From: Balneolaceae bacterium
Lineage (GTDB): Bacteria; Bacteroidota; Rhodothermia; Balneolales; Balneolaceae
DNA: 64,000 nucleotides
NCBI GenBank assembly: GCA_020832285.1
Contig: JAFIFB010000127.1
Span: 1-64,000 of the forward strand
Reading direction: 5' to 3'
The notes under the pieces were generated by a model. It was not told the origin of the DNA. It was given only the letters and a program-made list of their open reading frames with translations, and did not search any database. The position numbers were made by a program, and so were the translations under genes. Positions 1 through 64,000 of this stretch are shown here, piece by piece (the first letter of the stretch is position 1; the number at the start of each line of letters is the position of its first letter).

Positions 1-212
1 AGCAAACTAAACTCCCCAAGCTGCTTCACACCACCATGGCATACAATACAATTCTGATTCAGGATTGGCTTGATGTCTCTGCTGAATTCAACCGAATCAT
101 CCTGCCATACCAGCATCCCGTGATCTTTTCCCGAGAACACATAAAGAACACTAAAAATAAATAAGGCTCCTGTAATTAGGTAGAGAACCTTTTTTGACGA
201 AGCTACAACCAT
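1..212 (-). CDS. Planctomycete-type cytochrome c (PSCyt1) protein, cut by left edge
   Basis: Only the first 70 codons are inside the window; the gene runs off the left edge. It starts with ATG at 212. Residues about 9-26 form a hydrophobic segment (signal anchor or uncleaved signal). A phrase typical of PSCyt1 domains follows (FSRDIKPILNQNCIVCHGG), with a CxxCH heme motif at residues 55-59. In this family the cytochrome domain is usually followed by DUF1549 and DUF1553 domains, as in the gene at 4333-7233, but this cannot be verified here. It lies on the same strand as lutBC, 408 bases beyond lutC. Seen: the reading frame, hydrophobic segment and heme motif. Inferred: an exported redox protein with its heme in the periplasm. 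Confidence 0.8.
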   Translation of the reverse strand, partial: MVVASSKKVLYLITGALFIFSVLYVFSGKDHGMLVWQDDSVEFSRDIKPILNQNCIVCHGGVKQLGEFSL

Positions 213-620
213 GGACTGAATTTTAACTTTAACGCCTTAACTTATGTTAAATTTTTACATAAAATGCAAACATTATCCCTTTTACTAAAATCCGCAAAGG
301 TTTTATTTGCGAAGGATAACACAATAGCATCTTACATTTTTTGGAATTATCCCATGAGATTGGCAACAATATCGCTGTAGGAAAACCCTACTGTTTGAAC
401 TCTGTGTCCAAGGTTCCGGTCAATCAGCCCCGCCAGGCTACTTTGGTGAAAGCTTTTCAGTCAAAAATTTTCTCCGCCATATGCTGTAATCTTTTCCGGT
501 GCTTTTGTAATAAGCATATCCTTTACTTTAGATTATTTTGGAATGCACCTGATTAAAGTGAAGATTTGCGAGCCAAAAAAACGCCTGAATCCATAAAATT
601 CAGTACTGCATATAGAAAAA
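213..620. other. Non-coding stretch between lutC and the edge gene
   Basis: No convincing gene is seen in these 408 bases; short open frames lack family resemblance. The part nearest the edge gene is AT-rich and should hold its promoter. A small inverted repeat CGCAAA/TTTGCG at 293-298 and 306-311 has no T-tract, so it is not a convincing terminator. Confidence 0.5.
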
Positions 621-1289
621 TTACGTGATAATCAGCACATGTAATTTCCTCGGGCCATGTACACCTTCCACACGGTTCAGTTCGATGTCTGATGTTGCCG
701 ATGGACCGGAGATCATTGTAACCGGGCGGGCGGACTCCCGAACGGTTTCTTCCAGACTCCGGATCGCCTCGGGAAAAATTCCAACAATCTGTTCCTGTTT
801 CACCACACAGATATGAAAATCGGGAAGGAGCGTGAGTGCTCGTCTTCCCTGTCCCGGCCCGGCGTTCAGAACAATGGTTCCGGTCTGTGCCACACCCAGA
901 AAGCACCCCGTAAGTATGGCATCGCTTGCATTCAGCTCCTCTTTGGAAAGAGGTTCCGGTTCATCCCGAAGAATGGAGACGGAACCGGAAAGCCCTTCCG
1001 TCCATCCGGTTTCAAGCCCGGGCGGTATAACCAGCTTTTCAACTCCTTCATTTTTACAAATCTGCAAAATTTTCCCGGCAAGTTCACCTTCGATGATCTG
1101 CTCGGTAACAGCCCGATATTCACTCACCCGCTCGGCAAACTGTTGCAGAATTTCCTCTCTGTTCAGGTCACTTTTCTGCTGATAGTTTCGTTTAATCTCC
1201 GCAGATTTAAATGTAGTGGTTTTATCGTCATCTTCCCGGCCAAGTGCTTTTTTCACACGGTTCAGAATGGTTTCTTTTGAATCACTCAT
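621..1289 (-). CDS. lutC: LutC/YkgG-type LUD-domain protein (lactate oxidation)
   Basis: LUD-domain protein of about 222 residues, the usual LutC size. LutABC converts L-lactate to pyruvate in the cytoplasm. The C-terminal half carries the phrases expected of the family (GCFLGVAQTGTIVL, GQGRRALTLLPDFHICVV). A longer frame opens at 1307, but ATG 1289 is preferred: its ATGA overlaps the TGA of lutB and a GGTGGAGGG sequence sits just upstream, so translation is coupled to lutB. The matching lutA is not adjacent; it lies at 46797-47528 beside rhamnulokinase. Lactate is the expected end product of the lactaldehyde made by the aldolase/dehydrogenase proteins in this window. Confidence 0.88.
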   Translation of the reverse strand: MSDSKETILNRVKKALGREDDDKTTTFKSAEIKRNYQQKSDLNREEILQQFAERVSEYRAVTEQIIEGELAGKILQICKNEGVEKLVIPPGLETGWTEGLSGSVSILRDEPEPLSKEELNASDAILTGCFLGVAQTGTIVLNAGPGQGRRALTLLPDFHICVVKQEQIVGIFPEAIRSLEETVRESARPVTMISGPSATSDIELNRVEGVHGPRKLHVLIIT

Positions 1290-2722
1290 GATCGTTCCCT
1301 CCACCATTCACGGAATGTTTGATCGGGTACCGGCTTCAGGTCGCGGATAGCCGTCCAGTTGGAAAGCTCTCCCGGCAGACGTGATATGGTCCCGTCTTTT
1401 ACGAATAATTTTTGCCCGATACGTCCCATCTTCTGCAAACGTTCATATTTTTTGCGGCTTCGGAAAGCGTTGGCCATTATTTTCATCCCTATGTGGGTCG
1501 GGTTGGTTTTTTGTTTGATTCCCCCCGTTTTTTTCTGATGATTCACCACTTTTCCGCGCAAATGAACCAGCACCTCCGGAATGTTGATTTTTACCGGGCA
1601 CACTTCGTAACAAGCACCGCAAAGAGTTGAAGCGTAGGGGAGAGATGCCGCTGATTCATCATTCGGGCTGCGGAGCTGAGGGGTCAGAATCGCCCCGATC
1701 GGGCCGGGATAGACCGAGTGATAGGCGTGGCCGCCTGTGCGTTCATACACGGGACACACATTCAGACATGCACTGCAACGGATGCAGTGAAGCGTCTGCC
1801 GTCCGGTTTCATCAGCCAGAACGTTGGTGCGGCCGTTATCAAGCAGAACGAGGTGAAATTCCTGCGGCCCGTCACCAGGACTGGTACCGGTCCAGAAAGT
1901 ATTGTAAGGGTTCATCCGCTCTGCGGTGGAGGAGCGGGGAAGAAGCTGCATAAATACTTCAAAATCCTGCCATCGCGGAATGATTTTTTCAATGCCGAGA
2001 ATTGAAATCAGCGTATCGGGAAGGGTAGTACACATCCGACCGTTTCCCTCCGATTCTACCACGGCCACAGTTCCTGTTTCGGCCACGGCAAAGTTACCGC
2101 CACTGATACCCACTTTTGCTTTCAAAAAATTTTTTCTCAGGTAGAGCCGTGCTGCTTCGGCCAGGTGGGCGGGTTCATCACTCAGTTCTTCTATATTCAG
2201 TTTTTTTCGGAACAGGTCACGAATTTCTGAACGGTTTTTGTGTATGGCAGGCACCAGAATATGCGACGGTTCATCACCAGCAAGCTGTATAATAAGTTCA
2301 GCCAGATCGGTTTCCAGCGCAGTAATTCCTTCCTGTTTCAGCGCATCGTTAAGGCGAATTTCATCGGTGGTAATCGACTTAACTTTTACAACTTCGGTTT
2401 CGCCCTTTTCTTTAATCAGACTTGTTATGATCCGGTTTGCTTCATCACCATCGGCAGCCCAGTGTACCGTTCCGCCCGCTTTTTGTACCGATGCTTCGAG
2501 CTGGAGAAGATATTGGTCCAGGTTGTTCATCACCTCCGCTTTGATGCGGCTGCCCGCTTCCCTCAGCTCTTCCCAATCGGCAAGTTCATGCACCACACCT
2601 GCTCGTTTGCCCCTTATGGTTTGTGTGGCATGGCCGATGTTTCGGCGCAGCTGGGTATTATCCAGGTAGGATTTAGCCGATTTCTCGAAGGTGGGAAGTT
2701 TAGGTGTGTTTTTCTTATTCAT
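1286..2722 (-). CDS. lutB: LutB-type iron-sulfur protein (lactate oxidation)
   Basis: About 478 residues from ATG 2722. An in-frame ATG at 2809 would add 29 residues that do not resemble the family. The N-terminal part is a LUD domain. The C-terminal part has two ferredoxin-like clusters, CxxCxxCxxxCP at residues 313-324 and CxxCxxxCP at 368-376. These are [4Fe-4S] ligands in LutB, the iron-sulfur subunit of the L-lactate dehydrogenase complex. The gene overlaps lutC by four bases. There is no strong ribosome binding site before ATG 2722, which is common in Bacteroidota-like genomes. The conserved clusters suggest it is functional, with LutA supplied from the rhamnose locus. Confidence 0.9.
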   Translation of the reverse strand: MNKKNTPKLPTFEKSAKSYLDNTQLRRNIGHATQTIRGKRAGVVHELADWEELREAGSRIKAEVMNNLDQYLLQLEASVQKAGGTVHWAADGDEANRIITSLIKEKGETEVVKVKSITTDEIRLNDALKQEGITALETDLAELIIQLAGDEPSHILVPAIHKNRSEIRDLFRKKLNIEELSDEPAHLAEAARLYLRKNFLKAKVGISGGNFAVAETGTVAVVESEGNGRMCTTLPDTLISILGIEKIIPRWQDFEVFMQLLPRSSTAERMNPYNTFWTGTSPGDGPQEFHLVLLDNGRTNVLADETGRQTLHCIRCSACLNVCPVYERTGGHAYHSVYPGPIGAILTPQLRSPNDESAASLPYASTLCGACYEVCPVKINIPEVLVHLRGKVVNHQKKTGGIKQKTNPTHIGMKIMANAFRSRKKYERLQKMGRIGQKLFVKDGTISRLPGELSNWTAIRDLKPVPDQTFREWWRERS

Positions 2723-2876
2723 TGGAAGAATATATCCAGAATTTAGAATTAAGTTGAGTGAAACAACATCCCGTTTTTTTTCGGGGAGTTTGCACTTCGA
2801 CTGGTTCAAAAAAGTTCATCATACATTTTATACTCCAGTCGACAAAAAAGATAGTACCTTCTGGAACCAATCCCGC

Positions 2877-4298
2877 TCAGGCAAACAATTCCATCACCGC
2901 TTCTCCATCACCATCCGGTGTTGTGTAAAAGGGGCGCCCTTCGATTACATAGTTCGTTTGGGAGTCAATCCCCAGAGCATGGTATATCGTTTGATGGATT
3001 TCATCGATTACCACCGGTTTTTCAACCGTTCCGCAGGGACGTTCATCGGCCGTTTTACCATAAACAGCACCCTTTTTGATTCCACCGCCGAACATCAGTA
3101 TCGAACAGCCATCTGTAAAGTGCCGGTGCATGCCGTAATGAGAAAGGTTTTCCATCACGTCCGGAACCTCAACCTGATCCTGAACCCCAGCACCCGGACG
3201 CCCTTCCAGCACCATATCCCGGCTGAATTCACTTGCAAGAACAACAAGGGTCCGGTCGAGCCGCCCTGACTGTTCAAGGTCTTTGATGAGCCGGGCAATA
3301 GGGCGGTCTATCATCTTTTTCATACGTATCGTACGGGTATGCCCGTTTTCGTGGGTATCCCACCCCATAAACGGTTCATATTCGGTTGTTACATTAATGA
3401 ACCGGGCTCCCGCTTCCGTAAGCCGTTTAGCAAGCAGACAACCAAGGCCAAACCGGCCAGTGTCGTATGCCTCATAGCTTTCTTTCGGCTCCTGACTGAG
3501 ATCAAACGCTTCTGCATCCGGCGACTTAAGTAAAGCATAAGACTGTTCCATTGCGCGCAGCATGGACTCCTTCTGATAATCACTCGCGTATTCACCTGCC
3601 GGGCTCTGGTCGATAAGGTCACGATAAAGCTGGTGCCTTCTTTCAAAGCGTTCTATAGACATTCCCACCGGCGGACGGACACTTTCCAGTCCGGAGGAGG
3701 GATCAGGAATCAGGAACGGTCCATATTCACTGCCAAGGAAACCTGCCGTATGATAAGCTTTGAGTTCTTCAGATTCGCCTACATCAAATCTCTGTCCGAT
3801 ACTGATAAACGGAGGTATGACCGGGTTTATCGGCCCGAGTTCCCTGGCGATCCAGGCTCCGATATGCGGAACATCCACTGTCTGTGGCGGCTCATAGCAG
3901 GTATGCCAGTGATACTGATGGCGTGAATGCAAGATGTGGCCCAGGTCCGCTGCACGATAGGATCGAATGACCGTTCCCCTGTCCATCACACTTCCAATCG
4001 ACTCGAGGCCTTCGGAAAAAAAGAGGTCATCGACTGAGGTTGGCACTGAAGGAAATGTACTCAGCACGCGATCGCTTTCAAGGCCTTTTTCAAACGGCGT
4101 ATAGGTTTTCGGGTCGAATGTTTCTGTATGTGCCATACCACCGGCCATCCATAATAATATAACGGTATCGGCTTTGGATTTTATTTTCGGCTGACAGCCG
4201 CTCAAAAAAGCAGAAGCTGGCAGAGTAGCTGACAGGGCGGCAAGTGTTGCAGCCGATGTTTTCTTTAAAAAGTCGCGGCGGTTCATTGAATCACTCAT
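2877..4298 (-). CDS. DUF1501 family protein with Tat-type signal
   Basis: 473 residues. The N-terminus has a twin-arginine motif (RRDFLKK, arginines at 7-8), a hydrophobic stretch and a possible lipobox (LSGC), so export in folded form is likely. The rest matches DUF1501, a family with an alkaline-phosphatase/sulfatase-like fold: phrases such as WMAGGMAHTETFDPK, EPFMGWDTHENG and VVLASEFSR are typical. In planctomycetes DUF1501 genes are usually paired with DUF1549/DUF1553 cytochrome genes, as here with the gene 34 bases upstream. The substrate of the pair is not established. An internal ATG at residue 5 is an alternative start. Confidence 0.87.
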   Translation of the reverse strand: MSDSMNRRDFLKKTSAATLAALSATLPASAFLSGCQPKIKSKADTVILLWMAGGMAHTETFDPKTYTPFEKGLESDRVLSTFPSVPTSVDDLFFSEGLESIGSVMDRGTVIRSYRAADLGHILHSRHQYHWHTCYEPPQTVDVPHIGAWIARELGPINPVIPPFISIGQRFDVGESEELKAYHTAGFLGSEYGPFLIPDPSSGLESVRPPVGMSIERFERRHQLYRDLIDQSPAGEYASDYQKESMLRAMEQSYALLKSPDAEAFDLSQEPKESYEAYDTGRFGLGCLLAKRLTEAGARFINVTTEYEPFMGWDTHENGHTRTIRMKKMIDRPIARLIKDLEQSGRLDRTLVVLASEFSRDMVLEGRPGAGVQDQVEVPDVMENLSHYGMHRHFTDGCSILMFGGGIKKGAVYGKTADERPCGTVEKPVVIDEIHQTIYHALGIDSQTNYVIEGRPFYTTPDGDGEAVMELFA

Positions 4299-4332
4299 AA
4301 GGATAACTTGCCTCCGATTTATTATTCACAGG

Positions 4333-7233
4333 TTAATAAATTAACTGAAATTCAGGCTGCATAACGATCGCCCACAACAGGTCCTGAACCGCCTCACTGT
4401 TTGGTTCCGGTTTGATCATATCACCTGCAATCTTCAACTCACGTTCATTTGGATTCCGGTTAAGAGCACTGAGATATATCTGCCGGATCATTTCATCGGG
4501 GTCATCTCCATACTCGGTCAACCAGCGAACTGCCCCGCGGCCCAGAACCTCATACACGAATTCACCGTTGGTAAGTTCCAGTGCCTGCAGCAATGTGGGA
4601 TCCGTTTCACGATTGGTCGTGACGATCTCACGAGCAGGGCGTCCCATCGCAGACTGAAACGGATCATTTGGCACCAGGGCGGCTCGTACAAACTGCAGTC
4701 TTTCTTCTGACGGATCATGGGTAAACTCTACCAGCCTGCCCCAATAATTGTTATTCCTACTATTGCCAAATGAACGAACTGATTCCCATTCGCCATCGTC
4801 ATAATTCAGTGATTTCCAGCCAGAACCAGGCTCAGGCTGAAGGTTTGTGATTAACCAATCACTGTTTGAATTCACTTCAAGCTCACTGCCATCATCAAAG
4901 ACAACCTCAAGATTGATCAGAACTCCTGCAGGTTCTGCCGTGGATCCACCCTTTTCTGCCTGTATTGCCAAAAGATTCTCACCATTTTGCAACTGCTGCG
5001 TTACATCCAGTCGCTCTACCTGTCGCCAGTCCTGACCCTGGCCAGCCTTGGAACCGTTCACAAAGAGCTCAAACGACTGGTCAACTGAGATCAACAGTCG
5101 CGCCTGCTCAATCCTCCTGTTTGCCGGCAGCACAAATTTATGCCGGAAGTAATAGGTTCCGGGCGGAGAAAAAGCCGGGCGTCCATCCTCACGTGTATCA
5201 TACCAGATCCAGGATGCCTCTGCTATCTGGCTGTCGAAAGGATCGTAAGCTACAGAACTATAAACTGGTGCCGCCAACTGACTCAGTGCATCAGCAAACT
5301 GTTCGGCGCTCATTCTTCTTCTCAGCGGACCGCTAAAAACGTAATCTTCCGCTGCACCCGCTTCCATTTCAGTCATGCCAACAGAAGGCAGCTGATAGGC
5401 GCGGGACCGCATGATCGATGACAAAAGGTATTTCAGATCATAGTCATGATCGATAAGATCAGCTGCAAGCCAGTCGAGCAATTCCTGATTCCATGGTTCA
5501 AGATCCATCTCATCGGTGGGCTCAACCAGACCTCTGCCCATCAGGCGGGCCCAGAACCGGTTGACAATAGTTCTGTAGAGCCGGCCATTATTATTATCAA
5601 CAAGCATATCAGCCAGTTTCTCTAAACGCTCCTCTCGCGAGAGGCTTCCATCGATATCTCCGAGCTCACTGTAAAAAAAGGCGGGTTCAGCCATATCCCC
5701 TGTGGGTACTTCGCACCTTTCTATTGCCAGCGCTGTATCAGAGAAGACCGCCGCAAATCCATACGCCTCATTCAGTGTCAGATTACTGGTAAAGCTGTTA
5801 TGGCAGGAGGCGCACTTCAAATTAACCCCAATCAAAGATTGTGATATATTCTGCGCTGCCTGCATTTCGGTACTTTGGCTGGCATTGAAATCTCCGCGCC
5901 ATTGAATTCCTCGGATGAAGCCTTCTGAATTTTCTTCAGGATTCACCAATTCACGCACCATTTGGTCGTAAGGTTTATTCTGCTCAAGTGAATTATACAG
6001 CCAGTCCGTAATCTGCTTTCTTCCACCGGTAATAAATCCTGTACCTGTGTAAGCATTTCGTAACAAGTCGTTCCAGAAACTCAATGAATTCTGTGCATAA
6101 TCGTGATCACGGCTCAAAAGCGAATCTATCAGCCTGTCCCTTTTATCCGGTGCTGTATCTGTAATAAACGATTCAACTTCCTCCGGTTCCGGCAATAACC
6201 CAATTGCATCCAAATAAACCCGTCGTATAAAGACCTTGTCATCGACGGGTTCCTTCCAGTTAATTCCGTGCTTCTGGAAATAGACATCCATGAACCGATC
6301 TATCGTTGAGTCCAGACCTGGTCTGGCTTCCGGAGGCTCCGGTTTGGAGAGTGCGAGCTGGGCTTCCCGGAAAATACCGGTGGCATCATCGGACCAGTAG
6401 GCTCCCTCATCAATCCATAAACGAATAAGTTCAATCTCCTCTGAAAATAAGGAACGGCCCCTCTGCGGCATGACTTCATCATGCCCCTGTGGTAAGAGCA
6501 AGCGACGCAGAAGTTCACTCTCATCAGGCTGATATGCAATGACAACAGGTCCTCCATCCCCTCCTTCAAAAACAGCCTCTTTACTATCGAGTAAAAGGCC
6601 CCCTTCGGCATCCGTATCTGATGCGTGGCAGCGATAGCAGCTACTTGCAAAGATACGGCGGACTCCGAGATTGAGCTCATTCAGATGATGCTCGGAAAGT
6701 GGGCCCATTTCTCTATGCTCAACCAATTCCATCAGCAATTCGCTGGATTCCCCACGGTCTGAAACCTCATAATTCCAGGGCAGAACAGATGTAAGGTAAT
6801 CACTGCCATGCGTAAGGCTGGCACCAAAATGCCCTGCAAATGTTAACATTAGTACAGTTGCGCCAAGAGTGCCCCGATAGATATTCAGATCCCTTTCCCG
6901 GCCGCTTACATCTGCCCGGTACAGCAGCCAGGCGGCGGTTATTGAGAGCAGGACAGTAGCGATTCCGGTGTACTGATGATAATCAAGTGTTGATGCTGGG
7001 TAATTGCCTCCATAGGCAAGCATGAGTCCGACAAGAGCAGCCACCAGGGAGGTTCCGGCCCCAATATAAACCAGCCATCGTATACCCGGCCTCAGCTCGG
7101 ATCGTTTGTCTCCGAGTGTCAGCAACTCCAGGAAGAAAGCGGTAATCAGCACCCCGATCGGAAAATGTACAACGAGCGGATGAAGCCGGCTTAAAAACTC
7201 CCAAACCCATATTTCTGAAAGAGTATCTAACAC
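4333..7233 (-). CDS. DUF2231-PSCyt1-DUF1549-DUF1553 membrane cytochrome protein
   Basis: 966 residues. The first 150 or so contain a DUF2231-like membrane domain with several helices and an HFPIG motif. A PSCyt1 heme motif (CYRCH) is at 199-203. A DUF1549 region follows (RRVYLDAIGLLPEPEE), with a second CxxCH (CASCH) at 474-478. A DUF1553 region (NRFWARLMGRGLVEPTDEMD) comes next and the ending is typical of the family. A beta-sandwich-like insert (about 668-825) resembles the N-terminal carbohydrate-binding domain of bacterial rhamnosidases; this is a by-eye call. The gene lies 34 bases upstream of its DUF1501 partner and 149 bases downstream of a PVC-type protein. Inferred role: membrane-anchored periplasmic redox protein acting on a sugar-like substrate. 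Confidence 0.85.
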   Translation of the reverse strand: MLDTLSEIWVWEFLSRLHPLVVHFPIGVLITAFFLELLTLGDKRSELRPGIRWLVYIGAGTSLVAALVGLMLAYGGNYPASTLDYHQYTGIATVLLSITAAWLLYRADVSGRERDLNIYRGTLGATVLMLTFAGHFGASLTHGSDYLTSVLPWNYEVSDRGESSELLMELVEHREMGPLSEHHLNELNLGVRRIFASSCYRCHASDTDAEGGLLLDSKEAVFEGGDGGPVVIAYQPDESELLRRLLLPQGHDEVMPQRGRSLFSEEIELIRLWIDEGAYWSDDATGIFREAQLALSKPEPPEARPGLDSTIDRFMDVYFQKHGINWKEPVDDKVFIRRVYLDAIGLLPEPEEVESFITDTAPDKRDRLIDSLLSRDHDYAQNSLSFWNDLLRNAYTGTGFITGGRKQITDWLYNSLEQNKPYDQMVRELVNPEENSEGFIRGIQWRGDFNASQSTEMQAAQNISQSLIGVNLKCASCHNSFTSNLTLNEAYGFAAVFSDTALAIERCEVPTGDMAEPAFFYSELGDIDGSLSREERLEKLADMLVDNNNGRLYRTIVNRFWARLMGRGLVEPTDEMDLEPWNQELLDWLAADLIDHDYDLKYLLSSIMRSRAYQLPSVGMTEMEAGAAEDYVFSGPLRRRMSAEQFADALSQLAAPVYSSVAYDPFDSQIAEASWIWYDTREDGRPAFSPPGTYYFRHKFVLPANRRIEQARLLISVDQSFELFVNGSKAGQGQDWRQVERLDVTQQLQNGENLLAIQAEKGGSTAEPAGVLINLEVVFDDGSELEVNSNSDWLITNLQPEPGSGWKSLNYDDGEWESVRSFGNSRNNNYWGRLVEFTHDPSEERLQFVRAALVPNDPFQSAMGRPAREIVTTNRETDPTLLQALELTNGEFVYEVLGRGAVRWLTEYGDDPDEMIRQIYLSALNRNPNERELKIAGDMIKPEPNSEAVQDLLWAIVMQPEFQLIY

Positions 7234-7382
7234 TAATCTTACTTATTTTAAAATCGCAGTTTACAATGATTCAGGTTCATTCAGGCCCTCTCAAACTTTC
7301 AAAAAAATCTGTAACCTATCTTCAAATAATTAACATAAAAAAAGGGTTTCAACCAATTCTGGTCCTTATAAAAAATACGGCT

Positions 7383-10300
7383 TCACTTTCCCATCACATG
7401 CCTCACCTGGGCCGGATTATGATCGGCATCTTCTATATTTACCCGAATAAATTCAATATTGTATAGATCACGGTCGATGGCCAGAGTGATTTGGTGGATA
7501 CCTTCTGACAGGTCAGCCTGGATGCCCCGGCCTGAAATATCAGCTGGATTTCTACCGATCCAGGCATGAAGACCCTCAGAGGAATTAAATGAGAATTGTA
7601 CAATTCCGGCACTCTGAACATCAATTTCAAACCGTACAAAGCTCAGTTGACCATCTGCATCCAGATCTAAAACCGGCAGTTCATCAATTGGAAGATCTCC
7701 GGAAACCATACTGTATTGATTCCTCCAGGTAAAACCGTCATCCTCGAGCAAAATATAACCTGTACCATGTTCCTTTAACAATGCGACTGCAGCGTCGCTT
7801 TCACTGAGCATACGCCAGCGCCTGGCAACTCTTTCACCGGTTACACGAAATTCGCCCGGTTCGCCCAGTTGCGAAAGATAACCCACAAGATCAATAAACT
7901 CTTCTCTTTCCAGGCCTGAAGTTAATCCTGCAGGCATCAGGGAACCCGGTACAATATCCAGTTCATCAACCTGACCTGCCGGAATGGATACTTCCAGATC
8001 CGCTACATTTCTAATCACTACTTCAGAAGAGGTTTCACGGATCAAGGTTCCTAAAACCACGCTGCCGTCACTTCGGGTTACACGATGCAACTCATACCCT
8101 TCCTTGATATTAGCATTGGGATCAACCAGGGCTGTTATGATATTATCCGTAGGTGCGCTTGTGCCCAGGCTGCTCAGGTCGGGACCTGAAAGTCCGCCTG
8201 CACTGCCAATAGCATGGCAATTCATACACATAAGATGTGGCATCCGGAAGATTCTTTCCCCTTTAGCGGGATCTGCTGTAGTTCTGACTTCCCGCTCCAA
8301 TGTATTGATCTCCTGGCTGCTGAGATCCTGTGGCATACGTTCAGGAGGCAATATACCGCCGGATGCTTCTAAAGCCTGAATCAGTGCCTGGGAGTCGTGA
8401 TCATTTTGCCTGTACCAAGGCAATTCATTCTGCATTGTCTGACGCCCTGCAATGGCCAGTTCTTCAGGAATCCTTTTCTCTTCCAATTCCTCTGCAAAAG
8501 CACGGGTGCCCTCCGCACGAGAGATAAAAGCAGAAAACAGTACTCTTGCATCTGTATTCTCAGGCAAATCCTGCAAGACATTAACAGCTACCCTGGCAGC
8601 TTCGGAAATTTCAAAGCGCACAAGCTGAGCCACAGCCTGAATACGCAACTCAGGAGGATGGTCAGTTTTTGTCATTTCAATTAAGATCTTCCGGCTTTCA
8701 TCATCACGCATAGAAGCAATTGACTGTAGAGCTGCAATCTGCAAATTTCCCTCTTCAGTCTGAGCAATCGATACCAATTGATCTCTCAATTGAGACATCT
8801 GCCACAGGCCTGCCAGCCGTACTGCACTCAGTGAAATTCTTTCTTCTTCATGACCCAAATAACCGGCTATTATTTCCAGATTTTTATCTGGTTTTAGCTC
8901 CTGCTGCTGATAGGCCTGTTCCAGTGCTTCCAGGTATTCCGCTTTTTTACCTGAATGCTCCGGATCATTCGATACAGCCAGTTCATACACCGAATTCAAA
9001 TCGGACATTCTTCCCCATCGGGAAACAGACCTCAGTACATCATCGTGATACTCCTCTGGCACACTCCCGTCCAGATACTGTTCCAGAAGATAGGCCACCG
9101 CATCCGGATTATTAACTGATTTTAGTGCATATGCCCTTTTTTTCGGGTCTTCTATAAAGTCCGGCTCCGTCGTCATCCGGGCCATCCATGCCGGTTCCAG
9201 TTCACGAATCGTCTGCCATAGGGCAAAATCCAGAAATTCGTCCATTGATCGATCCAGTACGGACAGGGCTGCCAAAGCAGCTTCAGCCGATTGATGACTG
9301 CGAAGAGCAATGGCCGCCTCAAGGCGAACACGCGGCTGATCATCTTGTACAGCTTTTATCAACAAATCCAGATTATTATCGATTCTGTCACTCCAGTCAT
9401 ACAAAGTTCTTACAGCTGCTGCCCTCACATTGTGGTTTTCAGCGTTCAACAGTTCTGAAAGCAGTTCTTCGTTAACAACGTCCAGCGACTGACTAACCCA
9501 CAACGCTTCAAGCAAGTGAAATTCATGATCTTGATTTGCGGTATCAATCAATTCTGTCCATTTATTTAATACCGGTATAACCTCACCGGCACCGCGTTCT
9601 TTAAGTACCTGCCTTGCCTGGGCGCGTGTCCAGTTTTCAGGCAATGTCAATGCATCCAAAAGATCTTTCGTATCTGCATCAACCAAAACGGGTGGTTCAA
9701 CCAGCGGAGAGTCTTTTGCTGTAATTCGCCAGATCCTGCCGCGTTCCTGATCACGACGTTCATCCCGAAAATCAACCTCACCATGTTGTATAATCGGGTT
9801 ATACCAGTCAGCTACATAAATCGCACCATCCGGACCGATGGTTACATCCACCGGCCGAAACGCAACGTGATCGGTCCACAGCAAATCTTCTGCCTGATCT
9901 GATGAATAACCACTTCCCTGTTCACTGAGTACAAAGCGATTGATCCGGTTCGCCCGGTAGTCGTTTGTAATAATATTCCCTTCCCAAGATTCCGGAAGGT
10001 GTCTGCCAGAAACGACTTCCAGCCCGGAATGTTTAGGCTGTCCGGGATTAAGTCCGCTGATGGTCCTTTCAGCGCCGGGTGTGGCCAGAAATGTAGCACC
10101 GGGAAATGCATAGTTAACACCCTGTCCGCCGGCACCATCGGTCAGGAATGTTTCACCGGTTTTTCCAAATTGCAAACCCCAGGGATTGACCAGGCCGCGC
10201 GCAAAAACGTCCAGTTCCAGAGTTTCCGGGCGCAATCGCCAAACTCCGCCCCCTTCGAGCCGCCGAACACCGTGAGGGGTTTCAACATGACTGAAAATAT

Positions 10301-10841
10301 AAATCGACTGATTGAAGTAGAATCGGCCATCCGGGCCCCAGCGAAATGTGTGGATCAGGTGATGGGAGTCGGCGGTTCCAAAACCACTCAACACGACTTC
10401 TCTTTGATCCGCTTTCCCATCTCCGGTAGTATCCTTGAGATGAAGAATTTCAGTGGAATTTGCCACATACACGCCCCCGTCCCCAGGCAGAATGCCGGTA
10501 GGTATCATCAGGTCGTCTGCAAAAACCGTTGATTTATCAGCGACCCCATCACCAGTGGTATCTTCCAGGATGTAAATTTTATCACTCGGTTCCTCCCCGG
10601 GCTTGGGTTGTGGGTAAATGGAGCTTCCTACGACCCATAATCTGCCTTCAGCATCCCAGTTCATCTGGATCGGTTTTCGAACCATTGGTTCTGAAGCAAA
10701 CAGGTTCACCTCAAAACCTTCCTGGACACGCAACATTTCAAGCTGTAATTCCGGATCGGGATCCGGAACATTTCGCAGATCATCCTGTGCATAGATCAGA
10801 GTTGGAACAAGGAACAGTGCTATGTATAATGCAAATCTCAT
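7383..10841 (-). CDS. PVC-type propeller/HEAT/cytochrome c protein, secreted
   Basis: 1152 residues. A clear signal peptide ends near residue 19 (LVPTLIYAQ). An N-terminal beta-propeller of the PVC-type membrane-bound dehydrogenase family spans about 30-390, with Asp/Gly-rich loops (DTTGDGVADK, DTTGDGKADQ) and the family phrase GPDGAIYVADWYNPI. HEAT-like helical repeats fill about 400-840. A cytochrome c domain has CMNCH at 872-876 and a candidate methionine ligand in the phrase GSLMPAGL. About 170 beta-rich residues after it match nothing I recognise. By family analogy it should pass electrons from a sugar substrate to a periplasmic carrier, but no member has a well-defined substrate. It precedes the DUF2231 cytochrome gene on the same strand. 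Confidence 0.86.
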   Translation of the reverse strand: MRFALYIALFLVPTLIYAQDDLRNVPDPDPELQLEMLRVQEGFEVNLFASEPMVRKPIQMNWDAEGRLWVVGSSIYPQPKPGEEPSDKIYILEDTTGDGVADKSTVFADDLMIPTGILPGDGGVYVANSTEILHLKDTTGDGKADQREVVLSGFGTADSHHLIHTFRWGPDGRFYFNQSIYIFSHVETPHGVRRLEGGGVWRLRPETLELDVFARGLVNPWGLQFGKTGETFLTDGAGGQGVNYAFPGATFLATPGAERTISGLNPGQPKHSGLEVVSGRHLPESWEGNIITNDYRANRINRFVLSEQGSGYSSDQAEDLLWTDHVAFRPVDVTIGPDGAIYVADWYNPIIQHGEVDFRDERRDQERGRIWRITAKDSPLVEPPVLVDADTKDLLDALTLPENWTRAQARQVLKERGAGEVIPVLNKWTELIDTANQDHEFHLLEALWVSQSLDVVNEELLSELLNAENHNVRAAAVRTLYDWSDRIDNNLDLLIKAVQDDQPRVRLEAAIALRSHQSAEAALAALSVLDRSMDEFLDFALWQTIRELEPAWMARMTTEPDFIEDPKKRAYALKSVNNPDAVAYLLEQYLDGSVPEEYHDDVLRSVSRWGRMSDLNSVYELAVSNDPEHSGKKAEYLEALEQAYQQQELKPDKNLEIIAGYLGHEEERISLSAVRLAGLWQMSQLRDQLVSIAQTEEGNLQIAALQSIASMRDDESRKILIEMTKTDHPPELRIQAVAQLVRFEISEAARVAVNVLQDLPENTDARVLFSAFISRAEGTRAFAEELEEKRIPEELAIAGRQTMQNELPWYRQNDHDSQALIQALEASGGILPPERMPQDLSSQEINTLEREVRTTADPAKGERIFRMPHLMCMNCHAIGSAGGLSGPDLSSLGTSAPTDNIITALVDPNANIKEGYELHRVTRSDGSVVLGTLIRETSSEVVIRNVADLEVSIPAGQVDELDIVPGSLMPAGLTSGLEREEFIDLVGYLSQLGEPGEFRVTGERVARRWRMLSESDAAVALLKEHGTGYILLEDDGFTWRNQYSMVSGDLPIDELPVLDLDADGQLSFVRFEIDVQSAGIVQFSFNSSEGLHAWIGRNPADISGRGIQADLSEGIHQITLAIDRDLYNIEFIRVNIEDADHNPAQVRHVMGK

Positions 10842-10944
10842 AATTTATTTCTGTAATACCATTTCAAATAGTGGTCAAATCAGTTGAGTTCTATCAATTA
10901 ATTTGGTCATACATTTTCAAAATTTACGTTCGTATTCCATCTGA

Positions 10945-12159
10945 TTATCTTGATTTTACAAGGCGATAGACGTTTGTATTTGGTTTACGAATTTTGAAAA
11001 TTTCGCGCTCCTCCTGTTCAATCAACTCGTCCAATTGATGTAATTCACTCACATTCTGACCTTGTTCATAGGAGCGAAAGCCGGTGATATAGGTTCTGTT
11101 TTGCGGGCGATACTGATTAAAAAAGAGATTGTTTTTTCTGACAATCCTGTTTTGTAACAATCCGGCCTGAGTGAAAGATGTACCATAATAAATTTCAACT
11201 CCATCTTCCCATTCACTGGCAGTTGCTGTTTTTTCGTAATCGGCATCAATGGTAAGTGTATACCGCCCTTCTTCAAGCCCGGAAACGGATATCAATCGAG
11301 TCTCAATTTTCGAGACCCTATCAGAGTGGGGGAGTGGCAACCATTCATCCTTGGCCTTAAATTGTATCTCATTTTTACGATGTTCAAAATCGGCGATGGA
11401 TACACCTTTTGAATAGGTCTGCCCATTATCCAGATCAATAGAAACAGCCCATTCTCGTGGTGTCAGATTCAACGCTGACTCAATGGTGCCGGCAAGATAA
11501 ATATATCCGGTTTCATTCAGATGGATTCCATTTGTTGTAAGTTTCTGGCCATCTTCTATCTTCATAAGTGGAGTGAAAATATCAATGAACCGTACCCCGC
11601 GTTGATCGGCAATACCGGATATGGTTTCTGAATATTTTTCTACAATTTGATTATGATCCGTTGCAAAAGATGCGGTAATGTCGGTGGGAAACTTGGGAAT
11701 AGGTGAGAGCAGGACAGCTTCAGCATTCAGTTCTTCTATTTTATCCAACAGTTTATGCAGTCCCTCAGAAAAGCGGGGCAAACCCTCTTCTCCTTTGTAG
11801 GCTTCAACTCCGCCATAGGCAACAAATACAATGGTTGGTTTGGCATTGGTCAACTGTTCTATGAGATGACCATAGGCATCAGGCGGAGTCGTGAAATAGC
11901 CTCTGGCTTCTCCAAAAACCGTATCTCCGGTCCAGCCCAGATTTCGGACGGTAATATTGCGGTCGGGCCATCGGGTTGTCAGGGCAAGCTCAATATATCC
12001 ATGCCTCAATTCACGCTCGAATAAAGAATTTCCCAAAAGAACAACTCTGTCATTATCATGGAGCTCAAAAGGTGCTTGTAAATCTTCAGCAAAAATTATG
12101 CAAGGTAACAGAATCAAACTTACCAGGGAGGTAATGACAAAACGCTGAATATTTTTCAT
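10945..12159 (-). CDS. SGNH/GDSL-family hydrolase, secreted
   Basis: 404 residues from ATG 12159, where a good signal peptide begins (about 1-24). An in-frame ATG at 12318 would add 53 residues lacking signal-peptide character. Block I reads GNSLFE, with the nucleophile serine at 45 and Asn in place of the usual Asp. A block V motif GIHLNETGY supplies the catalytic histidine. Such enzymes remove acyl (often acetyl) groups from carbohydrates, which suits the context. The C-terminal 180 residues are variable. A promoter-like element lies about 185 bases upstream, at 12345-12372. Confidence 0.78.
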   Translation of the reverse strand: MKNIQRFVITSLVSLILLPCIIFAEDLQAPFELHDNDRVVLLGNSLFERELRHGYIELALTTRWPDRNITVRNLGWTGDTVFGEARGYFTTPPDAYGHLIEQLTNAKPTIVFVAYGGVEAYKGEEGLPRFSEGLHKLLDKIEELNAEAVLLSPIPKFPTDITASFATDHNQIVEKYSETISGIADQRGVRFIDIFTPLMKIEDGQKLTTNGIHLNETGYIYLAGTIESALNLTPREWAVSIDLDNGQTYSKGVSIADFEHRKNEIQFKAKDEWLPLPHSDRVSKIETRLISVSGLEEGRYTLTIDADYEKTATASEWEDGVEIYYGTSFTQAGLLQNRIVRKNNLFFNQYRPQNRTYITGFRSYEQGQNVSELHQLDELIEQEEREIFKIRKPNTNVYRLVKSR

Positions 12160-12344
12160 TCGAGAATGATTCAATAAAACGATGATAAGATTAATGTAAT
12201 GAAAGTACTGGAAAGCTTTTTGCGTCTCGTTTTCTAAAAACGACAACACAAAACAGCGGACGATTTTTATTGGCACACCAAATCCCGGCCTATAATTAAT
12301 AACCTGATTTTCATTCACCTATATACTAAGTATAGATCTGTATT

Positions 12345-12372
12345 ATAGAGAAACTGAAAACCTGAATCTACT
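12345..12372 (-). promoter_or_regulatory. Promoter-like element, copy A
   Basis: Transcribed strand: AGTAGATT, 14 bases, CTCTAT. It faces the SGNH hydrolase gene at 12159. The upstream box overlaps the TAG stop codon of the FG-GAP gene. See the finding on the repeated element. Confidence 0.65.
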
Positions 12373-13513
12373 CAAAACCTTTATTATAAAACAGGTACAG
12401 ACCGTCTTTGCCGGCAACGATGATATCCTTGTAACCAGAATCATTCAGATCAGCAACTGAAAAATAAATACCGGTCCCCTTTCCAACTCCCAATGGGCCG
12501 GAAGCAATGGTATGTCTTACAAATGAGGTGCCATTCCATTTATAATAGTAAAGCCCTATCGGGTCATTTGCTCCGGGATCATTCCCGTTATGAGCCCGAT
12601 AACGTTTGCCTGTTACCAGTTCATAATTGCCATCCCCGTCAATATCTACCCATTCCATCGTATGAAACTGAGAACCAAACGGATCAATTGAATGTTTGGT
12701 CCACTGCCTGTTTCCTGATTCATCTGTTGTCTGTTCATACCAATCCAGTCCATAATCATGTGCCTGCCCGACGATCAAATCATTCATGCCACTTCCATTA
12801 ACATCCACGACCAGGATCGGAATGCTTGCACTCCCGAGGTCAAACTCTTCGTGCAAAGTCCATGCACTGTTCGTGATGTCGTCCGGAGATTCCAGCCAGC
12901 CGTTGCTCACAATAAAATCCCCGCGCCCATTTCCGTTTACATCCCCAAAACCAAGTCCATGTCCCTGGCCATCAGCTACCGGAACCTTTTGAAAGGTACC
13001 TGTCGCATTTCCATTGGGGTCTCTTTCCAGCTTGTAATATTTCAGAGGATCGTTTGGATTATTGGGGACAATTTCCAGAAAACCGTCACCATCCACATCC
13101 CAGGCTCTCGCTGTTTCTACATTACCGGTTTGATCAATAATATGCTTTTGCCATTCTGAATTGTCTCCGGGGTTCTCACGCCAGTGCAAACTTTCGCTGA
13201 ACCAGCCTCCGGAAATAATATCCATTCGGCCGTTGCCATTTACATCCATCATAATGGCTGCAAAATCATCCCAATATTCGCTGCGACGTTCGATTTGGCC
13301 CACAAAATGACGATCTGAAAAATCAGGGCCTTCGTACCAGTATTCACCTGAGATGATATCCAATTGTCCATTGCCATTCAGATCGGCAACCCCAACCGAT
13401 TCGTAACTTTCTGAAGCGATATGTGTCTTTTTAAACTGAACAGATTGGGCAAATACTGTTGTACTGGTGCAGATACATATGCTTATCAGAATAGCGAGTA
13501 ATCTATAATTCAT
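12368..13513 (-). CDS. Secreted FG-GAP/VCBS repeat protein
   Basis: 381 residues from ATG 13513, which shares its A with the TGA of the sulfatase gene upstream (TGATG), so the two are translationally coupled. A GGGTGA sequence lies a few bases before it. The longer frame from 13534 lacks a signal peptide; this start gives one ending near residue 23. The mature protein is a run of FG-GAP/VCBS repeats with calcium-loop-like motifs (DLNGNGQLD, DVNGNGRMD, DVDGDG), giving a seven-bladed-propeller-like fold. No catalytic motif is seen. Such proteins accompany sulfatases and polysaccharide loci, and carbohydrate binding is a guess. Confidence 0.82.
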   Translation of the reverse strand: MNYRLLAILISICICTSTTVFAQSVQFKKTHIASESYESVGVADLNGNGQLDIISGEYWYEGPDFSDRHFVGQIERRSEYWDDFAAIMMDVNGNGRMDIISGGWFSESLHWRENPGDNSEWQKHIIDQTGNVETARAWDVDGDGFLEIVPNNPNDPLKYYKLERDPNGNATGTFQKVPVADGQGHGLGFGDVNGNGRGDFIVSNGWLESPDDITNSAWTLHEEFDLGSASIPILVVDVNGSGMNDLIVGQAHDYGLDWYEQTTDESGNRQWTKHSIDPFGSQFHTMEWVDIDGDGNYELVTGKRYRAHNGNDPGANDPIGLYYYKWNGTSFVRHTIASGPLGVGKGTGIYFSVADLNDSGYKDIIVAGKDGLYLFYNKGFE

Positions 13514-14904
13514 CACTTCACCCGCTCGCGCCATTCCATTAGTTTTTCCCGCATTATTTGCAGTTCTTCAGTATAACTATGATTGTGAATCAGATTTTTC
13601 TTTTCCGTAGGATCAGATTCCAAATCAAATAGCTGCTCATACTCCCATTCCGGCCAGTAAACATACTTCATATCTAATCTGACAACAGCTTCTGATGAAG
13701 GAATGCGGCTTTTGTATGTAATCGTCGGGTGTTCATAGAAGAACTCATCCCTCCAGTCCGGCGGGTTTTCTGAAAGATAAAGCTGTGCCAAGTCTTTACC
13801 CTGAATCACATCCGGGATGTCAAAACCGGCAGCTGATATGATCGTCGGTGCCAGGTCGATATTCAGTGCCATTTCATCTCTGACTTCTCCGCCTGTTGTC
13901 AGACGCGGGTCATGAATTAGCAGCGGAACCCGAATCGATTCCTCATACGGATACCATTTATCGGCCAGTCCACGATCGGCATGAAAATAACCGTTATCCC
14001 CAATAAAAATAATCAGCGTATTATCATAGACACCTTGCTCCCTGAGTTCATCAATCAATCGCCCAACAGATTCATCAACTTCTGTAATGAGTCGAAAATA
14101 GTTGGTCATATATTCCTGGTAGCGTTCGGGAGAGTCAAACCGCCAGTTATAGCGTACTCTTGCTTCATTTGCTTCCTGCCTGATAAACTCCGGGAGTGCC
14201 AAAACATATTCAGCACGGTTTAACGGCGATGGTGGTATGGTAACTCCTTCATAATACTCCGCACTCCACTCCTGTGGCAAGTACTGTTCCGGAGCAGGAT
14301 CTTCTGCATGAGGAGCAAAATAGGAGAGACTCAGCAAAAAAGGCCGGTCTTTCGGGCGTTCACGGAGAAATTCTATTGAGTCAAGTGTGTTCTTCTCAGT
14401 AACATGGATACGCTCGCCATCTTCATCCTCAATCCAGTGCCGACCCTGGTAGGACCGTAAAAAATCAAAATCACTTTCACGCGCCTGTCCAACCCCATAT
14501 TTACCAACAAAACCGGACCAATACCCTTTATCCCGCAATAATCCGGTATATGTTTTTGCAAATGCATCCGGCTCAATTTCCACACCAAACTGAGTGATAT
14601 TATTTCGCGACATGTATTGTCCGGTAAGAATAGAAGCACGGCTGGTCATACAGATCGATGTAGTCACATACGCATTGGTAAATCGCACACCCTCATCAGC
14701 AAGCTGATCCAGACGAGGCGTATGAATAATATCATTACCAGCTGCACCCAGTGCATCCCACCTCTGGTCGTCACTGACGAGAACAACCACATTCATTTTT
14801 GGCTGATCCAAGGACTGGGATTGAATTTCTAATGGGATCAGCAGAATGGACAATAATGAATTCGTGATCAAAACTTCAAGCAGTTTTCTTTTGTGTCTTT
14901 TCAT
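13513..14904 (-). CDS. Sulfatase (arylsulfatase A-like, S1 family), secreted
   Basis: 463 residues with an N-terminal signal peptide (about 1-30). Metal-binding aspartates are in VLVSDDQRWD (D45, D46). The catalytic motif CMTSRASILTG begins at C85, the residue converted to formylglycine. Met and Thr at the next positions differ from the classical CxPSR, a variant seen in many bacterial sulfatases. A further conserved motif, IFIGDNG, supplies late metal ligands. It probably removes sulfate esters from an algal-type polysaccharide in the periplasm or outside the cell. A formylglycine-generating-enzyme-like lipoprotein at 60934-61857 could mature it. It is followed by an FG-GAP gene with overlapping stop and start codons. 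Confidence 0.9.
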   Translation of the reverse strand: MKRHKRKLLEVLITNSLLSILLIPLEIQSQSLDQPKMNVVVLVSDDQRWDALGAAGNDIIHTPRLDQLADEGVRFTNAYVTTSICMTSRASILTGQYMSRNNITQFGVEIEPDAFAKTYTGLLRDKGYWSGFVGKYGVGQARESDFDFLRSYQGRHWIEDEDGERIHVTEKNTLDSIEFLRERPKDRPFLLSLSYFAPHAEDPAPEQYLPQEWSAEYYEGVTIPPSPLNRAEYVLALPEFIRQEANEARVRYNWRFDSPERYQEYMTNYFRLITEVDESVGRLIDELREQGVYDNTLIIFIGDNGYFHADRGLADKWYPYEESIRVPLLIHDPRLTTGGEVRDEMALNIDLAPTIISAAGFDIPDVIQGKDLAQLYLSENPPDWRDEFFYEHPTITYKSRIPSSEAVVRLDMKYVYWPEWEYEQLFDLESDPTEKKNLIHNHSYTEELQIMREKLMEWRERVK

Positions 14905-15186
14905 ACTGTACTCAGTTATGATTTTTTATCATCGTACTTGCTTCCTCTTTTTTCCCATTTCTCACGCATGTCGCATTTCCATATTTTCAAAAATACATCT
15001 GAAACCACTTATTCGGCAAGCTCAACATTTCGAAGATATTGAAAGACAAAATCACAAAGCCGATAGTAATATTTTTCAACCAGACATTCCAATGCCGTTT
15101 GACCGATCTCATGTCAATATGAAACTATGAAGCTGGAAACCTCAACACGCAGCAAAAATAAATGTAAATATCATTGACTGAACCTT

Positions 15187-15221
15187 AAAGCCCCGAATAC
15201 TGTCTAAGCATTCGGAGCTTT
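15187..15221 (-). terminator. Hairpin after susCD, terminator-like
   Basis: Arms 15187-15198 and 15210-15221 pair over 12 bases with one G-T wobble and an 11-base loop. The T-run on the minus side is short (CTTTAAGG), so termination may be weak; the plus side ends in TTTT. It is the best candidate terminator for the susC-susD unit. If the weak promoter copy I is real, it also lies in the sulfatase leader. Confidence 0.5.
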
Positions 15222-15335
15222 TCGATCTTCCTTAACAGATATCTGAATTAACATCTTCAATCAGACGACAGTTGAAATTCAACAGGTTTGATTCCAGCTA
15301 CGGAAAATTTACATGTGAATTCTATTTAATACAAA

Positions 15336-15363
15336 ATTGAGATAGTCATAGAATAAATGTAAA
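15336..15363 (-). promoter_or_regulatory. Promoter-like element, weak copy I
   Basis: Transcribed strand: TTTACATT, 14 bases, CTCAAT. It matches the consensus only partly, but the spacer and downstream box (ATTTATT...ACTATCTC) closely resemble copy E at 37333-37360. It faces the sulfatase gene 432 bases away. Confidence 0.3.
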
Positions 15364-15381
15364 AACTTATTTTTATCCTAT

Positions 15382-16944
15382 TTACCACCCATCATTTTGT
15401 TCTAATAAACCTTCAGTATTGTTGATTTCCTGGGTTGGAATTGGCAACATAATTTCATGTGGCTGAATATTGTAAGTTCCCTGGATGCGTGACTCCCGTG
15501 TCTTTCTGCTATCTGCCTGTGCAGTAAGTACATCAAATGCCACATCAAACCGAATCAGGTCGAACATCCTGTGACCTTCTGCAAAAAGTTCAATTGTTCT
15601 TTCCTGGAAAATTGCCCTTCCCAAATTATCATTTTCAAGATGAGTTCCTTCAAGTAATGGGGTCATGGGTACATTACTAAGGTCAACCGGCGGTAAATCT
15701 GCCCTGGTTCTGATCCTGTCCAGCAGATTGAGTATAGCTCCCTGATTGGCTGCCGGATCTTCCCTCCAATATGCTTCAGCGAGGGAAAGAAGAGCGTCAG
15801 CATATCGAAAGAGGATATCATTTCCAGACTGCTGCCCATTTGAATTGATCTCATCAACCCAAATATGCTTATTGATCATAGCAAGTGAATCTCCAAAGAA
15901 TGTAACTTCAGAATAATCTGAATTTCCAGGATTATCCCAAAATGTAACATTTGCATCGAACCTGGCATCGTTATCTTCGAACATCTCTATAAATTCCAGA
16001 GATGGATGCATCCAACCTTCAGGATCTACTGCTTGACGTGCAATTTGACCTCTGGAATTCCAGGGCAAAACTTGCCTGATAATATCTGCATGTGGTTGTC
16101 CGGTAACATTTGCTCCAAACTGAAGTTCAAAGATCGACTCCTCATTATTTGTGTTATTCGGATCCCAGATATCTATATAATCATCCAGTAGTACATATCC
16201 GTAATTAGTTTCGACTTCTTCCAAAACAGAAACTGCATCGCCGTAATCACCGGTCAACAGAAATGTTCTGCCTAACAATAATTTTGCGGCTCCTTCTGTT
16301 GCCCGACCAGGCTCATTGGCTGCTACTGGCAACAAGTCTGCTGCCATTTCCAAATCGGAGATAATCTGTGCATAAACTTCATTAACTGGTCTGCGACCAT
16401 CTTCAGGCATGGCTTCATCAGGTGAAGTGATTTCATTAAGTACAATAGGCACATCACCCCAATATTGAACCGCATACCAATAAGACAGAGCCCGGATAAA
16501 CTTGGCTTCACCGATAATCTCATTTTTCAGATCGGAATCCGGAAATTCTATATCATCTATTCTTCCCAGAATGATATTTGTTTGGGTAATCGTGTTGTAG
16601 ATTTGGGCCCATTGACTTTGAACCCAGGCATTACTTGAAACCACGAACCATTCTGCTATAGGCTGGCCCTGAATACTGGGCAGATTCACATCAAAATGCC
16701 TGTTTATAACATCAGTACGTATCTCATTCCAGTAATTAAAATGGTGCTGCGATATACCGGCTTGAGTTCTAAGGCGATTATAGGCACCATTAAGAGCTGA
16801 TGAAAAATCTTCAGGAGTCTGATAGAAGTTAGCAGTACTTGTAAACGATTTAGGATCTGGCTCCAGGATATTGTCGCATGCATTCCAGAAGAATAGAAAT
16901 GATGCAACCAAAAGCAGCGATAATGGAAATTTTTGAAATTTCAT
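15382..16944 (-). CDS. SusD/RagB-family starch-binding-like lipoprotein
   Basis: 520 residues. The signal peptide has a lipobox-like WNAC (Cys 23), giving a surface lipoprotein. The sequence follows the SusD/RagB pattern: an early NFYQTPEDF segment, TPR-like helices with GEAKFIRALSYWYAVQYWGDVPIV, and a C-terminal RTIELFAEGHRMFDLIRF followed by HEIMLPIPTQEIN. SusD proteins form a lid on their SusC partner and deliver oligosaccharides to it. The partner lies 82 bases upstream on the same strand. The substrate cannot be read from sequence, but the sulfatase and rhamnose genes around it suggest a sulfated, rhamnose-containing glycan. Confidence 0.93.
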   Translation of the reverse strand: MKFQKFPLSLLLVASFLFFWNACDNILEPDPKSFTSTANFYQTPEDFSSALNGAYNRLRTQAGISQHHFNYWNEIRTDVINRHFDVNLPSIQGQPIAEWFVVSSNAWVQSQWAQIYNTITQTNIILGRIDDIEFPDSDLKNEIIGEAKFIRALSYWYAVQYWGDVPIVLNEITSPDEAMPEDGRRPVNEVYAQIISDLEMAADLLPVAANEPGRATEGAAKLLLGRTFLLTGDYGDAVSVLEEVETNYGYVLLDDYIDIWDPNNTNNEESIFELQFGANVTGQPHADIIRQVLPWNSRGQIARQAVDPEGWMHPSLEFIEMFEDNDARFDANVTFWDNPGNSDYSEVTFFGDSLAMINKHIWVDEINSNGQQSGNDILFRYADALLSLAEAYWREDPAANQGAILNLLDRIRTRADLPPVDLSNVPMTPLLEGTHLENDNLGRAIFQERTIELFAEGHRMFDLIRFDVAFDVLTAQADSRKTRESRIQGTYNIQPHEIMLPIPTQEINNTEGLLEQNDGW

Positions 16945-17026
16945 GATAATCAGATTTAAATATTTTTGAAAAAAGAACTAAAAACCGGAAGTATATTTAC
17001 TCCCGGATTCCGGGCTTAGTTTAAAA

Positions 17027-20000
17027 TTAAAAGGCAAGTTCAATCCCAATTGTAAATGATCTTGCAGTTGGATAGGGCAGCCAATCCGTTCCTCCTATCA
17101 GAGCTCCAAATGCTCCACCCTGGCCGGCATTCCGTTCAACATCCGGGTTTCCGGGGTAACCGGTTAATACGAACAGGTTTTGACCAGACAAATAAATATT
17201 TGCAGACCTGGTTCCTGCAAAGCCGGTTGGGACATTATAGCGGATCATGGCATTTCGAAGCCATAAATTACTGCCATCATAAATGGTCTCACTATGTTGC
17301 CCCCTGTATAAGCGCCGTGCCTCTCCTCCGCCAAGCGGGGTTGGAGTCCATCCATCTCCCGGTTCAGCTTCGGATCTCCAAAAATTCTCAACATAGTCGG
17401 CCGAAACATTAAACAGACCATCGATATTCCGGGGTGTCCTCCAATATTCGGATCGGTAAATATCACCACCTACCCGGCCGGTAAAGTTCAGTCGCAGATC
17501 AAAATTTCTGTAACTTAACGAACTTGTAATTCCAAAGGTAAAGTCGGGGTGAGGATTTCCAATGACCGCAAAATCACCATCAGGTCCGGCTGTAATGACA
17601 CCATCTCCATTTACGTCCCGAAACCGAATATTTCCTGGCACTATACCATCGAATATTGGATAATTATCAACATCTGCCTGGTTTTCATAAATACCATCTA
17701 CAATAAAACCGTAGTGCATTCCGATGGGTGAACCTACCTGGGTAATGTGCGTAGGCTGACCTTCAGCACTACCTGAATAAATGGTATTACCACCGGGAAG
17801 GGAAGTCACTTCATTTCTATTTAGCGACCAGTTAAAGTCTATTCCCCAGGTTATCTCTTCTCTTGCAACAGGAATTGCATTAATATTAATTTCAACACCG
17901 CGGTTTCTCATCTCACCCGCATTTTCAGTGACACTGCCAAAACCGGAAGTTGTAGGCAGAGATCGCTGCAGAAGAAGTTGGGTTGTATTCCTGTTATAAG
18001 CATCAAGTGAAAAAATTAACCGGTAATCCAGAAAGGCCGTGTCAATACCGAAATTCACTTCATTCATTCTTTCCCATCCCAATTGCTGATTTGCCATACT
18101 GGTCAATGCATTTCCACCAGCTACATTAGTACCATGCAGATAATCTGCCTGACTGACAACCCCAAGGTGAGCATAGTTACCAATTTGATTATTACCGGTT
18201 ACACCATAAGATGCCCTGAGCCTTAATTCCGGAATCGTGTTCGCCAAACCCTGCATGAACGATTCATTGTGAATATTCCAGGCAAAGGCGCCAGATGGGA
18301 AAGTCCCCCACCGGTTATCGGCACCAAATCGTGAGGAACCATCTGTACGTATAGTACCGGTAAATACATATCTTTCAAGAAGATTGTAGTTCACTCTTCC
18401 AAGTACTGAAACAACGGACCAATCTTCCTCCTGAGTTGACCCGTCAATATCAGAGGCTACATTTAAGGTTCGAATATTATCATTCGGAAAATCACCTGAA
18501 AATCCTGCATTTTGATCTGTTTCAACCTGAACAGTAAAACCACCAAGTGCATTTAACCGGCCGGGGCCAACTTGAGCCTGATACTCAACCGTTGATTCGC
18601 TCAGCCAGTTAAGTCTTTCTATTTGGTTAAATGAACCTGTCGCAACAGTTGGTGGTGCATTATTAATTCCGCCAACTGTAGTGGGATTAAAAAAATCTTG
18701 CCGCTCCTGACCATAATCCACATTAAAGCTTGTTCTGGCTACCAATCCATCTAATACCTCGTAGTCGAGAAATGCTGAGCCGATAACCCTGAAATTTCTT
18801 CTGTCATCATCAACATTTTCCATATGATATAATGGATTAGCGTGGGTCCAGGTTCCAGCAGAAGCACTTCCGGAATATGCTGACGGATAGGGTATCACAT
18901 TGCCGTCATTGTCAAATGCCGGTTGAAGCGGAGACATCATAATTGCACTGAAGATGGGGCCATCCCTGGCCTCTGTGGTAGATCCACTCCTGGTGGAGAA
19001 GGTTGGAGCAAGCCTGACACCAGCTCTTAATCGACTTGATAAATTGGCCTCAACATTAGCTCTTACAGAAAACCTGGTAAAATCAGTACCGGTAACAATT
19101 CCCTGCTGGTTAGTAACACCACCGGATATAAATGAAGTAACCGATTCATTACCCCCGCTAACTGAAAGATTAACATTATTTTGATATGCAGTTCTTCTGC
19201 TTACATCAATCCAGTCGGTACCTTCCCCATATTGATCCGGATTTTGATATTCTTCCGGTATAGAAGAGGCTTCACCAGAGGCAACCCTTCCGGCCCATAT
19301 ATGATTCTGAAATTCAGCAAACTGCCGGGCATTCGCCATATTCGGCCGCATCGATTCGATATCATTCTGCACACCTGATGAGGCACTTACACTGATTTGT
19401 GACCGATCACTTGCCTGTCCCGATTTGGTGGTGATCAGAACTACACCATTTGATGCACGGGATCCGTAAATAGCAGTCGCTGATGCATCTTTGAGAACCG
19501 TGATTGACTCTATGTCTTCAGCTGGAATATCCGTAAGTGGATTCCTGAACCTGGCAGCCGCCTGATTAGAAGGCTGTGGTAAAGCAAATCCATCAACTAC
19601 ATAAAGTGGTTGTGAACCTGCTCCAACAGCACCCACACCACGTACCTGGATTTGAGGAGCGCCACCCGGAACTCCTGTTGGCATGGTAACATTTACTCCT
19701 GAAATTTGACCCATCAAGGCCTGGTCCGGGCTTGTAAGAGACATGGACTGTAAATTTTCGAGCCTTACGGTCCCAACAGAACCTGTCAGATCCTGACTTC
19801 TTTGGGTTCCATAACCTACAACCACCACATCATCAACAACAATAGCTGAAACTTCCAATTCAATATTGATTTCCGATCTTCCATCTATCACTATCTCTAC
19901 TGCCTGAAATCCAACAGAAGTAACTCTTAAAGTACCTTCTAACGAAGGAACAGACAGCTGAAATTCACCTTCAATATTACTTGAAGTACCTGTATTCGTT

Positions 20001-20185
20001 CCCTCTAAAACAATATTTACACCGGGAATAGGATCGCCAGTTGCTGCTTCAGTAACCTGTCCGCTCACTGTTTCCTGAGCTTGCATTGTATTGATACCAT
20101 TAGGCATAAAACCTAACAGAGGCACCACAAGCATTATTAACACAATTTTTTTTAGTAACACATGTCTACACATCCTTTTCACCAT
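17027..20185 (-). CDS. SusC/RagA-family TonB-dependent outer-membrane receptor
   Basis: About 1052 residues from ATG 20185; a frame opening at 20218 adds 11 residues, and a start five codons further in is also possible. Order: signal peptide, a carboxypeptidase-like beta-sandwich with the phrase VSGQVTEAATGDPIPGVNI, a TonB-box region (VVVVGYGTQ), a plug with SITVLKDASATAIYGSRASNG, then a long beta-barrel ending in aromatic Phe. There is no N-terminal STN signalling domain, so it is probably a plain importer rather than a FecA-type transducer. It imports the oligosaccharide caught by SusD. Promoter-like copy B lies about 180 bases upstream. Confidence 0.95.
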   Translation of the reverse strand: MVKRMCRHVLLKKIVLIMLVVPLLGFMPNGINTMQAQETVSGQVTEAATGDPIPGVNIVLEGTNTGTSSNIEGEFQLSVPSLEGTLRVTSVGFQAVEIVIDGRSEINIELEVSAIVVDDVVVVGYGTQRSQDLTGSVGTVRLENLQSMSLTSPDQALMGQISGVNVTMPTGVPGGAPQIQVRGVGAVGAGSQPLYVVDGFALPQPSNQAAARFRNPLTDIPAEDIESITVLKDASATAIYGSRASNGVVLITTKSGQASDRSQISVSASSGVQNDIESMRPNMANARQFAEFQNHIWAGRVASGEASSIPEEYQNPDQYGEGTDWIDVSRRTAYQNNVNLSVSGGNESVTSFISGGVTNQQGIVTGTDFTRFSVRANVEANLSSRLRAGVRLAPTFSTRSGSTTEARDGPIFSAIMMSPLQPAFDNDGNVIPYPSAYSGSASAGTWTHANPLYHMENVDDDRRNFRVIGSAFLDYEVLDGLVARTSFNVDYGQERQDFFNPTTVGGINNAPPTVATGSFNQIERLNWLSESTVEYQAQVGPGRLNALGGFTVQVETDQNAGFSGDFPNDNIRTLNVASDIDGSTQEEDWSVVSVLGRVNYNLLERYVFTGTIRTDGSSRFGADNRWGTFPSGAFAWNIHNESFMQGLANTIPELRLRASYGVTGNNQIGNYAHLGVVSQADYLHGTNVAGGNALTSMANQQLGWERMNEVNFGIDTAFLDYRLIFSLDAYNRNTTQLLLQRSLPTTSGFGSVTENAGEMRNRGVEININAIPVAREEITWGIDFNWSLNRNEVTSLPGGNTIYSGSAEGQPTHITQVGSPIGMHYGFIVDGIYENQADVDNYPIFDGIVPGNIRFRDVNGDGVITAGPDGDFAVIGNPHPDFTFGITSSLSYRNFDLRLNFTGRVGGDIYRSEYWRTPRNIDGLFNVSADYVENFWRSEAEPGDGWTPTPLGGGEARRLYRGQHSETIYDGSNLWLRNAMIRYNVPTGFAGTRSANIYLSGQNLFVLTGYPGNPDVERNAGQGGAFGALIGGTDWLPYPTARSFTIGIELAF

Positions 20186-20218
20186 TGTTTTGTAGTTATA
20201 TGTGAATTGAAATCCCAA

Positions 20219-20998
20219 AGCATTTCTATATACAATTCAATACACTTATTAATCATTTTGATTGATTCTCAATCATATTTATGAGTAATACCCGACTGCC
20301 TGAAAGCAATTACTTTACAAGTATTAACTAAATCGGGAATTAGATTTTTAAGTTGTTAGGTAAGAGAAGCTCAGAAAAAAGATCTACTTATAATAGTTAA
20401 CGACCTCGCACATGATTTACAATAATTTACAATTAGATATGATAATGTAAACAGGCTCTATATTGATTGATATGGTTACATTTAAAAGTACTAAACGGAT
20501 CTCTGTTGATAGATAAACCGATAGTTTCTATGAACCAAACTGTTGACCCTTACTGTATCGCTGAGTCACTTTTTCCAGAATGGTTTCTGCATAGATCACA
20601 GAGCACACTACCCTGCGTTGACAATTCCGCCCCGGCTGGGGTTTTTAATCAGGCTATGAATAAGTCCGTCTCAGTGATTAGCTTAACCCTTGTATACAAA
20701 GTTTATTCAAAAGACAGATATACCCAAAAGATAGATGAGTTATAAAACACAGTGGAACTTCCACGTATATAATTGCTGATACCAAAAACTGATTTTATCT
20801 GCGTAAAGCTAAATCCAGCATGAACGATTTATCCACAGGAATCAACACAGACCCTTTTTCTTTCCATTCAGGTTAAGGCCAACAGGTTATAAAGCTGCTT
20901 AATTTCAACTGCTAAAGGCGTTATACTGTATTTAATTAAACTCATCTGGAAAACCTGAATAAAGTCTTCTGCATTTGCACACGTGCATTACATCCCAT
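20219..20998. other. Long non-coding stretch upstream of susC
   Basis: No supportable gene is seen in about 780 bases. A plus-strand open frame at 20467-20745 has no recognisable family or ribosome binding site. The susC-proximal part is very AT-rich and holds promoter-like copy B. A small hairpin CCCC-GGCT-GGGG followed by five T at 20630-20646 could be a plus-strand terminator, but no plus-strand gene precedes it. Confidence 0.45.
20361..20388 (-). promoter_or_regulatory. Promoter-like element, copy B (susC)
   Basis: Transcribed strand: AGTAGATC, 14 bases, CTCTTA. It faces susC, whose chosen start is 176 bases downstream. Confidence 0.65.
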
Positions 20999-23900
20999 TC
21001 ATTTTAATTGAAATACCTGGATTCTGCCACGGTTATTTGCAACAACAACTGCTTGACCGGAAGGTGTATTGATCAGTTTTAGATCTTTAACATTCCCGGG
21101 TGCAAAAAAGCCGCTTTCAAATGCATGGACAGGTTCAAAATCACCATTTCCATTGCCTTTGAGCCAAAGCCCGTTTCCGGCATCCGACCTGGCAACATCG
21201 GGATGAATTTCAAAAATATTACCAGCGAGAATAATGTCCAGGTTTCCATCCCGATCTACATCATGTGCAATCATACCTTTTACCGGTGAAATTTGAGCCA
21301 TTTCCGGCAAATCTCTCCCTGAAAAACTTCCACCACCCTGATTTTGCAATATCATACTGGAAAAAGTATCAACCTGATAATGAATAGATTCTTCCAGCTT
21401 TTCAGAATCAAAAATATCTGAAAAAGAAGCCTTGGAGAAATGTGAAAATGTAGGAAATTTCTCATCCATAGATCGCATTGCGCGATCAAATTTTGCTCTA
21501 CCAAAAAACGGGTAGTGCGTTCCATCTTCCTCAACACTATAAATTAAATCAGTTGTCATATGCTCATATAATTCACCGGCAAAGATTCCGAATTTTTTTT
21601 CTTCCGATGTGGTAAAGGTATCATTCAAACCCAGGTTACCGGCTATGATATCGATAAAGCCGTTATTGGTAAAATCTCCTTTCTGTAAACTGTACCACCA
21701 CCCCCTTTGTGGTTCTTCAATTACCGATTTTGTGACTTCTGTTAATCTTCCGCCCTCATTTCTATAGAATTGTACAGGCAGCCATTTTCCGGTTGTTACC
21801 AGATCAAGATGCCCATCCCCGTCAAAATCAATCCAAAGTGCATCGGTTATAAGGCCGGGTTTTACCAAATCCGGAGCAACATCTTCTGTTACATCCCTGA
21901 ATCTTCCATTATTATTTTCCAGTATATAACTTCTTGCACTGTTGGGATAATTGAGCGGTGTCAGTCTGCCGCCGACAAACAAATCCATCTGTCCGTTTCC
22001 ATTAAAATCCCCCGGTACAACCACCGAACTGCTGGTAAACATCCAGGGTAATGCATTTCGATCCCTGAAAAACCTGCCATCTCCCCTGTTTATATACAAT
22101 CGATCCAATAATGCATCTTCTGCCGGGGAAAACATGTAACCACCACTTGTTACATAAAGGTCCATATGTCCATTGCCGTTTGCATCAAAAAAAACTGCAC
22201 CCAGGTCTTCATGGGATTGGTCATTCAGCCAAGGCTGGTTCCGGTTAAACTCTTCAAACGTTCCTTCATCATTTTGCAAATACAGTGTGCCCGGAAAGTC
22301 GGCCGATCCACCTATATAGAGATCATCCAGGCCATTGCCATTCACATCTCCAACGGCTATCCGCGGCCCCATCATAGACAACTGCCGATGCAGCAAAGGT
22401 TGTATGTTAAATTCGTTGTATCTGTTTTGACGATGCTCTTGTATCAGTTGTACTTCATCTGTCACTTCATCAAACTTTCGACTTATCCCCTCCGGATCAA
22501 ATGGATCGCCCGGATTCTCAGCAGAGTCAGAATAATCAACAGTTATTCGCTGGTTGGATTGAATATCTGTCAAACGCTGATATCTCCCATCCGGCCAAAA
22601 AACTTCAAGTGATTCAATTTTTGAATTCTGTCCAAGGCCGAAATGGAGCCTTGGATCCATTGTCGATTGATAACCTCTGTATGGATTATGATATAAATGC
22701 TGGCGCACTCCCCCCGCATTAATTACAACCTCCGCACCAATTCCCTGCCTGTTGCCTGAAGAACCTACCAGCTCCACACTCAGATAATGGTTGCCAAAAA
22801 GTTCACCGGTATTGTTTTGATAAACAGAAGCCGTTGAATTCAGATTATTGATGACCAAATCAAGATTTCCGTTATTGTTCAGATCGGCATAGGCTGCACC
22901 GTATGAGTAGTTTGATTCGACAAAACCCCATTCTTCAGAAACATCTTTAAACATGATATCCCCATTATTTCTAAAGAGATAATTAGGCAACCGTATATCG
23001 TGAAGCTCTTGAAACAGTTCGTAGCGCTTGTCCCAGGTTGCTCCATCAGTCCCGGAACGCTCCAGGTAAAATACTTCCACAAGGTAGTCAAAGTCATTAA
23101 CGGCTTTGGGGTATCCATTTGTAACCATGAGATCCTTGTAGCCGCTATTGTTAAAATCACCAAACAATGCTGACCAACTCCATTCGGTATAGGCAACTCC
23201 TGCCATTCGTGCCACTTCACTGAAAGCAAGGTGCCCTTCCTGATCAACACCGTTATTCAACTGAAGCGTATTTTGCGAATAGGAATGATAAAATCCCTGA
23301 TTGATTCTGGATTTGAAATTATCAAAATCCACCCCGTAGCTCATGGTTTTACGATCATGGTAATTCTCCGGCACCATATCTGTCTGATAGATATCCGGCC
23401 AGCCGTTATTATTAAAATCAGCAATATCAATTCCCATCCCTGCATAACTGGTGTGTTTCAGATACTGGCTTGCCCGGTTCGTAAATGTTCCATCTTTATT
23501 GTTGATATAGAGCACATCATTGGGTGATATATCATTGGACACATAAATATCCGGCCAGCCATTTCGGTTGAGATCAGCTACTACAACACCCAATCCAAAA
23601 CCTGTTACCTCCAGGATTCCTGCCTCTACCGATACGTCAGAGAAAGTTCCATCACCGTTGTTTTTATAAAGCCGGTCGAAACTGGTCGAAAGTTCCTGTG
23701 GAACGGTTATATGTTGACTGTCAGCCATATCCCTTGAAAAAGATCCGGGAGAATGATTCAGTAAATAAAGATCCAGCAGGCCATTCCGATTATAATCGAG
23801 GAACACTGCATGGGTGGTATGGCTGGTATCATCGAGATTAAATTCTGCAGCCATTTCTGTAAAAGTCTCGTCTCCATTATTGATAAAAAGCAGATTAGCC

Positions 23901-24439
23901 CGGTCTTTAGCCGGAGCATCCTCGGGGCTGACAACCGAAAGATAGATATCCAGATAGCCGTTATTATTTATATCAACCATCGAAACTCCGGTAACCCACG
24001 TCTCGGTTACTATTCCAGCCGACTCCGTAATATCTTCAAACTGCATATTTCCATTATTCAAATACAATCTGCTGGAAACCATATTCCCGGTGAGGAAGAT
24101 ATCCGGGTATCCGTTATTGTTTATATCTCCGATGGCAACACCACCGCCATTATACATAAACGGATAGAGCAGGTTATTGAAATCGCTGGTCTCTGTAATT
24201 GTGTTGATAAAATCGATCCCGGTTTGATCTGCTGAAAGTTTGGTGAATAACGTTTCCGGGGCCATCCTCTCTTCCTCTTTATCCTCCGGGCTCTTTGATA
24301 CCAGTTGCTCATTAAACGATCTTTTGGGCTGGGTGACCATTGAATAATCCTGCTGATCCAATGGTTCGGCAGACCCGCCGGAAATGCAGGTCAGGCCCAA
24401 TCCTAATGCAATAACAGTAATAAAAAATCTGCTTGCCAT
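20999..24439 (-). CDS. CRTAC1-like protein with VCBS repeats and an ASPIC/UnbV domain
   Basis: 1146 residues with an N-terminal signal peptide (about 1-25). It has two runs of VCBS/FG-GAP repeats, each with many copies of the loop D-x-N-x-N-G-x-x-D-(I/L). Between them lies an ASPIC/UnbV domain, recognised by GIGAEVVINAGG, HFGLGQ and EVFWPDGR. Such large propeller proteins are exported and often sit beside SusCD genes in marine Bacteroidota and planctomycetes; their biochemical role is unknown, and binding of glycan or calcium is a guess. It lies upstream of the susC promoter region on the same strand and 131 bases downstream of a PVC-type lipoprotein gene. Confidence 0.87.
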   Translation of the reverse strand: MASRFFITVIALGLGLTCISGGSAEPLDQQDYSMVTQPKRSFNEQLVSKSPEDKEEERMAPETLFTKLSADQTGIDFINTITETSDFNNLLYPFMYNGGGVAIGDINNNGYPDIFLTGNMVSSRLYLNNGNMQFEDITESAGIVTETWVTGVSMVDINNNGYLDIYLSVVSPEDAPAKDRANLLFINNGDETFTEMAAEFNLDDTSHTTHAVFLDYNRNGLLDLYLLNHSPGSFSRDMADSQHITVPQELSTSFDRLYKNNGDGTFSDVSVEAGILEVTGFGLGVVVADLNRNGWPDIYVSNDISPNDVLYINNKDGTFTNRASQYLKHTSYAGMGIDIADFNNNGWPDIYQTDMVPENYHDRKTMSYGVDFDNFKSRINQGFYHSYSQNTLQLNNGVDQEGHLAFSEVARMAGVAYTEWSWSALFGDFNNSGYKDLMVTNGYPKAVNDFDYLVEVFYLERSGTDGATWDKRYELFQELHDIRLPNYLFRNNGDIMFKDVSEEWGFVESNYSYGAAYADLNNNGNLDLVINNLNSTASVYQNNTGELFGNHYLSVELVGSSGNRQGIGAEVVINAGGVRQHLYHNPYRGYQSTMDPRLHFGLGQNSKIESLEVFWPDGRYQRLTDIQSNQRITVDYSDSAENPGDPFDPEGISRKFDEVTDEVQLIQEHRQNRYNEFNIQPLLHRQLSMMGPRIAVGDVNGNGLDDLYIGGSADFPGTLYLQNDEGTFEEFNRNQPWLNDQSHEDLGAVFFDANGNGHMDLYVTSGGYMFSPAEDALLDRLYINRGDGRFFRDRNALPWMFTSSSVVVPGDFNGNGQMDLFVGGRLTPLNYPNSARSYILENNNGRFRDVTEDVAPDLVKPGLITDALWIDFDGDGHLDLVTTGKWLPVQFYRNEGGRLTEVTKSVIEEPQRGWWYSLQKGDFTNNGFIDIIAGNLGLNDTFTTSEEKKFGIFAGELYEHMTTDLIYSVEEDGTHYPFFGRAKFDRAMRSMDEKFPTFSHFSKASFSDIFDSEKLEESIHYQVDTFSSMILQNQGGGSFSGRDLPEMAQISPVKGMIAHDVDRDGNLDIILAGNIFEIHPDVARSDAGNGLWLKGNGNGDFEPVHAFESGFFAPGNVKDLKLINTPSGQAVVVANNRGRIQVFQLK

Positions 24440-24570
24440 CCTAATGGTCTTTGATTTTATTCCTTTTTTCGACTTGTTCTTAATTTAAAAAAAGCCATTC
24501 ATCCATAAGCAGTGAAAAGCTTTTTTGATTTCCATCGGGAAGATATTATGGAATTTCCTCTTTCAACACA

Positions 24571-27297
24571 TCAATCTGCTTCATTCTCTTCCTCTAATTC
24601 TTCTTCACTTTTAAACATATCGTGATCAGGATTTCCACCCGAATTTATGTATGCAACGAGATCTCGTAATTCATCCGGGTTTAACGGATTGATGAGTCCA
24701 GGTGGCATTTGAGAAACATCTACATGCTCTCTTGAGACTACTTGATCTCTTGGAACAATTTTGGGTTCTGCATCGGGGTCCTGTGAATAAATTTCAATGT
24801 TATCACCTCGTTCAGCAACAAGCCCAACAATGGTATCCCCATCTCGCATTGTCACGCGTGTACTGCTGTATTGGTCAGAAATAAGAATATTCGGATCAAT
24901 AATTTTTTCGATCAATCCCCGTGTACTGAACCTTCTGTTTACCGTGCTGAGGTCCGGTCCCATATCTCCGCCATAACCGTCAAACCGGTGGCATGCAGCG
25001 CAGGTAGTTGCAAAAAATACATTTCGTCCTCGTTCAAAATTACGATCGGCTCCGCTTCCAAGATGGCCCGAAAGTACATCCATCGCTTCATCAACGCTCC
25101 AGTTACGTCCGGGACCTTCCGGGGCAGTGATTTCAAAGTCAGGTTGTTGTACCAAACTAACACCGGTAATATCAGCAACCGCATCCCTTTCATCTTCAGA
25201 AGCATGACTGAGTGCATCTCTTCTCATATCTTCAAGAAAGCCGGTATAACTTGCTCCGCCCATCCGGTCAGCTGCATTATTGATGAATGTGAAATATTCA
25301 CGTCTTTGTTCGATGGTCCAGCCTTCACTCAGTGTCCGGAGCATAAAAGCATAGTGAAGTTCCTGGGTGGGAGGGGGATTTTCAATCATCTCCATAATTG
25401 TTGAACCATATCGCTCACTTCTTTGCAATATGGCTGACCAGCCCTCTGTTTCCGGAATTGTTTCGTTCTGCATCAGTGTAAGCGCCACATCAATTACTCT
25501 TGAATCCCTCAGCCGGACAAGAACACGAATCAATTCCGTATTAACCCGGTTATCCTCATTGGGGAGGTATTGCTGTAGTTTATCTGTAATTTGCTGTGTT
25601 GTTTGATTTCCAGGTTCTCCCAAACGGATGATCGTCAGTGCCATGGCACGCAAATAACCCAATTTCTGATCAGCATCGAGACTGGAAATATCCATTTCCA
25701 GCAATGACCTGTATGCATCATCTCTGTAATCAGAGGAAGCTGTTCGGGCAAGTGCTACCAAAGCTGTAATTCGTGCCTGGGGCCGGTTTTCTGTTAAAGC
25801 TCTGTCAGCCCAGCTATCGACCGGCTGGTGTTCAATTGCAACACGTGCTGCATATCTAAGAATTCGATCTTCACTTGCCAGGTGAGGCCATGCTGCATCG
25901 ACAGCAGCAGGATCTTGAACGCCATGAAATGATTCCAGATGATGTCTCAGCTCCCGGACTTTCCGGGCTTCAGGATCATCCTTTACCTCTTCAGGAGCTG
26001 TAGATTCATCGCCTGTGTACACCACTCTGTACAGATGAGACTGCTGATTTCTTCCCCCCGTCACAAAATACATTGCCCCGTCATTTCCAATTACAGCCTG
26101 CACCAGCGGCAGCGGAGCACCGGATAAAAATTCTTCTACTTCTGCCGTATAACTGGCACCATTCGGAGTCAGATGTGCGGCATACAGAGTTCCGAAAGTC
26201 CAGTCAAGTGCAAAAATAGAACGTTGATATTTTGCCGGGAAGCTGGCTCCTTTACCTGTAATCAAACCGACGGGTGAACCCGGGCCTATTTCAAAAAGTG
26301 GCGGAAGTTTATCTTCATAGTAGTTTGGCCACTTTCCGCTTCCACTTCGCCATCCGAAATCAGAACCACTGGTGGCATGAACGATGGCAGTAGCCCGGTA
26401 CCAGGGAGTCCCAAAATCCCACTCCATGTCCGAATCGTAAGTAAAAAGCTCATCATGTTCATTCAAAACAACATCATAATGGTTTCTATAACCCATGCTG
26501 ACCATCTCCCATTCGGTTGCATCAGCGTTGGTGCGGGCTATCCATCCACCCGGTGCCATGATCCCGCGGGCATGTCCGCGGGCGTCCCATAACCGAGGCA
26601 AAAGCAGGTCTTCATCCCAGCTGGCAACCCGGTTTCTGTTCAGTTCAGCTGGCGGAGGTGTAAAATTACCGGCAGCAACATATAATCCGTTTCCATCAGC
26701 AGTTTTAACTACAGCGTGATTTCCATGCTCTCCAACATAACCGGGGCCGCCAAGAAATTCCAACATGTTCAATTCACCATCATCTCTTGAATCTCCAAGG
26801 CGGTACAGACCGCTGCCATTTTGTCTTTGAACGTTCAGATAAAGATGATCAAATGCCCAAAGAATCCCCTGAGCACCACTAATCGGCATTAATAATCGTT
26901 CCACTTCTACTTCCGGGTCATCTAAATCACCGCCTACTTTAATGCGATAAGTCCCCCGTTGTTGTTGATCGGAAGCAATCAAGTGACCATCACCATCAAG
27001 GCCCAGTGATACCCAGGATCCCTGACTCTCCAGGGGTACTTCATACAACATTTGTGCTTCAAATCCGGGCAGAGTCTCTATCTCCTGTTCTCCCATTTGA
27101 GGCCCCTGAGAGGATTCTTCTTCCACCTGTTCCTCCTCCGCTTCTTCCACTTCATCCCCGGCCACTACTTCTTCGGATTCCTCATCATCAGAAACAAGAC
27201 CTGATGATGAGGAACCGCATGAGATAATAATCAGGGGAATCATCAATATTAAAACAAATGATCCAATTCCTATTTTAATCCAGGTTGTATTCATCAT
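24571..27297 (-). CDS. PVC-type propeller/HEAT/cytochrome c lipoprotein
   Basis: 908 residues. The lipobox IISC puts the lipidated cysteine at 27. A Glu/Asp-rich linker (about 35-67) is followed by a beta-propeller (about 70-430) with SGSDFGWRSGSG and NDGAMYFVTGG. HEAT-like repeats occupy about 440-720. The cytochrome c domain has CAACH at 766-770 and a methionine-containing phrase (QMPPGLINPL) as expected of the sixth ligand. The terminal residues are acidic. It is the second of three such proteins here. The gene lies downstream of an azurin-like gene, a plausible electron acceptor, and has its own promoter-like element (copy C). Confidence 0.87.
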   Translation of the reverse strand: MMNTTWIKIGIGSFVLILMIPLIIISCGSSSSGLVSDDEESEEVVAGDEVEEAEEEQVEEESSQGPQMGEQEIETLPGFEAQMLYEVPLESQGSWVSLGLDGDGHLIASDQQQRGTYRIKVGGDLDDPEVEVERLLMPISGAQGILWAFDHLYLNVQRQNGSGLYRLGDSRDDGELNMLEFLGGPGYVGEHGNHAVVKTADGNGLYVAAGNFTPPPAELNRNRVASWDEDLLLPRLWDARGHARGIMAPGGWIARTNADATEWEMVSMGYRNHYDVVLNEHDELFTYDSDMEWDFGTPWYRATAIVHATSGSDFGWRSGSGKWPNYYEDKLPPLFEIGPGSPVGLITGKGASFPAKYQRSIFALDWTFGTLYAAHLTPNGASYTAEVEEFLSGAPLPLVQAVIGNDGAMYFVTGGRNQQSHLYRVVYTGDESTAPEEVKDDPEARKVRELRHHLESFHGVQDPAAVDAAWPHLASEDRILRYAARVAIEHQPVDSWADRALTENRPQARITALVALARTASSDYRDDAYRSLLEMDISSLDADQKLGYLRAMALTIIRLGEPGNQTTQQITDKLQQYLPNEDNRVNTELIRVLVRLRDSRVIDVALTLMQNETIPETEGWSAILQRSERYGSTIMEMIENPPPTQELHYAFMLRTLSEGWTIEQRREYFTFINNAADRMGGASYTGFLEDMRRDALSHASEDERDAVADITGVSLVQQPDFEITAPEGPGRNWSVDEAMDVLSGHLGSGADRNFERGRNVFFATTCAACHRFDGYGGDMGPDLSTVNRRFSTRGLIEKIIDPNILISDQYSSTRVTMRDGDTIVGLVAERGDNIEIYSQDPDAEPKIVPRDQVVSREHVDVSQMPPGLINPLNPDELRDLVAYINSGGNPDHDMFKSEEELEEENEAD

Positions 27298-27417
27298 AAT
27301 AATTTACGTTGCTTTTAAATTGTTAAATCAGATTGTGTAAAATAATACCCGGCCGGTCAAAGCAGCAGCCGTTGGATTGATAACTAAAATAGAAATGTAC
27401 AATATTCGAGTGCCTGT

Positions 27418-27445
27418 ATAGAGACAGATAAGAACAAAATCTACT
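27418..27445 (-). promoter_or_regulatory. Promoter-like element, copy C
   Basis: Transcribed strand: AGTAGATT, 14 bases, CTCTAT. It faces the PVC-type lipoprotein gene starting at 27297. The downstream box is flanked by complementary arms (27414-27417 and 27424-27427). Confidence 0.65.
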
Positions 27446-27466
27446 CTCTGAAACTAATGAGGTATC

Positions 27467-27928
27467 TTATTCTTCTACTTTCATTATACCCCTCATCAAT
27501 TCTCCATGCCCGGGGAATGTACAAATATATGGATACTCACCAGGTTCAGAAGGTGCTGTAAACTCTAATATTTCAACTTCCTGATTATTTAATAGCCTGG
27601 TTGTGAAAAGTACATTTGGGCTATCCGGAATGTAATCATTATCAAATCCGGCACTCATTGACAAACGATTTATTTCATCTGCTGTACCCGGAGCTACAAT
27701 AAGCAAATTATGTGGCATAAAATCCGGGTTCTCAAATGTCAGTTCCACGGATTGATTTGGTTTAACGGAAAATTCAGTAATATCAAATTTAAGCTGCCCT
27801 ACAACTGCTTTGATGGTGATTTGAAATACATCATTTTCAGTTCCAGGGTTTGTTGCTTCAACTTCCGGGCCAAAAGCCAAATATATAACAAATAAGATAC
27901 TTGACGCCTTTACAAAAATATTTCTCAT
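27467..27928 (-). CDS. Azurin/plastocyanin-like blue copper protein
   Basis: 153 residues with a signal peptide (about 1-26). A single cupredoxin domain has all expected type 1 copper ligands: His 73 (in MPHN), Cys 136, His 141 and Met 145 (in CTFPGHGELM). It is probably a periplasmic one-electron carrier. It sits between the PVC-type cytochrome lipoprotein and the first rhamnose locus. That position suggests it accepts electrons from the PVC-type cytochromes, which is inference. In related genomes this cupredoxin is often fused to PVC-type dehydrogenases; here it is free-standing. Confidence 0.88.
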   Translation of the reverse strand: MRNIFVKASSILFVIYLAFGPEVEATNPGTENDVFQITIKAVVGQLKFDITEFSVKPNQSVELTFENPDFMPHNLLIVAPGTADEINRLSMSAGFDNDYIPDSPNVLFTTRLLNNQEVEILEFTAPSEPGEYPYICTFPGHGELMRGIMKVEE

Positions 27929-27973
27929 ACAAGCCGTAATTGAAGTGATTTTAAAAGATTATGTGCATTTCAT

Positions 27974-28729
27974 CTACTCCCACGAATGCCTTTCAAATGC
28001 TTTGTTTTTCAAAGGTTTATGGAGCACTATATTAAGGAGTTTCTTTAAATTCCCTTCCATGTTTTCATGCTGCCCGGCCATGATCAGTGCTGTGCCAAGT
28101 GCAGTGGCATGAGGTATGGAAGCCGAATATATTTTTTTACCGGGCAAGCGTTTTGCAAGTAAACTCAGAAAAAAAGAGTTGTTCCCGAACCCTCCTGTAA
28201 CAATAATATTATCTATGTCATCGGTACTATCCGTTAGCTTCATGCACTCGTGTTGAATACAGACCAAATCAATCATTAACTGATGGTAAGCTTCTTTGTA
28301 AGATGAAAATTGATTTATGTCCCATTCACCCGGCTGATCTGTTGGATATGGGCCAGAACTATGAGCTGTTTCGAGCTTTAATTTTTTTTCCGGGGTACTG
28401 TTTGCAATTAAATGCGTTAACAGTGCCGGATCTGGTTCTACTTCACCCTGGCCTTCCTGGTTCAGATGAACCATTGTAGCACCATATGTTGAAAAGTTCA
28501 GATCTGTGACTCTGAATTTATCAATGTTAAGCGCCCTGGATAGTTCAGAATAAACCCAGTCGATCAGTGTTTCAAGATCTTCACCCGGGAATCCCTCATC
28601 GTCTTCTATATGATATATCGTAACCTGTTCCCGGTAGACGATATAATAATCCTTGTCAAATAAGATGATTTTTTTATTGGTCTTACCTATATCAAAGATA
28701 GCCGTTACCGGAATGGCTGATTTACTCAT
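27974..28729 (-). CDS. Internally deleted rhamnulokinase (FGGY), probably inactive
   Basis: 251 residues where rhamnulokinase has about 480. Residues 1-75 align with the N-terminus of the full RhaB at 47569-49017 (TAIFDIGKTNKK, YGATMVH). Residues from about 83 on align with its C-terminal part (SSGPYP, TGGFGNNSFF, LPGKKIYSASIPHATALG). About 230 middle residues are missing, including the QLSTGTW segment and most of the sugar-binding region. The frame is preserved and no stop has appeared, so the deletion may be recent or the product may keep another use. It lies 27 bases downstream of the first aldolase/dehydrogenase gene. Loss of kinase activity is inferred. Confidence 0.85.
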   Translation of the reverse strand: MSKSAIPVTAIFDIGKTNKKIILFDKDYYIVYREQVTIYHIEDDEGFPGEDLETLIDWVYSELSRALNIDKFRVTDLNFSTYGATMVHLNQEGQGEVEPDPALLTHLIANSTPEKKLKLETAHSSGPYPTDQPGEWDINQFSSYKEAYHQLMIDLVCIQHECMKLTDSTDDIDNIIVTGGFGNNSFFLSLLAKRLPGKKIYSASIPHATALGTALIMAGQHENMEGNLKKLLNIVLHKPLKNKAFERHSWE

Positions 28730-28756
28730 TTGTAGTTCATTGGATCTGCATTGGGA

Positions 28757-31006
28757 TTAACGCAAAAATGCTTCGATCAGGCCACCATCCACCGGTAGGA
28801 TATGGCCGGTGGTATTTTTGAACCTGGAACTGATTAACTGATAAATAGCTTCCGTCTGCTGCTCAAGGGATATCGGCTGTTTTGTAAGTGTTCGCTCGGC
28901 ATAGAAATCAGCCAGCTTATTTCGAAGTGCTTTGGTATCCTCATTATCGTTAAACTTAATGCCATACTTGGTCAATGAAGCGACGACGCGTTTCCTTGGA
29001 AACATGCTGCTGCCTTCCACTACTGTCGCCGGTGCCACTCCATTCACCCTTATTTTCGGGGAAAGTGTGATTGCCAATTCACGAATCAGGTGATTTGCTG
29101 CCGACTTGCTGGTATCGTAAGCCAGGCTTCCCGACTTGGCAACAACTCCATTTGCACTGGTGGTTATAACCATGCTTCCTTCCAGGTTCTGCTGATTCCA
29201 GATTTTTGCGGCTTCATCTGCCACGATATAATTACCTTTCACATTGACACTAAAGCAGTGATCCCAGGCTTTATCCCCAACCTCTCCATTTTCATCCGGA
29301 ATGGGATATAAACCAGCCGTAACGGCAATATTATCCAAACCTCCATAGGCTATATTGATTTGTTTTAATGTATTCTGAACAGATTTACGGTCTGTTATAT
29401 CACAGCTCAGACCAATAACATCTCCGGAGCCGCTTATATCCGAACCGGCAACACCAATACCCATTCCGATCTTATCAAGAATTTCATCCACTGTTTCTTT
29501 TGCAGTCTCTTCATTCAAGTCGAGTGCAGCAACAGTTGCTCCTTCATCAATGAGCTTCGAAACCAGAGCTTTACCGATTCCGCTTCCGGCCCCAATAACT
29601 GCCACGATCTGTCGGGATAACTCTGCTTCGGGCGGCATACGTTGCAGTTTTGCTTCTTCCAGTGCCCAATATTCAATATCATAAGCCTCCTGCTTTGAAA
29701 TCGCCGTATAACTGGCAACTGACTCGGCTCCGCGCATCACACCAATTGCAGCAGTATAGAATTCTGCCGTAACCCTGGATTCACTTTTATTTTTACCCCA
29801 GGTAATCATGCCCAGGCCCGGTATTAAAACAACCGTTGGGTTCGGGTCTCGCATATCCGGAGAGTCCTCAGATTTGTGATTTTTATAATAATCAGCATAA
29901 TCCAATCTGTATTGATCGAGTCCCGAAACTATTTTTGATTTTAAATCATCAACTGAGCCCTTTTCAGGGTCCCAGTCAACATATAACGGTTTGATTTTGG
30001 TACGCAGAAAATGATCCGGGCAGGAAGTACCCAGTTCTGCCAATCGTAGCGCATCTTTGGAGTTAACAAATTGCAGAGTTAACTCATCATCCTGAATGGT
30101 TCCGATGAATTGATTTTGCTGACTTACCCGCCCGCGCAGGAAGGGCAAAATCTCACTGAATGTATTCCGTCGCTTCTCCCGGTTAAGTGCTTCATACCTG
30201 ATGCCTCCATAGCTGTCATTGCCTTTTTCACTTTTCGCAAGGTAGTCTGCTGCTTTGCTGATGAGATCAATACTGTGTTCATAACACTCTTTATCATCAT
30301 TGGCCCAATTGATCAGGCCATGACCACCCAAAATAATTCCTTTAATATCCGGATTCTTTTCAATGGCTTCCTGAAGTTTCAGGCCAAGCTCAAATCCCGG
30401 CCGCATCCATTCCACCCATTTAACATCATCTCCATAAATCTCTTCCATCAATTCCTCACCATTATTTGCAGTAGCAACAGCAATAACCGGAACGGGATGA
30501 GTATGGTCAACGAATTTGTAAGGTATGAAACTGTGCAGTGGTGTATCAATAGAAGGAGCCCGCGGATTCAGGTTATACGTACAATGAGCATACATTTTTG
30601 TCATTGAATCTTCGGCCGGAGTTTTTAATCCTTTGTTTTCAAAACCGTTATAAATTTCCTGCAGCGAAATCAGTCTTTTCTGGTACAGTGAAGCAAAGTT
30701 GACTTTATTTGCTGTACGCAAATCGCCGCCGGATCCCTTTACCCACATTACTTCAACATCTTCACCTGATATCGGATCTTTTTCGGTCAGTTTGCTGGAT
30801 GTATTCCCTCCACCTGTGTTGTTGATATAGGAGTCAACCCCCAAAAGATTCGATCGGTAAACGAGCCTTTCAACAGGGTCAAGTTTTTTAGCAACAGAAT
30901 CTTCCCATTTGCTTTCAACCTTTCGAAAATACTTCTTCTTCGTACTTTTATGTTTGGTTTTATTATCAATAACATCAAGGTAATTTTTGTGGTTAGACAT
31001 CTTCAA
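28757..31006 (-). CDS. rhaEW: Bifunctional rhamnulose-1-phosphate aldolase/lactaldehyde dehydrogenase, copy 1
   Basis: 749 residues. The N-terminal half is a class II aldolase domain (NTGGGNTSSKL; HTHPVPV with metal-binding histidines; ILGGHGLINW). The C-terminal third is a short-chain dehydrogenase with GAGSGIG near residue 472 and a YDTSK catalytic motif near 630. The RhaEW family splits L-rhamnulose 1-phosphate to dihydroxyacetone phosphate and L-lactaldehyde and oxidises the latter to L-lactate. It has the same length as the copy at 51937-54186 and is roughly three-quarters identical by eye. It is followed by a deleted kinase gene. A start two codons further in is also possible. Confidence 0.9.
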   Translation of the reverse strand: MKMSNHKNYLDVIDNKTKHKSTKKKYFRKVESKWEDSVAKKLDPVERLVYRSNLLGVDSYINNTGGGNTSSKLTEKDPISGEDVEVMWVKGSGGDLRTANKVNFASLYQKRLISLQEIYNGFENKGLKTPAEDSMTKMYAHCTYNLNPRAPSIDTPLHSFIPYKFVDHTHPVPVIAVATANNGEELMEEIYGDDVKWVEWMRPGFELGLKLQEAIEKNPDIKGIILGGHGLINWANDDKECYEHSIDLISKAADYLAKSEKGNDSYGGIRYEALNREKRRNTFSEILPFLRGRVSQQNQFIGTIQDDELTLQFVNSKDALRLAELGTSCPDHFLRTKIKPLYVDWDPEKGSVDDLKSKIVSGLDQYRLDYADYYKNHKSEDSPDMRDPNPTVVLIPGLGMITWGKNKSESRVTAEFYTAAIGVMRGAESVASYTAISKQEAYDIEYWALEEAKLQRMPPEAELSRQIVAVIGAGSGIGKALVSKLIDEGATVAALDLNEETAKETVDEILDKIGMGIGVAGSDISGSGDVIGLSCDITDRKSVQNTLKQINIAYGGLDNIAVTAGLYPIPDENGEVGDKAWDHCFSVNVKGNYIVADEAAKIWNQQNLEGSMVITTSANGVVAKSGSLAYDTSKSAANHLIRELAITLSPKIRVNGVAPATVVEGSSMFPRKRVVASLTKYGIKFNDNEDTKALRNKLADFYAERTLTKQPISLEQQTEAIYQLISSRFKNTTGHILPVDGGLIEAFLR

Positions 31007-31120
31007 TAATTGATTATTTATTTTTTTAATTGAAAAACTGTCCGGAAATTGCCCTCCAATTGGATACCATCACATACTGTTTCCAGTAATGTTTGGATAT
31101 CAATGTAACATGGCTAATTT

Positions 31121-31912
31121 TTAATCCAACATTTTTAACTCAATATTCCGTACATCTATTCTCATCGGCGGACCGCTGTGTATCTGAAAAGCGAGTATAC
31201 CTTCATGACTTGCTTCCGGCGACTGATCAATTAGTTCATGAGTTAAATTACCATTGATATAAGTCCGTATGGTATCTCCGTTTGCATACACTTGATAATC
31301 GTTCCAATTTGTATGTTCAATACTTTCACCAAGCTCCTCTTCATCGGCAAATCGTTCTGTATGGCTTTCTCCGTCAGCATCAATCAAAACCCGTTCTCCG
31401 CGTCTTGCCAAAATTCCACGCGCTTGTTCTTCATACATAATACCGGGAATCCAATCACTGATTGCAAAATCCGGTTGATATCCACGCACCCTGTATCGTA
31501 GATTCGGGTCTTCATCATCGCCAAAGCGTTCGGATCTGATTTGAATACCTGAATTACCATATTCATCAGCACTCACAATGCCAAACCGGTATTGAAATCG
31601 TATTTCAAAATTTGATGGCTCACCTTCTTCCCATATAAGAAATGTATTTTTTTCAGTAGGATTATCCTCACTGGTTTCACCAACAATCGCACCATCTTCT
31701 ACTCTCCAGAAACGGGGATCACCATCCCAGCCGGTCAGGTCAGAGCCATTAAAAATCGATTCAAAATCGTTTTCCATCTCCAGAGAAATGGTCTCAGTAT
31801 CTCCGGTTACTTCCTGTTGTGAACCCTCATTGTTACCACACCCTAAAAACAGTAGTAAACCTGCCGCAATTGCGACTGCTATTTGAATTTTTATTCGTTC
31901 ATTAAAAATCAT
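31121..31912 (-). CDS. DUF1080 (3-keto-disaccharide hydrolase-type) lipoprotein
   Basis: 263 residues. Signal peptide with lipobox FLGC, lipidated Cys 25. The mature part is a single DUF1080 domain, a concanavalin-like jelly roll (IFNGSDLTGWDGDPRFWRVE, NSGIQIRSE, HTNWNDYQVYANGD). Members of this family hydrolyse 3-keto-glycosides or bind glycans. Oxidation to keto-sugars would require a dehydrogenase such as the Gfo/Idh/MocA protein or a PVC-type protein. It is the first gene of the unit leading into the first rhamnose locus. Promoter-like copy D lies 380 bases upstream. Confidence 0.88.
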   Translation of the reverse strand: MIFNERIKIQIAVAIAAGLLLFLGCGNNEGSQQEVTGDTETISLEMENDFESIFNGSDLTGWDGDPRFWRVEDGAIVGETSEDNPTEKNTFLIWEEGEPSNFEIRFQYRFGIVSADEYGNSGIQIRSERFGDDEDPNLRYRVRGYQPDFAISDWIPGIMYEEQARGILARRGERVLIDADGESHTERFADEEELGESIEHTNWNDYQVYANGDTIRTYINGNLTHELIDQSPEASHEGILAFQIHSGPPMRIDVRNIELKMLD

Positions 31913-32663
31913 TTTATAATAAATTTTAGATTTAAAAACTCTGCTTATATAAAGTCTTCATCAGTGAGAAATAATAAATTATTTAAAGGAGACTTTGAAA
32001 AACCTTATTCAGAAACATTTCAAGTTTACTCCGCTTTGCTGACTTTACTATTATGTATTATTCTGAGTGGAATGAGAAGCAAAGCATTTCTGATTTATAG
32101 GGAATGTCGATCAATCTTCAGATTTTGCAATGCTTCCTTAACCTGATTGATCTTATCTTTTTAGCCTGAGACAATAAGTTAAACACCAAAAAATCAGCTG
32201 CCTGATCAAATCCTTATTTATTCATTTAACAATTTTAGTTATATCTGTTAAAAGTTGATCGCTCTTTAATGTTTAGGTTGAGTCTTGACTATATAGAGAT
32301 AGTCCTTTATTAAATCTACTCTGTACAATTTTTAATAAGTGTGTTCAAGCTGGCATGTACGTACAATCGATTGAGGCAGGTTTTTATTTTCAGGGGTTAA
32401 ACCGAATATCTTGCAGAAAATAATATGAATGAATACTATATTATTTATAAATAAATGTTTACGCATCATTTTTTTGCCAGCCAGCGGATTTGCTGAGGAA
32501 TAAATTTCCTGGTGAGAAAGCCGGTTGATAATATCGGCCTGTGCAGAGTCAGGGCTGATCGGGTTCTTATCCGGGACCCAGCCCAATAATTGTAGTTATA
32601 AAATAAACTGAACCGGCCACTTTCCCTCAGCCGTTTTCAGCCTCATCGTGGACAGATAATTAT
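31913..32663. other. Long non-coding stretch with promoter-like copy D
   Basis: About 750 bases with no supportable gene. A minus-strand open frame at 32332-32586 has a weak start and no family resemblance. If copy D is a promoter, the transcript has a leader of about 370 bases. That leader contains an inverted repeat GATCAATC/GATTGATC (32109-32116, 32145-32152), which could form a structure. Confidence 0.45.
32293..32320 (-). promoter_or_regulatory. Promoter-like element, copy D (first rhamnose locus)
   Basis: Transcribed strand: AGTAGATT, 14 bases, CTCTAT. It faces the DUF1080 gene. The downstream box is flanked by perfectly complementary six-base arms GACTAT (32287-32292) and ATAGTC (32299-32304). 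Confidence 0.65.
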
Positions 32664-33869
32664 TTACATATCAAGATCAGGATTGTCGGGTCCAAAATGC
32701 TTGAGCATGACAATGGGATCTGTTTTTGACGGATTGACGATTTTCACACCTTCTTTTGCAGCTTTCTCACTGACAAAGAATTCATCATGAGAAAGTTGAC
32801 CAAACCGGATCATGGTTGGTGTTTCAATATCCCAAACCCCCATAGTACCGTGTCCCTGCATCATAATCATTCCATATGCAGCAGAATCTTTGATGGTTAC
32901 GGCAGCTCCCGGCAAGACAGTAAGTTCTTTTGCACTGAAATCTTTGGATTTGTAGCATACCCATTTATCTATATAACCATCAGCTTTCATCTCTTCCAGG
33001 GGTTTTACCGGCAGGGGTTCCATAAAACGATTTTTTTGGATATTCGGATCAACATTCAGCTCCCAGTCCAGTATTTCGATCAGCCAGTCGTAGTCGCCAA
33101 GGCGATCTTCGGGAGTATCTTTCCAGAGTAATTCTTCGGGTACAATCGCATCACCCACCAACGACTCGTACATAGAAAACACGTCAGAAGCTTTCTGAGG
33201 CTCATAGGTGCAAAGGCTGCCAGGAGCGTGCAATACGCCCGGGGGGACATCCCAGCCGGTTCCCGGTTGCAGCCGGTGAGCCTGAGACAGGTTTGTGATT
33301 TTATTATCCCCTTTGGTGAAATTTTTCAGACACTCCATCAACTGGTCTTTGGTCGTACCAGGATTGAGACCAAAAAATGTGTAAGGGAAATCGCCACCGT
33401 GATTGTTCACCTGTGGCGGAAAGTAATAGGCTTCTGGTTTTCCATACTGATTGGTCAGTTTGGCATGTTCATCCCTGTGATGGACATGATGTGGCAACGC
33501 CCCTTTGTTATCAAAGAATTTGGAATACATTGGCCAGCTTTCATATTTATTCCAGATTCTTTCGCTCAGCAAGTCGCTTTTTAACTCATCTACTGCATCC
33601 CGGAGCAGAATACTTTCGGTTTTCCCGTTATCCTCAAAAATAATCTGACTCAATCCTTCATTTTCACCAGTAAGAGGACCATTATCTGCAGGTGTTGTGG
33701 AAGCAAACCATCGCTCATCAATTCCTCCCCGCTCACCACCAAGGGCATAGTAATCATCGGGGTGTAATTTTATTCTGCGGCCGGGAATACAAAATGAACG
33801 CGGCACCCAATTCGGTGCCAATCTTAGAATTCCTTTACCTTGTTCCAGTGCTTTTTGTGCTGTACTCAT
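32664..33869 (-). CDS. Cupin-type sugar isomerase-like protein
   Basis: 401 residues, no signal peptide, so cytoplasmic. It has a cupin architecture like type I phosphomannose isomerase, with a metal-binding cluster PHHVHHRDEH and a second cupin half (WDVPPGVLHAPG) whose histidine may complete the site. The C-terminal part is a further beta-rich domain. The family acts on hexoses or hexose phosphates, but the substrate here is unknown. It is the last gene of a four-gene minus-strand cluster with a DUF4432 epimerase, an oxidoreductase and a TIM-barrel isomerase, which suggests one catabolic route for a single sugar. Confidence 0.72.
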   Translation of the reverse strand: MSTAQKALEQGKGILRLAPNWVPRSFCIPGRRIKLHPDDYYALGGERGGIDERWFASTTPADNGPLTGENEGLSQIIFEDNGKTESILLRDAVDELKSDLLSERIWNKYESWPMYSKFFDNKGALPHHVHHRDEHAKLTNQYGKPEAYYFPPQVNNHGGDFPYTFFGLNPGTTKDQLMECLKNFTKGDNKITNLSQAHRLQPGTGWDVPPGVLHAPGSLCTYEPQKASDVFSMYESLVGDAIVPEELLWKDTPEDRLGDYDWLIEILDWELNVDPNIQKNRFMEPLPVKPLEEMKADGYIDKWVCYKSKDFSAKELTVLPGAAVTIKDSAAYGMIMMQGHGTMGVWDIETPTMIRFGQLSHDEFFVSEKAAKEGVKIVNPSKTDPIVMLKHFGPDNPDLDM

Positions 33870-33924
33870 CGTTTAATCCTTAATTATTAATTCAGTATTC
33901 AGTTAGTTAGGGGAATTTCTGCAA

Positions 33925-34983
33925 TCAATAAACACTTGCTTTTATTTCCAAATCATAGGATTTGGTTTCACCAGGCTCAAGTATCAGCAGAGTATTATTT
34001 TTACGTGCCTCGGATTGACCAATCGGAGGATGTGTACATGGTTCCAGTGCCATTACATATTCATTACTGCTCCAATGCTGCCAGTTTGTTAACCAGTTCA
34101 ACTGTTTTTTGTAAAATTTTAAATCTACTCCCAAACCGATGGCATGATTTCTAACACCACATTGGCAACTTCCATCCGGTTTTGACTCAATATCAATAAA
34201 GCCAACGGCTTCCCCTCTACCGGAATGGTCATTGATAGGATTACGGCAGGTTTTGTAGTTATTTCCGTCCCCAAATATTTTACGGCTTTGATCATTTGGC
34301 ACCTCTAACTCGCCCTCCCAGTAAATTTCGGCTCCCTCATCGATCATTGGCCAGCCAAAATTACAGTGGTATAGCAGCATGTGGGGAGCCGGTTGATTGC
34401 CAAGATTGGTTACTTCATCATGGATTTTTACAATCGTTGAACCCAATGTTGCAGAAATCGTACGCTTCAGCTCCAGATGGGGGCCAAACGTGGTTGACTG
34501 GATCATCCTGCCGGTTATACTCATCCCCAAATCCTCTCTCCTTAAATCAGGTTGAATAATGGAGATCACTTCCGCTGGTGAATGACTGATACGGTCGTGC
34601 AATCCTCTTTCTCCATGCTCATCCTTTTCGGGCCCGCCAACATGGGTCAGCCCGCAGGTAGTCAACAGGCCACCGCCAAAAGAGTTCAGCCATTTGGCTC
34701 CTTCTACTGCTGAAGGATCCGGTGCTGTAACTCCCATGTGGCTGATCCAGGCAAGGCTGTACTGGTTATAGAATGCATCAGCAATATCCATACATCTATC
34801 CAGAACAACTTTAAATCGAAGTCCGCTGCCGGTATTAACCCAGGCAATTCTGACCCCCCGACCACTGCCGTTATCAATTACTGCCGTTTCAATACCGCCC
34901 AATTGAATATGGTTCGATATTTTATTATTCCACTTTTCAGTTGAAAATGGTGGATTCAAAGTTTGTTCATCATCAGGTTTCAA
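33925..34983 (-). CDS. DUF4432 aldose-epimerase-like protein
   Basis: 352 residues, cytoplasmic. It matches DUF4432, a galactose-mutarotase-like beta-sandwich family, with recognisable phrases VVLDRCMDIADA, GGLLTTCGLTHVGGP, HMLLYHCNFGWP and ALEPCTHPP. Histidines and a glutamate in these phrases are the likely catalytic or binding residues. It probably interconverts anomers or epimers of the sugar handled by this cluster. It sits 55 bases upstream of the cupin gene and 39 bases downstream of the Gfo/Idh/MocA gene, consistent with one operon. Confidence 0.82.
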   Translation of the reverse strand: MKPDDEQTLNPPFSTEKWNNKISNHIQLGGIETAVIDNGSGRGVRIAWVNTGSGLRFKVVLDRCMDIADAFYNQYSLAWISHMGVTAPDPSAVEGAKWLNSFGGGLLTTCGLTHVGGPEKDEHGERGLHDRISHSPAEVISIIQPDLRREDLGMSITGRMIQSTTFGPHLELKRTISATLGSTIVKIHDEVTNLGNQPAPHMLLYHCNFGWPMIDEGAEIYWEGELEVPNDQSRKIFGDGNNYKTCRNPINDHSGRGEAVGFIDIESKPDGSCQCGVRNHAIGLGVDLKFYKKQLNWLTNWQHWSSNEYVMALEPCTHPPIGQSEARKNNTLLILEPGETKSYDLEIKASVY

Positions 34984-35022
34984 GTGCTTATCAATTTTTA
35001 TATTTACTGTGAGATGTCCGGG

Positions 35023-36177
35023 TTACCATTCAACACCTGTTTTTTTCCAACTTCGTGAAGATGCTGAATTCAGAACCTCTTCACACACTTTTTGGGTTTC
35101 CTGGGCATCTTTGAATGTCGGATGGCAAGGCTCACCGGTCTCCAGGCTTTCGAGGAAATCAGCCACCTGGTGCAGAAATGAATGCTCATAACCGATCGAG
35201 AGGCCAGGCACCCACCATTTATCCATATATGGATGATCCCCGTCCGTAACGTGAATAGATCTCCATCCCCGGACTTGAGAGTCATCGCTGTGGTCAAAAT
35301 AGTCGAGACGGTTTAAATCATGCAAATCCCATCGGATAGAGGCATTCTCACCATTTATTTCAAAAGTAAATAATGCCTTATGACCTCTTGCGTACCGGGT
35401 TGATTCAAATAACCCCAACGATCCATTTTCGAAATAACAATGGAATATACAGGCATCATCAATTTCAACTTTTTCCACTTTGTTGGTTTCCTGATGCATG
35501 CGCTCTTTAACAAATGTCTCAGTCAGAGCTGAAACTTCAGTTATACCGCCATTAAGCCACATTGCTGCATCGATACAGTGAGCGAGAAGATCCCCCGTAA
35601 CACCGGAGCCAGCCACTGATTTATCCATGCGCCACAAACCTTCCCCGCCCTGGGGTAATTCCGGATTTATCGTCCAATCCTGCAAAAAATTTGAACGGTA
35701 GTGAAAAATTTTGCCAAGTTTACCGGAATCAATAATTTTTTTTGCAAGTGTAACAGCCGGTAGCCTCCGGTAGTTATACCAAACCGTATTTTGAACCCCG
35801 GCCTTCTCAACGGCATCAACCATTTCCCTTCCCTCTGAAACGTTTCGTGCCAAAGGTTTTTCACAAAGTATCATCTTACCTGCTTCAGCGGCGGCTATTG
35901 CTATTTCTGCATGCATATCATTCGGTGTACAGATATCGATGGCATCGATATCATCGCGGGCGATTACTTTTTTCCAATCTGTTTCGGCCGACTCATACCC
36001 CCACTGTTCGGCAAATGCCTCAATTTTCTCTTTGGTACGGCCGCAAACCGCTTTTAAAACCGGTTGATAGTTTAGGTCCGGGAAAAAATTACCGACTTTC
36101 CGATATCCATTTGTGTGAGTACGTGCCATAAAGCCATACCCGATCATTCCTATTCTAAGCTCCTTTTTATCACTCAT
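35023..36177 (-). CDS. Gfo/Idh/MocA-family sugar oxidoreductase
   Basis: 384 residues, no signal peptide. An N-terminal Rossmann fold starts with [13 protein letters not shown], and the family motif [11 protein letters not shown] supplies the conserved Lys-Pro. The C-terminal alpha/beta domain carries the usual substrate-side residues. Members use NAD(P) to oxidise or reduce sugars and cyclitols, including making 3-keto-sugars. Its neighbours (isomerase, DUF4432 epimerase, cupin) suggest a cytoplasmic oxidation and isomerisation pathway. It lies 60 bases downstream of the TIM-barrel isomerase gene. Specific substrate unknown. Confidence 0.9.
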
Positions 36178-36237
36178 TGTTCTCTTAACTCCTGAAATTT
36201 TGGTTCGTATTAATTAATTGTTTTTGTGGAAATATGC

Positions 36238-37275
36238 TTATTCGCTCCAACCATGCTTGTTTCGGACATCAATCATAGCAGAAAGAATGTCATTCCATGT
36301 CTGTTGATTGAGCATGACCTCATTTGGAAACATACACCCGTCCCAGCAAATGTGTTTGAAAGCCTTTGTCAATTTACCATTTTCATCCCGTAGCCAGTGT
36401 CCTGCATCTTCGGCAATATCAAGTTTTCCATTTGGGTCCTTCACCTGGCAGTGCCGGCCGGTTTTATCATGGCTTCCGGAGCCAAAAACAGTACCGTCAT
36501 TTTGAGCAACATGAAAATCAATCGTCCATGGACGCAAAGCAGCAGTCATCGTTTTTAAAGCATTTGTCAGAGTTTCTCTGTCATCCCAGTCAAAATCTTC
36601 GGGCAGAATTCTGTCTTCCGGCTTATTATAGCCTAATAAATAGAGCAGTGTATGGGCCATATCTGCCTGAAAACCGATGTTATCCCGGTTAACGGCTTCG
36701 AGAGTATCAACCATAACTTTCCAGCTCTGCATGCCGCCCCAGCATATTTCACCTTCAGCAGCTAATTTTTCATCATAACCGGCGGCTATATCACAAGCTT
36801 CGGCAAATGTGCTGGCGATTTGCTTTGTGCTTTCTGATGGATTTTTCGCCCAGGTGGCCGGGTCCGTTGCCGAATCGATGCGGATAACTCCATAAGGACG
36901 AATACCAACTTCACGCAGAGTCTTACCGATCTCACAAGATTTACGTACTTGTGTTATAAAATTTTGACGATCCTCCTTACTGCCCATAGCTGAGCCTCCT
37001 CCGATATCAGGCCAAACAGGGGCAACCAGGCTTCCCACCTTCAGATCATGTGAGGCAATTTTGTCGGCCAGCTTCTTAAGTTCATCTTTCGAAATGTCGA
37101 TGTCGATGTGCGGATCAAAAAGAAACAGGTCTATACCATCAAATTTGACACCGTTGACTTCGGCATTTGCAGTCAGTTCCAGCATTTTATCCAATCCTAT
37201 TGGAGGTTCTGAATCAGGGCCTTTTCCAACCAGGCCAGGCCATGCGGCATTATGGAGCTTGGGATAGTTATTCAT
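36238..37275 (-). CDS. Sugar phosphate isomerase/epimerase-like TIM barrel
   Basis: 345 residues, cytoplasmic. It fits the xylose-isomerase-like TIM barrel (AP endonuclease 2 superfamily): [48 protein letters not shown] and [11 protein letters not shown] contribute acidic and histidine metal ligands at strand ends. It is the first gene of the minus-strand sugar cluster and is divergent from the MFS transporter gene, with promoter-like elements facing both ways in the shared spacer. The likely role is keto/aldo isomerisation or epimerisation of the transported sugar. Confidence 0.85.
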
Positions 37276-37332
37276 AATGTAAATCTAAAGTTTACAGGTT
37301 AAATCGATTTTATTTTCAGAGGTCATAACTAA

Positions 37333-37360
37333 ATAGAGATAGTTAAACAATAAATCTACT
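37333..37360 (-). promoter_or_regulatory. Promoter-like element, copy E (sugar cluster)
   Basis: Transcribed strand: AGTAGATT, 14 bases, CTCTAT. It lies 58 bases upstream of the TIM-barrel isomerase gene. Six-base complementary arms TAACTA (37326-37331) and TAGTTA (37340-37345) flank the downstream box. Confidence 0.7.
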
Positions 37361-37433
37361 AAAATTTTTGAACTTGCTAATTCAGATGCCGGGCCACACA
37401 CCTTCAAATTCAAACTTTCAAAATAATATTTAA

Positions 37434-37461
37434 AGTAGTTTTATTAATCGTGTGTCTCTTT
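37434..37461 (+). promoter_or_regulatory. Promoter-like element, copy F (MFS transporter)
   Basis: Plus strand: AGTAGTTT, 14 bases, CTCTTT. It faces the MFS gene starting at 37571. It is the only copy on the plus strand, and its orientation follows that of the gene it would serve. Confidence 0.55.
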
Positions 37462-37570
37462 CTACTTAAATAAAATATGTTTCCTCTTATTGCTCATTAC
37501 CATGCGCGATATACACCAAAACTTGATGTTACATCTTCGCTAAAAAACTAACCTGAAATATTAATTAATT

Positions 37571-39148
37571 ATGAACTCTTCTGAACTTGAATCAGCCGGT
37601 ATAAACCACAGGAAGTTATTTATCGGCATTTGTTTAGCGATTATTCCGACAGGGGCATCATTTGTGCTGGTAAGCAATGTTCTTTATCAGTTAAAGACAG
37701 AATTTATCCTGACGAATGCTCATGTTGGCTATATTGGTGGATCTGCTTTATGGGGAATGGCAATTTCTCTATTAGTTGTGGGTCCTTTCCTGGAAAAAAT
37801 TGGGCTGAAAAAAGCTACTATTGGCGCATTTATTGGTCATCTGGCCGGGATTACACTATTCCTGGCTGCTTATCCCTTTGCCGGCGACCCAATCGCTTTC
37901 TGGATCCTGTTTCTTGGGGCCATTGGATTTGGAATCGGTAACGGCTTTATCGAAGTAGCGGGTAATCCGTTGGTTCCTGCACTCTACCCGGATAACAAAA
38001 CGACTAAACTGAACCACTTCCATGCATTCTTTCCCGGTGGCATGGTTCTGGGTGGTTTGATAGGATGGCTGATGGTGCAGGCTGGGACAATCGGTCCCAT
38101 AAACATCGGCCATTGGACCTGGCAAATGGCCATTGTTTACATTCCGGTTCTTATTTACGGTGCGTTGCTTCTCCCGGAGAAGTTTCCGAAGACGGAAACA
38201 GCCCAGGCCGGCATACCGACGAAAGAGCTATTCAAATATACCTTTACAAATCCATGGGTTCTCGGATTGATTCTATTAATGATGTTTACCCTTTCCTTTG
38301 AATTAGGCCCCATGCGCTGGATCCCTGAAGTACTTCAGGCTGCCGGATTGCACGGTATCCTGGTATTGGTATGGATCAGTGGATTGATGATGGTTCTTCG
38401 CTTATTTTCTGGAACATTTGTGGAAACACTCTCACCGACCGGTATGTTATTGGGAGCATCCTTTCTTACAGGAATCGGGTTGCTGATGTTCAGCTTAATT
38501 GAAACCGGATTGTTTCCCCTTCTTATTGCTGCTACTGTATTTGCTGTCGGTGTAGCTTTTTTCATGCCTACCATGGTGGGCCTGATGAGCGAGCGTTATC
38601 CTCAGGCAGGATCCCTGGGAATAGTTCTTATGATCGGTCTTGGCCTTGCAGCAGCCGGCACGTCAAACGGATTGATGGGTGAAATTGCTGATCGTTACCT
38701 CCCGAATGCTCTCGACGAACAGCATACTGTGTCCATTCTGGAGCAGGTAGAAGACCGCTTCCCTTCTTATGTCGAAGCCGCAGAAGCCGTATCAAATGAC
38801 CCGGAAGCTTTGGCCGATCTCGGTTACCGGGCACCAGACGTCCAAACTGTATTAACCTATGCCGGGCAGGCACTCACATACTATCGCTCTGAAGGTCAAC
38901 TGGACGGAAATACGACGGGTAATGCTCTCAGGGCATTACTGGATACGGGATTGGAACAGGAACAGGCATTAATTGATCAAGCCTTTTCCATTTTGCGCCC
39001 TGCTGACAACTATGGAGGGCGGATGTCGTTTTTATGGGTTGTACCCATAACTTTTATCGTTGGATTTATTTTTCTGGTGATGTTTATCAAAGACAAACGA
39101 AAAGGCGGTTATAAAATAGAACGCCTTGACAAACAAGAAGTTGAATAG
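37571..39148 (+). CDS. MFS sugar transporter
   Basis: 525 residues with about 12 predicted transmembrane helices in two groups of six (first near 18-38, last near 490-515). A large hydrophilic segment at about 385-480 separates the last helices and is unusual for the family. Motifs such as GPFLEKIGLKKATIG between helices 2 and 3 fit the MFS loop. It resembles the fucose/glucose-galactose permease side of the family. It is divergent from the four-gene sugar cluster and probably imports that cluster's substrate across the inner membrane. A strong terminator follows at 39233-39266. Confidence 0.88.
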   Translation: MNSSELESAGINHRKLFIGICLAIIPTGASFVLVSNVLYQLKTEFILTNAHVGYIGGSALWGMAISLLVVGPFLEKIGLKKATIGAFIGHLAGITLFLAAYPFAGDPIAFWILFLGAIGFGIGNGFIEVAGNPLVPALYPDNKTTKLNHFHAFFPGGMVLGGLIGWLMVQAGTIGPINIGHWTWQMAIVYIPVLIYGALLLPEKFPKTETAQAGIPTKELFKYTFTNPWVLGLILLMMFTLSFELGPMRWIPEVLQAAGLHGILVLVWISGLMMVLRLFSGTFVETLSPTGMLLGASFLTGIGLLMFSLIETGLFPLLIAATVFAVGVAFFMPTMVGLMSERYPQAGSLGIVLMIGLGLAAAGTSNGLMGEIADRYLPNALDEQHTVSILEQVEDRFPSYVEAAEAVSNDPEALADLGYRAPDVQTVLTYAGQALTYYRSEGQLDGNTTGNALRALLDTGLEQEQALIDQAFSILRPADNYGGRMSFLWVVPITFIVGFIFLVMFIKDKRKGGYKIERLDKQEVE

Positions 39149-39232
39149 TTAATTAAAACCGAAAATTGTCACTGTTGTACTATCCTGACCTGCAGATCAG
39201 GATCACAAGTTTCTTACAAACAATTGACAACA

Positions 39233-39266
39233 GAGGATACCTGTTCAGGGTATCCTCATTTTTTTT
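39233..39266 (+). terminator. Intrinsic terminator after the MFS gene
   Basis: Perfect nine-base stem GAGGATACC/GGTATCCTC (39233-39241, 39249-39257), seven-base loop, then eight T at 39259-39266. An inverted repeat ATCCTGA/TCAGGAT (39182-39188, 39197-39203) lies just before it. Confidence 0.9.
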
Positions 39267-39433
39267 GACCAGACCTTACATCGCATATCAATTTGCAGGA
39301 ATCGTATCACAACGTGGGAATCGCATCGAGTTTACATGATAATCGTTCGAAGCGATTGGCATGGAAAAGATTAAATGAATTGCACAGATATAATGAACAC
39401 ATTTCACTCACAAAAAATGTATCCTTCAAGAGA

Positions 39434-39694
39434 TTAGTTGTTGTTGTCCTGAATGATCGCATTTCGTAATCGAGTCATCTCCTTGTCAACATCGGGTGGA
39501 TTCTTCGTTTTAAACGGCATAGATAGCAGTTTTTTTGCCTGCTCAGCCAGAACTTTATTAGATTCTCTTGATTGGCACCAATTCTCCCATTTAATTATTT
39601 CGCTTTGACTTGCCATTCCTTTCATCCAACGAATAAAAGATTCGTCATCCAGTAATTTTTCAAGTCGATTAATCTCAAAATTCAATAGCTTCAA
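39434..39694 (-). CDS. FecR-like anti-sigma N-terminal stub
   Basis: 86 residues, no transmembrane helix. The phrase FIRWMKGMASQSEIIKWENWC resembles the cytoplasmic, sigma-binding start of Bacteroidota FecR proteins; the membrane helix and the periplasmic FecR domain are absent. It sits 133 bases downstream of the ECF sigma gene on the same strand, the usual sigma-then-anti-sigma order. A promoter-like element (copy H) lies in between, so it may be expressed separately. It could be a soluble anti-sigma factor or a truncated FecR gene. Confidence 0.65.
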   Translation of the reverse strand: MKLLNFEINRLEKLLDDESFIRWMKGMASQSEIIKWENWCQSRESNKVLAEQAKKLLSMPFKTKNPPDVDKEMTRLRNAIIQDNNN

Positions 39695-39746
39695 TTTAAG
39701 TTTACATGTTTAGAAACCTTTTACCATTACTAAACCTACCAATAGT

Positions 39747-39774
39747 TAAGAGACATGTAAAATAATAAACTATT
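39747..39774 (-). promoter_or_regulatory. Promoter-like element, copy H (FecR-like stub)
   Basis: Transcribed strand: AATAGTTT, 14 bases, CTCTTA. It is 53 bases upstream of the FecR-like stub. The match is weaker than copies A-E, but boxes and spacing fit copies B and F. Confidence 0.45.
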
Positions 39775-39827
39775 CTATGAATTTTCGTTTAAAAACTTTC
39801 AGAATCGAATTGTTGGAAGAATTTAAC

Positions 39828-40439
39828 TTATGTGATAAACTCTTGAAGACTTTGAATTGCACCTGACACATGGTTATATACGCTTTGGCGATTAATTCCC
39901 ATGACATCAGCTATTTCAGCATTTGACAGTCCATCATAAAATTTAAGATAAATGACTTCTTTTTGTCGGCCACCCAATTGAGTAATGGCTTTTTCTAATT
40001 TTATTTTCTTCTCTTTTTTTACTTCAAAATAAACCATCAACTCTTCCACGTTTAACACCTCCTGGGAAAAACTCTCTGCATATTTCTGATTACGGTCGTA
40101 AATGGCCCGACTTTTTTTGAGTTTTCTGAATACTGTTCTACGTAAAGAACTTAATAAATAAGATTTTACGGAATAGGCCTCATTTATATAATTTCGACGA
40201 TCCCATATAGTAAGAAATAACTCCTGTATACAATCTTTAATAAATTCTGTATTGCCGATAATCTTAATACCATAATTAAACAATTGATCGTAATACAGCA
40301 GGAACAAGTCAGCCAGCGCCTCCTCATTGCCATTTTGGATATCTATCCAAAGCAGGTCCTCGCATTGATATGATTTCTCTTTACCGTGCTTTGTGCTTAC
40401 TTGCTTTCCATATATTCCCATCGAAATAGGTTGTTTCAT
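39828..40439 (-). CDS. ECF-type RNA polymerase sigma factor
   Basis: 203 residues (ATG 40439; a start six codons further in is possible). Region 2 is seen at FLLYYDQLFNYGIKIIGN and ELFLTIWDRR. Region 4 is the C-terminal helix-turn-helix LGGRQKEVIYLKFYDGLSNAEIADVMGINRQSVYNHV (shown in part by its family pattern). The short linker and absence of regions 1 and 3 mark it as ECF. In Bacteroidota such factors are usually paired with FecR anti-sigma proteins and control SusCD-type loci. It is the only sigma factor here, so it is the natural candidate to read the AGTAGATT-N14-CTCTAT element (inference). Its own upstream region has no copy. Confidence 0.92.
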   Translation of the reverse strand: MKQPISMGIYGKQVSTKHGKEKSYQCEDLLWIDIQNGNEEALADLFLLYYDQLFNYGIKIIGNTEFIKDCIQELFLTIWDRRNYINEAYSVKSYLLSSLRRTVFRKLKKSRAIYDRNQKYAESFSQEVLNVEELMVYFEVKKEKKIKLEKAITQLGGRQKEVIYLKFYDGLSNAEIADVMGINRQSVYNHVSGAIQSLQEFIT

Positions 40440-40560
40440 TATAAATTGGAACCCGATTTAACACATCTTTTACATATCTATCGGGATCAGCTATTAAAAT
40501 TATAGAAGCGCTACCATACCCATAACAATAATCCGAGGCAGACAAATCTTATAAATAAGA

Positions 40561-40584
40561 TGAACAAATGTTCATTAATGATCA
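40561..40584. promoter_or_regulatory. Operator-like inverted repeats before the sorC remnant
   Basis: TGAACA-AA-TGTTCA (40561-40574) overlaps TGTTCATTAATGATCA (40569-40584). The latter is one mismatch short of a perfect palindrome and has the same half-site as the perfect 16-base palindrome before the intact sorC gene (57396-57411). Confidence 0.5.
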
Positions 40585-40734
40585 AATAGCTCTTGCATAA
40601 GATAAACACATATTTCAAAAAATCAACCTGATTTTGAATTGCTTAGAACTTTTTCTAAAAAAGTCCCGGAGTTGTTGAATACTACCAAACAGAGGGATTT
40701 CAAAACCTTTTAAAGATGCTGGAATAAGATTAGT

Positions 40735-41128
40735 ATGTCACGGATCACCAGCTTTTAACTCTTTTCAAACTCTCCCGTCTGCCATTTTTAAATATCCGAA
40801 GACCAGGCCCTGAAATACTGCTAACACTCGCCTTACAAGAAAAATCAGCTCATTTTATGTGCATTTTGATTTAACACAAAAGGAAATTGCGAATCGGCTG
40901 CGAATTTCCATACCTGAAATTTCGAGGTTTTTAAAACAGGCCAAAGAATTAAATTTCGTACAGCTGTTTCTTAATGCTCCTGATAGTTCATTACTGACCC
41001 GTACGAGATGGCATGACCATTCCATTGTTAGTGCCACATTGCTTAAAAACCATATCACAGCTATCTGCATTGGCTTAAACTGGCGAAATAACCCGGATAT
41101 CTCAGTACGCCGTGGAAAGTTTGTATAG
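40735..41128 (+). pseudogene. Remnant of a SorC-family regulator
   Basis: From about 40814 the frame reads TRLTRKISSFY then QKEIANRLRIS and FLKQAKELNFVQL, matching positions 10-60 of the intact SorC regulator at 57642-58607 (TRLISKISSLY, QQEIADKLHLS, LLKQAKEMGIVKI). ATGTCACGG at 40735 equals the first three codons of the intact gene, but stops intervene before the homologous part resumes. After residue 50 it departs, with a possible second match (IGLNW against IGLTW) after an internal loss, then stops at 41128. The effector-binding domain is gone, so this is a decayed copy. Confidence 0.75.
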
Positions 41129-41132
41129 GATT

Positions 41133-41165
41133 AGCCCTCCAAGGGTTTTAAACCCTTGGAGGGCT
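41133..41165. repeat. Perfect 16-base inverted repeat
   Basis: AGCCCTCCAAGGGTTT, one T, then its exact complement. It lies 15 bases beyond the stop of the minus-strand PVC gene and 4 bases after the sorC remnant. There is no T-tract, so it is a REP-like or structural element rather than a standard terminator. Confidence 0.7.
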
Positions 41166-41180
41166 CTGTCGAAATTCAAC

Positions 41181-44100
41181 TTATTCTCTCAGCGTCGAAA
41201 TATACTCCACCAGGTCACGAATTTGGCTGCGCGTTAACAGATCGCCCATCGCAGGCATGGCTGATGGGGCTTGTTCGCGATCCGCGATATCCGACTTCGC
41301 GATATCCACCTGCTCATTGCTTACCATCAGTGAAAGCACCGTATCGGTTTCATTATTAAAAATTCCGCGGACCGTTTCGCCGTCTTCTTTAGTCACTGTT
41401 ACTATTGTAAACCCGGAAACTGGCTGTGCGGATGGATCAACCAGGGCAAGAAGCAGTTCTTCCCGGTTCATGCGATCAGCAATCGTGGTGAGGTCCGGCC
41501 CGACATCAGCACCGCGTTCATCCACAACATGGCAGCGAATACATTGTGCCGCAACATCATTATAAAAAATCTGACGGCCTTCACTTACGCTGCCACCATA
41601 AAGTGTTTCCCGATATTGCGCGAGTTTATCACCCTCTGTTTTTTGTGCTTCATATTCTGCCAGAGCTGTTCGAAGTTCTGCTGTTTCTGTTCGTTCTACA
41701 GCAAGCAGAAGATCAAGCTGCACTTCCGGCTCCATCTCCTCATTCATCAAAAGTGTCATTTCACTCATCAAAACGTCGTGGGCTTCAGGAAGATCGAGCC
41801 GGGAAAGAGCGTCATACGCCTGTTTCTTCTCATCCACCGTGCCTTCTTCCACAACCGAAGTGAGGAGAGCAACTTTTGTTTCGGACGGAAAATCAACATC
41901 CACCAGAACACTTAGTGCGTTCATTCGTACCTCTGAGCTTTCATCTTCAAGCGCTATGGCCAGCGTTTCATCGATCCCATCATACTCAAGTGCTGCGAGA
42001 GTGTTCAGCGCTGTTAAACGAACCTGTGCAGATGCATCACGTTCCACCAGCTCCGCAATCTGCGGTATGGCACTGTCCAGCCCAAGCCTTCCCGCAGCAT
42101 TAAGCGTAGCGATTTTCAGATCGGTGTAGTCCGATGAAAGATACCGATCAGCTGCCATAGCAATGGCATTCTGCCCGTCATTCAGATCGTTTGAAATCTC
42201 TCCGCGATACCACCCTGTAACGCGATCAAAAATGGAGGGTTGCTCCCAGTGCTCCAATGTATTGATCGCTTCAATCCGGAGTTCTTCGGTAACATCATCC
42301 CTCAAAGCAAATGCAGCAATCCGTTCCGCATCTTCCCCGGTTCCGTTGTAAAGCGCTGCATTGATCGCCCTGCGCAAAAGAGGTTCGTTGGTGAAGCGGG
42401 TCTGATCGAGCATGGCTGCCAGAGCCGGAATGGCTTCATCAATATAAAGGTCGTCTGAAATTGCCCTGGCAGCATTGGTTACGATAAATTCATCTTCATC
42501 TTCCAGGAACTGAGCCACACCGGGACTGCCCATTCGTTTGAGAGCTACCACGGCAGCAATCCTGACCGCTCGCGAAGTATGATCGGCCAGTTCATTCACA
42601 GCATCCACATTGCCAATACGGTAAAGTGCGACGGCACCGGCATGGCGAAGGTAGACATCTTCATCATCATTGGCTTCGAGCATCGCCAGAATCGGTTCGA
42701 TGGCCGGTTCATGCCCGATCCGCCCGAGCGCTTCAGCGGCAAACATCTGTACACGCGGATGATCATCGGCAAGCAGCGGAATCAGATCATCACCGGAAGT
42801 TTCATATCGCACATCACCCAGCATTCGTGCAGCCTGAGCTCGTATTTCACGGTCATTATCATCCAAAAAGCTGATCAGCGGAGCCACCACTTCCAGGTTG
42901 CTGCGGCCAATCTGAGCCAGTCCCCAGATTCCGTGAATGCGGGCAAGCTGTTCGCTGCTCTCTTCAACGGTACTGAGAAACCAGTCTGAAGCATCCCGGC
43001 CGGCCAGTTCGAACTGAGCTTTCTGGCGTACCCGCATATCGGCATGGGCAAGAAGACCGGCCAGCTCATCATCCAGCCGTTCGCTGAAATCTTCGGCAAG
43101 GAGTTCTTTGGTTTCCACACGGATGGGTGAATCGGTATGATCGGGAGAGTCCAGCTTCCAGATACGGCCTTCGTTATTTTGTCCCCACCCTTGAATCCAG
43201 TCGGTCATGTAGAGGGCTCCGTCCGGACCAAAATCGATGCCCACAGGCAAAATTCCACGCATTACTTCCTGGTCAGTAGCAAGTTCAAAGGATGCCCCGC
43301 TCTCTTCGAGAGTAAATGCGTAGATCGGTGAGTTGGCTGTGGAGCCGCGGAAAGACATCACGAAGAAGTGATCTTCCCACTCTTCACTGAGTGCTGTTCC
43401 GGGATTGTAGGCAAATCCTGCCGGACCGGCGTGATAGCGCGAAAGCGGCGGCAAAATATGGGCAGACTGATCCTCAAACCGGGGAGTGTACAGGTCTTCA
43501 TCCATCCATACTTTATAGTCGTTATTGATAGGATCGTCATATTTTCCAAACTGCCAGTTGATCCGCCACCCGCTGTCGGAACCGCTGATCGGGTAGATCA
43601 GTCGTTCATATTCTCCGGGATGATCGCCGTCATTATCCACAGTGATAATGTTACCATATTTGTCGAAATCAAATTCATGTGTGTTCCGAAGGCCGGAGGC
43701 AAACACCTCGAAGTTGCTTCCGTCCGGTTCGGACCGAAGGATCGCCCCTTCGTTTGGGTAGTACCACTGTTTACCATCCTGATCTACCACATTAAAACCC
43801 ATATCACCGATGGCCCAGTAGATACGTCCGTCCGGGCCCACTTTCCCGCCCGACATCCCGTGCCCGCTGAAGCCGATGTGTACATTGTAACCGTGGCTGA
43901 TCGACTCTTTCCAATCGGCCATTCCATCACCGTTTGTGTCACGAATTCTCCACATATCCGGGCCCACACCCAGGAATACTTCATCATCTAAAACAGCAAG
44001 GGCGCCGGCAACATCGGTGACCTCATCATGAAAATCACGGATATAGAGCTGGGCAAAATCGGCCAGGCCATCGTTGTTGGTATCTTCGAGTCTCCAGATC

Positions 44101-44609
44101 TCCTCTTTTTTCACAGTGAGGTCGCGCCAGTCGTGTGAGCCGTCTTCGTTGTGGTCGGGCAGCCAGGTATTTTGTTCACTACGTTCGGGTGCCAGTTCGG
44201 AGCGTAAAAAATCGCGGCGGTCTTCCACACTTTCCCATTTCATCGCTTCGATGCGCCAGCTATCGTCCACATCGCGGATGTCAAACTCAGAATTCCGGCT
44301 GCGGTTAGTAATGGTAACCCAGGCACGTCCCTGATGGTCCATATCGAGGGCAACCATATCGCCCAGCATCTTTTCCGATGCCCACAGCGACAGCTCCAGG
44401 CCGTCGAGGTGTTCTACAGAAACACTTTCACGAATTTCCAGTGCATCTTGTTCGGCTTCTTCCGGCATCACAGTGATAATTTCGGGTTCCGGAGGTTCTT
44501 CTCTGGAGCAGTTGGTAAGAATCAGAAAGGAGAGCAGAAATAAAAATCCGATTATTCCTGCCGTGTTAATAGTCAAGTATTGTTTATCACTAGCTGGTTT
44601 GGCGATCAT
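41181..44609 (-). CDS. PVC-type propeller/HEAT/cytochrome c lipoprotein
   Basis: 1142 residues. A hydrophobic N-terminal segment leads to a lipobox-like LTNC (Cys 34; Asn before Cys is unusual). The propeller (about 60-500) has Asp-rich loops (DTNNDGLAD, DTNGDGMAD) and the phrase GPDGALYMTDW. HEAT repeats run from about 520 to 980. The cytochrome c domain has CIRCH at 1023-1027 and SAMPAMGDLL near the end. It is the third and most typical PVC-type protein here. It sits between a sorC remnant and rhaB/lutA scraps, so it may mark an insertion into, or a rearrangement of, an old rhamnose locus. Its codons look more GC-rich than those of its neighbours (visual impression). Confidence 0.87.
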   Translation of the reverse strand: MIAKPASDKQYLTINTAGIIGFLFLLSFLILTNCSREEPPEPEIITVMPEEAEQDALEIRESVSVEHLDGLELSLWASEKMLGDMVALDMDHQGRAWVTITNRSRNSEFDIRDVDDSWRIEAMKWESVEDRRDFLRSELAPERSEQNTWLPDHNEDGSHDWRDLTVKKEEIWRLEDTNNDGLADFAQLYIRDFHDEVTDVAGALAVLDDEVFLGVGPDMWRIRDTNGDGMADWKESISHGYNVHIGFSGHGMSGGKVGPDGRIYWAIGDMGFNVVDQDGKQWYYPNEGAILRSEPDGSNFEVFASGLRNTHEFDFDKYGNIITVDNDGDHPGEYERLIYPISGSDSGWRINWQFGKYDDPINNDYKVWMDEDLYTPRFEDQSAHILPPLSRYHAGPAGFAYNPGTALSEEWEDHFFVMSFRGSTANSPIYAFTLEESGASFELATDQEVMRGILPVGIDFGPDGALYMTDWIQGWGQNNEGRIWKLDSPDHTDSPIRVETKELLAEDFSERLDDELAGLLAHADMRVRQKAQFELAGRDASDWFLSTVEESSEQLARIHGIWGLAQIGRSNLEVVAPLISFLDDNDREIRAQAARMLGDVRYETSGDDLIPLLADDHPRVQMFAAEALGRIGHEPAIEPILAMLEANDDEDVYLRHAGAVALYRIGNVDAVNELADHTSRAVRIAAVVALKRMGSPGVAQFLEDEDEFIVTNAARAISDDLYIDEAIPALAAMLDQTRFTNEPLLRRAINAALYNGTGEDAERIAAFALRDDVTEELRIEAINTLEHWEQPSIFDRVTGWYRGEISNDLNDGQNAIAMAADRYLSSDYTDLKIATLNAAGRLGLDSAIPQIAELVERDASAQVRLTALNTLAALEYDGIDETLAIALEDESSEVRMNALSVLVDVDFPSETKVALLTSVVEEGTVDEKKQAYDALSRLDLPEAHDVLMSEMTLLMNEEMEPEVQLDLLLAVERTETAELRTALAEYEAQKTEGDKLAQYRETLYGGSVSEGRQIFYNDVAAQCIRCHVVDERGADVGPDLTTIADRMNREELLLALVDPSAQPVSGFTIVTVTKEDGETVRGIFNNETDTVLSLMVSNEQVDIAKSDIADREQAPSAMPAMGDLLTRSQIRDLVEYISTLRE

Positions 44610-44699
44610 CGATGTAATAATTTTATTTACAGAACAGATAAGTTAGTAATGTAAAAGCTATGGGATTTAAAATCTTTTAAAAATCCACCTAAATTCTTT

Positions 44700-44775
44700 A
44701 CTCTGTTTCAGCCAAAATCTCGGCAATGTGAACGGTTTTGATACCGCTTCACTGACGGCTCATCGCACCTGTTTC
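44700..44775 (-). pseudogene. Remnant of lutA 3' end
   Basis: The minus strand reads MSRQ, stop, SGIKTVHIAEILAETE, stop. The intact LutA at 46797-47528 ends MSRQRSGVKSVHIAEILACREK. One codon has become TGA and nothing recognisable remains further upstream. The GGTGCGATGAGCCG stretch is identical in both copies. Confidence 0.8.
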
Positions 44776-44854
44776 GGGGAGGGGTGTTCTTTTTCAACAC
44801 CTTGACAAACTTAAATATTTTAGGTTTTAAGATCTTCAAACTCACTTCTTGGAC

Positions 44855-44900
44855 AACCATAATACTACATGTGCCAGTTGAGAGCTGAATTCCGGCAACG
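44855..44900 (-). pseudogene. Scrap resembling rhaB
   Basis: The minus strand encodes GIQLSTGTCSI, close to FIQLSTGTWSI of the intact rhamnulokinase, with matching nucleotides (CAGCTCTCAAC, GGCAC). Flanks do not align. The match is short, but it lies upstream of the lutA remnant in the same order as the intact rhaB-lutA pair. Confidence 0.5.
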
Positions 44901-45144
44901 TAATAACCGATGAGGAAGCCTATAAACAAATCGCATCGTGGCTTTAAAAATTTTATGGACGTTTGGCTCAGCAAGATCGTGTCAAAGTTTTCAAATACCG
45001 GAATAAACGCATGAAATCAAATCATGTATGAACAAAGCATTAAAAATTAATATCATTTTTTTTATTTGATTTCAATATACTTACATATTAAAGAGAGCAT
45101 ATACTCGCAATCCAGAAATTTTAATCATTCATTATTGATGAACT

Positions 45145-46695
45145 ATGAAACACTCATTCTTTTTCAGCCTGGCCACTCTGCTTGTAATCCTTCTGATTGG
45201 CTGCTCAACGGATAGTGGCCAAAATCACACATTCATCGCTGATACATTACCCGAAGATGGTGGCACCATAACTCCGCCATCCGGTACCTTTGAAGATGGA
45301 TCCCAGGTTAAAATCAGGGCTGAACCGGCTGATGGCTTCCTTTTTGAGAGATGGGAGGGTGATGTAACAGGGGATGAAAATCCGGTGACCCTTTCTTTTT
45401 TCAGAGACCAGCAGGTGACAGCCGTTTTCACAACCGCACCTTTTGAAGCAGGCGGGGATGGAAGTATGGCAAACCCGTACAGGGTTTCCACTCTTGATGA
45501 TTTACAGGCTATCGACGATGAACAATATCTTGACAAGCACTTTATCCAAGTCAGTGATATTGATGCCTCTGCTTCCGCTGAATTTCAGCATGGATCGGGC
45601 TTCAAACATATCGGAGACCAAGATACACCCTTTACCGGTTCGTATGATGGAAACGGGTTTGTGATCCGGGATTTGCATCTTCATATTCAGCGTGAAGGCG
45701 GCCAACATACCGGAATTTTTGGAACGATTCAGAATGGCCGCCTGGAAAATATTACGGTTGATAACAGTGAACAATTTTTAAAAATGCCGTCAAATCAGAA
45801 ATCAGCTTATAAAACTGTTCTTGATCAATCAGATAACTTCTTATTTAATAATACTGATTTATCGACTGTGCGGGGTATAGGCGGATTGGTTGGTTTTAAT
45901 GATGGCGGCGTCATCCTCAACTGTAATTATACGGGAGAGGTTGGTGCACATATAAGCGGCACCGGAAGCGGCCTTGTGGGTGTAAATACGGGTATCATTG
46001 AAAATTCTCATTTTGAAGGCTACACGTCTGGCGGTCGGGCTGTCGGGCTGGTTAAACTGAACACCGGTAAAATCATAAACTCTTCTGCAGATGTAAGCGC
46101 AGTAGGTATGTATGCTTATGGACTGGTTTCTCTAAACTATGGAGAAATCACAGATTCTTTTGCTCATGTTGATATATCGGGAAGTATGGGGTCTGCCGGA
46201 CTGGCCGGCACTAATGAAGGCGGGCGAATTGAGGCTTCCTATGCAACAGGAGAGGTTAGGGGCAGCCGGATATCTGCCGGTTTAGTGCTGCATAATAGCG
46301 GAGAAATTATACACTCATATTCGCAGGTAAATGTGGACCTTGAATATGCAGAATATGATCAATTTACAGCCGCCGGGTTTGTGGCAGAAAACCTGGAAAA
46401 CGGAATCATTGAATATTCGTATGCAGCCGGAACCATTACGGCCACGGATGAGACTGCCGATATTGGTGCAGTAGCAAAAATAAATGAGGGGACCATCAGT
46501 TCAACCTATTGGGACAGTGAAACTTCCGACCTCGAAGATGCCGTTTTCATTGGTAACACCGGCGGCGCCACCGGCCTCACCTCACAGCAGATGAGTGGTT
46601 CTGCAGCCGAAACCCACATGCCGGAATTTGACTGGCAAACAGTGTGGAGAACCACGGACGGGTACCCGGTGTTGCGGTGGCAGAGTGACTGGTGA
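45145..46695 (+). CDS. InlB-B/GLUG repeat lipoprotein
   Basis: 516 residues. Signal peptide with lipobox LIGC (Cys 20). Residues about 30-95 form a divergent InlB B-repeat (GGTITPPSGTFEDGSQVKI, FERWEGDV). After a linker (GSMANPYRVSTLDDL) come GLUG-type repeats (about 230-450), each with a G-L-(V/A)-G or similar start and an I-x-(N/D/E)-S-(Y/F) phrase, predicting a right-handed beta-helix. A C-terminal cap ends in DGYPVLRWQSDW. It is a surface or periplasmic lipoprotein of adhesin-like type, perhaps glycan-binding. It is one of the few plus-strand genes in this half and has no obvious operon partner. Confidence 0.82.
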   Translation: MKHSFFFSLATLLVILLIGCSTDSGQNHTFIADTLPEDGGTITPPSGTFEDGSQVKIRAEPADGFLFERWEGDVTGDENPVTLSFFRDQQVTAVFTTAPFEAGGDGSMANPYRVSTLDDLQAIDDEQYLDKHFIQVSDIDASASAEFQHGSGFKHIGDQDTPFTGSYDGNGFVIRDLHLHIQREGGQHTGIFGTIQNGRLENITVDNSEQFLKMPSNQKSAYKTVLDQSDNFLFNNTDLSTVRGIGGLVGFNDGGVILNCNYTGEVGAHISGTGSGLVGVNTGIIENSHFEGYTSGGRAVGLVKLNTGKIINSSADVSAVGMYAYGLVSLNYGEITDSFAHVDISGSMGSAGLAGTNEGGRIEASYATGEVRGSRISAGLVLHNSGEIIHSYSQVNVDLEYAEYDQFTAAGFVAENLENGIIEYSYAAGTITATDETADIGAVAKINEGTISSTYWDSETSDLEDAVFIGNTGGATGLTSQQMSGSAAETHMPEFDWQTVWRTTDGYPVLRWQSDW

Positions 46696-46796
46696 AACAT
46701 GGTTTCTGTTCGGGGTTGATGTTGGCGCCGACTTATAAGTGGATTTGATGTGGAGCGGGGCATAGGGAACTACAAAAATGCCATGTTTTTTTCACA

Positions 46797-47528
46797 TCAT
46801 TTTTCCCGGCATGCAAGTATCTCCGCGATATGCACGCTCTTTACACCACTTCGCTGGCGGCTCATCGCACCCCCGATATGCATCAGGCATGAGTTATCTG
46901 CTGCCACGCACACTTCCGCACCGGTCTCCTTGATGTGGCGAATTTTATCCCCCAGCATTGCGGCGGAGGTATCGGCATTTTTTATGGCAAACGTTCCGCC
47001 AAAACCGCAGCACTCCAGGGCACCGGGCAATTCCACCAGGTCCAGGCCTTTCACATTACGGAGCAGCCGCAGCGGAGCATCACCCACCTGCAGCATACGC
47101 AGAGAGTGGCAGGTAGGGTGATAGGTGATCCGGTGCGGATAGTACGCACCTACATCTTCGATTTTCAGTTGGTTTACCAGAAATTGTGTGAACTCGAACA
47201 CTTTCGGAATCAGCTTTTCAACTCGTTCTTCAAGCTCGCGGCTGCCGGAGAGTTTCGCTACTTTCGGGTAGAATTCATGAATCATTGCCACACAGGAGGC
47301 GGACGGAATGACCACCACTTCTGCATCTTCAAACTGATCTGTAAACCGCTCCACAAGCGGAATTGTCTCTTCCTGGTAGCCGGTGTTGTAGTGCATCTGT
47401 CCGCAGCAGGTCTGCTCCATCGGAAAACGGACCGAGTGCCCCAGCCGCTCCAGAATGGATACCACCGCTTTTCCTGTTTCGGGGAAGAGTGTGTCGTTAA
47501 AACAGGTGATGAAAAGAGAGATATTCAT
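46797..47528 (-). CDS. lutA: LutA-type CCG-domain protein (lactate oxidation)
   Basis: 243 residues. Two CCG domains are present, with CCG at 41-43 and ECCGFGG at 172-178, plus a conserved Cys 140 in HPTCHSLRM. These cysteines bind the iron-sulfur cluster in LutA/GlpC-like proteins. Together with LutB and LutC (1286-2722 and 621-1289) it forms the L-lactate oxidation complex, although it lies over 44 kb away from them. Here it follows rhaB by 40 bases, at the end of the rhamnose operon, where lactate is produced. A decayed copy of its end lies at 44700-44775. Confidence 0.9.
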   Translation of the reverse strand: MNISLFITCFNDTLFPETGKAVVSILERLGHSVRFPMEQTCCGQMHYNTGYQEETIPLVERFTDQFEDAEVVVIPSASCVAMIHEFYPKVAKLSGSRELEERVEKLIPKVFEFTQFLVNQLKIEDVGAYYPHRITYHPTCHSLRMLQVGDAPLRLLRNVKGLDLVELPGALECCGFGGTFAIKNADTSAAMLGDKIRHIKETGAEVCVAADNSCLMHIGGAMSRQRSGVKSVHIAEILACREK

Positions 47529-47568
47529 TTTTTTATTGAGTTTTTATATAAAATTTCGGAATAATTTC

Positions 47569-49017
47569 TCACGCCCATGAGTACTGAATTTCACCCATTT
47601 CTTCGAATGGTTGCTGAAGTTTCAGTCCGAGATGTTTTTTCAGAATTTCATTTGTCAGTGCCTGTTGTTTTAAAACCAGTGCTGCACCAAGTGCAGATGC
47701 TTCAGGAACAGAAGCAGTATACACATTTTTACCGGGCAGCATCGCAGCCAATAATCTGCAGAAAAATGGGTTCTTTGCAAAACCTCCCGTGATAATTATT
47801 TGAGGAATTTTCTTACCGCCCTCTGCGAGTTTGAGGGAATCAACCTGGATGGAAGTCAGATCGAGCAGAAGCTGATGGCTGGCTTCATCGTACGATTCAA
47901 ACCGACTCAGATCCCACTCTTTATCTCTTTTTACAGGGTAGGGGCCGGAAGTATTCGCCTGCTCCAAAATCAATTTTTTATCGGGATCGTGTGTGCGAAT
48001 CAGTTTCTGTAAAAGTGCTTCATCGGGAGTAGAATCCAGTTGATCCGGATCCCTATCGAAATACCTGCCCATTCTTTTTAACTGGTGAGCATACTCACCG
48101 CCCATCAGAAAGCGTGAAGCCTTCACCGGTTTTCCGTAGATGTTGATGTAGTTCAGACAATCCCGCTCAAGCTCTTCAAACGTGAGAGGTTCCGCGTTGA
48201 ACGGGTTCATTGCGATACTCCAGGTGCCGGTTGAGAGCTGGATAAACGGCTCATTGAATGCGGTAAGATAGGGAGCCAGTGCGGCAGAACTGTCGTGAAT
48301 TCCGATCCCTGTTTGAAATGTTTTGCCAGGAATGTTTCCTTCAAATATGGTTTGAACCGGACTTGGTGATGGCAACAGTTGCAGAATATCTTCATCATTC
48401 AGCCAACGGTGGTACCGGTTCTCCTTAAAATTCCACATTGCAGTGTGGCAGCCGATACTGGTTGGGTCAGCCATAAACCTTCCGGTAAACAGATAACTGA
48501 GATACTGAGGCAAATGAAGCGTTTTTTCAATCCGCCTGAAAAGATCCGGTTTCTCTTTTTTGATTCGATAGAGCTGCAATCCCGAATTGAGCATGCCCAT
48601 CGGCGGAGAGGCAGTTTCCAAGGCAAAAGTTTCACGCCCGCCGTATAATTGATACAATTCCCCGGCAAGTTTTTCCGGGTACGGTTTCAGATAGTTATAG
48701 ATCGGGATGACCGGCTCGCCATTTTTTCCAATGTGTACAAGCGTAGCTCCATAACCCGAAAAATTTACGGCTCCGATTTTGAATTTCTGTTCACGAAGTA
48801 CCGCTTCAAACTCCCGTAACATCCACTCTTTCAGCAGCTGTACATTTTCACTGGAAAAGCCGTCCTCATCTTTAGTTTCTTTGAGGGTATCTGACCGTTC
48901 GTACACAACAGTGAGGGACTCATCAAAAAGCAGAAACTTTTTGTTGGTTTTTCCAATATCGAAAATGGCCGTTACAGCAGTTCGCGCTGAGGAGGGTTTT
49001 TTAATTTGATTTTTCAT
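47569..49017 (-). CDS. rhaB: L-rhamnulokinase (FGGY family)
   Basis: 482 residues from ATG 49017 (a frame opening at 49038 adds seven). The FGGY kinase fold is complete: AIFDIGKTNKKF near the start (phosphate loop), YGATLVHIG, the sugar-binding stretch to GIGIHDSSAAL, the IQLSTGTWSI segment, and the C-terminal TGGFAKNPFF and SALGAALVL. It phosphorylates L-rhamnulose with ATP in the cytoplasm. It lies downstream of rhaI, separated by an ATPase gene (30 bases away), and upstream of lutA. It is the full-length counterpart of the deleted kinase at 27974-28729. Confidence 0.9.
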   Translation of the reverse strand: MKNQIKKPSSARTAVTAIFDIGKTNKKFLLFDESLTVVYERSDTLKETKDEDGFSSENVQLLKEWMLREFEAVLREQKFKIGAVNFSGYGATLVHIGKNGEPVIPIYNYLKPYPEKLAGELYQLYGGRETFALETASPPMGMLNSGLQLYRIKKEKPDLFRRIEKTLHLPQYLSYLFTGRFMADPTSIGCHTAMWNFKENRYHRWLNDEDILQLLPSPSPVQTIFEGNIPGKTFQTGIGIHDSSAALAPYLTAFNEPFIQLSTGTWSIAMNPFNAEPLTFEELERDCLNYINIYGKPVKASRFLMGGEYAHQLKRMGRYFDRDPDQLDSTPDEALLQKLIRTHDPDKKLILEQANTSGPYPVKRDKEWDLSRFESYDEASHQLLLDLTSIQVDSLKLAEGGKKIPQIIITGGFAKNPFFCRLLAAMLPGKNVYTASVPEASALGAALVLKQQALTNEILKKHLGLKLQQPFEEMGEIQYSWA

Positions 49018-49047
49018 ATTGGCATCCGTTCGTTCCATGGCATTTCA

Positions 49048-50172
49048 TCATAACTGTTGAAGCCACCTGGCAAGCATCACGTCATGAATAAAAAAACCGT
49101 TTTGATCATCACGAATTACCAGCTCTTTCTTTTTCAATGATTTTAGTGCTGTATTTACACTGCTTGTTGCACCAAGCCGATACTTATGTATAAATTCGCT
49201 TTGCAAAGGATTATACAGAGGTTCTTCCTTTGCAATAGCCTTCAAAACATTCCACTGTGAATTTGTCAGCATTTTTTGATAGTTGGCAAATACAGGTGTG
49301 TCTTGTTCAAGAAGAAGTTCAATCACACGTTGAAAGTCCTCTCCTGTAACCTCTGTACAATTAGAAAACAAATAGTTGCAGATTCGTTGAATACAGTAGG
49401 TTTGTCCCCGGCTCCATATATAAATTTGATGAATAACTGATTTATCAATCACTTTATCAAATTCATTAAAGTGCTTTTTTATGAATCTTGAATATTCAGA
49501 TTCCGGAATTGGCTCAAGCGAAATTAATTGTGAACTTTGATAAAAAGGCCGGTTTCTTTCCAGGAACATAGCCTGCATCATTCCTCTGTGACTCCCACTA
49601 TAAATAAAACGAATTTCAGGAAACTCCTGCATCCAGGCACGAAATACAGCTTCTGCGTTATTTTCCTGATAATTTTCAACCTGTTGAAATTCGTCCAGGG
49701 CAACAATGACCTGCTTTTTTCTATGTGTCAAAAACTCAGCAATAGCCTGAAGAGACCTCTCGGAAACATCTTCATCCTGAATGTTCAGTAAAATTTCAGG
49801 AACCCCGGTTTGAGCATTAAATCGAATGGTTACCCCTATTGCAGAAAATAATTTCCGCAGCGCTTCCGAGAAACCGGAGCTTGTTTTACCATACGTATGA
49901 TGCACCGCTTTTGTGATAGCACGAATGGCTTCAGCAAGGTTTTGTGTAGCCAGTAAATCAACATATACAGACTCATAAATTTTACTTTTTTTTTCCTCAT
50001 CAAGCAAGCATTTTATTAGTGCCGTTTTACCCATTCTTCTCCAGGAATAGATCACAACATTTCTTTCATTTTGTATGTGTTCGCGAAGTAAATTCAACTC
50101 CTGTTCACGATCACAAAACCATTTTCTCCCGTAATAACCACTTAGAATAAATGGATTTCTTGGTGATTTCAT
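49048..50172 (-). CDS. Archaeal-type ATPase with winged-helix C-terminus
   Basis: 374 residues, cytoplasmic. A P-loop is seen at 42-50 (YSWRRMGKT) and a Walker B with Asp 160/Glu 161 (VIVALDEFQQ). A sensor-like phrase FIYSGSHRGMM follows. The C-terminal 70 residues look like a winged helix (ATSSVNTALKSLKKKELV). This is the Arch_ATPase/AAA-like family often found as isolated genes of unknown role. It sits between rhaI and rhaB but has a perfect inverted repeat 24 bases upstream, so it may be an insertion with its own control. Its codon use appears more AT-rich than rhaI and rhaB (visual impression). Confidence 0.82.
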   Translation of the reverse strand: MKSPRNPFILSGYYGRKWFCDREQELNLLREHIQNERNVVIYSWRRMGKTALIKCLLDEEKKSKIYESVYVDLLATQNLAEAIRAITKAVHHTYGKTSSGFSEALRKLFSAIGVTIRFNAQTGVPEILLNIQDEDVSERSLQAIAEFLTHRKKQVIVALDEFQQVENYQENNAEAVFRAWMQEFPEIRFIYSGSHRGMMQAMFLERNRPFYQSSQLISLEPIPESEYSRFIKKHFNEFDKVIDKSVIHQIYIWSRGQTYCIQRICNYLFSNCTEVTGEDFQRVIELLLEQDTPVFANYQKMLTNSQWNVLKAIAKEEPLYNPLQSEFIHKYRLGATSSVNTALKSLKKKELVIRDDQNGFFIHDVMLARWLQQL

Positions 50173-50195
50173 GTCTCCTCAGTCATTTCGGTTAA

Positions 50196-50220
50196 TACGT
50201 TACGTATTTTACGTAACGTA
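50196..50220. promoter_or_regulatory. Perfect inverted repeat before the ATPase gene
   Basis: TACGTTACGTA, TTT, TACGTAACGTA: 11-base perfect arms (50196-50206, 50210-50220), 24 bases upstream of the ATPase ATG. It is operator-like and may be bound by the ATPase's own winged helix (speculative). Confidence 0.6.
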
Positions 50221-50296
50221 ACATGCAAAATTAGCATTATGCTTGCACAATTTCGGTTATCACAGACTGATGAGGCTTTTGATCTATGCAATCCGC

Positions 50297-51583
50297 TCAT
50301 AAACCAGTTGCTGCGGTTCCGGTACCCCGCTCTTTGATCAGGGTTTTGCGCACCTGCAGGTCCCTGAACAACTGAATGGGATTGGCAGCACCTCCGCTTT
50401 TCATTCGTGCCTCCCGAATCAGCGGACGAACATCCGTAGCCCAGGCATCCTGTAAAACTTCCTGAGCCAAAACCACATCATTCTCCTCACGAGCCTCTTC
50501 AAGGCGATTCCGGTCAACCAGCAGGGCTTTGGCATAGGCCGCCATAATGGCTTCTACCGACTGCATCAGGTCCTCAAGCGGATCTTTGGTGTTGTGACTG
50601 GCATCAATCATCCAGTTTATGTTGGAAAAATCATCGTTGTTTCTATCATCAATCCCGTCAACCAATTCGCAGAATATCAAAAATAACTGGTATGGTTTGA
50701 TGGAGCCTGTGGTAAGGTCATCATCGGCATATTTAGAGTCGTTGAAATGAAATCCGCCCAGTTTACCCTCAAGCATCAGGATGGCCACAATCTGTTCGAT
50801 GTTGGTGTTTGGCAGATGGTGACCCAGGTCCACCAGCGATTTTGCCCGTTCTCCAACCTTATTTGCCAGCAGAAACGAGGTCCCCCAATCGGGAATCACC
50901 ATCGAGTAAAAATTGGGTTCGAACGGTTTGTACTCAATTAATAACTTCCAGTCATTCGGCATGGATGCATAGATTTCGATCAGTGACTGCTGGGTACGGT
51001 ATAGTGCCTTGCGCAAATTCTGCTGACCAGGAAAATTGGAGCCGTCTGCCAGCCATACGGTGAGGGCTTTGGAACCCAGCTTTTTCCCGTATTCAATTAC
51101 CTCGATATTGTGCTGGATTGCCTGATTGCGCACCTCCTTTTTTGTATGAGTGAGTGAGCCGAATTTGTAAGAGTGTTCCTGTTCCGGCTGATCCTGAAAA
51201 GTGTTTGAGTTTACTGCATCGAAACGGATGCCCAGGCCTGAAGCGTGCTCTTTGATGGCATCGGTATCTTTGGGAATATCCCAGGGAATGTGCAGTGATA
51301 TGGCACCACTGGAGCGGTTCAGGGCATGAATCAACCCTATATCTTCAATTTTTTCGTGCAGATTTCGCGGTTCGCCCCCGATAGAAAATCGTCCGAAGCG
51401 GGTTCCCCCGGCGCCAAGGGCCCAGCTGGGAATGGCTACCTGGAAACCCGTCAGACGCCGCAGTATGCTCTCCGGGTTTTTACCCCGTTCAGAGAGCAGG
51501 TTAGTTAGCTGCGAAAGCTCGTTTTTATGTCTGGCAGTTTCACTTTGATTGTGATCCTGAATCTGATCTTCAGCAAGTATCAT
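50297..51583 (-). CDS. rhaI: L-rhamnose isomerase (TIM-barrel type)
   Basis: 428 residues from ATG 51583, whose ATGA overlaps the TGA of the small membrane protein gene; the longer frame from 51625 is rejected. It has the xylose-isomerase-like barrel of the RhaI class: GGTRFGRFSIGGEPR, HIPWDIPKD, ALTVWLADGSNFPGQ, IEYKPFEPNFY, VDLGHHLPNTNIE and GGFHFNDSKYADDD supply metal-binding Glu/Asp/His residues. It converts L-rhamnose to L-rhamnulose. Neighbours are the aldolase/dehydrogenase upstream and rhaB downstream. It is distinct from the E. coli RhaA subtype only in detail; the assignment is strengthened by context. Confidence 0.9.
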   Translation of the reverse strand: MILAEDQIQDHNQSETARHKNELSQLTNLLSERGKNPESILRRLTGFQVAIPSWALGAGGTRFGRFSIGGEPRNLHEKIEDIGLIHALNRSSGAISLHIPWDIPKDTDAIKEHASGLGIRFDAVNSNTFQDQPEQEHSYKFGSLTHTKKEVRNQAIQHNIEVIEYGKKLGSKALTVWLADGSNFPGQQNLRKALYRTQQSLIEIYASMPNDWKLLIEYKPFEPNFYSMVIPDWGTSFLLANKVGERAKSLVDLGHHLPNTNIEQIVAILMLEGKLGGFHFNDSKYADDDLTTGSIKPYQLFLIFCELVDGIDDRNNDDFSNINWMIDASHNTKDPLEDLMQSVEAIMAAYAKALLVDRNRLEEAREENDVVLAQEVLQDAWATDVRPLIREARMKSGGAANPIQLFRDLQVRKTLIKERGTGTAATGL

Positions 51584-51753
51584 AATTCTTTTTCTTTCAT
51601 CCAAAATGGAGCTGTAAAAAACCACAGTAACATTCCAAAGAACATAAGATTTGTGTGCATTTCAAAAGAAATAGTATCGCTGAATACAAGGAATGAGGGG
51701 ACTACCGTCAATGCCAAGCCTGCGAAGGAGAGTATTTTTAGTAAAATGTTCAT
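51580..51753 (-). CDS. Small two-helix membrane protein coupled to rhaI
   Basis: 57 residues. It has two hydrophobic helices (about 4-24 and 36-51) joined by a short polar loop (DTISFEMHTN), and ends with KEKEL. The stop codon overlaps the start of rhaI (ATGA), and an SD-like run is not evident. I do not know a named family, but the phrases GLALTVVPSFLVF and LLWFFTAPFWM look conserved-protein-like. Position in the rhamnose operon suggests a role in transport or membrane association of the pathway; this is unproven. Confidence 0.75.
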   Translation of the reverse strand: MNILLKILSFAGLALTVVPSFLVFSDTISFEMHTNLMFFGMLLWFFTAPFWMKEKEL

Positions 51754-51840
51754 GGTTTTTGAGTGTGTTCTATTTCGAATGATGGAATCTATTCTTACGT
51801 GAGCTCAAAAAAAACTAAATAATTGGCAACCAGGAAGTCC

Positions 51841-51867
51841 CCTCCTTTTCAAGGAGGCGATTTTTTT
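51841..51867 (+). repeat. Hairpin CCTCCTT/AAGGAGG with T-tract
   Basis: Seven-base perfect stem (51841-51847, 51851-51857), three-base loop, then seven T at 51861-51867 on the plus strand. Terminator-like only for plus-strand transcripts, of which none is known here. It lies in the spacer between the aldolase/dehydrogenase and the small membrane gene, and resembles intergenic repeats of Bacteroidota. Confidence 0.5.
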
Positions 51868-51936
51868 GTCAGACATTTAATAATAGAACTCAATGCTACA
51901 AACGAGACGTTTAAGTCAGCTACGGTTTCTGTTCTT

Positions 51937-54186
51937 TTATCTCATAAACGCATCCACCAGCCCGCCATCTACGGGGATGATGTGGCCGGTTGTGTTTTCG
52001 AAACGCGAGCTTAGAAGCAGGTAAATAGCTTCTGTCTGCTGAGCCAGAGAAATCGGCTTCTTAGTAAGCGTTCGGTTCGAATAAAATTCTGCCAGTCGCT
52101 CACGAAGTGTTTCAGTTTCTTCGTTTTCATCAAATTCAATGTTGTATTTCTTCAGCGATGCCTTCACGCGGTTTCGCGGAAACATGCTGCTGCCTTCCAC
52201 CACGGTTGCTGGTGCCACACCGTTCACACGGATCTTTGGAGCCAGCTCAATTGCCAGTTCTCGAATCAGATGATTGGCTGCGGTTTTACTTGTGTCGTAG
52301 GCCATACTGCCAATTTTAGGCACTACGGCATTCACACTTGTGGTGATCACCATGCTGCCTTCCAAATCCTGATCTGTCCAAATTTTCGCAGTTTCATCAG
52401 CTACGATAAAATTACCTTTCACATTTACGGCAAAACTTCGATCCCAGGCATCATCACTTAAATGCCCCTTTTCATCGGGTGTGGGGAACAGGCCGGCGGT
52501 TACAGCTACGTGATCAATCCCACCGTAGGCAAAGAGTATCTCTTTAATGGCGCTTCGAACTGATTCACGGCTGGTGATATCGCACTCCAGCCCGATCACA
52601 TCACCCGATCCGCTGATGCCCGAACCGGCAACACCGATACCCATCCCGACCGAATCCAAAATTTCACCGGCGGTCTCTTTTGCTGAATCTTGATTCAAAT
52701 CGAGGGCGGCTACGGTGGCCCCATCCTCAATCAATCTCGAAACCAGGGCTTTGCCGATACCACTTCCGGCGCCAATCACAGCCACCACTTTGCGCGACAT
52801 TTCACTTTCCGGGGGCATCCGCTTTAGCTTCGCTTCTTCAAGTGCCCAGTACTCAATATCGTACGCTTCCTGTTTGGCAATAGCAGTATAAGTACTCACC
52901 GATTCGGCCCCGCGCATCACGCCAATCGCTGCGTTATAGAATTCGGCCGTTACCCGCGACTCGCTCTTGTTTTTGCCCCAAGTGATCATGCCAAGGCCGG
53001 GTATCAATACAACCGTGGGATTGGGATCACGCATATCGGGGGATTCTTTATGGCTGTGATTTTTGTAATATTGCTCATAATCTTTTCGATACTCTACCAA
53101 TCCTGCCGAAATTTTTTCTTTCAAATCATCCAGAGAACCGGACTGAGGATTCCAATCTACATAAAGCGGTTTTATTTTGGTCCTCAAAAAATGATCGGGA
53201 CATGATGTTCCCAGTTCGGCCAGGCGCGATGCATCTTTCGAATTGATGAACTGCAGGGTAATTTCATCATCCTGAACCGTTCCGATAAACCGGTTTTGTT
53301 CACTCACCTTACCCCGGATAAACGGCATTACTTCTGTGAGTAAATCTCTTCGTTTTTTTGACGGCAGCGACTGATGTTTGCCGCCACCAAACGAATCCTC
53401 GCCTTTATCATTCTCAGCCAGGTACCCGGCTGCGCGATTGATGAGGTCGAGACTGATTTCGTAACACTCTTTGTCATCATTTGCCCAGTTTATGAGGCCA
53501 TGACCGCCCAGGATAATCCCCTTGATTCCCGGGTTTTGTCTGATGGTTTCCTGCAGTTTCAGTCCCAGTTCGAATCCGGGACGCATCCAGTCTACCCAGG
53601 CCACTTCATCGCCGTAAATTTCTTTTGTCAGTTCTATACCATTTTCGGCCGTGGCTATTGCAATGACCGGCACCGGGTGGGTGTGGTCCACAAAATCGTA
53701 GGGAATAAAACTGTGAAGAGGTGTATCGATGGATGGTGCTCGCGGGTTGAGATTGAACGTGCAGTGCGGGTACATCTGAACCATCGAATCTTCAGCAGGA
53801 GTTTTTAACCCTTTATCATCAAACGAGGCGTAAATTTCCTGAAGTGATAACAATTTATCCTGATAGAGGGAAGCAAAATTTGCCCGTTTGGCCGTGCGAA
53901 GATCTCCGCCCGAACCCTTCACCCACATCACTTTTACCTTTTCTCCGGTAATTGGGTCTTTTTCTGTCAGCTTGCTTGATGTATTCCCGCCGCCGGTGTT
54001 GTTGATGTAGGAATCGCATCCCAGTAAATTGGATCGATAAACCAGGCGATCAACCGAATCGAGTTTATTCGCTATTGAATCATCCCATTTGTTCGCTACA
54101 ACCCTAAAATAATGATCAGTAGTACTTTTGGAATTCGTTTCTGTATTAATTACATCTAAAAAATTACGTTCTTTTGTGTCTTGCAT
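51937..54186 (-). CDS. rhaEW: Bifunctional rhamnulose-1-phosphate aldolase/lactaldehyde dehydrogenase, copy 2
   Basis: 749 residues, the same length as copy 1. Aldolase domain: NTGGGNTSSKL, HTHPVPV, ILGGHGLINW. Dehydrogenase domain: GAGSGIG at 472-478 and the catalytic Tyr 630/Lys 634 in YDTSK. It yields dihydroxyacetone phosphate and L-lactate from L-rhamnulose 1-phosphate. It sits 10 bases after the transporter gene and upstream of the small membrane gene and rhaI, so it belongs to the main operon. This copy is more GC-rich than copy 1 at synonymous sites (visual impression). It is probably the functional housekeeping copy, because its partner kinase is intact. Confidence 0.92.
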   Translation of the reverse strand: MQDTKERNFLDVINTETNSKSTTDHYFRVVANKWDDSIANKLDSVDRLVYRSNLLGCDSYINNTGGGNTSSKLTEKDPITGEKVKVMWVKGSGGDLRTAKRANFASLYQDKLLSLQEIYASFDDKGLKTPAEDSMVQMYPHCTFNLNPRAPSIDTPLHSFIPYDFVDHTHPVPVIAIATAENGIELTKEIYGDEVAWVDWMRPGFELGLKLQETIRQNPGIKGIILGGHGLINWANDDKECYEISLDLINRAAGYLAENDKGEDSFGGGKHQSLPSKKRRDLLTEVMPFIRGKVSEQNRFIGTVQDDEITLQFINSKDASRLAELGTSCPDHFLRTKIKPLYVDWNPQSGSLDDLKEKISAGLVEYRKDYEQYYKNHSHKESPDMRDPNPTVVLIPGLGMITWGKNKSESRVTAEFYNAAIGVMRGAESVSTYTAIAKQEAYDIEYWALEEAKLKRMPPESEMSRKVVAVIGAGSGIGKALVSRLIEDGATVAALDLNQDSAKETAGEILDSVGMGIGVAGSGISGSGDVIGLECDITSRESVRSAIKEILFAYGGIDHVAVTAGLFPTPDEKGHLSDDAWDRSFAVNVKGNFIVADETAKIWTDQDLEGSMVITTSVNAVVPKIGSMAYDTSKTAANHLIRELAIELAPKIRVNGVAPATVVEGSSMFPRNRVKASLKKYNIEFDENEETETLRERLAEFYSNRTLTKKPISLAQQTEAIYLLLSSRFENTTGHIIPVDGGLVDAFMR

Positions 54187-54196
54187 AAATAAAAGT

Positions 54197-55594
54197 TTAT
54201 TCGGTGTTATCTTTTTTGATTTTTCTCTGAATAAAGGTACTGAGCCCTATATATAAAATTACGGCGATGAACCATCCGGGCAGACCAAGGAAGAAAATTT
54301 CTACCCCTCCATAAATATTGATCGCCAGACATAATGTGAGTGTAAAGAACCAGGTAAGACCGGCAGCCCAGTTAAATTTCGAACCGGTTTCTTCAGCAAA
54401 ATTGCTCTTCAGGTTCAAATTTTTAAAGAACATCACATCTAAAAACACCACGGCTCCCATCGGCATGAGAACCAGTCCGTATAAAGCTACAAAATCGAGC
54501 AGATTCATTACCAGGGCTGGAAAACAGGCGATTATGGTGGTTAGCAACCCCGTGAAGAGCGTCACTTTCCAGCGTTTCCAGTTTGGTGTTACTGCCTGGA
54601 ATGCAAGGCCGGCACGGTAGATTGTGGGGTTGGCGGTTGTCCATCCGGCAATCACCACACACATTGCACCGGCAATACCCGCGCTGTTGTAGGCAATATA
54701 ACCGGGTGCAACGGCACCGGCTGCAGCGGCCATCAGAATGCCGGAAGCCATCCATGCCAAAAAGTGGCCAAAGAACATACCCGCTGCCGATGAAAAGCCC
54801 ATTTTCCAGTCCTCTGCGTATCTTAAAATTGACATATCGGACATCCCGATGTGCATCGCCATATTGGCAAACCAGGCAAAGAACATCACATGCCAAAAGG
54901 TGAACTGTGTGAGCCCGGCAACGGGTTCACCAGTCCAGATTCGATCTTTGGCTGCGGGCCAGAATTCAGAAACTGAAGTAACCCCGAGTGATGGTAGCAC
55001 TGCAACGGCAGCAGCAATGAAAACCAGGAACATCCACGGAAAACTGATATTGGCAAACCGGGCAACATACTCGTAACCGGCAATGGCAACGACTGTGATC
55101 ACGCTTCCAACAAGGAAAACGGTTATGACCCAACCAACACTGGTTGGCAGCCAATCGTCCAGTCCCGGCATAGGGATATTGAATGGAAGGCCAACTGCGG
55201 TTGCGGCAACGGTAATCATCGCTCCTGCCAGAAAGCAGAACATCACGGCATTAACAATGTTGTAAATCAATGCCAGGTTTTGGCCGCAAATTTTGCGGAG
55301 CTGCCAATAGAGCGTCAAGCGACTTTTTACTGCAACCGGGGCACATAAAAAGGCCCAGCTGAAAACGGCAAGCAGGTTTCCAAAAATCAATCCCAAAACC
55401 AAATCAACCGCAGAAACGCCATGAGCTACAAAGAGTGCCCCGATCACAAATTCCGTGCCTGCGGTGTGTTCACCGGCATACATCCCCAAAAAGCCGCGCC
55501 AGCCCTTCAGTTTTTCTTTTGGCACCGGTTCTCGTTCGTACTCGTCGATGTGATCAAGCCGGTTATCGAGATTTTCTAAGAATCTTTTTCTCAT
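54197..55594 (-). CDS. NCS1-like membrane transporter in the rhamnose operon
   Basis: 465 residues with about 12 predicted transmembrane helices. It resembles the purine-cytosine permease (NCS1) group: MYAGEHTAGTEFVIGALFVAHGVS opens helix 1 (shown only in part), and ANMAMHIGMSDMSILRY and AGWTTANPTIYRAGLAF match mid-protein patterns of that family. NCS1 proteins normally import nucleobases or related compounds. Here the gene is the first of the main rhamnose operon, in the position usually held by a rhamnose-proton symporter, so L-rhamnose is the likely substrate (inference). Promoter-like copy G is 79 bases upstream. Confidence 0.8.
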   Translation of the reverse strand: MRKRFLENLDNRLDHIDEYEREPVPKEKLKGWRGFLGMYAGEHTAGTEFVIGALFVAHGVSAVDLVLGLIFGNLLAVFSWAFLCAPVAVKSRLTLYWQLRKICGQNLALIYNIVNAVMFCFLAGAMITVAATAVGLPFNIPMPGLDDWLPTSVGWVITVFLVGSVITVVAIAGYEYVARFANISFPWMFLVFIAAAVAVLPSLGVTSVSEFWPAAKDRIWTGEPVAGLTQFTFWHVMFFAWFANMAMHIGMSDMSILRYAEDWKMGFSSAAGMFFGHFLAWMASGILMAAAAGAVAPGYIAYNSAGIAGAMCVVIAGWTTANPTIYRAGLAFQAVTPNWKRWKVTLFTGLLTTIIACFPALVMNLLDFVALYGLVLMPMGAVVFLDVMFFKNLNLKSNFAEETGSKFNWAAGLTWFFTLTLCLAINIYGGVEIFFLGLPGWFIAVILYIGLSTFIQRKIKKDNTE

Positions 55595-55672
55595 TTATCA
55601 AATTGTTTACTCCCCACATTTTTCATAGACAATATTACGTAATGGTCTTTACATTTCCTTTTTATTATCTAA

Positions 55673-55700
55673 AGAGTGAATAAAGGTTCACATCTACTAA
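55673..55700 (-). promoter_or_regulatory. Promoter-like element, copy G (main rhamnose operon)
   Basis: Transcribed strand: AGTAGATG, 14 bases, CTCTTT. It lies 79 bases upstream of the transporter gene. An inverted repeat ATTTCACA/TGTGAAAT (55722-55729, 55749-55756) is just upstream. Confidence 0.6.
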
Positions 55701-55830
55701 TAATTTTATTAAACAGGACATTTCACAGCAAACATGATAAACGCAATGTGAAATATTGATTTATAGTTTTTCATGATCTGCAATCTGGAGACATCAAATT
55801 CTAATCTATTGGGACTGTTTTCCACTAAAT

Positions 55831-56778
55831 TTACGGCATTCCTATATAGTGAGTATAATTATACAGCCGCGTATAAGGAATACTTCGATCTGGTTCATCA
55901 TAATCGCCAACGTACTCTTCCGCATTACCGTAAATATAAATCCAGCGGGCATTCCAGATCAGTATTTCCGAGCGGGGATCACCGGTTATATCGGCGTGTT
56001 GGGCGCGCTGGGCACGGTTTGGCAGAGAAAGATCGGGGAATGGAAATTGGGCTATTGTGTTACCATAGCCATCGCGCAACTCCGGTTTCCGGTCAGCCCC
56101 ACGCCGGTAAGCCAAAATAAGGTCCCGGTCTTCCTGGTCCCAGTTACTCATTCTTGAGATGATGGAAAGCCATCGTTCAGGCCCTTCGTCGGTTCGCTCT
56201 TCGCGCCAGAGCTCGTCACCATCATACGAAAACACTTTAATCTGATCCTGTCCCTGAAGGCTGCGATCCGTTCCGCGATTCAGCCCGGCAACTTCGTACG
56301 TGGTAACATCAGGCCGAAAATTACCCACCACAATGTGCTGTGCATGATCTGTTGGGCGGGTCCACTGAATATTACCATGGATATCAAGTACATTAAAAGT
56401 AGCCCCGTTACAAGTGGCCACGGCAATTTCCAGCTCACCATTTCCATTCAGATCGGCAATAGCCACACCATCGGAGTGATCGGGCAGATCCACCTCCCAG
56501 AGAATATTTCCTTCGATATCCATAGCGATCAACGTTCCAACATGCTGTCGATGGTCGGGCCGTTGGGCGGCAACAACCATATCGAGGTTATTGTCCCCGG
56601 TGAGGTCACCAAGACGTACTTCATTCCACCATTCCGATCCGGTCAGCTCTTTCAGATCAATTTTTGAAATCAGTTTTATATTATCTTTTACATCCTTTGC
56701 GAATGCATTTACGAATGTTTGAAAAAGTAATAACAGCGAAAGTATGAGAAAACTGCTCACTGTTTTTATCCGGATCAT
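55831..56778 (-). CDS. Secreted FG-GAP protein with rhamnogalacturonan-lyase-like C-terminus
   Basis: 315 residues with a signal peptide (about 1-27). Propeller-type repeats include LGDLTGDNNLDMVVA, IADLNGNGELEIAVA and QHADITGDPRSEILI. The last 50 residues (NARWIYIYGN, RLYNYTHYIGMP) resemble the end of PL11 rhamnogalacturonan lyases, but the protein is about half their length and I see no confident catalytic site. It could be a truncated lyase or a glycan-binding propeller. It lies between rhaM (53 bases upstream) and the transporter, within the rhamnose region on the same strand. Confidence 0.72.
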   Translation of the reverse strand: MIRIKTVSSFLILSLLLLFQTFVNAFAKDVKDNIKLISKIDLKELTGSEWWNEVRLGDLTGDNNLDMVVAAQRPDHRQHVGTLIAMDIEGNILWEVDLPDHSDGVAIADLNGNGELEIAVATCNGATFNVLDIHGNIQWTRPTDHAQHIVVGNFRPDVTTYEVAGLNRGTDRSLQGQDQIKVFSYDGDELWREERTDEGPERWLSIISRMSNWDQEDRDLILAYRRGADRKPELRDGYGNTIAQFPFPDLSLPNRAQRAQHADITGDPRSEILIWNARWIYIYGNAEEYVGDYDEPDRSIPYTRLYNYTHYIGMP

Positions 56779-56831
56779 TTTTCAGGTATTCTTTTAATTG
56801 TTTACATTCAGTTTCAAATATTGGTGTTGAA

Positions 56832-57146
56832 TTAATCCATATGAAACACCTTTTCGAGCGGTGTTACAACCGGAGAGTTATCGGGATTCACTTCCATCAG
56901 GTCTTTCATATAATCCCACCATTTTTTCATTATTGGCAGTTCAGTCAGCCGATCGGTTTTTTTTGTTGATTCTCTTCTCTGAACCCCAAAAAGTGTAAGA
57001 GTATCACGATCGAGGTATATGGAGTAATCAGAAATACCTGCCTCTTTTAAAGCTTTCTCCAATTCAGGCCAGATTTCGTCGTGCCTTTTTTTGTACTCCT
57101 CTTCGAAACCGGGTTTCAGTTTCATCTTAAATGCGATTTTTTCCAT
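56832..57146 (-). CDS. rhaM: L-rhamnose mutarotase
   Basis: 104 residues, the usual RhaM length. The catalytic pattern [14 protein letters not shown] includes Tyr 18 and His 22, the residues implicated in the E. coli enzyme, and the C-terminal MKKWWDYM segment is conserved. It interconverts alpha- and beta-L-rhamnopyranose to feed the isomerase. It is the first gene leftward from the divergent spacer with the SorC regulator and probably shares that control region. Confidence 0.94.
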
Positions 57147-57641
57147 AGATCAACTTAAAAAATCCAGACAGTAACCAATTCCCGGATCCTTGTCCCTAAT
57201 TTCTGATTTCAGAATACAGATTCTTCGCAATCTTATAGCAGATGCCCTGCTTAGTCTGTGTTATAATGCGACTAGTTTTCACGTACATTTCAGGATATAT
57301 ATCAAATAAAGCTTAAAAATTTTAAGTTACAAAAGCGCTTTCCAATCATAGCTTTACCGCTTGATAGGGTTTTATAGATCGACCCTCTGAACGCATGTTC
57401 AATATTGAACAAAATAAGTTACAATTAAATATAAATTCAATGTATAATTCAAATTTCATTCCTTTTGATATTCAGATCAGAACATTTGCCCGTTTTCTCT
57501 CATCTTATAAACCGATTTTGTAACTTGGAAATATGAACCCAATCATTTTCACTGATAAACAAACAAAATTTCAACAACAGGCAAATACAGAAATACCCAC
57601 CGCTTTAGTAATTAATCTATTTATAAACCTATTCCCTCAGA
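57147..57641. other. Divergent control region between rhaM and the SorC regulator
   Basis: 495 AT-rich bases without a gene. It contains the perfect palindrome at 57396-57411 and should hold promoters for both directions. No copy of the AGTAGATT-N14-CTCTAT element was found here, so this unit appears to be controlled differently. Confidence 0.6.
57396..57411. promoter_or_regulatory. Perfect 16-base palindrome, candidate SorC operator
   Basis: TGTTCAATATTGAACA. It lies 231 bases before the SorC start and 250 bases from the rhaM start. Almost the same sequence precedes the decayed sorC copy at 40569-40584. Confidence 0.6.
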
Positions 57642-58607
57642 ATGTCACGGCCCAGTAACTCAATCGACACACGGCTAATCAGCAAAATCAGCAGCTTGTA
57701 CTATCATCAGGAGATGAACCAGCAGGAAATTGCCGACAAGCTTCACCTTTCTCGTCCAAAAGTATCCAGGCTGCTGAAGCAGGCGAAAGAAATGGGTATT
57801 GTAAAAATCACGGTTACCGCACCGGACAATCATGTGATTGAGACAGAAAGTGCATTGGAAAAAAAATATGGTTTAAAGGAGGCACTGGTCGTTGAATTAG
57901 ACAGCCCTGATCCCTCTGCAACAGATTCTATCATTAAAAAACAGCTTGGCGCAGCCGCTGCCAGCTATCTTTTAAGAACCGTTTCTGATGGTGACATCAT
58001 CGGTTTAACCTGGGGAACAACCCTCCAGGCGATGATTGATGCCATGCAGCCTAAACCGGTAAAAAATGTGCATGTGGTCCAAACTCTGGGTGGCGTTGGA
58101 CCTCCGGAAGCCAAAACTCATGCGGCCGACATATCACGCCGGCTTTCACAGCTTTTGGGTAGCCGTCTGACTTTACTGTCTGCACCCGGAATTGTCGGCA
58201 ATAAGGAGGCAAAAAAAGTGCTGCTTTCAGACAGACATGTAAAAGAAGCGCTGAATCTTTTTTCCGGGATTACGATCGCATATGTTGGCATTGGAGCACT
58301 TTCAACCAATCCCGTACTTCAGAAAGAAAGTCCGGAAATCCCTCATAAACTCCGGGAAGAGCTGTTCCAGTCAGAAGCAGTGGGGGATATCGGGCTGAAT
58401 TTTTTTGATATCGATGGAAAAGAAGTGAACACAGCATTCAAAGATCTTTTCATCGGCATGGCTCTGGATGAACTGAAACACGTAAAAACTGTCGTTGGAA
58501 TTGCAGGCGGCAAAAGCAAAACCGAAGCTATCACCGGGGCGCTCCGGGGCGGGCATATTGATGTGTTGATCACCGATCATTTTACGGCTGAAGAGCTTGC
58601 GGGATAA
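57642..58607 (+). CDS. SorC-family transcriptional regulator of the rhamnose locus
   Basis: 321 residues. The N-terminal helix-turn-helix is QQEIADKLHLSRPKVSRLLKQA (in part), followed by a sugar-phosphate-binding domain of the SorC type (GLTWGTTLQAMID, VQTLGGVG, YVGIGAL, VGIAGGKSKTEAI). Members bind phosphorylated sugars and act as repressors or activators of the linked catabolic genes. It is divergent from rhaM, with a perfect palindrome in the spacer. The likely effector is L-rhamnulose 1-phosphate or a product (inference). It converges with the propeller protein gene, the two stops being 34 bases apart. Confidence 0.92.
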   Translation: MSRPSNSIDTRLISKISSLYYHQEMNQQEIADKLHLSRPKVSRLLKQAKEMGIVKITVTAPDNHVIETESALEKKYGLKEALVVELDSPDPSATDSIIKKQLGAAAASYLLRTVSDGDIIGLTWGTTLQAMIDAMQPKPVKNVHVVQTLGGVGPPEAKTHAADISRRLSQLLGSRLTLLSAPGIVGNKEAKKVLLSDRHVKEALNLFSGITIAYVGIGALSTNPVLQKESPEIPHKLREELFQSEAVGDIGLNFFDIDGKEVNTAFKDLFIGMALDELKHVKTVVGIAGGKSKTEAITGALRGGHIDVLITDHFTAEELAG

Positions 58608-58641
58608 TTTACCTTAAAACCTCCGCTATTAGAATCCCTAT

Positions 58642-60588
58642 TTAGTGTTTTGATAGTTCAAAATCATACTCTCCCGGCTCATCCAATATTGTACGAATCA
58701 GAACAGTCCCATTCTCATCAGCCCTTCCGGTTCCGGCCTGTTCTTCGCCTATGAGAATTTGATAATCCGTTCCGGGAGTTTGATTTTCCAAGACCCACTG
58801 AACCAGAACCGTTTTAGTCATTTCGATAGTCCCTCTTGCAAGAGATTGGCCGTCCGGGTTCCATTCACCCAAAACAATCCGCGTATTTTCGGTTGAATGA
58901 ACATTAAAATTCTTTGCTCTTTCCACTTCAAAAGGGAACGCTTCATACCGGTAGGTTCCGTCCGGTTTCATAATAGCTGGAATTCCCGTATAAATTCCCT
59001 CAAACTTCCCTGCAAGCACTACCCGTTCACCTCCATGATAGAGCCATCCGGGAATATTGTTGTCATATGTATTTCTCGCCTGGTAATAAACAGGCCTGTA
59101 ATTTTCATCTTGAATATGACCGTGTTCATTTCTCAAAAAAGAGAGGTAAGTGATACCGGCTTCATTCCAGTCATCGAGCCCAACTGATGGAGGCGACCAT
59201 TCCTGTAAAAACGGTTCAAATGTGATTCCATCATCAGAAACAGCGTAACTCACACCCTTTCCACCAGCAGTAGGGTATAGGGCAAATAATGAATTTTCTT
59301 TTTCATAATAAGCGGCCAGGTGCCGGTGTGTACCCATTTCATAAACATCACGAAGTTCCCAGTCGAGACCGTCGTCTGACGTATAGACTGATATATCCGT
59401 ATAGGCAGGACCTATGCAGTAGAGATAATATTCCCTTTCAAGGTACACCACATCGGCATCCTTACAGAGAACGTCATCAATCACCGGCTGATCATTTTCC
59501 CAATTAATTCCGTCGCTGCTTTCGATATGTTTTGTAATCCATAACCCTTCATTCTCTACAGTATACCATCCCCGAAAAACCCCGTCAATTTTCAGCACAG
59601 CAATTTTTTCGTTGCTGTCATACCTGCTATGCGGTACAAATACCGGGTTATCATCATATTTCTCCCAGCTTAACCCATCACTGCTTGTAGCAAAACCATA
59701 TCCTTTTCCCCGCTCCTGATTATCACGAATACGATACCACATCAGGTAATCTCCTTCACCGGTTTTCATCACCGAGTGGCCGCCTACCCAATTTCCCTCC
59801 TCCTGAGTTACATCCGGAAGCCGAGGCAATACCACAAAATTCGGCATCGGTGATCGGGTCCATTCACCAGATTTCACCAAATATTCACCGGAATCAACGG
59901 TTACATCATCAAAGTAAAGTTGTGTATCACTATCTTCATCTGTTTTTACATAAAGGGCAACAGCACCAGACTGAATCGCTGAAATCTCTGATTCTTCATA
60001 AATAACATTTCCGCTTTCTTTTTCTGAAACAGATGCAGTAAACCGATTTCTTTCGTCAAGCGAAACAGAAAGCTTGTAAACATTGCCCGGTTCGATGGCA
60101 ATATCTTCTTTTTCAGTTAAACCCCACTCTTTCGCATCTAACTGATGTGAAATTCCATTTTTGGAAATGCGAATCCCCGAGAAAAAATCATAATCCTGCA
60201 TCAGGTAAAAACCTGCCTGCCAGTCAACACTCTCCTCATCTGTACGAAATAGTACGGATGCAGAAATCGGGCGGGAAAGATAAAAAGCGTTGCTCAGCAT
60301 CAGCCACTCATGCTCTGTATTACCGCCGGTCCAGCGAAGAGAGTATTGGCCGGAAATTGGATTCGTGTTTGTAACATCAAACCTCGGGCGGATAAAGTCA
60401 TCAGAGCTCCCCACATAATTTGGGCGGAAGTTGCGCCAATCGCCGGTTTCAAATCCATCCCTGTTTTCTGGTGTGATTCCGATTTGTTGTGCCTGAATCT
60501 CAGCAGGTGTGGAAAAAGAGAGTGAGATGAAAAGAATGAACACCGCAAAAGAGGCAGTAACTTTGGCAAAAAAGATTTGGGAGGTCAT
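58642..60588 (-). CDS. Secreted glycosidase-like five-bladed propeller protein
   Basis: 648 residues with a signal peptide (about 1-34). An N-terminal jelly-roll-like domain (about 40-235; FETGDWRNFRPN, YFDDVTVDSGE) resembles carbohydrate-binding modules. A propeller (about 250-560) has GH32/GH43-like blades (DYLMWYRIRDNQERG, SSDGLSWEKYDDNPVF, VYTSDDGLDWELRDV, AVSDDGITFEPF). Repeated S-x-D-G-x-x-W/F phrases are typical of glycosidase-like and sialidase-like propellers. A short C-terminal beta domain follows. Catalytic acids could not be assigned. It probably acts on, or binds, extracellular glycan. Confidence 0.72.
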   Translation of the reverse strand: MTSQIFFAKVTASFAVFILFISLSFSTPAEIQAQQIGITPENRDGFETGDWRNFRPNYVGSSDDFIRPRFDVTNTNPISGQYSLRWTGGNTEHEWLMLSNAFYLSRPISASVLFRTDEESVDWQAGFYLMQDYDFFSGIRISKNGISHQLDAKEWGLTEKEDIAIEPGNVYKLSVSLDERNRFTASVSEKESGNVIYEESEISAIQSGAVALYVKTDEDSDTQLYFDDVTVDSGEYLVKSGEWTRSPMPNFVVLPRLPDVTQEEGNWVGGHSVMKTGEGDYLMWYRIRDNQERGKGYGFATSSDGLSWEKYDDNPVFVPHSRYDSNEKIAVLKIDGVFRGWYTVENEGLWITKHIESSDGINWENDQPVIDDVLCKDADVVYLEREYYLYCIGPAYTDISVYTSDDGLDWELRDVYEMGTHRHLAAYYEKENSLFALYPTAGGKGVSYAVSDDGITFEPFLQEWSPPSVGLDDWNEAGITYLSFLRNEHGHIQDENYRPVYYQARNTYDNNIPGWLYHGGERVVLAGKFEGIYTGIPAIMKPDGTYRYEAFPFEVERAKNFNVHSTENTRIVLGEWNPDGQSLARGTIEMTKTVLVQWVLENQTPGTDYQILIGEEQAGTGRADENGTVLIRTILDEPGEYDFELSKH

Positions 60589-60933
60589 AGGGTAGTTTAT
60601 TGAATAGAATTAAGCCACCAAGTAACCACATATTTTTAAAAAAATCGATTTTATTTTAGGCCGTTATCCATTCTGTAATTTTTCCGGTCTGATTTTTTGA
60701 AATGTACGTAAATCATCTGTTGGGTGAGTCAACCCAAAAACACACTGTCAGATGTTGCAAAATGCGACCTAAAATATTCAAATTTTCGAAGAAACATTTC
60801 TGATGACTCAGGACGGATCCCCATGAAAAAACCTGTATAACCCCCGCCAGAAGTTCTTGCTGAGGAAACGACATAACTTCATTATATTGATCCCGTTATT
60901 TATTTCAACTCCCTGAATCACCAATACATTTTT
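60589..60933. other. Divergent non-coding stretch
   Basis: 345 bases between two divergent exported-protein genes. No gene or recognisable promoter motif is seen, and no copy of the repeated element was found. Confidence 0.4.
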
Positions 60934-61857
60934 ATGATGGCACTCAACTTTTCCCTATCCGAAAGCCTCAAACAGTTCAGTACGTTTACCCTGATTTTCT
61001 GCATTGCCGCACTTTTACTGTCCGGATGCAGCAGTAATGAATATTCCACAATCGATCCGGACGAAATTCCCGAAGGAATGGTCTTTATTCCCGGCGGAAC
61101 CACAACCATCGGTTCGAATGACGGCTCCCCAGATGAACGCCCGGTGTTTGAAACCGAGGTAGAATCGTTTTTGATGGATAAGAACCTCGTTACTGTTGCC
61201 GAATTTCGTCAATTTGTGGAAGAGACCGGCTATGTGACCGAAGCAGAAGAGTTCGGAAACGGAGTGGTGTTTAATTTTGAGCGGGGTGAATGGTATTTGA
61301 TGGATGATGTAACCTGGGAATACCCGAACGGCCCGGATGGGGATATGGCCGAAGAGAATCACCCCGTGCGACAGGTCTCTTTTAATGATGCCTCCGCTTA
61401 CCTCGAATGGGCCGGGAAACGGCTGCCTACCGAAATTGAATGGGAACACGCTGCACGTGGCGGTAAAAATAACCCTTCGCCTTATGCCTGGGGGGAATCG
61501 CTGATTGAACATGGAACTTATCAGGCCAATACATGGACCGGTACCTTTCCCGTAGAAAATGTAGCTGAAGACGGATACCTGCAAACCTCGCCTGTGGGTG
61601 AATTTAATGTAACCGAACTGGGTCTGACCGATATGGGCGGTAACGTCTGGGAATGGACCGACAGCTGGTACCGGCCTTACAGTTACCGTGATCAACCCTA
61701 TAATCCCTCACCTCAAAGTGAAAAAGTACTGAGGGGCGGCTCCTTTATGTGCCATGTATCTTATTGTCACGGTTACCGCGTTTCTGCAAGAAGTAATACC
61801 CCGGCGGACAACGCCATGTTCCACGTAGGCTTCCGTGGTTTAATGGATTTGAACTGA
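60934..61857 (+). CDS. Formylglycine-generating-enzyme-like lipoprotein
   Basis: 307 residues. Signal peptide with lipobox LSGC (Cys 32). The rest is an FGE/SUMF1 fold (EGMVFIPGGTTTIGS, RQVSFNDASAYLEWAGKRLPTE in part, GNVWEWTDSWY, FHVGFRG). Unlike many SUMF1-like proteins it keeps the cysteine pair of active enzymes: CHVSYC at 273-278, followed by RVSARS. In FGE this pair binds copper and oxidises the sulfatase cysteine to formylglycine. It could mature the sulfatase at 13513-14904 after export. It is followed 55 bases later by mobA. A start one codon in is equally possible. Confidence 0.88.
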   Translation: MMALNFSLSESLKQFSTFTLIFCIAALLLSGCSSNEYSTIDPDEIPEGMVFIPGGTTTIGSNDGSPDERPVFETEVESFLMDKNLVTVAEFRQFVEETGYVTEAEEFGNGVVFNFERGEWYLMDDVTWEYPNGPDGDMAEENHPVRQVSFNDASAYLEWAGKRLPTEIEWEHAARGGKNNPSPYAWGESLIEHGTYQANTWTGTFPVENVAEDGYLQTSPVGEFNVTELGLTDMGGNVWEWTDSWYRPYSYRDQPYNPSPQSEKVLRGGSFMCHVSYCHGYRVSARSNTPADNAMFHVGFRGLMDLN

Positions 61858-61912
61858 TTTTTTCTGTCTGATAATCCTGCTGACTGCCTTTATTGATGAG
61901 TTCAGTTCAATT

Positions 61913-62464
61913 ATGATTAAATCTAATACTCCACTCTATATTTTCTGCGGCGGCAGTTCACGGCGGATGGGCCGCGACAAGGCGCACCTTCTACTTGACG
62001 GAGAAACACTGCTGAACCGGCAGATCCGGCAAGCTTCCCGCTTTTTTGATAATATCATTTTACTGAGCGGACCTAACCGCTACGAAACATCACTCCGCCA
62101 GATTCCCGATGCCATCCCCGATGCAGGCCCGCTTTCAGGACTTCTTGCAGCGCTGGAAGATTCAAAACCCGGCCAGGAACAGATCGCTGTACTTCCTGTG
62201 GATGTTCCTTTCGTTTCGGATCAAACCCTTCAACTTCTTTCATCAAAACAGATTTTCGGTCAGGCCGATGCATGGGTGCTACGTAATGGGGAAAGAATTC
62301 AGCCCCTTGCGGGAATATTCACACGGGCGATTACCCGGGAGCTGAGGATGAATCTGCAAAACGGCCACCGGATGGTTATGAAATTTCTGGAAACGTTAGA
62401 GGTGGGCTGCCTGAATGTTGGAAAAAATGAGCTTCGGAATATCAATTTCCCGGAGGATTATTAA
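61913..62464 (+). CDS. mobA: MobA-like molybdenum cofactor guanylyltransferase
   Basis: 183 residues, cytoplasmic. The signature CGGSSRRMGRDK at 12-23 is the nucleotide-binding loop, and VLPVDVPFV gives the metal-binding Asp of MobA-type nucleotidyltransferases. MobA links GMP to molybdopterin to make the dinucleotide form. It follows the FGE-like gene on the same strand. Molybdoenzymes are not evident in the window, so the link to the neighbours is unclear. Confidence 0.9.
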   Translation: MIKSNTPLYIFCGGSSRRMGRDKAHLLLDGETLLNRQIRQASRFFDNIILLSGPNRYETSLRQIPDAIPDAGPLSGLLAALEDSKPGQEQIAVLPVDVPFVSDQTLQLLSSKQIFGQADAWVLRNGERIQPLAGIFTRAITRELRMNLQNGHRMVMKFLETLEVGCLNVGKNELRNINFPEDY

Positions 62465-62515
62465 GAAATCTGATACTCTCTGAAAAGCTGAATATTTAAA
62501 CGGCAACCCAAAACA

Positions 62516-64000
62516 CTATTCAACTTTTTCCGCCCTCAGATCTCTGCCATGCTGGTGTAAAATCAGAGCATCAGCCTCACCTTCATCGTTCAACCTGAAA
62601 GTTACCCGAACATCTACCTCTCTCGAGAAAAACTCCGTTTCCGATTCAGCCAGAATTCCCAGCGCCCTTTGATTGCCCGGTGTTAAATTCAGCCCGTCTT
62701 CACCAAGTGAAATGACGATGGGAAAACCATCCTCCAGCAGATATCTTCCAGTGTAGCGGGAGAGAACATCTGGATTCGATTCAATCTCTGTTCGCGGTCT
62801 CTGCACATTTTCCGCCTGGAAGAAGAGATTCAAAGCCAATCCATCTGAAACGCTCTGCTGATCTGCATCAGGCCATTCATACTCCCTTGCCACACTCTGT
62901 AAAATAAGTGCTGAAAGGTTTCCGCCAACATCGGAGTTTGTTACAATGACCAGGCCTTTACCCTCATCGCCATACATGTGAAATTCGCTCACAAATCCCT
63001 GATTCCTGCCCGAATGGCTGAAATATCCGAACTCATTCTCCGGCCTGACCATAAAACCGAGCCCCATAACGCCTGTCTCAATTGTGAGCATCTCCTGCGC
63101 TGTTTCCGTTGAGAGAATCCGATTTGATTTGCCCGCTGCCGACTCTGCCACTTCTATCATGATCTTTGCAAGGTCAGAAGGCGTAGTCCATAAACCGGCA
63201 GCCGCTTTTTCAGGATAGCGAAACCACCCGCCCTGAAGCGGATCTCCTAAAAAATAGTGTCCGCTGGCTGCTCTTTGTGCAAACTCACCAGATAGTTCCT
63301 GTTTGAACGTACTGTTCTGAAGACCGAGCGGCCCGATGAAACTCTCCTCCATGATCTCATCAAACGGTTTGTCGAACTGATCTTCCAGCACAAGCTGAAT
63401 CATAGAGTAGCCGGGTCCGCTGTAGATAAATCCGGAGCCCGGCACGGCCACAATACGCGTGGACTGGCTGCTTGCGGGCGGACTACCTTCCAGAATTTGT
63501 ACAAGTCCGGGCTTCTCTTCACTCTTATCATACCCCGGATAACCTCCGGGTGTAACCCCGGCCGAGTGTGAAAGGAGTCGACGCAGAGTTACTTTTTGAC
63601 CCTGGCCAAAGCGGCTTTGCGGAAGCTGCCAAGAATGTAGGTACTCGTTAACATCGGTATCCAGATCGAACAAACCCTGGCTGGCAAAGTCCATGACAGC
63701 TATCGCAGTCACCGGCTTGGAGATGGATGCCACCTGAAAGAGTGTAGTTTCGGTAACCGGAGCATTCATATTTCCCATCTCTTTTACCCCGTACCCCTTT
63801 AACCAGGCGATTTCGTAATTGTCGATCACGGCAATGCTCAATCCGGGAATGGCCAGCTTTTCCATCCATTCGGTTAGTGTGTATTGGAGTGTATCCCCAC
63901 CAAACACAACGGGTGGAAGTCCGTTTTCAATCCTCTCAGGACCTGAAATTCCAGCATGATTCTCTGCCTCAGCCTTGGAATGCTGGCTGCACGCAGTGGC
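62516..64000 (-). CDS. Serine beta-lactamase-fold lipoprotein, cut by right edge
   Basis: The frame continues beyond the right edge; at least 494 codons are visible. Near the edge it reads ATACSQHSKAEAE, a lipobox-like Cys and linker, so the start and signal peptide lie outside. A class C beta-lactamase/penicillin-binding-protein-like domain follows: nucleophile motif SISK in VASISKPVTA, a YSGPGYS motif, and HSGRNQG near the third active-site motif. A C-terminal lipocalin-like domain (SRYTGRYLLEDGFP) is typical of secreted esterases/peptidases of this fold. Likely a periplasmic hydrolase; the substrate is unknown. Confidence 0.87.
   Translation of the reverse strand, partial: ATACSQHSKAEAENHAGISGPERIENGLPPVVFGGDTLQYTLTEWMEKLAIPGLSIAVIDNYEIAWLKGYGVKEMGNMNAPVTETTLFQVASISKPVTAIAVMDFASQGLFDLDTDVNEYLHSWQLPQSRFGQGQKVTLRRLLSHSAGVTPGGYPGYDKSEEKPGLVQILEGSPPASSQSTRIVAVPGSGFIYSGPGYSMIQLVLEDQFDKPFDEIMEESFIGPLGLQNSTFKQELSGEFAQRAASGHYFLGDPLQGGWFRYPEKAAAGLWTTPSDLAKIMIEVAESAAGKSNRILSTETAQEMLTIETGVMGLGFMVRPENEFGYFSHSGRNQGFVSEFHMYGDEGKGLVIVTNSDVGGNLSALILQSVAREYEWPDADQQSVSDGLALNLFFQAENVQRPRTEIESNPDVLSRYTGRYLLEDGFPIVISLGEDGLNLTPGNQRALGILAESETEFFSREVDVRVTFRLNDEGEADALILHQHGRDLRAEKVE

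Follow-up and report, generated by a model that had tools for sequence, protein, structure and literature searches.

By sequence comparison, a small gene next to an ECF sigma factor gene of a Balneolaceae bacterium encodes the cytoplasmic, sigma-binding type domain of FecR, without the membrane helix or the periplasmic part. We called this gene the stub. It appeared to be a natural free-standing FecR anti-sigma domain, and we inclined with modest confidence to the view that its product was a cytoplasmic, self-limiting brake on the sigma factor. The best reading of the locus was that signalling from the cell surface had been dismantled and that FecR had been cut down to this self-limiting cytoplasmic anti-sigma. 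The window (the whole stretch of DNA that was analysed, 64,000 nucleotides) was contig C17 of a genome assembly of 5.33 Mb in 130 contigs, and its neighbours in the sigma tree and the named relatives placed it with the Balneolaceae.

The stub gene and its protein

The two genes were as follows.

39434 to 39694, minus strand: stub gene, a free-standing FecR N-terminal domain of the sigma-binding type, matching FecR N-termini only
39828 to 40439, minus strand: gene of an ECF sigma factor of 203 residues, by its Pfam domains and the sigma tree

On the minus strand, the sigma gene was followed after a gap of 133 bases by the stub, and next came an MFS gene in convergent orientation. The stub had 86 residues and a TTG start with 5 open codons ahead of it (stop-to-stop frame 91). 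The sigma factor scored above the Pfam cut-offs for Sigma70_r2 (26.6, cut-off 24) and Sigma70_r4_2 (45.5, cut-off 25.7), and regions 2 and 4 were the only ones found, which is the ECF composition. Its best-scoring model was TIGR02985, the Bacteroidetes sigma subfamily, yet the score of 93.7 bits was below the cut-off of 126.4 bits. A preliminary description of this DNA was correct in the coordinates of both genes and in calling the larger one an ECF sigma gene. It had also proposed that the 86-residue protein was only the cytoplasmic segment of FecR, and this held as well, since the sequence matches were confined to FecR N-termini and there was no helix.

Pfam and NCBIfam were silent on the FecR origin of the stub, with no FecR match at E<=1 and weak matches to DIL and QWxxN below cut-off. 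The full FecR sequences of relatives did match. Namely, the stub aligned with the N-terminal ~80 residues of these proteins, whose open frames mostly had 350-390 aa, and the best E-values were 4.5e-13 (genome G033), 3.9e-12 (G051) and 6.2e-12 (G012). The highest 19-residue Kyte-Doolittle mean in the window stub was -0.01, and the maximum was <=0.76 across the five stubs described below, versus 1.70-2.67 in full FecRs. The hydrophobic stretch of the full FecRs started at residues 93-121 (21/21), and all five stubs ended earlier. The periplasmic FecR/FecR_C region had no match in the stub protein and no remnant behind the stub gene. When 21 full FecRs were compared with the stub loci, no HSP extended beyond residue 115 in the window, G053, G040 and Gracilimonas mengyeensis. 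G012 was the exception, where one full-FecR alignment crossed the stub stop and reached residue 136 (E 2.4e-5). The position of the helix past the stub ends, together with alignments that stopped by residue 115 at four of the five loci, indicated that the stub was the cytoplasmic domain alone.

AlphaFold2 modelled the stub as five helices (pLDDT 79, pTM 0.55). With E-values of up to 10 allowed, a Foldseek search with this model returned five PDB chains, the best at E 8.8 and none significant. Four of the five came from sigma/anti-sigma complexes (AlgU-MucA, SigL-RslA) and were taken to be the anti-sigma chains, judging by length and numbering. The best structural alignment had a Z of 3.9 over 46 residues, and the likeness of the predicted fold to anti-sigma chains was a hint only. 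A stub-profile sequence search of solved structures gave nothing below E 0.02 (best match YibL), and no PupR or other FecR-type chain was among the matches to solved structures by sequence or by fold.

Conservation of the short form and the sigma tree

Four further stubs were found, of 81 aa (G053), 89 aa (G040), 95 aa (G012) and 88 aa (G. mengyeensis DSM 21985). The stub adjoined an ECF sigma gene in the window, G040, G012 and G. mengyeensis, and was unlinked in G053. The alignment of the five had 11 invariant residues, among them F20, W23, W36 and W39, at pairwise identities of 26-58%. A profile of the five stubs gave 62 matches in 128 genomes of the order: the five stubs (open frames 87-99 aa), which topped the ranking by construction because the query was built from them, and 57 others that were all full-length (349-407 aa). 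In 394 genomes across the phylum, the matches listed, at least 60, comprised 55 full-length frames, four of the known stubs and a chance match of 22 codons riddled with stops; among these matches, short forms were seen only in the Balneolaceae sigma/stub family.

At the orthologous loci the relatives carried a short stub or no FecR, never a full one, so a sequencing error or a recent truncation by frameshift seemed unlikely. The small size, the TTG start and the G012 alignment past the stub stop would fit a chance open frame, a frameshift or a recent truncation. Nevertheless, we found such an origin hardly credible, given a short form in five genomes, one of them an isolate assembly, and the absence of longer alignments at the other four loci.

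In a tree of 54 sigma factors, 15 Balneolaceae sigmas formed one clade (support 96/88), of which five had a stub, ten had no FecR found nearby and none had a full FecR. "Nearby" here meant within the fetched stretch, which was short in two cases, the 3.1 kb contig of G026 and the 3.9 kb stretch of G013. The remaining branches were mostly FecR-bearing, with 34 such labelled rows in total, and three rows at contig ends were unlabelled. This tree used 24 of 80 loci, and the long FecR rows G039_C100, G051_C34 and G020_C285 had been removed beforehand. The exclusion of all FecR rows from the 15-row clade appeared only in this tree; in an earlier tree of 33 rows, the smallest well supported set around the window sigma had 16 rows and still mixed the types (4 stub, 7 none, 5 FecR).

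The Fodinibius sigmas, which had no FecR, nested with those of the stub-bearing G012, G040 and Gracilimonas (100/94, 98/85). Since sigmas without a stub were nested beside stub-bearing ones, the stub must have been lost at least once. The simplest course would be that FecR was reduced to the stub once and that the stub was then lost at least twice, and two independent truncations of FecR would be a possible alternative. In G053, the stub shared the MFS gene and the operon with the window, and the sigma, 62-70% identical to that of the window depending on the alignment, sat on a different contig with a SusD-like gene near. At the G053 stub locus (L082, on C239), a gene that we took to be ApbE-like stood between the SorC gene and the stub, where other stub loci had the sigma.

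The dN/dS ratio was about 0.15 for the stubs of G040 and G. mengyeensis and about 0.67 (dN 0.60, dS 0.90), meaning weak constraint, for those of the window and G053; the remaining pairs were saturated or nearly so. Four of the five stubs (window, L082, L071, L112) started with TTG, and G012 alone with ATG. The stub could be a relic in slow decay that no longer mattered once surface sensing was lost and that was on its way out, as had been the case in sister lineages, in line with the TTG starts, the higher dN/dS ratio and the nesting of Fodinibius within the G012/Gracilimonas group. We considered this improbable, as the frame had stayed open in five diverged lineages with its invariant residues, the ratio was low for one pair, and all five stubs had retained the upstream element described below.

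SusC receptors, sugar genes and a promoter-like element

The receptor genes of the window were the following.

17027 to 20218, minus strand: SusC without STN, with CarbopepD_reg_2 from residue 51 (Pfam/NCBIfam)
15382 to 16944, minus strand: SusD (Pfam)

The preliminary description had noted that the local SusC lacked the STN domain, and indeed no STN match was found in it at E<=1. This SusC lay 20 kb from the stub; a SusC directly followed the stub in G040, G012 and G. mengyeensis, where CarbopepD_reg_2 began at residue 62 (an over-long start), 47 and 38, respectively. In all seven SusCs beside full FecRs it began at residues 123-152, and six of the seven had STN or FecR_C (STN-like) matches, below cut-off, within this N-terminal extension. 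None of the four stub-linked or local SusCs had such matches at the thresholds used, and the extension was absent. Thus, by comparison of these proteins, the SusC extension appeared to be lost together with the membrane and periplasmic part of FecR. By eye, the extension also seemed to be missing from the FecR-linked receptor of locus L127.

A clade of 15 sigmas without a full FecR, whose linked SusCs had no STN extension, suggested that surface signalling had been abandoned. As it had no membrane part and SusC carried no receiver, the stub could not relay a signal from the outer membrane, as had been proposed, and this soluble form was kept in all five stubs. A full-length FecR from elsewhere in the genome might instead control the sigma in trans, with the stub merely modulating it, and the genome did contain 19 FecR_C matches, 18 of them above cut-off. 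Each FecR locus examined had its own adjoining sigma, however, and together with the state of the whole clade and its receptors this made control in trans very improbable.

The window also contained sugar genes and SorC-type regulator genes.

32664 to 37275, minus strand: four-gene sugar operon (TIM barrel, GFO/IDH/MocA dehydrogenase, DUF4432, 401-aa protein)
40802 to 40999, plus strand: N-terminal remnant, next to the sigma, of a SorC-type regulator that is intact at this place in relatives
57642 to 58607, plus strand: intact SorC-type sugar-binding regulator (PF04198, E 2.7e-66)

The window also encoded an L-rhamnose isomerase-like protein (TIGR02629, 492.9 bits, below cut-off), two bifunctional rhamnulose-phosphate aldolase/dehydrogenases above cut-off and an FGGY kinase. 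Close homologues of its rhamnose genes or of the TIM/GFO/DUF4432 operon were present in 11 of the 14 other clade loci, all except G040, G. mengyeensis and the 3 kb G026 contig, so that 12 of the 15 clade sigmas, window included, were near L-rhamnose or related sugar genes. A SorC-type regulator was likewise found in 11 of the 14. None of the 12 queries matched in 12 control loci around full-FecR sigmas (stretches of 6.5-12.6 kb). In three species of Fodinibius, the sister sigma was followed by an orthologue of the four-gene operon, the order being SorC, sigma, operon. The remnant beside the window sigma and the closest intact SorC copies were 48-51% identical across 61-65 residues.

Some differences were seen relative to G017, where genes flanking a sister sigma that had neither stub nor FecR were about 90-96% identical to those of the window. 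The interval that matched its position (56779-57641) had no trace of this sigma in the window at E<=0.01 and contained an unlisted open frame that resembled an L-rhamnose mutarotase. A second FGGY kinase copy (27974-28729, minus strand) had an internal deletion relative to the G017 kinase, of about residues 94-317, and retained both ends. The gene at 55831-56778 (minus strand) aligned with a 452-residue G017 relative in two pieces, 1-125 and 221-452, and the internal stretch seemed to be missing.

A bipartite element, AGTAGA-N15-TCTCT (AGTAGA(TTT), 15 bases, TCTCT), recurred upstream of genes of the window.

12343 to 12372, minus strand: strong copy, upstream of 10945-12318
15334 to 15363, minus strand: copy 427 bp upstream of the sulfatase-like gene 13513-14904
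20359 to 20388, minus strand: copy about 140 bp upstream of SusC
27416 to 27445, minus strand: strong copy, upstream of 24571-27297
32291 to 32320, minus strand: strong copy, 376 bp upstream of 31121-31912
37331 to 37360, minus strand: strong copy, upstream of the operon starting with 36238-37275
37434 to 37463, plus strand: strong copy, upstream of the MFS transporter 37571-39148
39745 to 39774, minus strand: weak copy between sigma and stub, 50 bp ahead of the stub start

Four of the first seven copies came from a motif-free comparison of intergenic segments and the other three from a matrix search. The matrix used for scoring was built from these seven, with separate halves, so that their own scores of 20-29 were high by construction. 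All were within the 12-38 kb part of the window, 22-427 bp upstream of the closest co-oriented gene. In the genome, the exact pattern AGTAGA-N15-TCTCTNTA occurred three times, always in the window, which was its source. Among 98 genomes, it was present in 8 of the 11 that had a clade sigma, compared with 9 of the 87 others (p 1.9e-5), or in 7 of 10 when the genome of the window was left out (p 8.1e-5); the reversed pattern was found in 2/11 and 11/87 (p 0.45).

The copy before the window stub scored 11.6-11.9 (p 0.017 versus resampled sequence). The preliminary description had proposed a moderate promoter copy upstream of the stub; it was present, and its position was conserved at all five stub loci, with p of 0.017, 0.001, 0.002, 0.011 and 0 of 1000 (combined 1.2e-8). 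None of these five copies contributed to the matrix. Within 300 bp upstream of the sigma gene, the element was absent in all four cases tested (p 0.34-0.91). The copy upstream of the G012 SusC had a p of 0.064. In Fodinibius, the element stood between sigma and operon in two of the three species, and F. salsisoli had none scoring >=10 there.

In a reversed-sequence control of 320,473 bases, there were 91 matches at >=10, 17 at 12, 7 at 14 and 4 at 16. In 217,095 bases of the relatives, the forward and reversed counts were 58 and 68 at 10, 27 and 11 at 12, 15 and 4 at 14, and 12 and 2 at 16. According to these controls, single matches below about 14 meant little without their position. A palindromic operator (AACTAT...ATAGTT) was also considered; searched as AACTAT-N5-WTTAGTT with 3 mismatches, it gave 43 matches against 41 expected and was dropped in favour of the bipartite form, which covered copies that it missed. 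A single 33-base matrix iterated on the window drifted to AT-rich noise (iterations 1-3), and no Rfam family reached the gathering score within 31900-45200.

A putative brake and its relation to known systems

The proposed course begins with a full FecR that lost its membrane helix and periplasmic part and so became the stub, as the linked SusC lost its STN-type extension. The stub would then most likely bind the window sigma in the cytoplasm and keep part of it inactive. Since the stub gene carried a copy of the element found upstream of the sugar operons, the sigma would raise its own inhibitor: more active sigma would give more stub, which would be a damper and not a sensor. An element before the stub and none before the sigma fitted an inhibitor made in proportion to the output of the sigma. 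The signal would be an internal one, and its simplest route would be a SorC-type regulator that answers to a sugar or sugar phosphate and controls transcription of the sigma. The weakness of the element copy before the window stub and the reduction of the adjoining SorC gene to a remnant counted against a brake of this kind, as did the weak constraint on the stubs of the window and G053 and the activating effect of E. coli FecR 1-85 cited below. In addition, the inhibitor was evidently dispensable for this sigma family, as ten of the 15 clade sigmas had no FecR found nearby.

The locus shared with FecI/FecR/FecA and with the Bacteroidota sigma/FecR/SusC-STN units the N-terminal sigma-binding type domain, the adjoining ECF sigma, a SusC nearby and an element before the anti-sigma. 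In contrast to them, it was without the membrane helix, the periplasmic FecR/FecR_C part and the STN domain of SusC. The soluble class I anti-sigmas resemble the stub, a putative anti-sigma domain, in being small, cytoplasmic and free of a membrane anchor, and differ from it in lineage, as the stub is of the FecR line. With at most one Cys each, the stubs also had no zinc motif of the usual kind. The PUL24 anti-sigma of Bacteroides is another relevant case, as we take it to be FecR-like. According to PMC11501099, loss of the PUL anti-sigma of Bacteroides thetaiotaomicron raises PUL24 transcription. PMC7406223 gives about 35% of class I anti-sigmas as predicted soluble. Isolated FecR N-tails (FecR 1-85, FpvR 1-67, the LIC12756 NTD) have about the length of the stub and are the same domain, and they have been shown to suffice for an effect on the sigma. 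They are laboratory constructs or products of proteolysis, whereas the stub is a separate conserved gene. It was already known that soluble anti-sigmas are common, and FecR N-tails have been well studied as fragments; what seemed new was a conserved gene for the FecR N-tail alone, as no natural stand-alone gene of this kind turned up in full-text searches of openly available papers.

Both signs of action are on record for isolated FecR N-termini. According to PMC9249621, residues 9-59 of E. coli FecR suffice for FecI activation, and the isolated FpvR N-terminus of 67 residues inhibits. In Leptospira, the FecR-like N-terminus of LIC12756 (73 residues) on its own is an inhibitor of the cognate sigma and shows no pro-sigma activity (PMC13118517). 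This is why inhibition was favoured only by the modest degree given above and activation was held to be rather unlikely. The main rival was a pre-cleaved activator, to which we gave a low weight: the stub would mimic the FecR N-tail that proteolysis sets free and would be needed for, or enhance, the activity of the sigma. Stubs ended where the membrane helix starts in full FecRs, and FecR 1-85, near the stub in size, activates FecI constitutively, and RseP is then no longer needed (PMC9249621). Moreover, in G053 the stub was retained as an independent unit that had its own element, the sigma being on another contig. Against this, the ten clade sigmas without FecR nearby presumably work alone, and the Bacteroides PUL anti-sigma and the isolated Leptospira and FpvR N-termini inhibit. 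In its fuller form, which was a fairly doubtful one, the stub would be a permanent pre-cleaved FecR N-tail that is made by the sigma and activates it, a former sensor part that now forms the positive-feedback arm of a cytoplasmic sugar switch. If an activator were made from a promoter that depends on the sigma, the outcome would be positive feedback and a switch of the all-or-none type.

If the stub is indeed a free-standing FecR domain acting on the sigma, these loci would be a natural experiment on the opposite roles of the FecR N-tail as inhibitor and activator, with a graded series of full FecR, stub and no FecR within one family. They would also indicate that a transenvelope sensing unit can be dismantled while the sigma and the promoter element persist. 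In practical terms, the sigma and the stub, as its natural anti-sigma or pro-sigma partner, would form a small system whose predicted promoter lends itself to tests in a standard reporter strain. Beyond the preliminary description, the comparison added the joint loss of the SusC extension, the nested series from FecR through the stub to nothing, and a possible SorC input.

Self-limitation as proposed for the brake may be older than the stub, since some FecR-bearing relatives (L052, L056, L057 and L127) had a copy of the element between sigma and FecR. In most of 52 full-FecR gaps in wider relatives, there was no copy. By eye, an AGTAGA with a different second half (ACTTAT type) was seen 14-19 bp before FecR in several Chitinophagaceae-type loci (L133, L153, L160 and L178), and these sites may represent a related promoter class.
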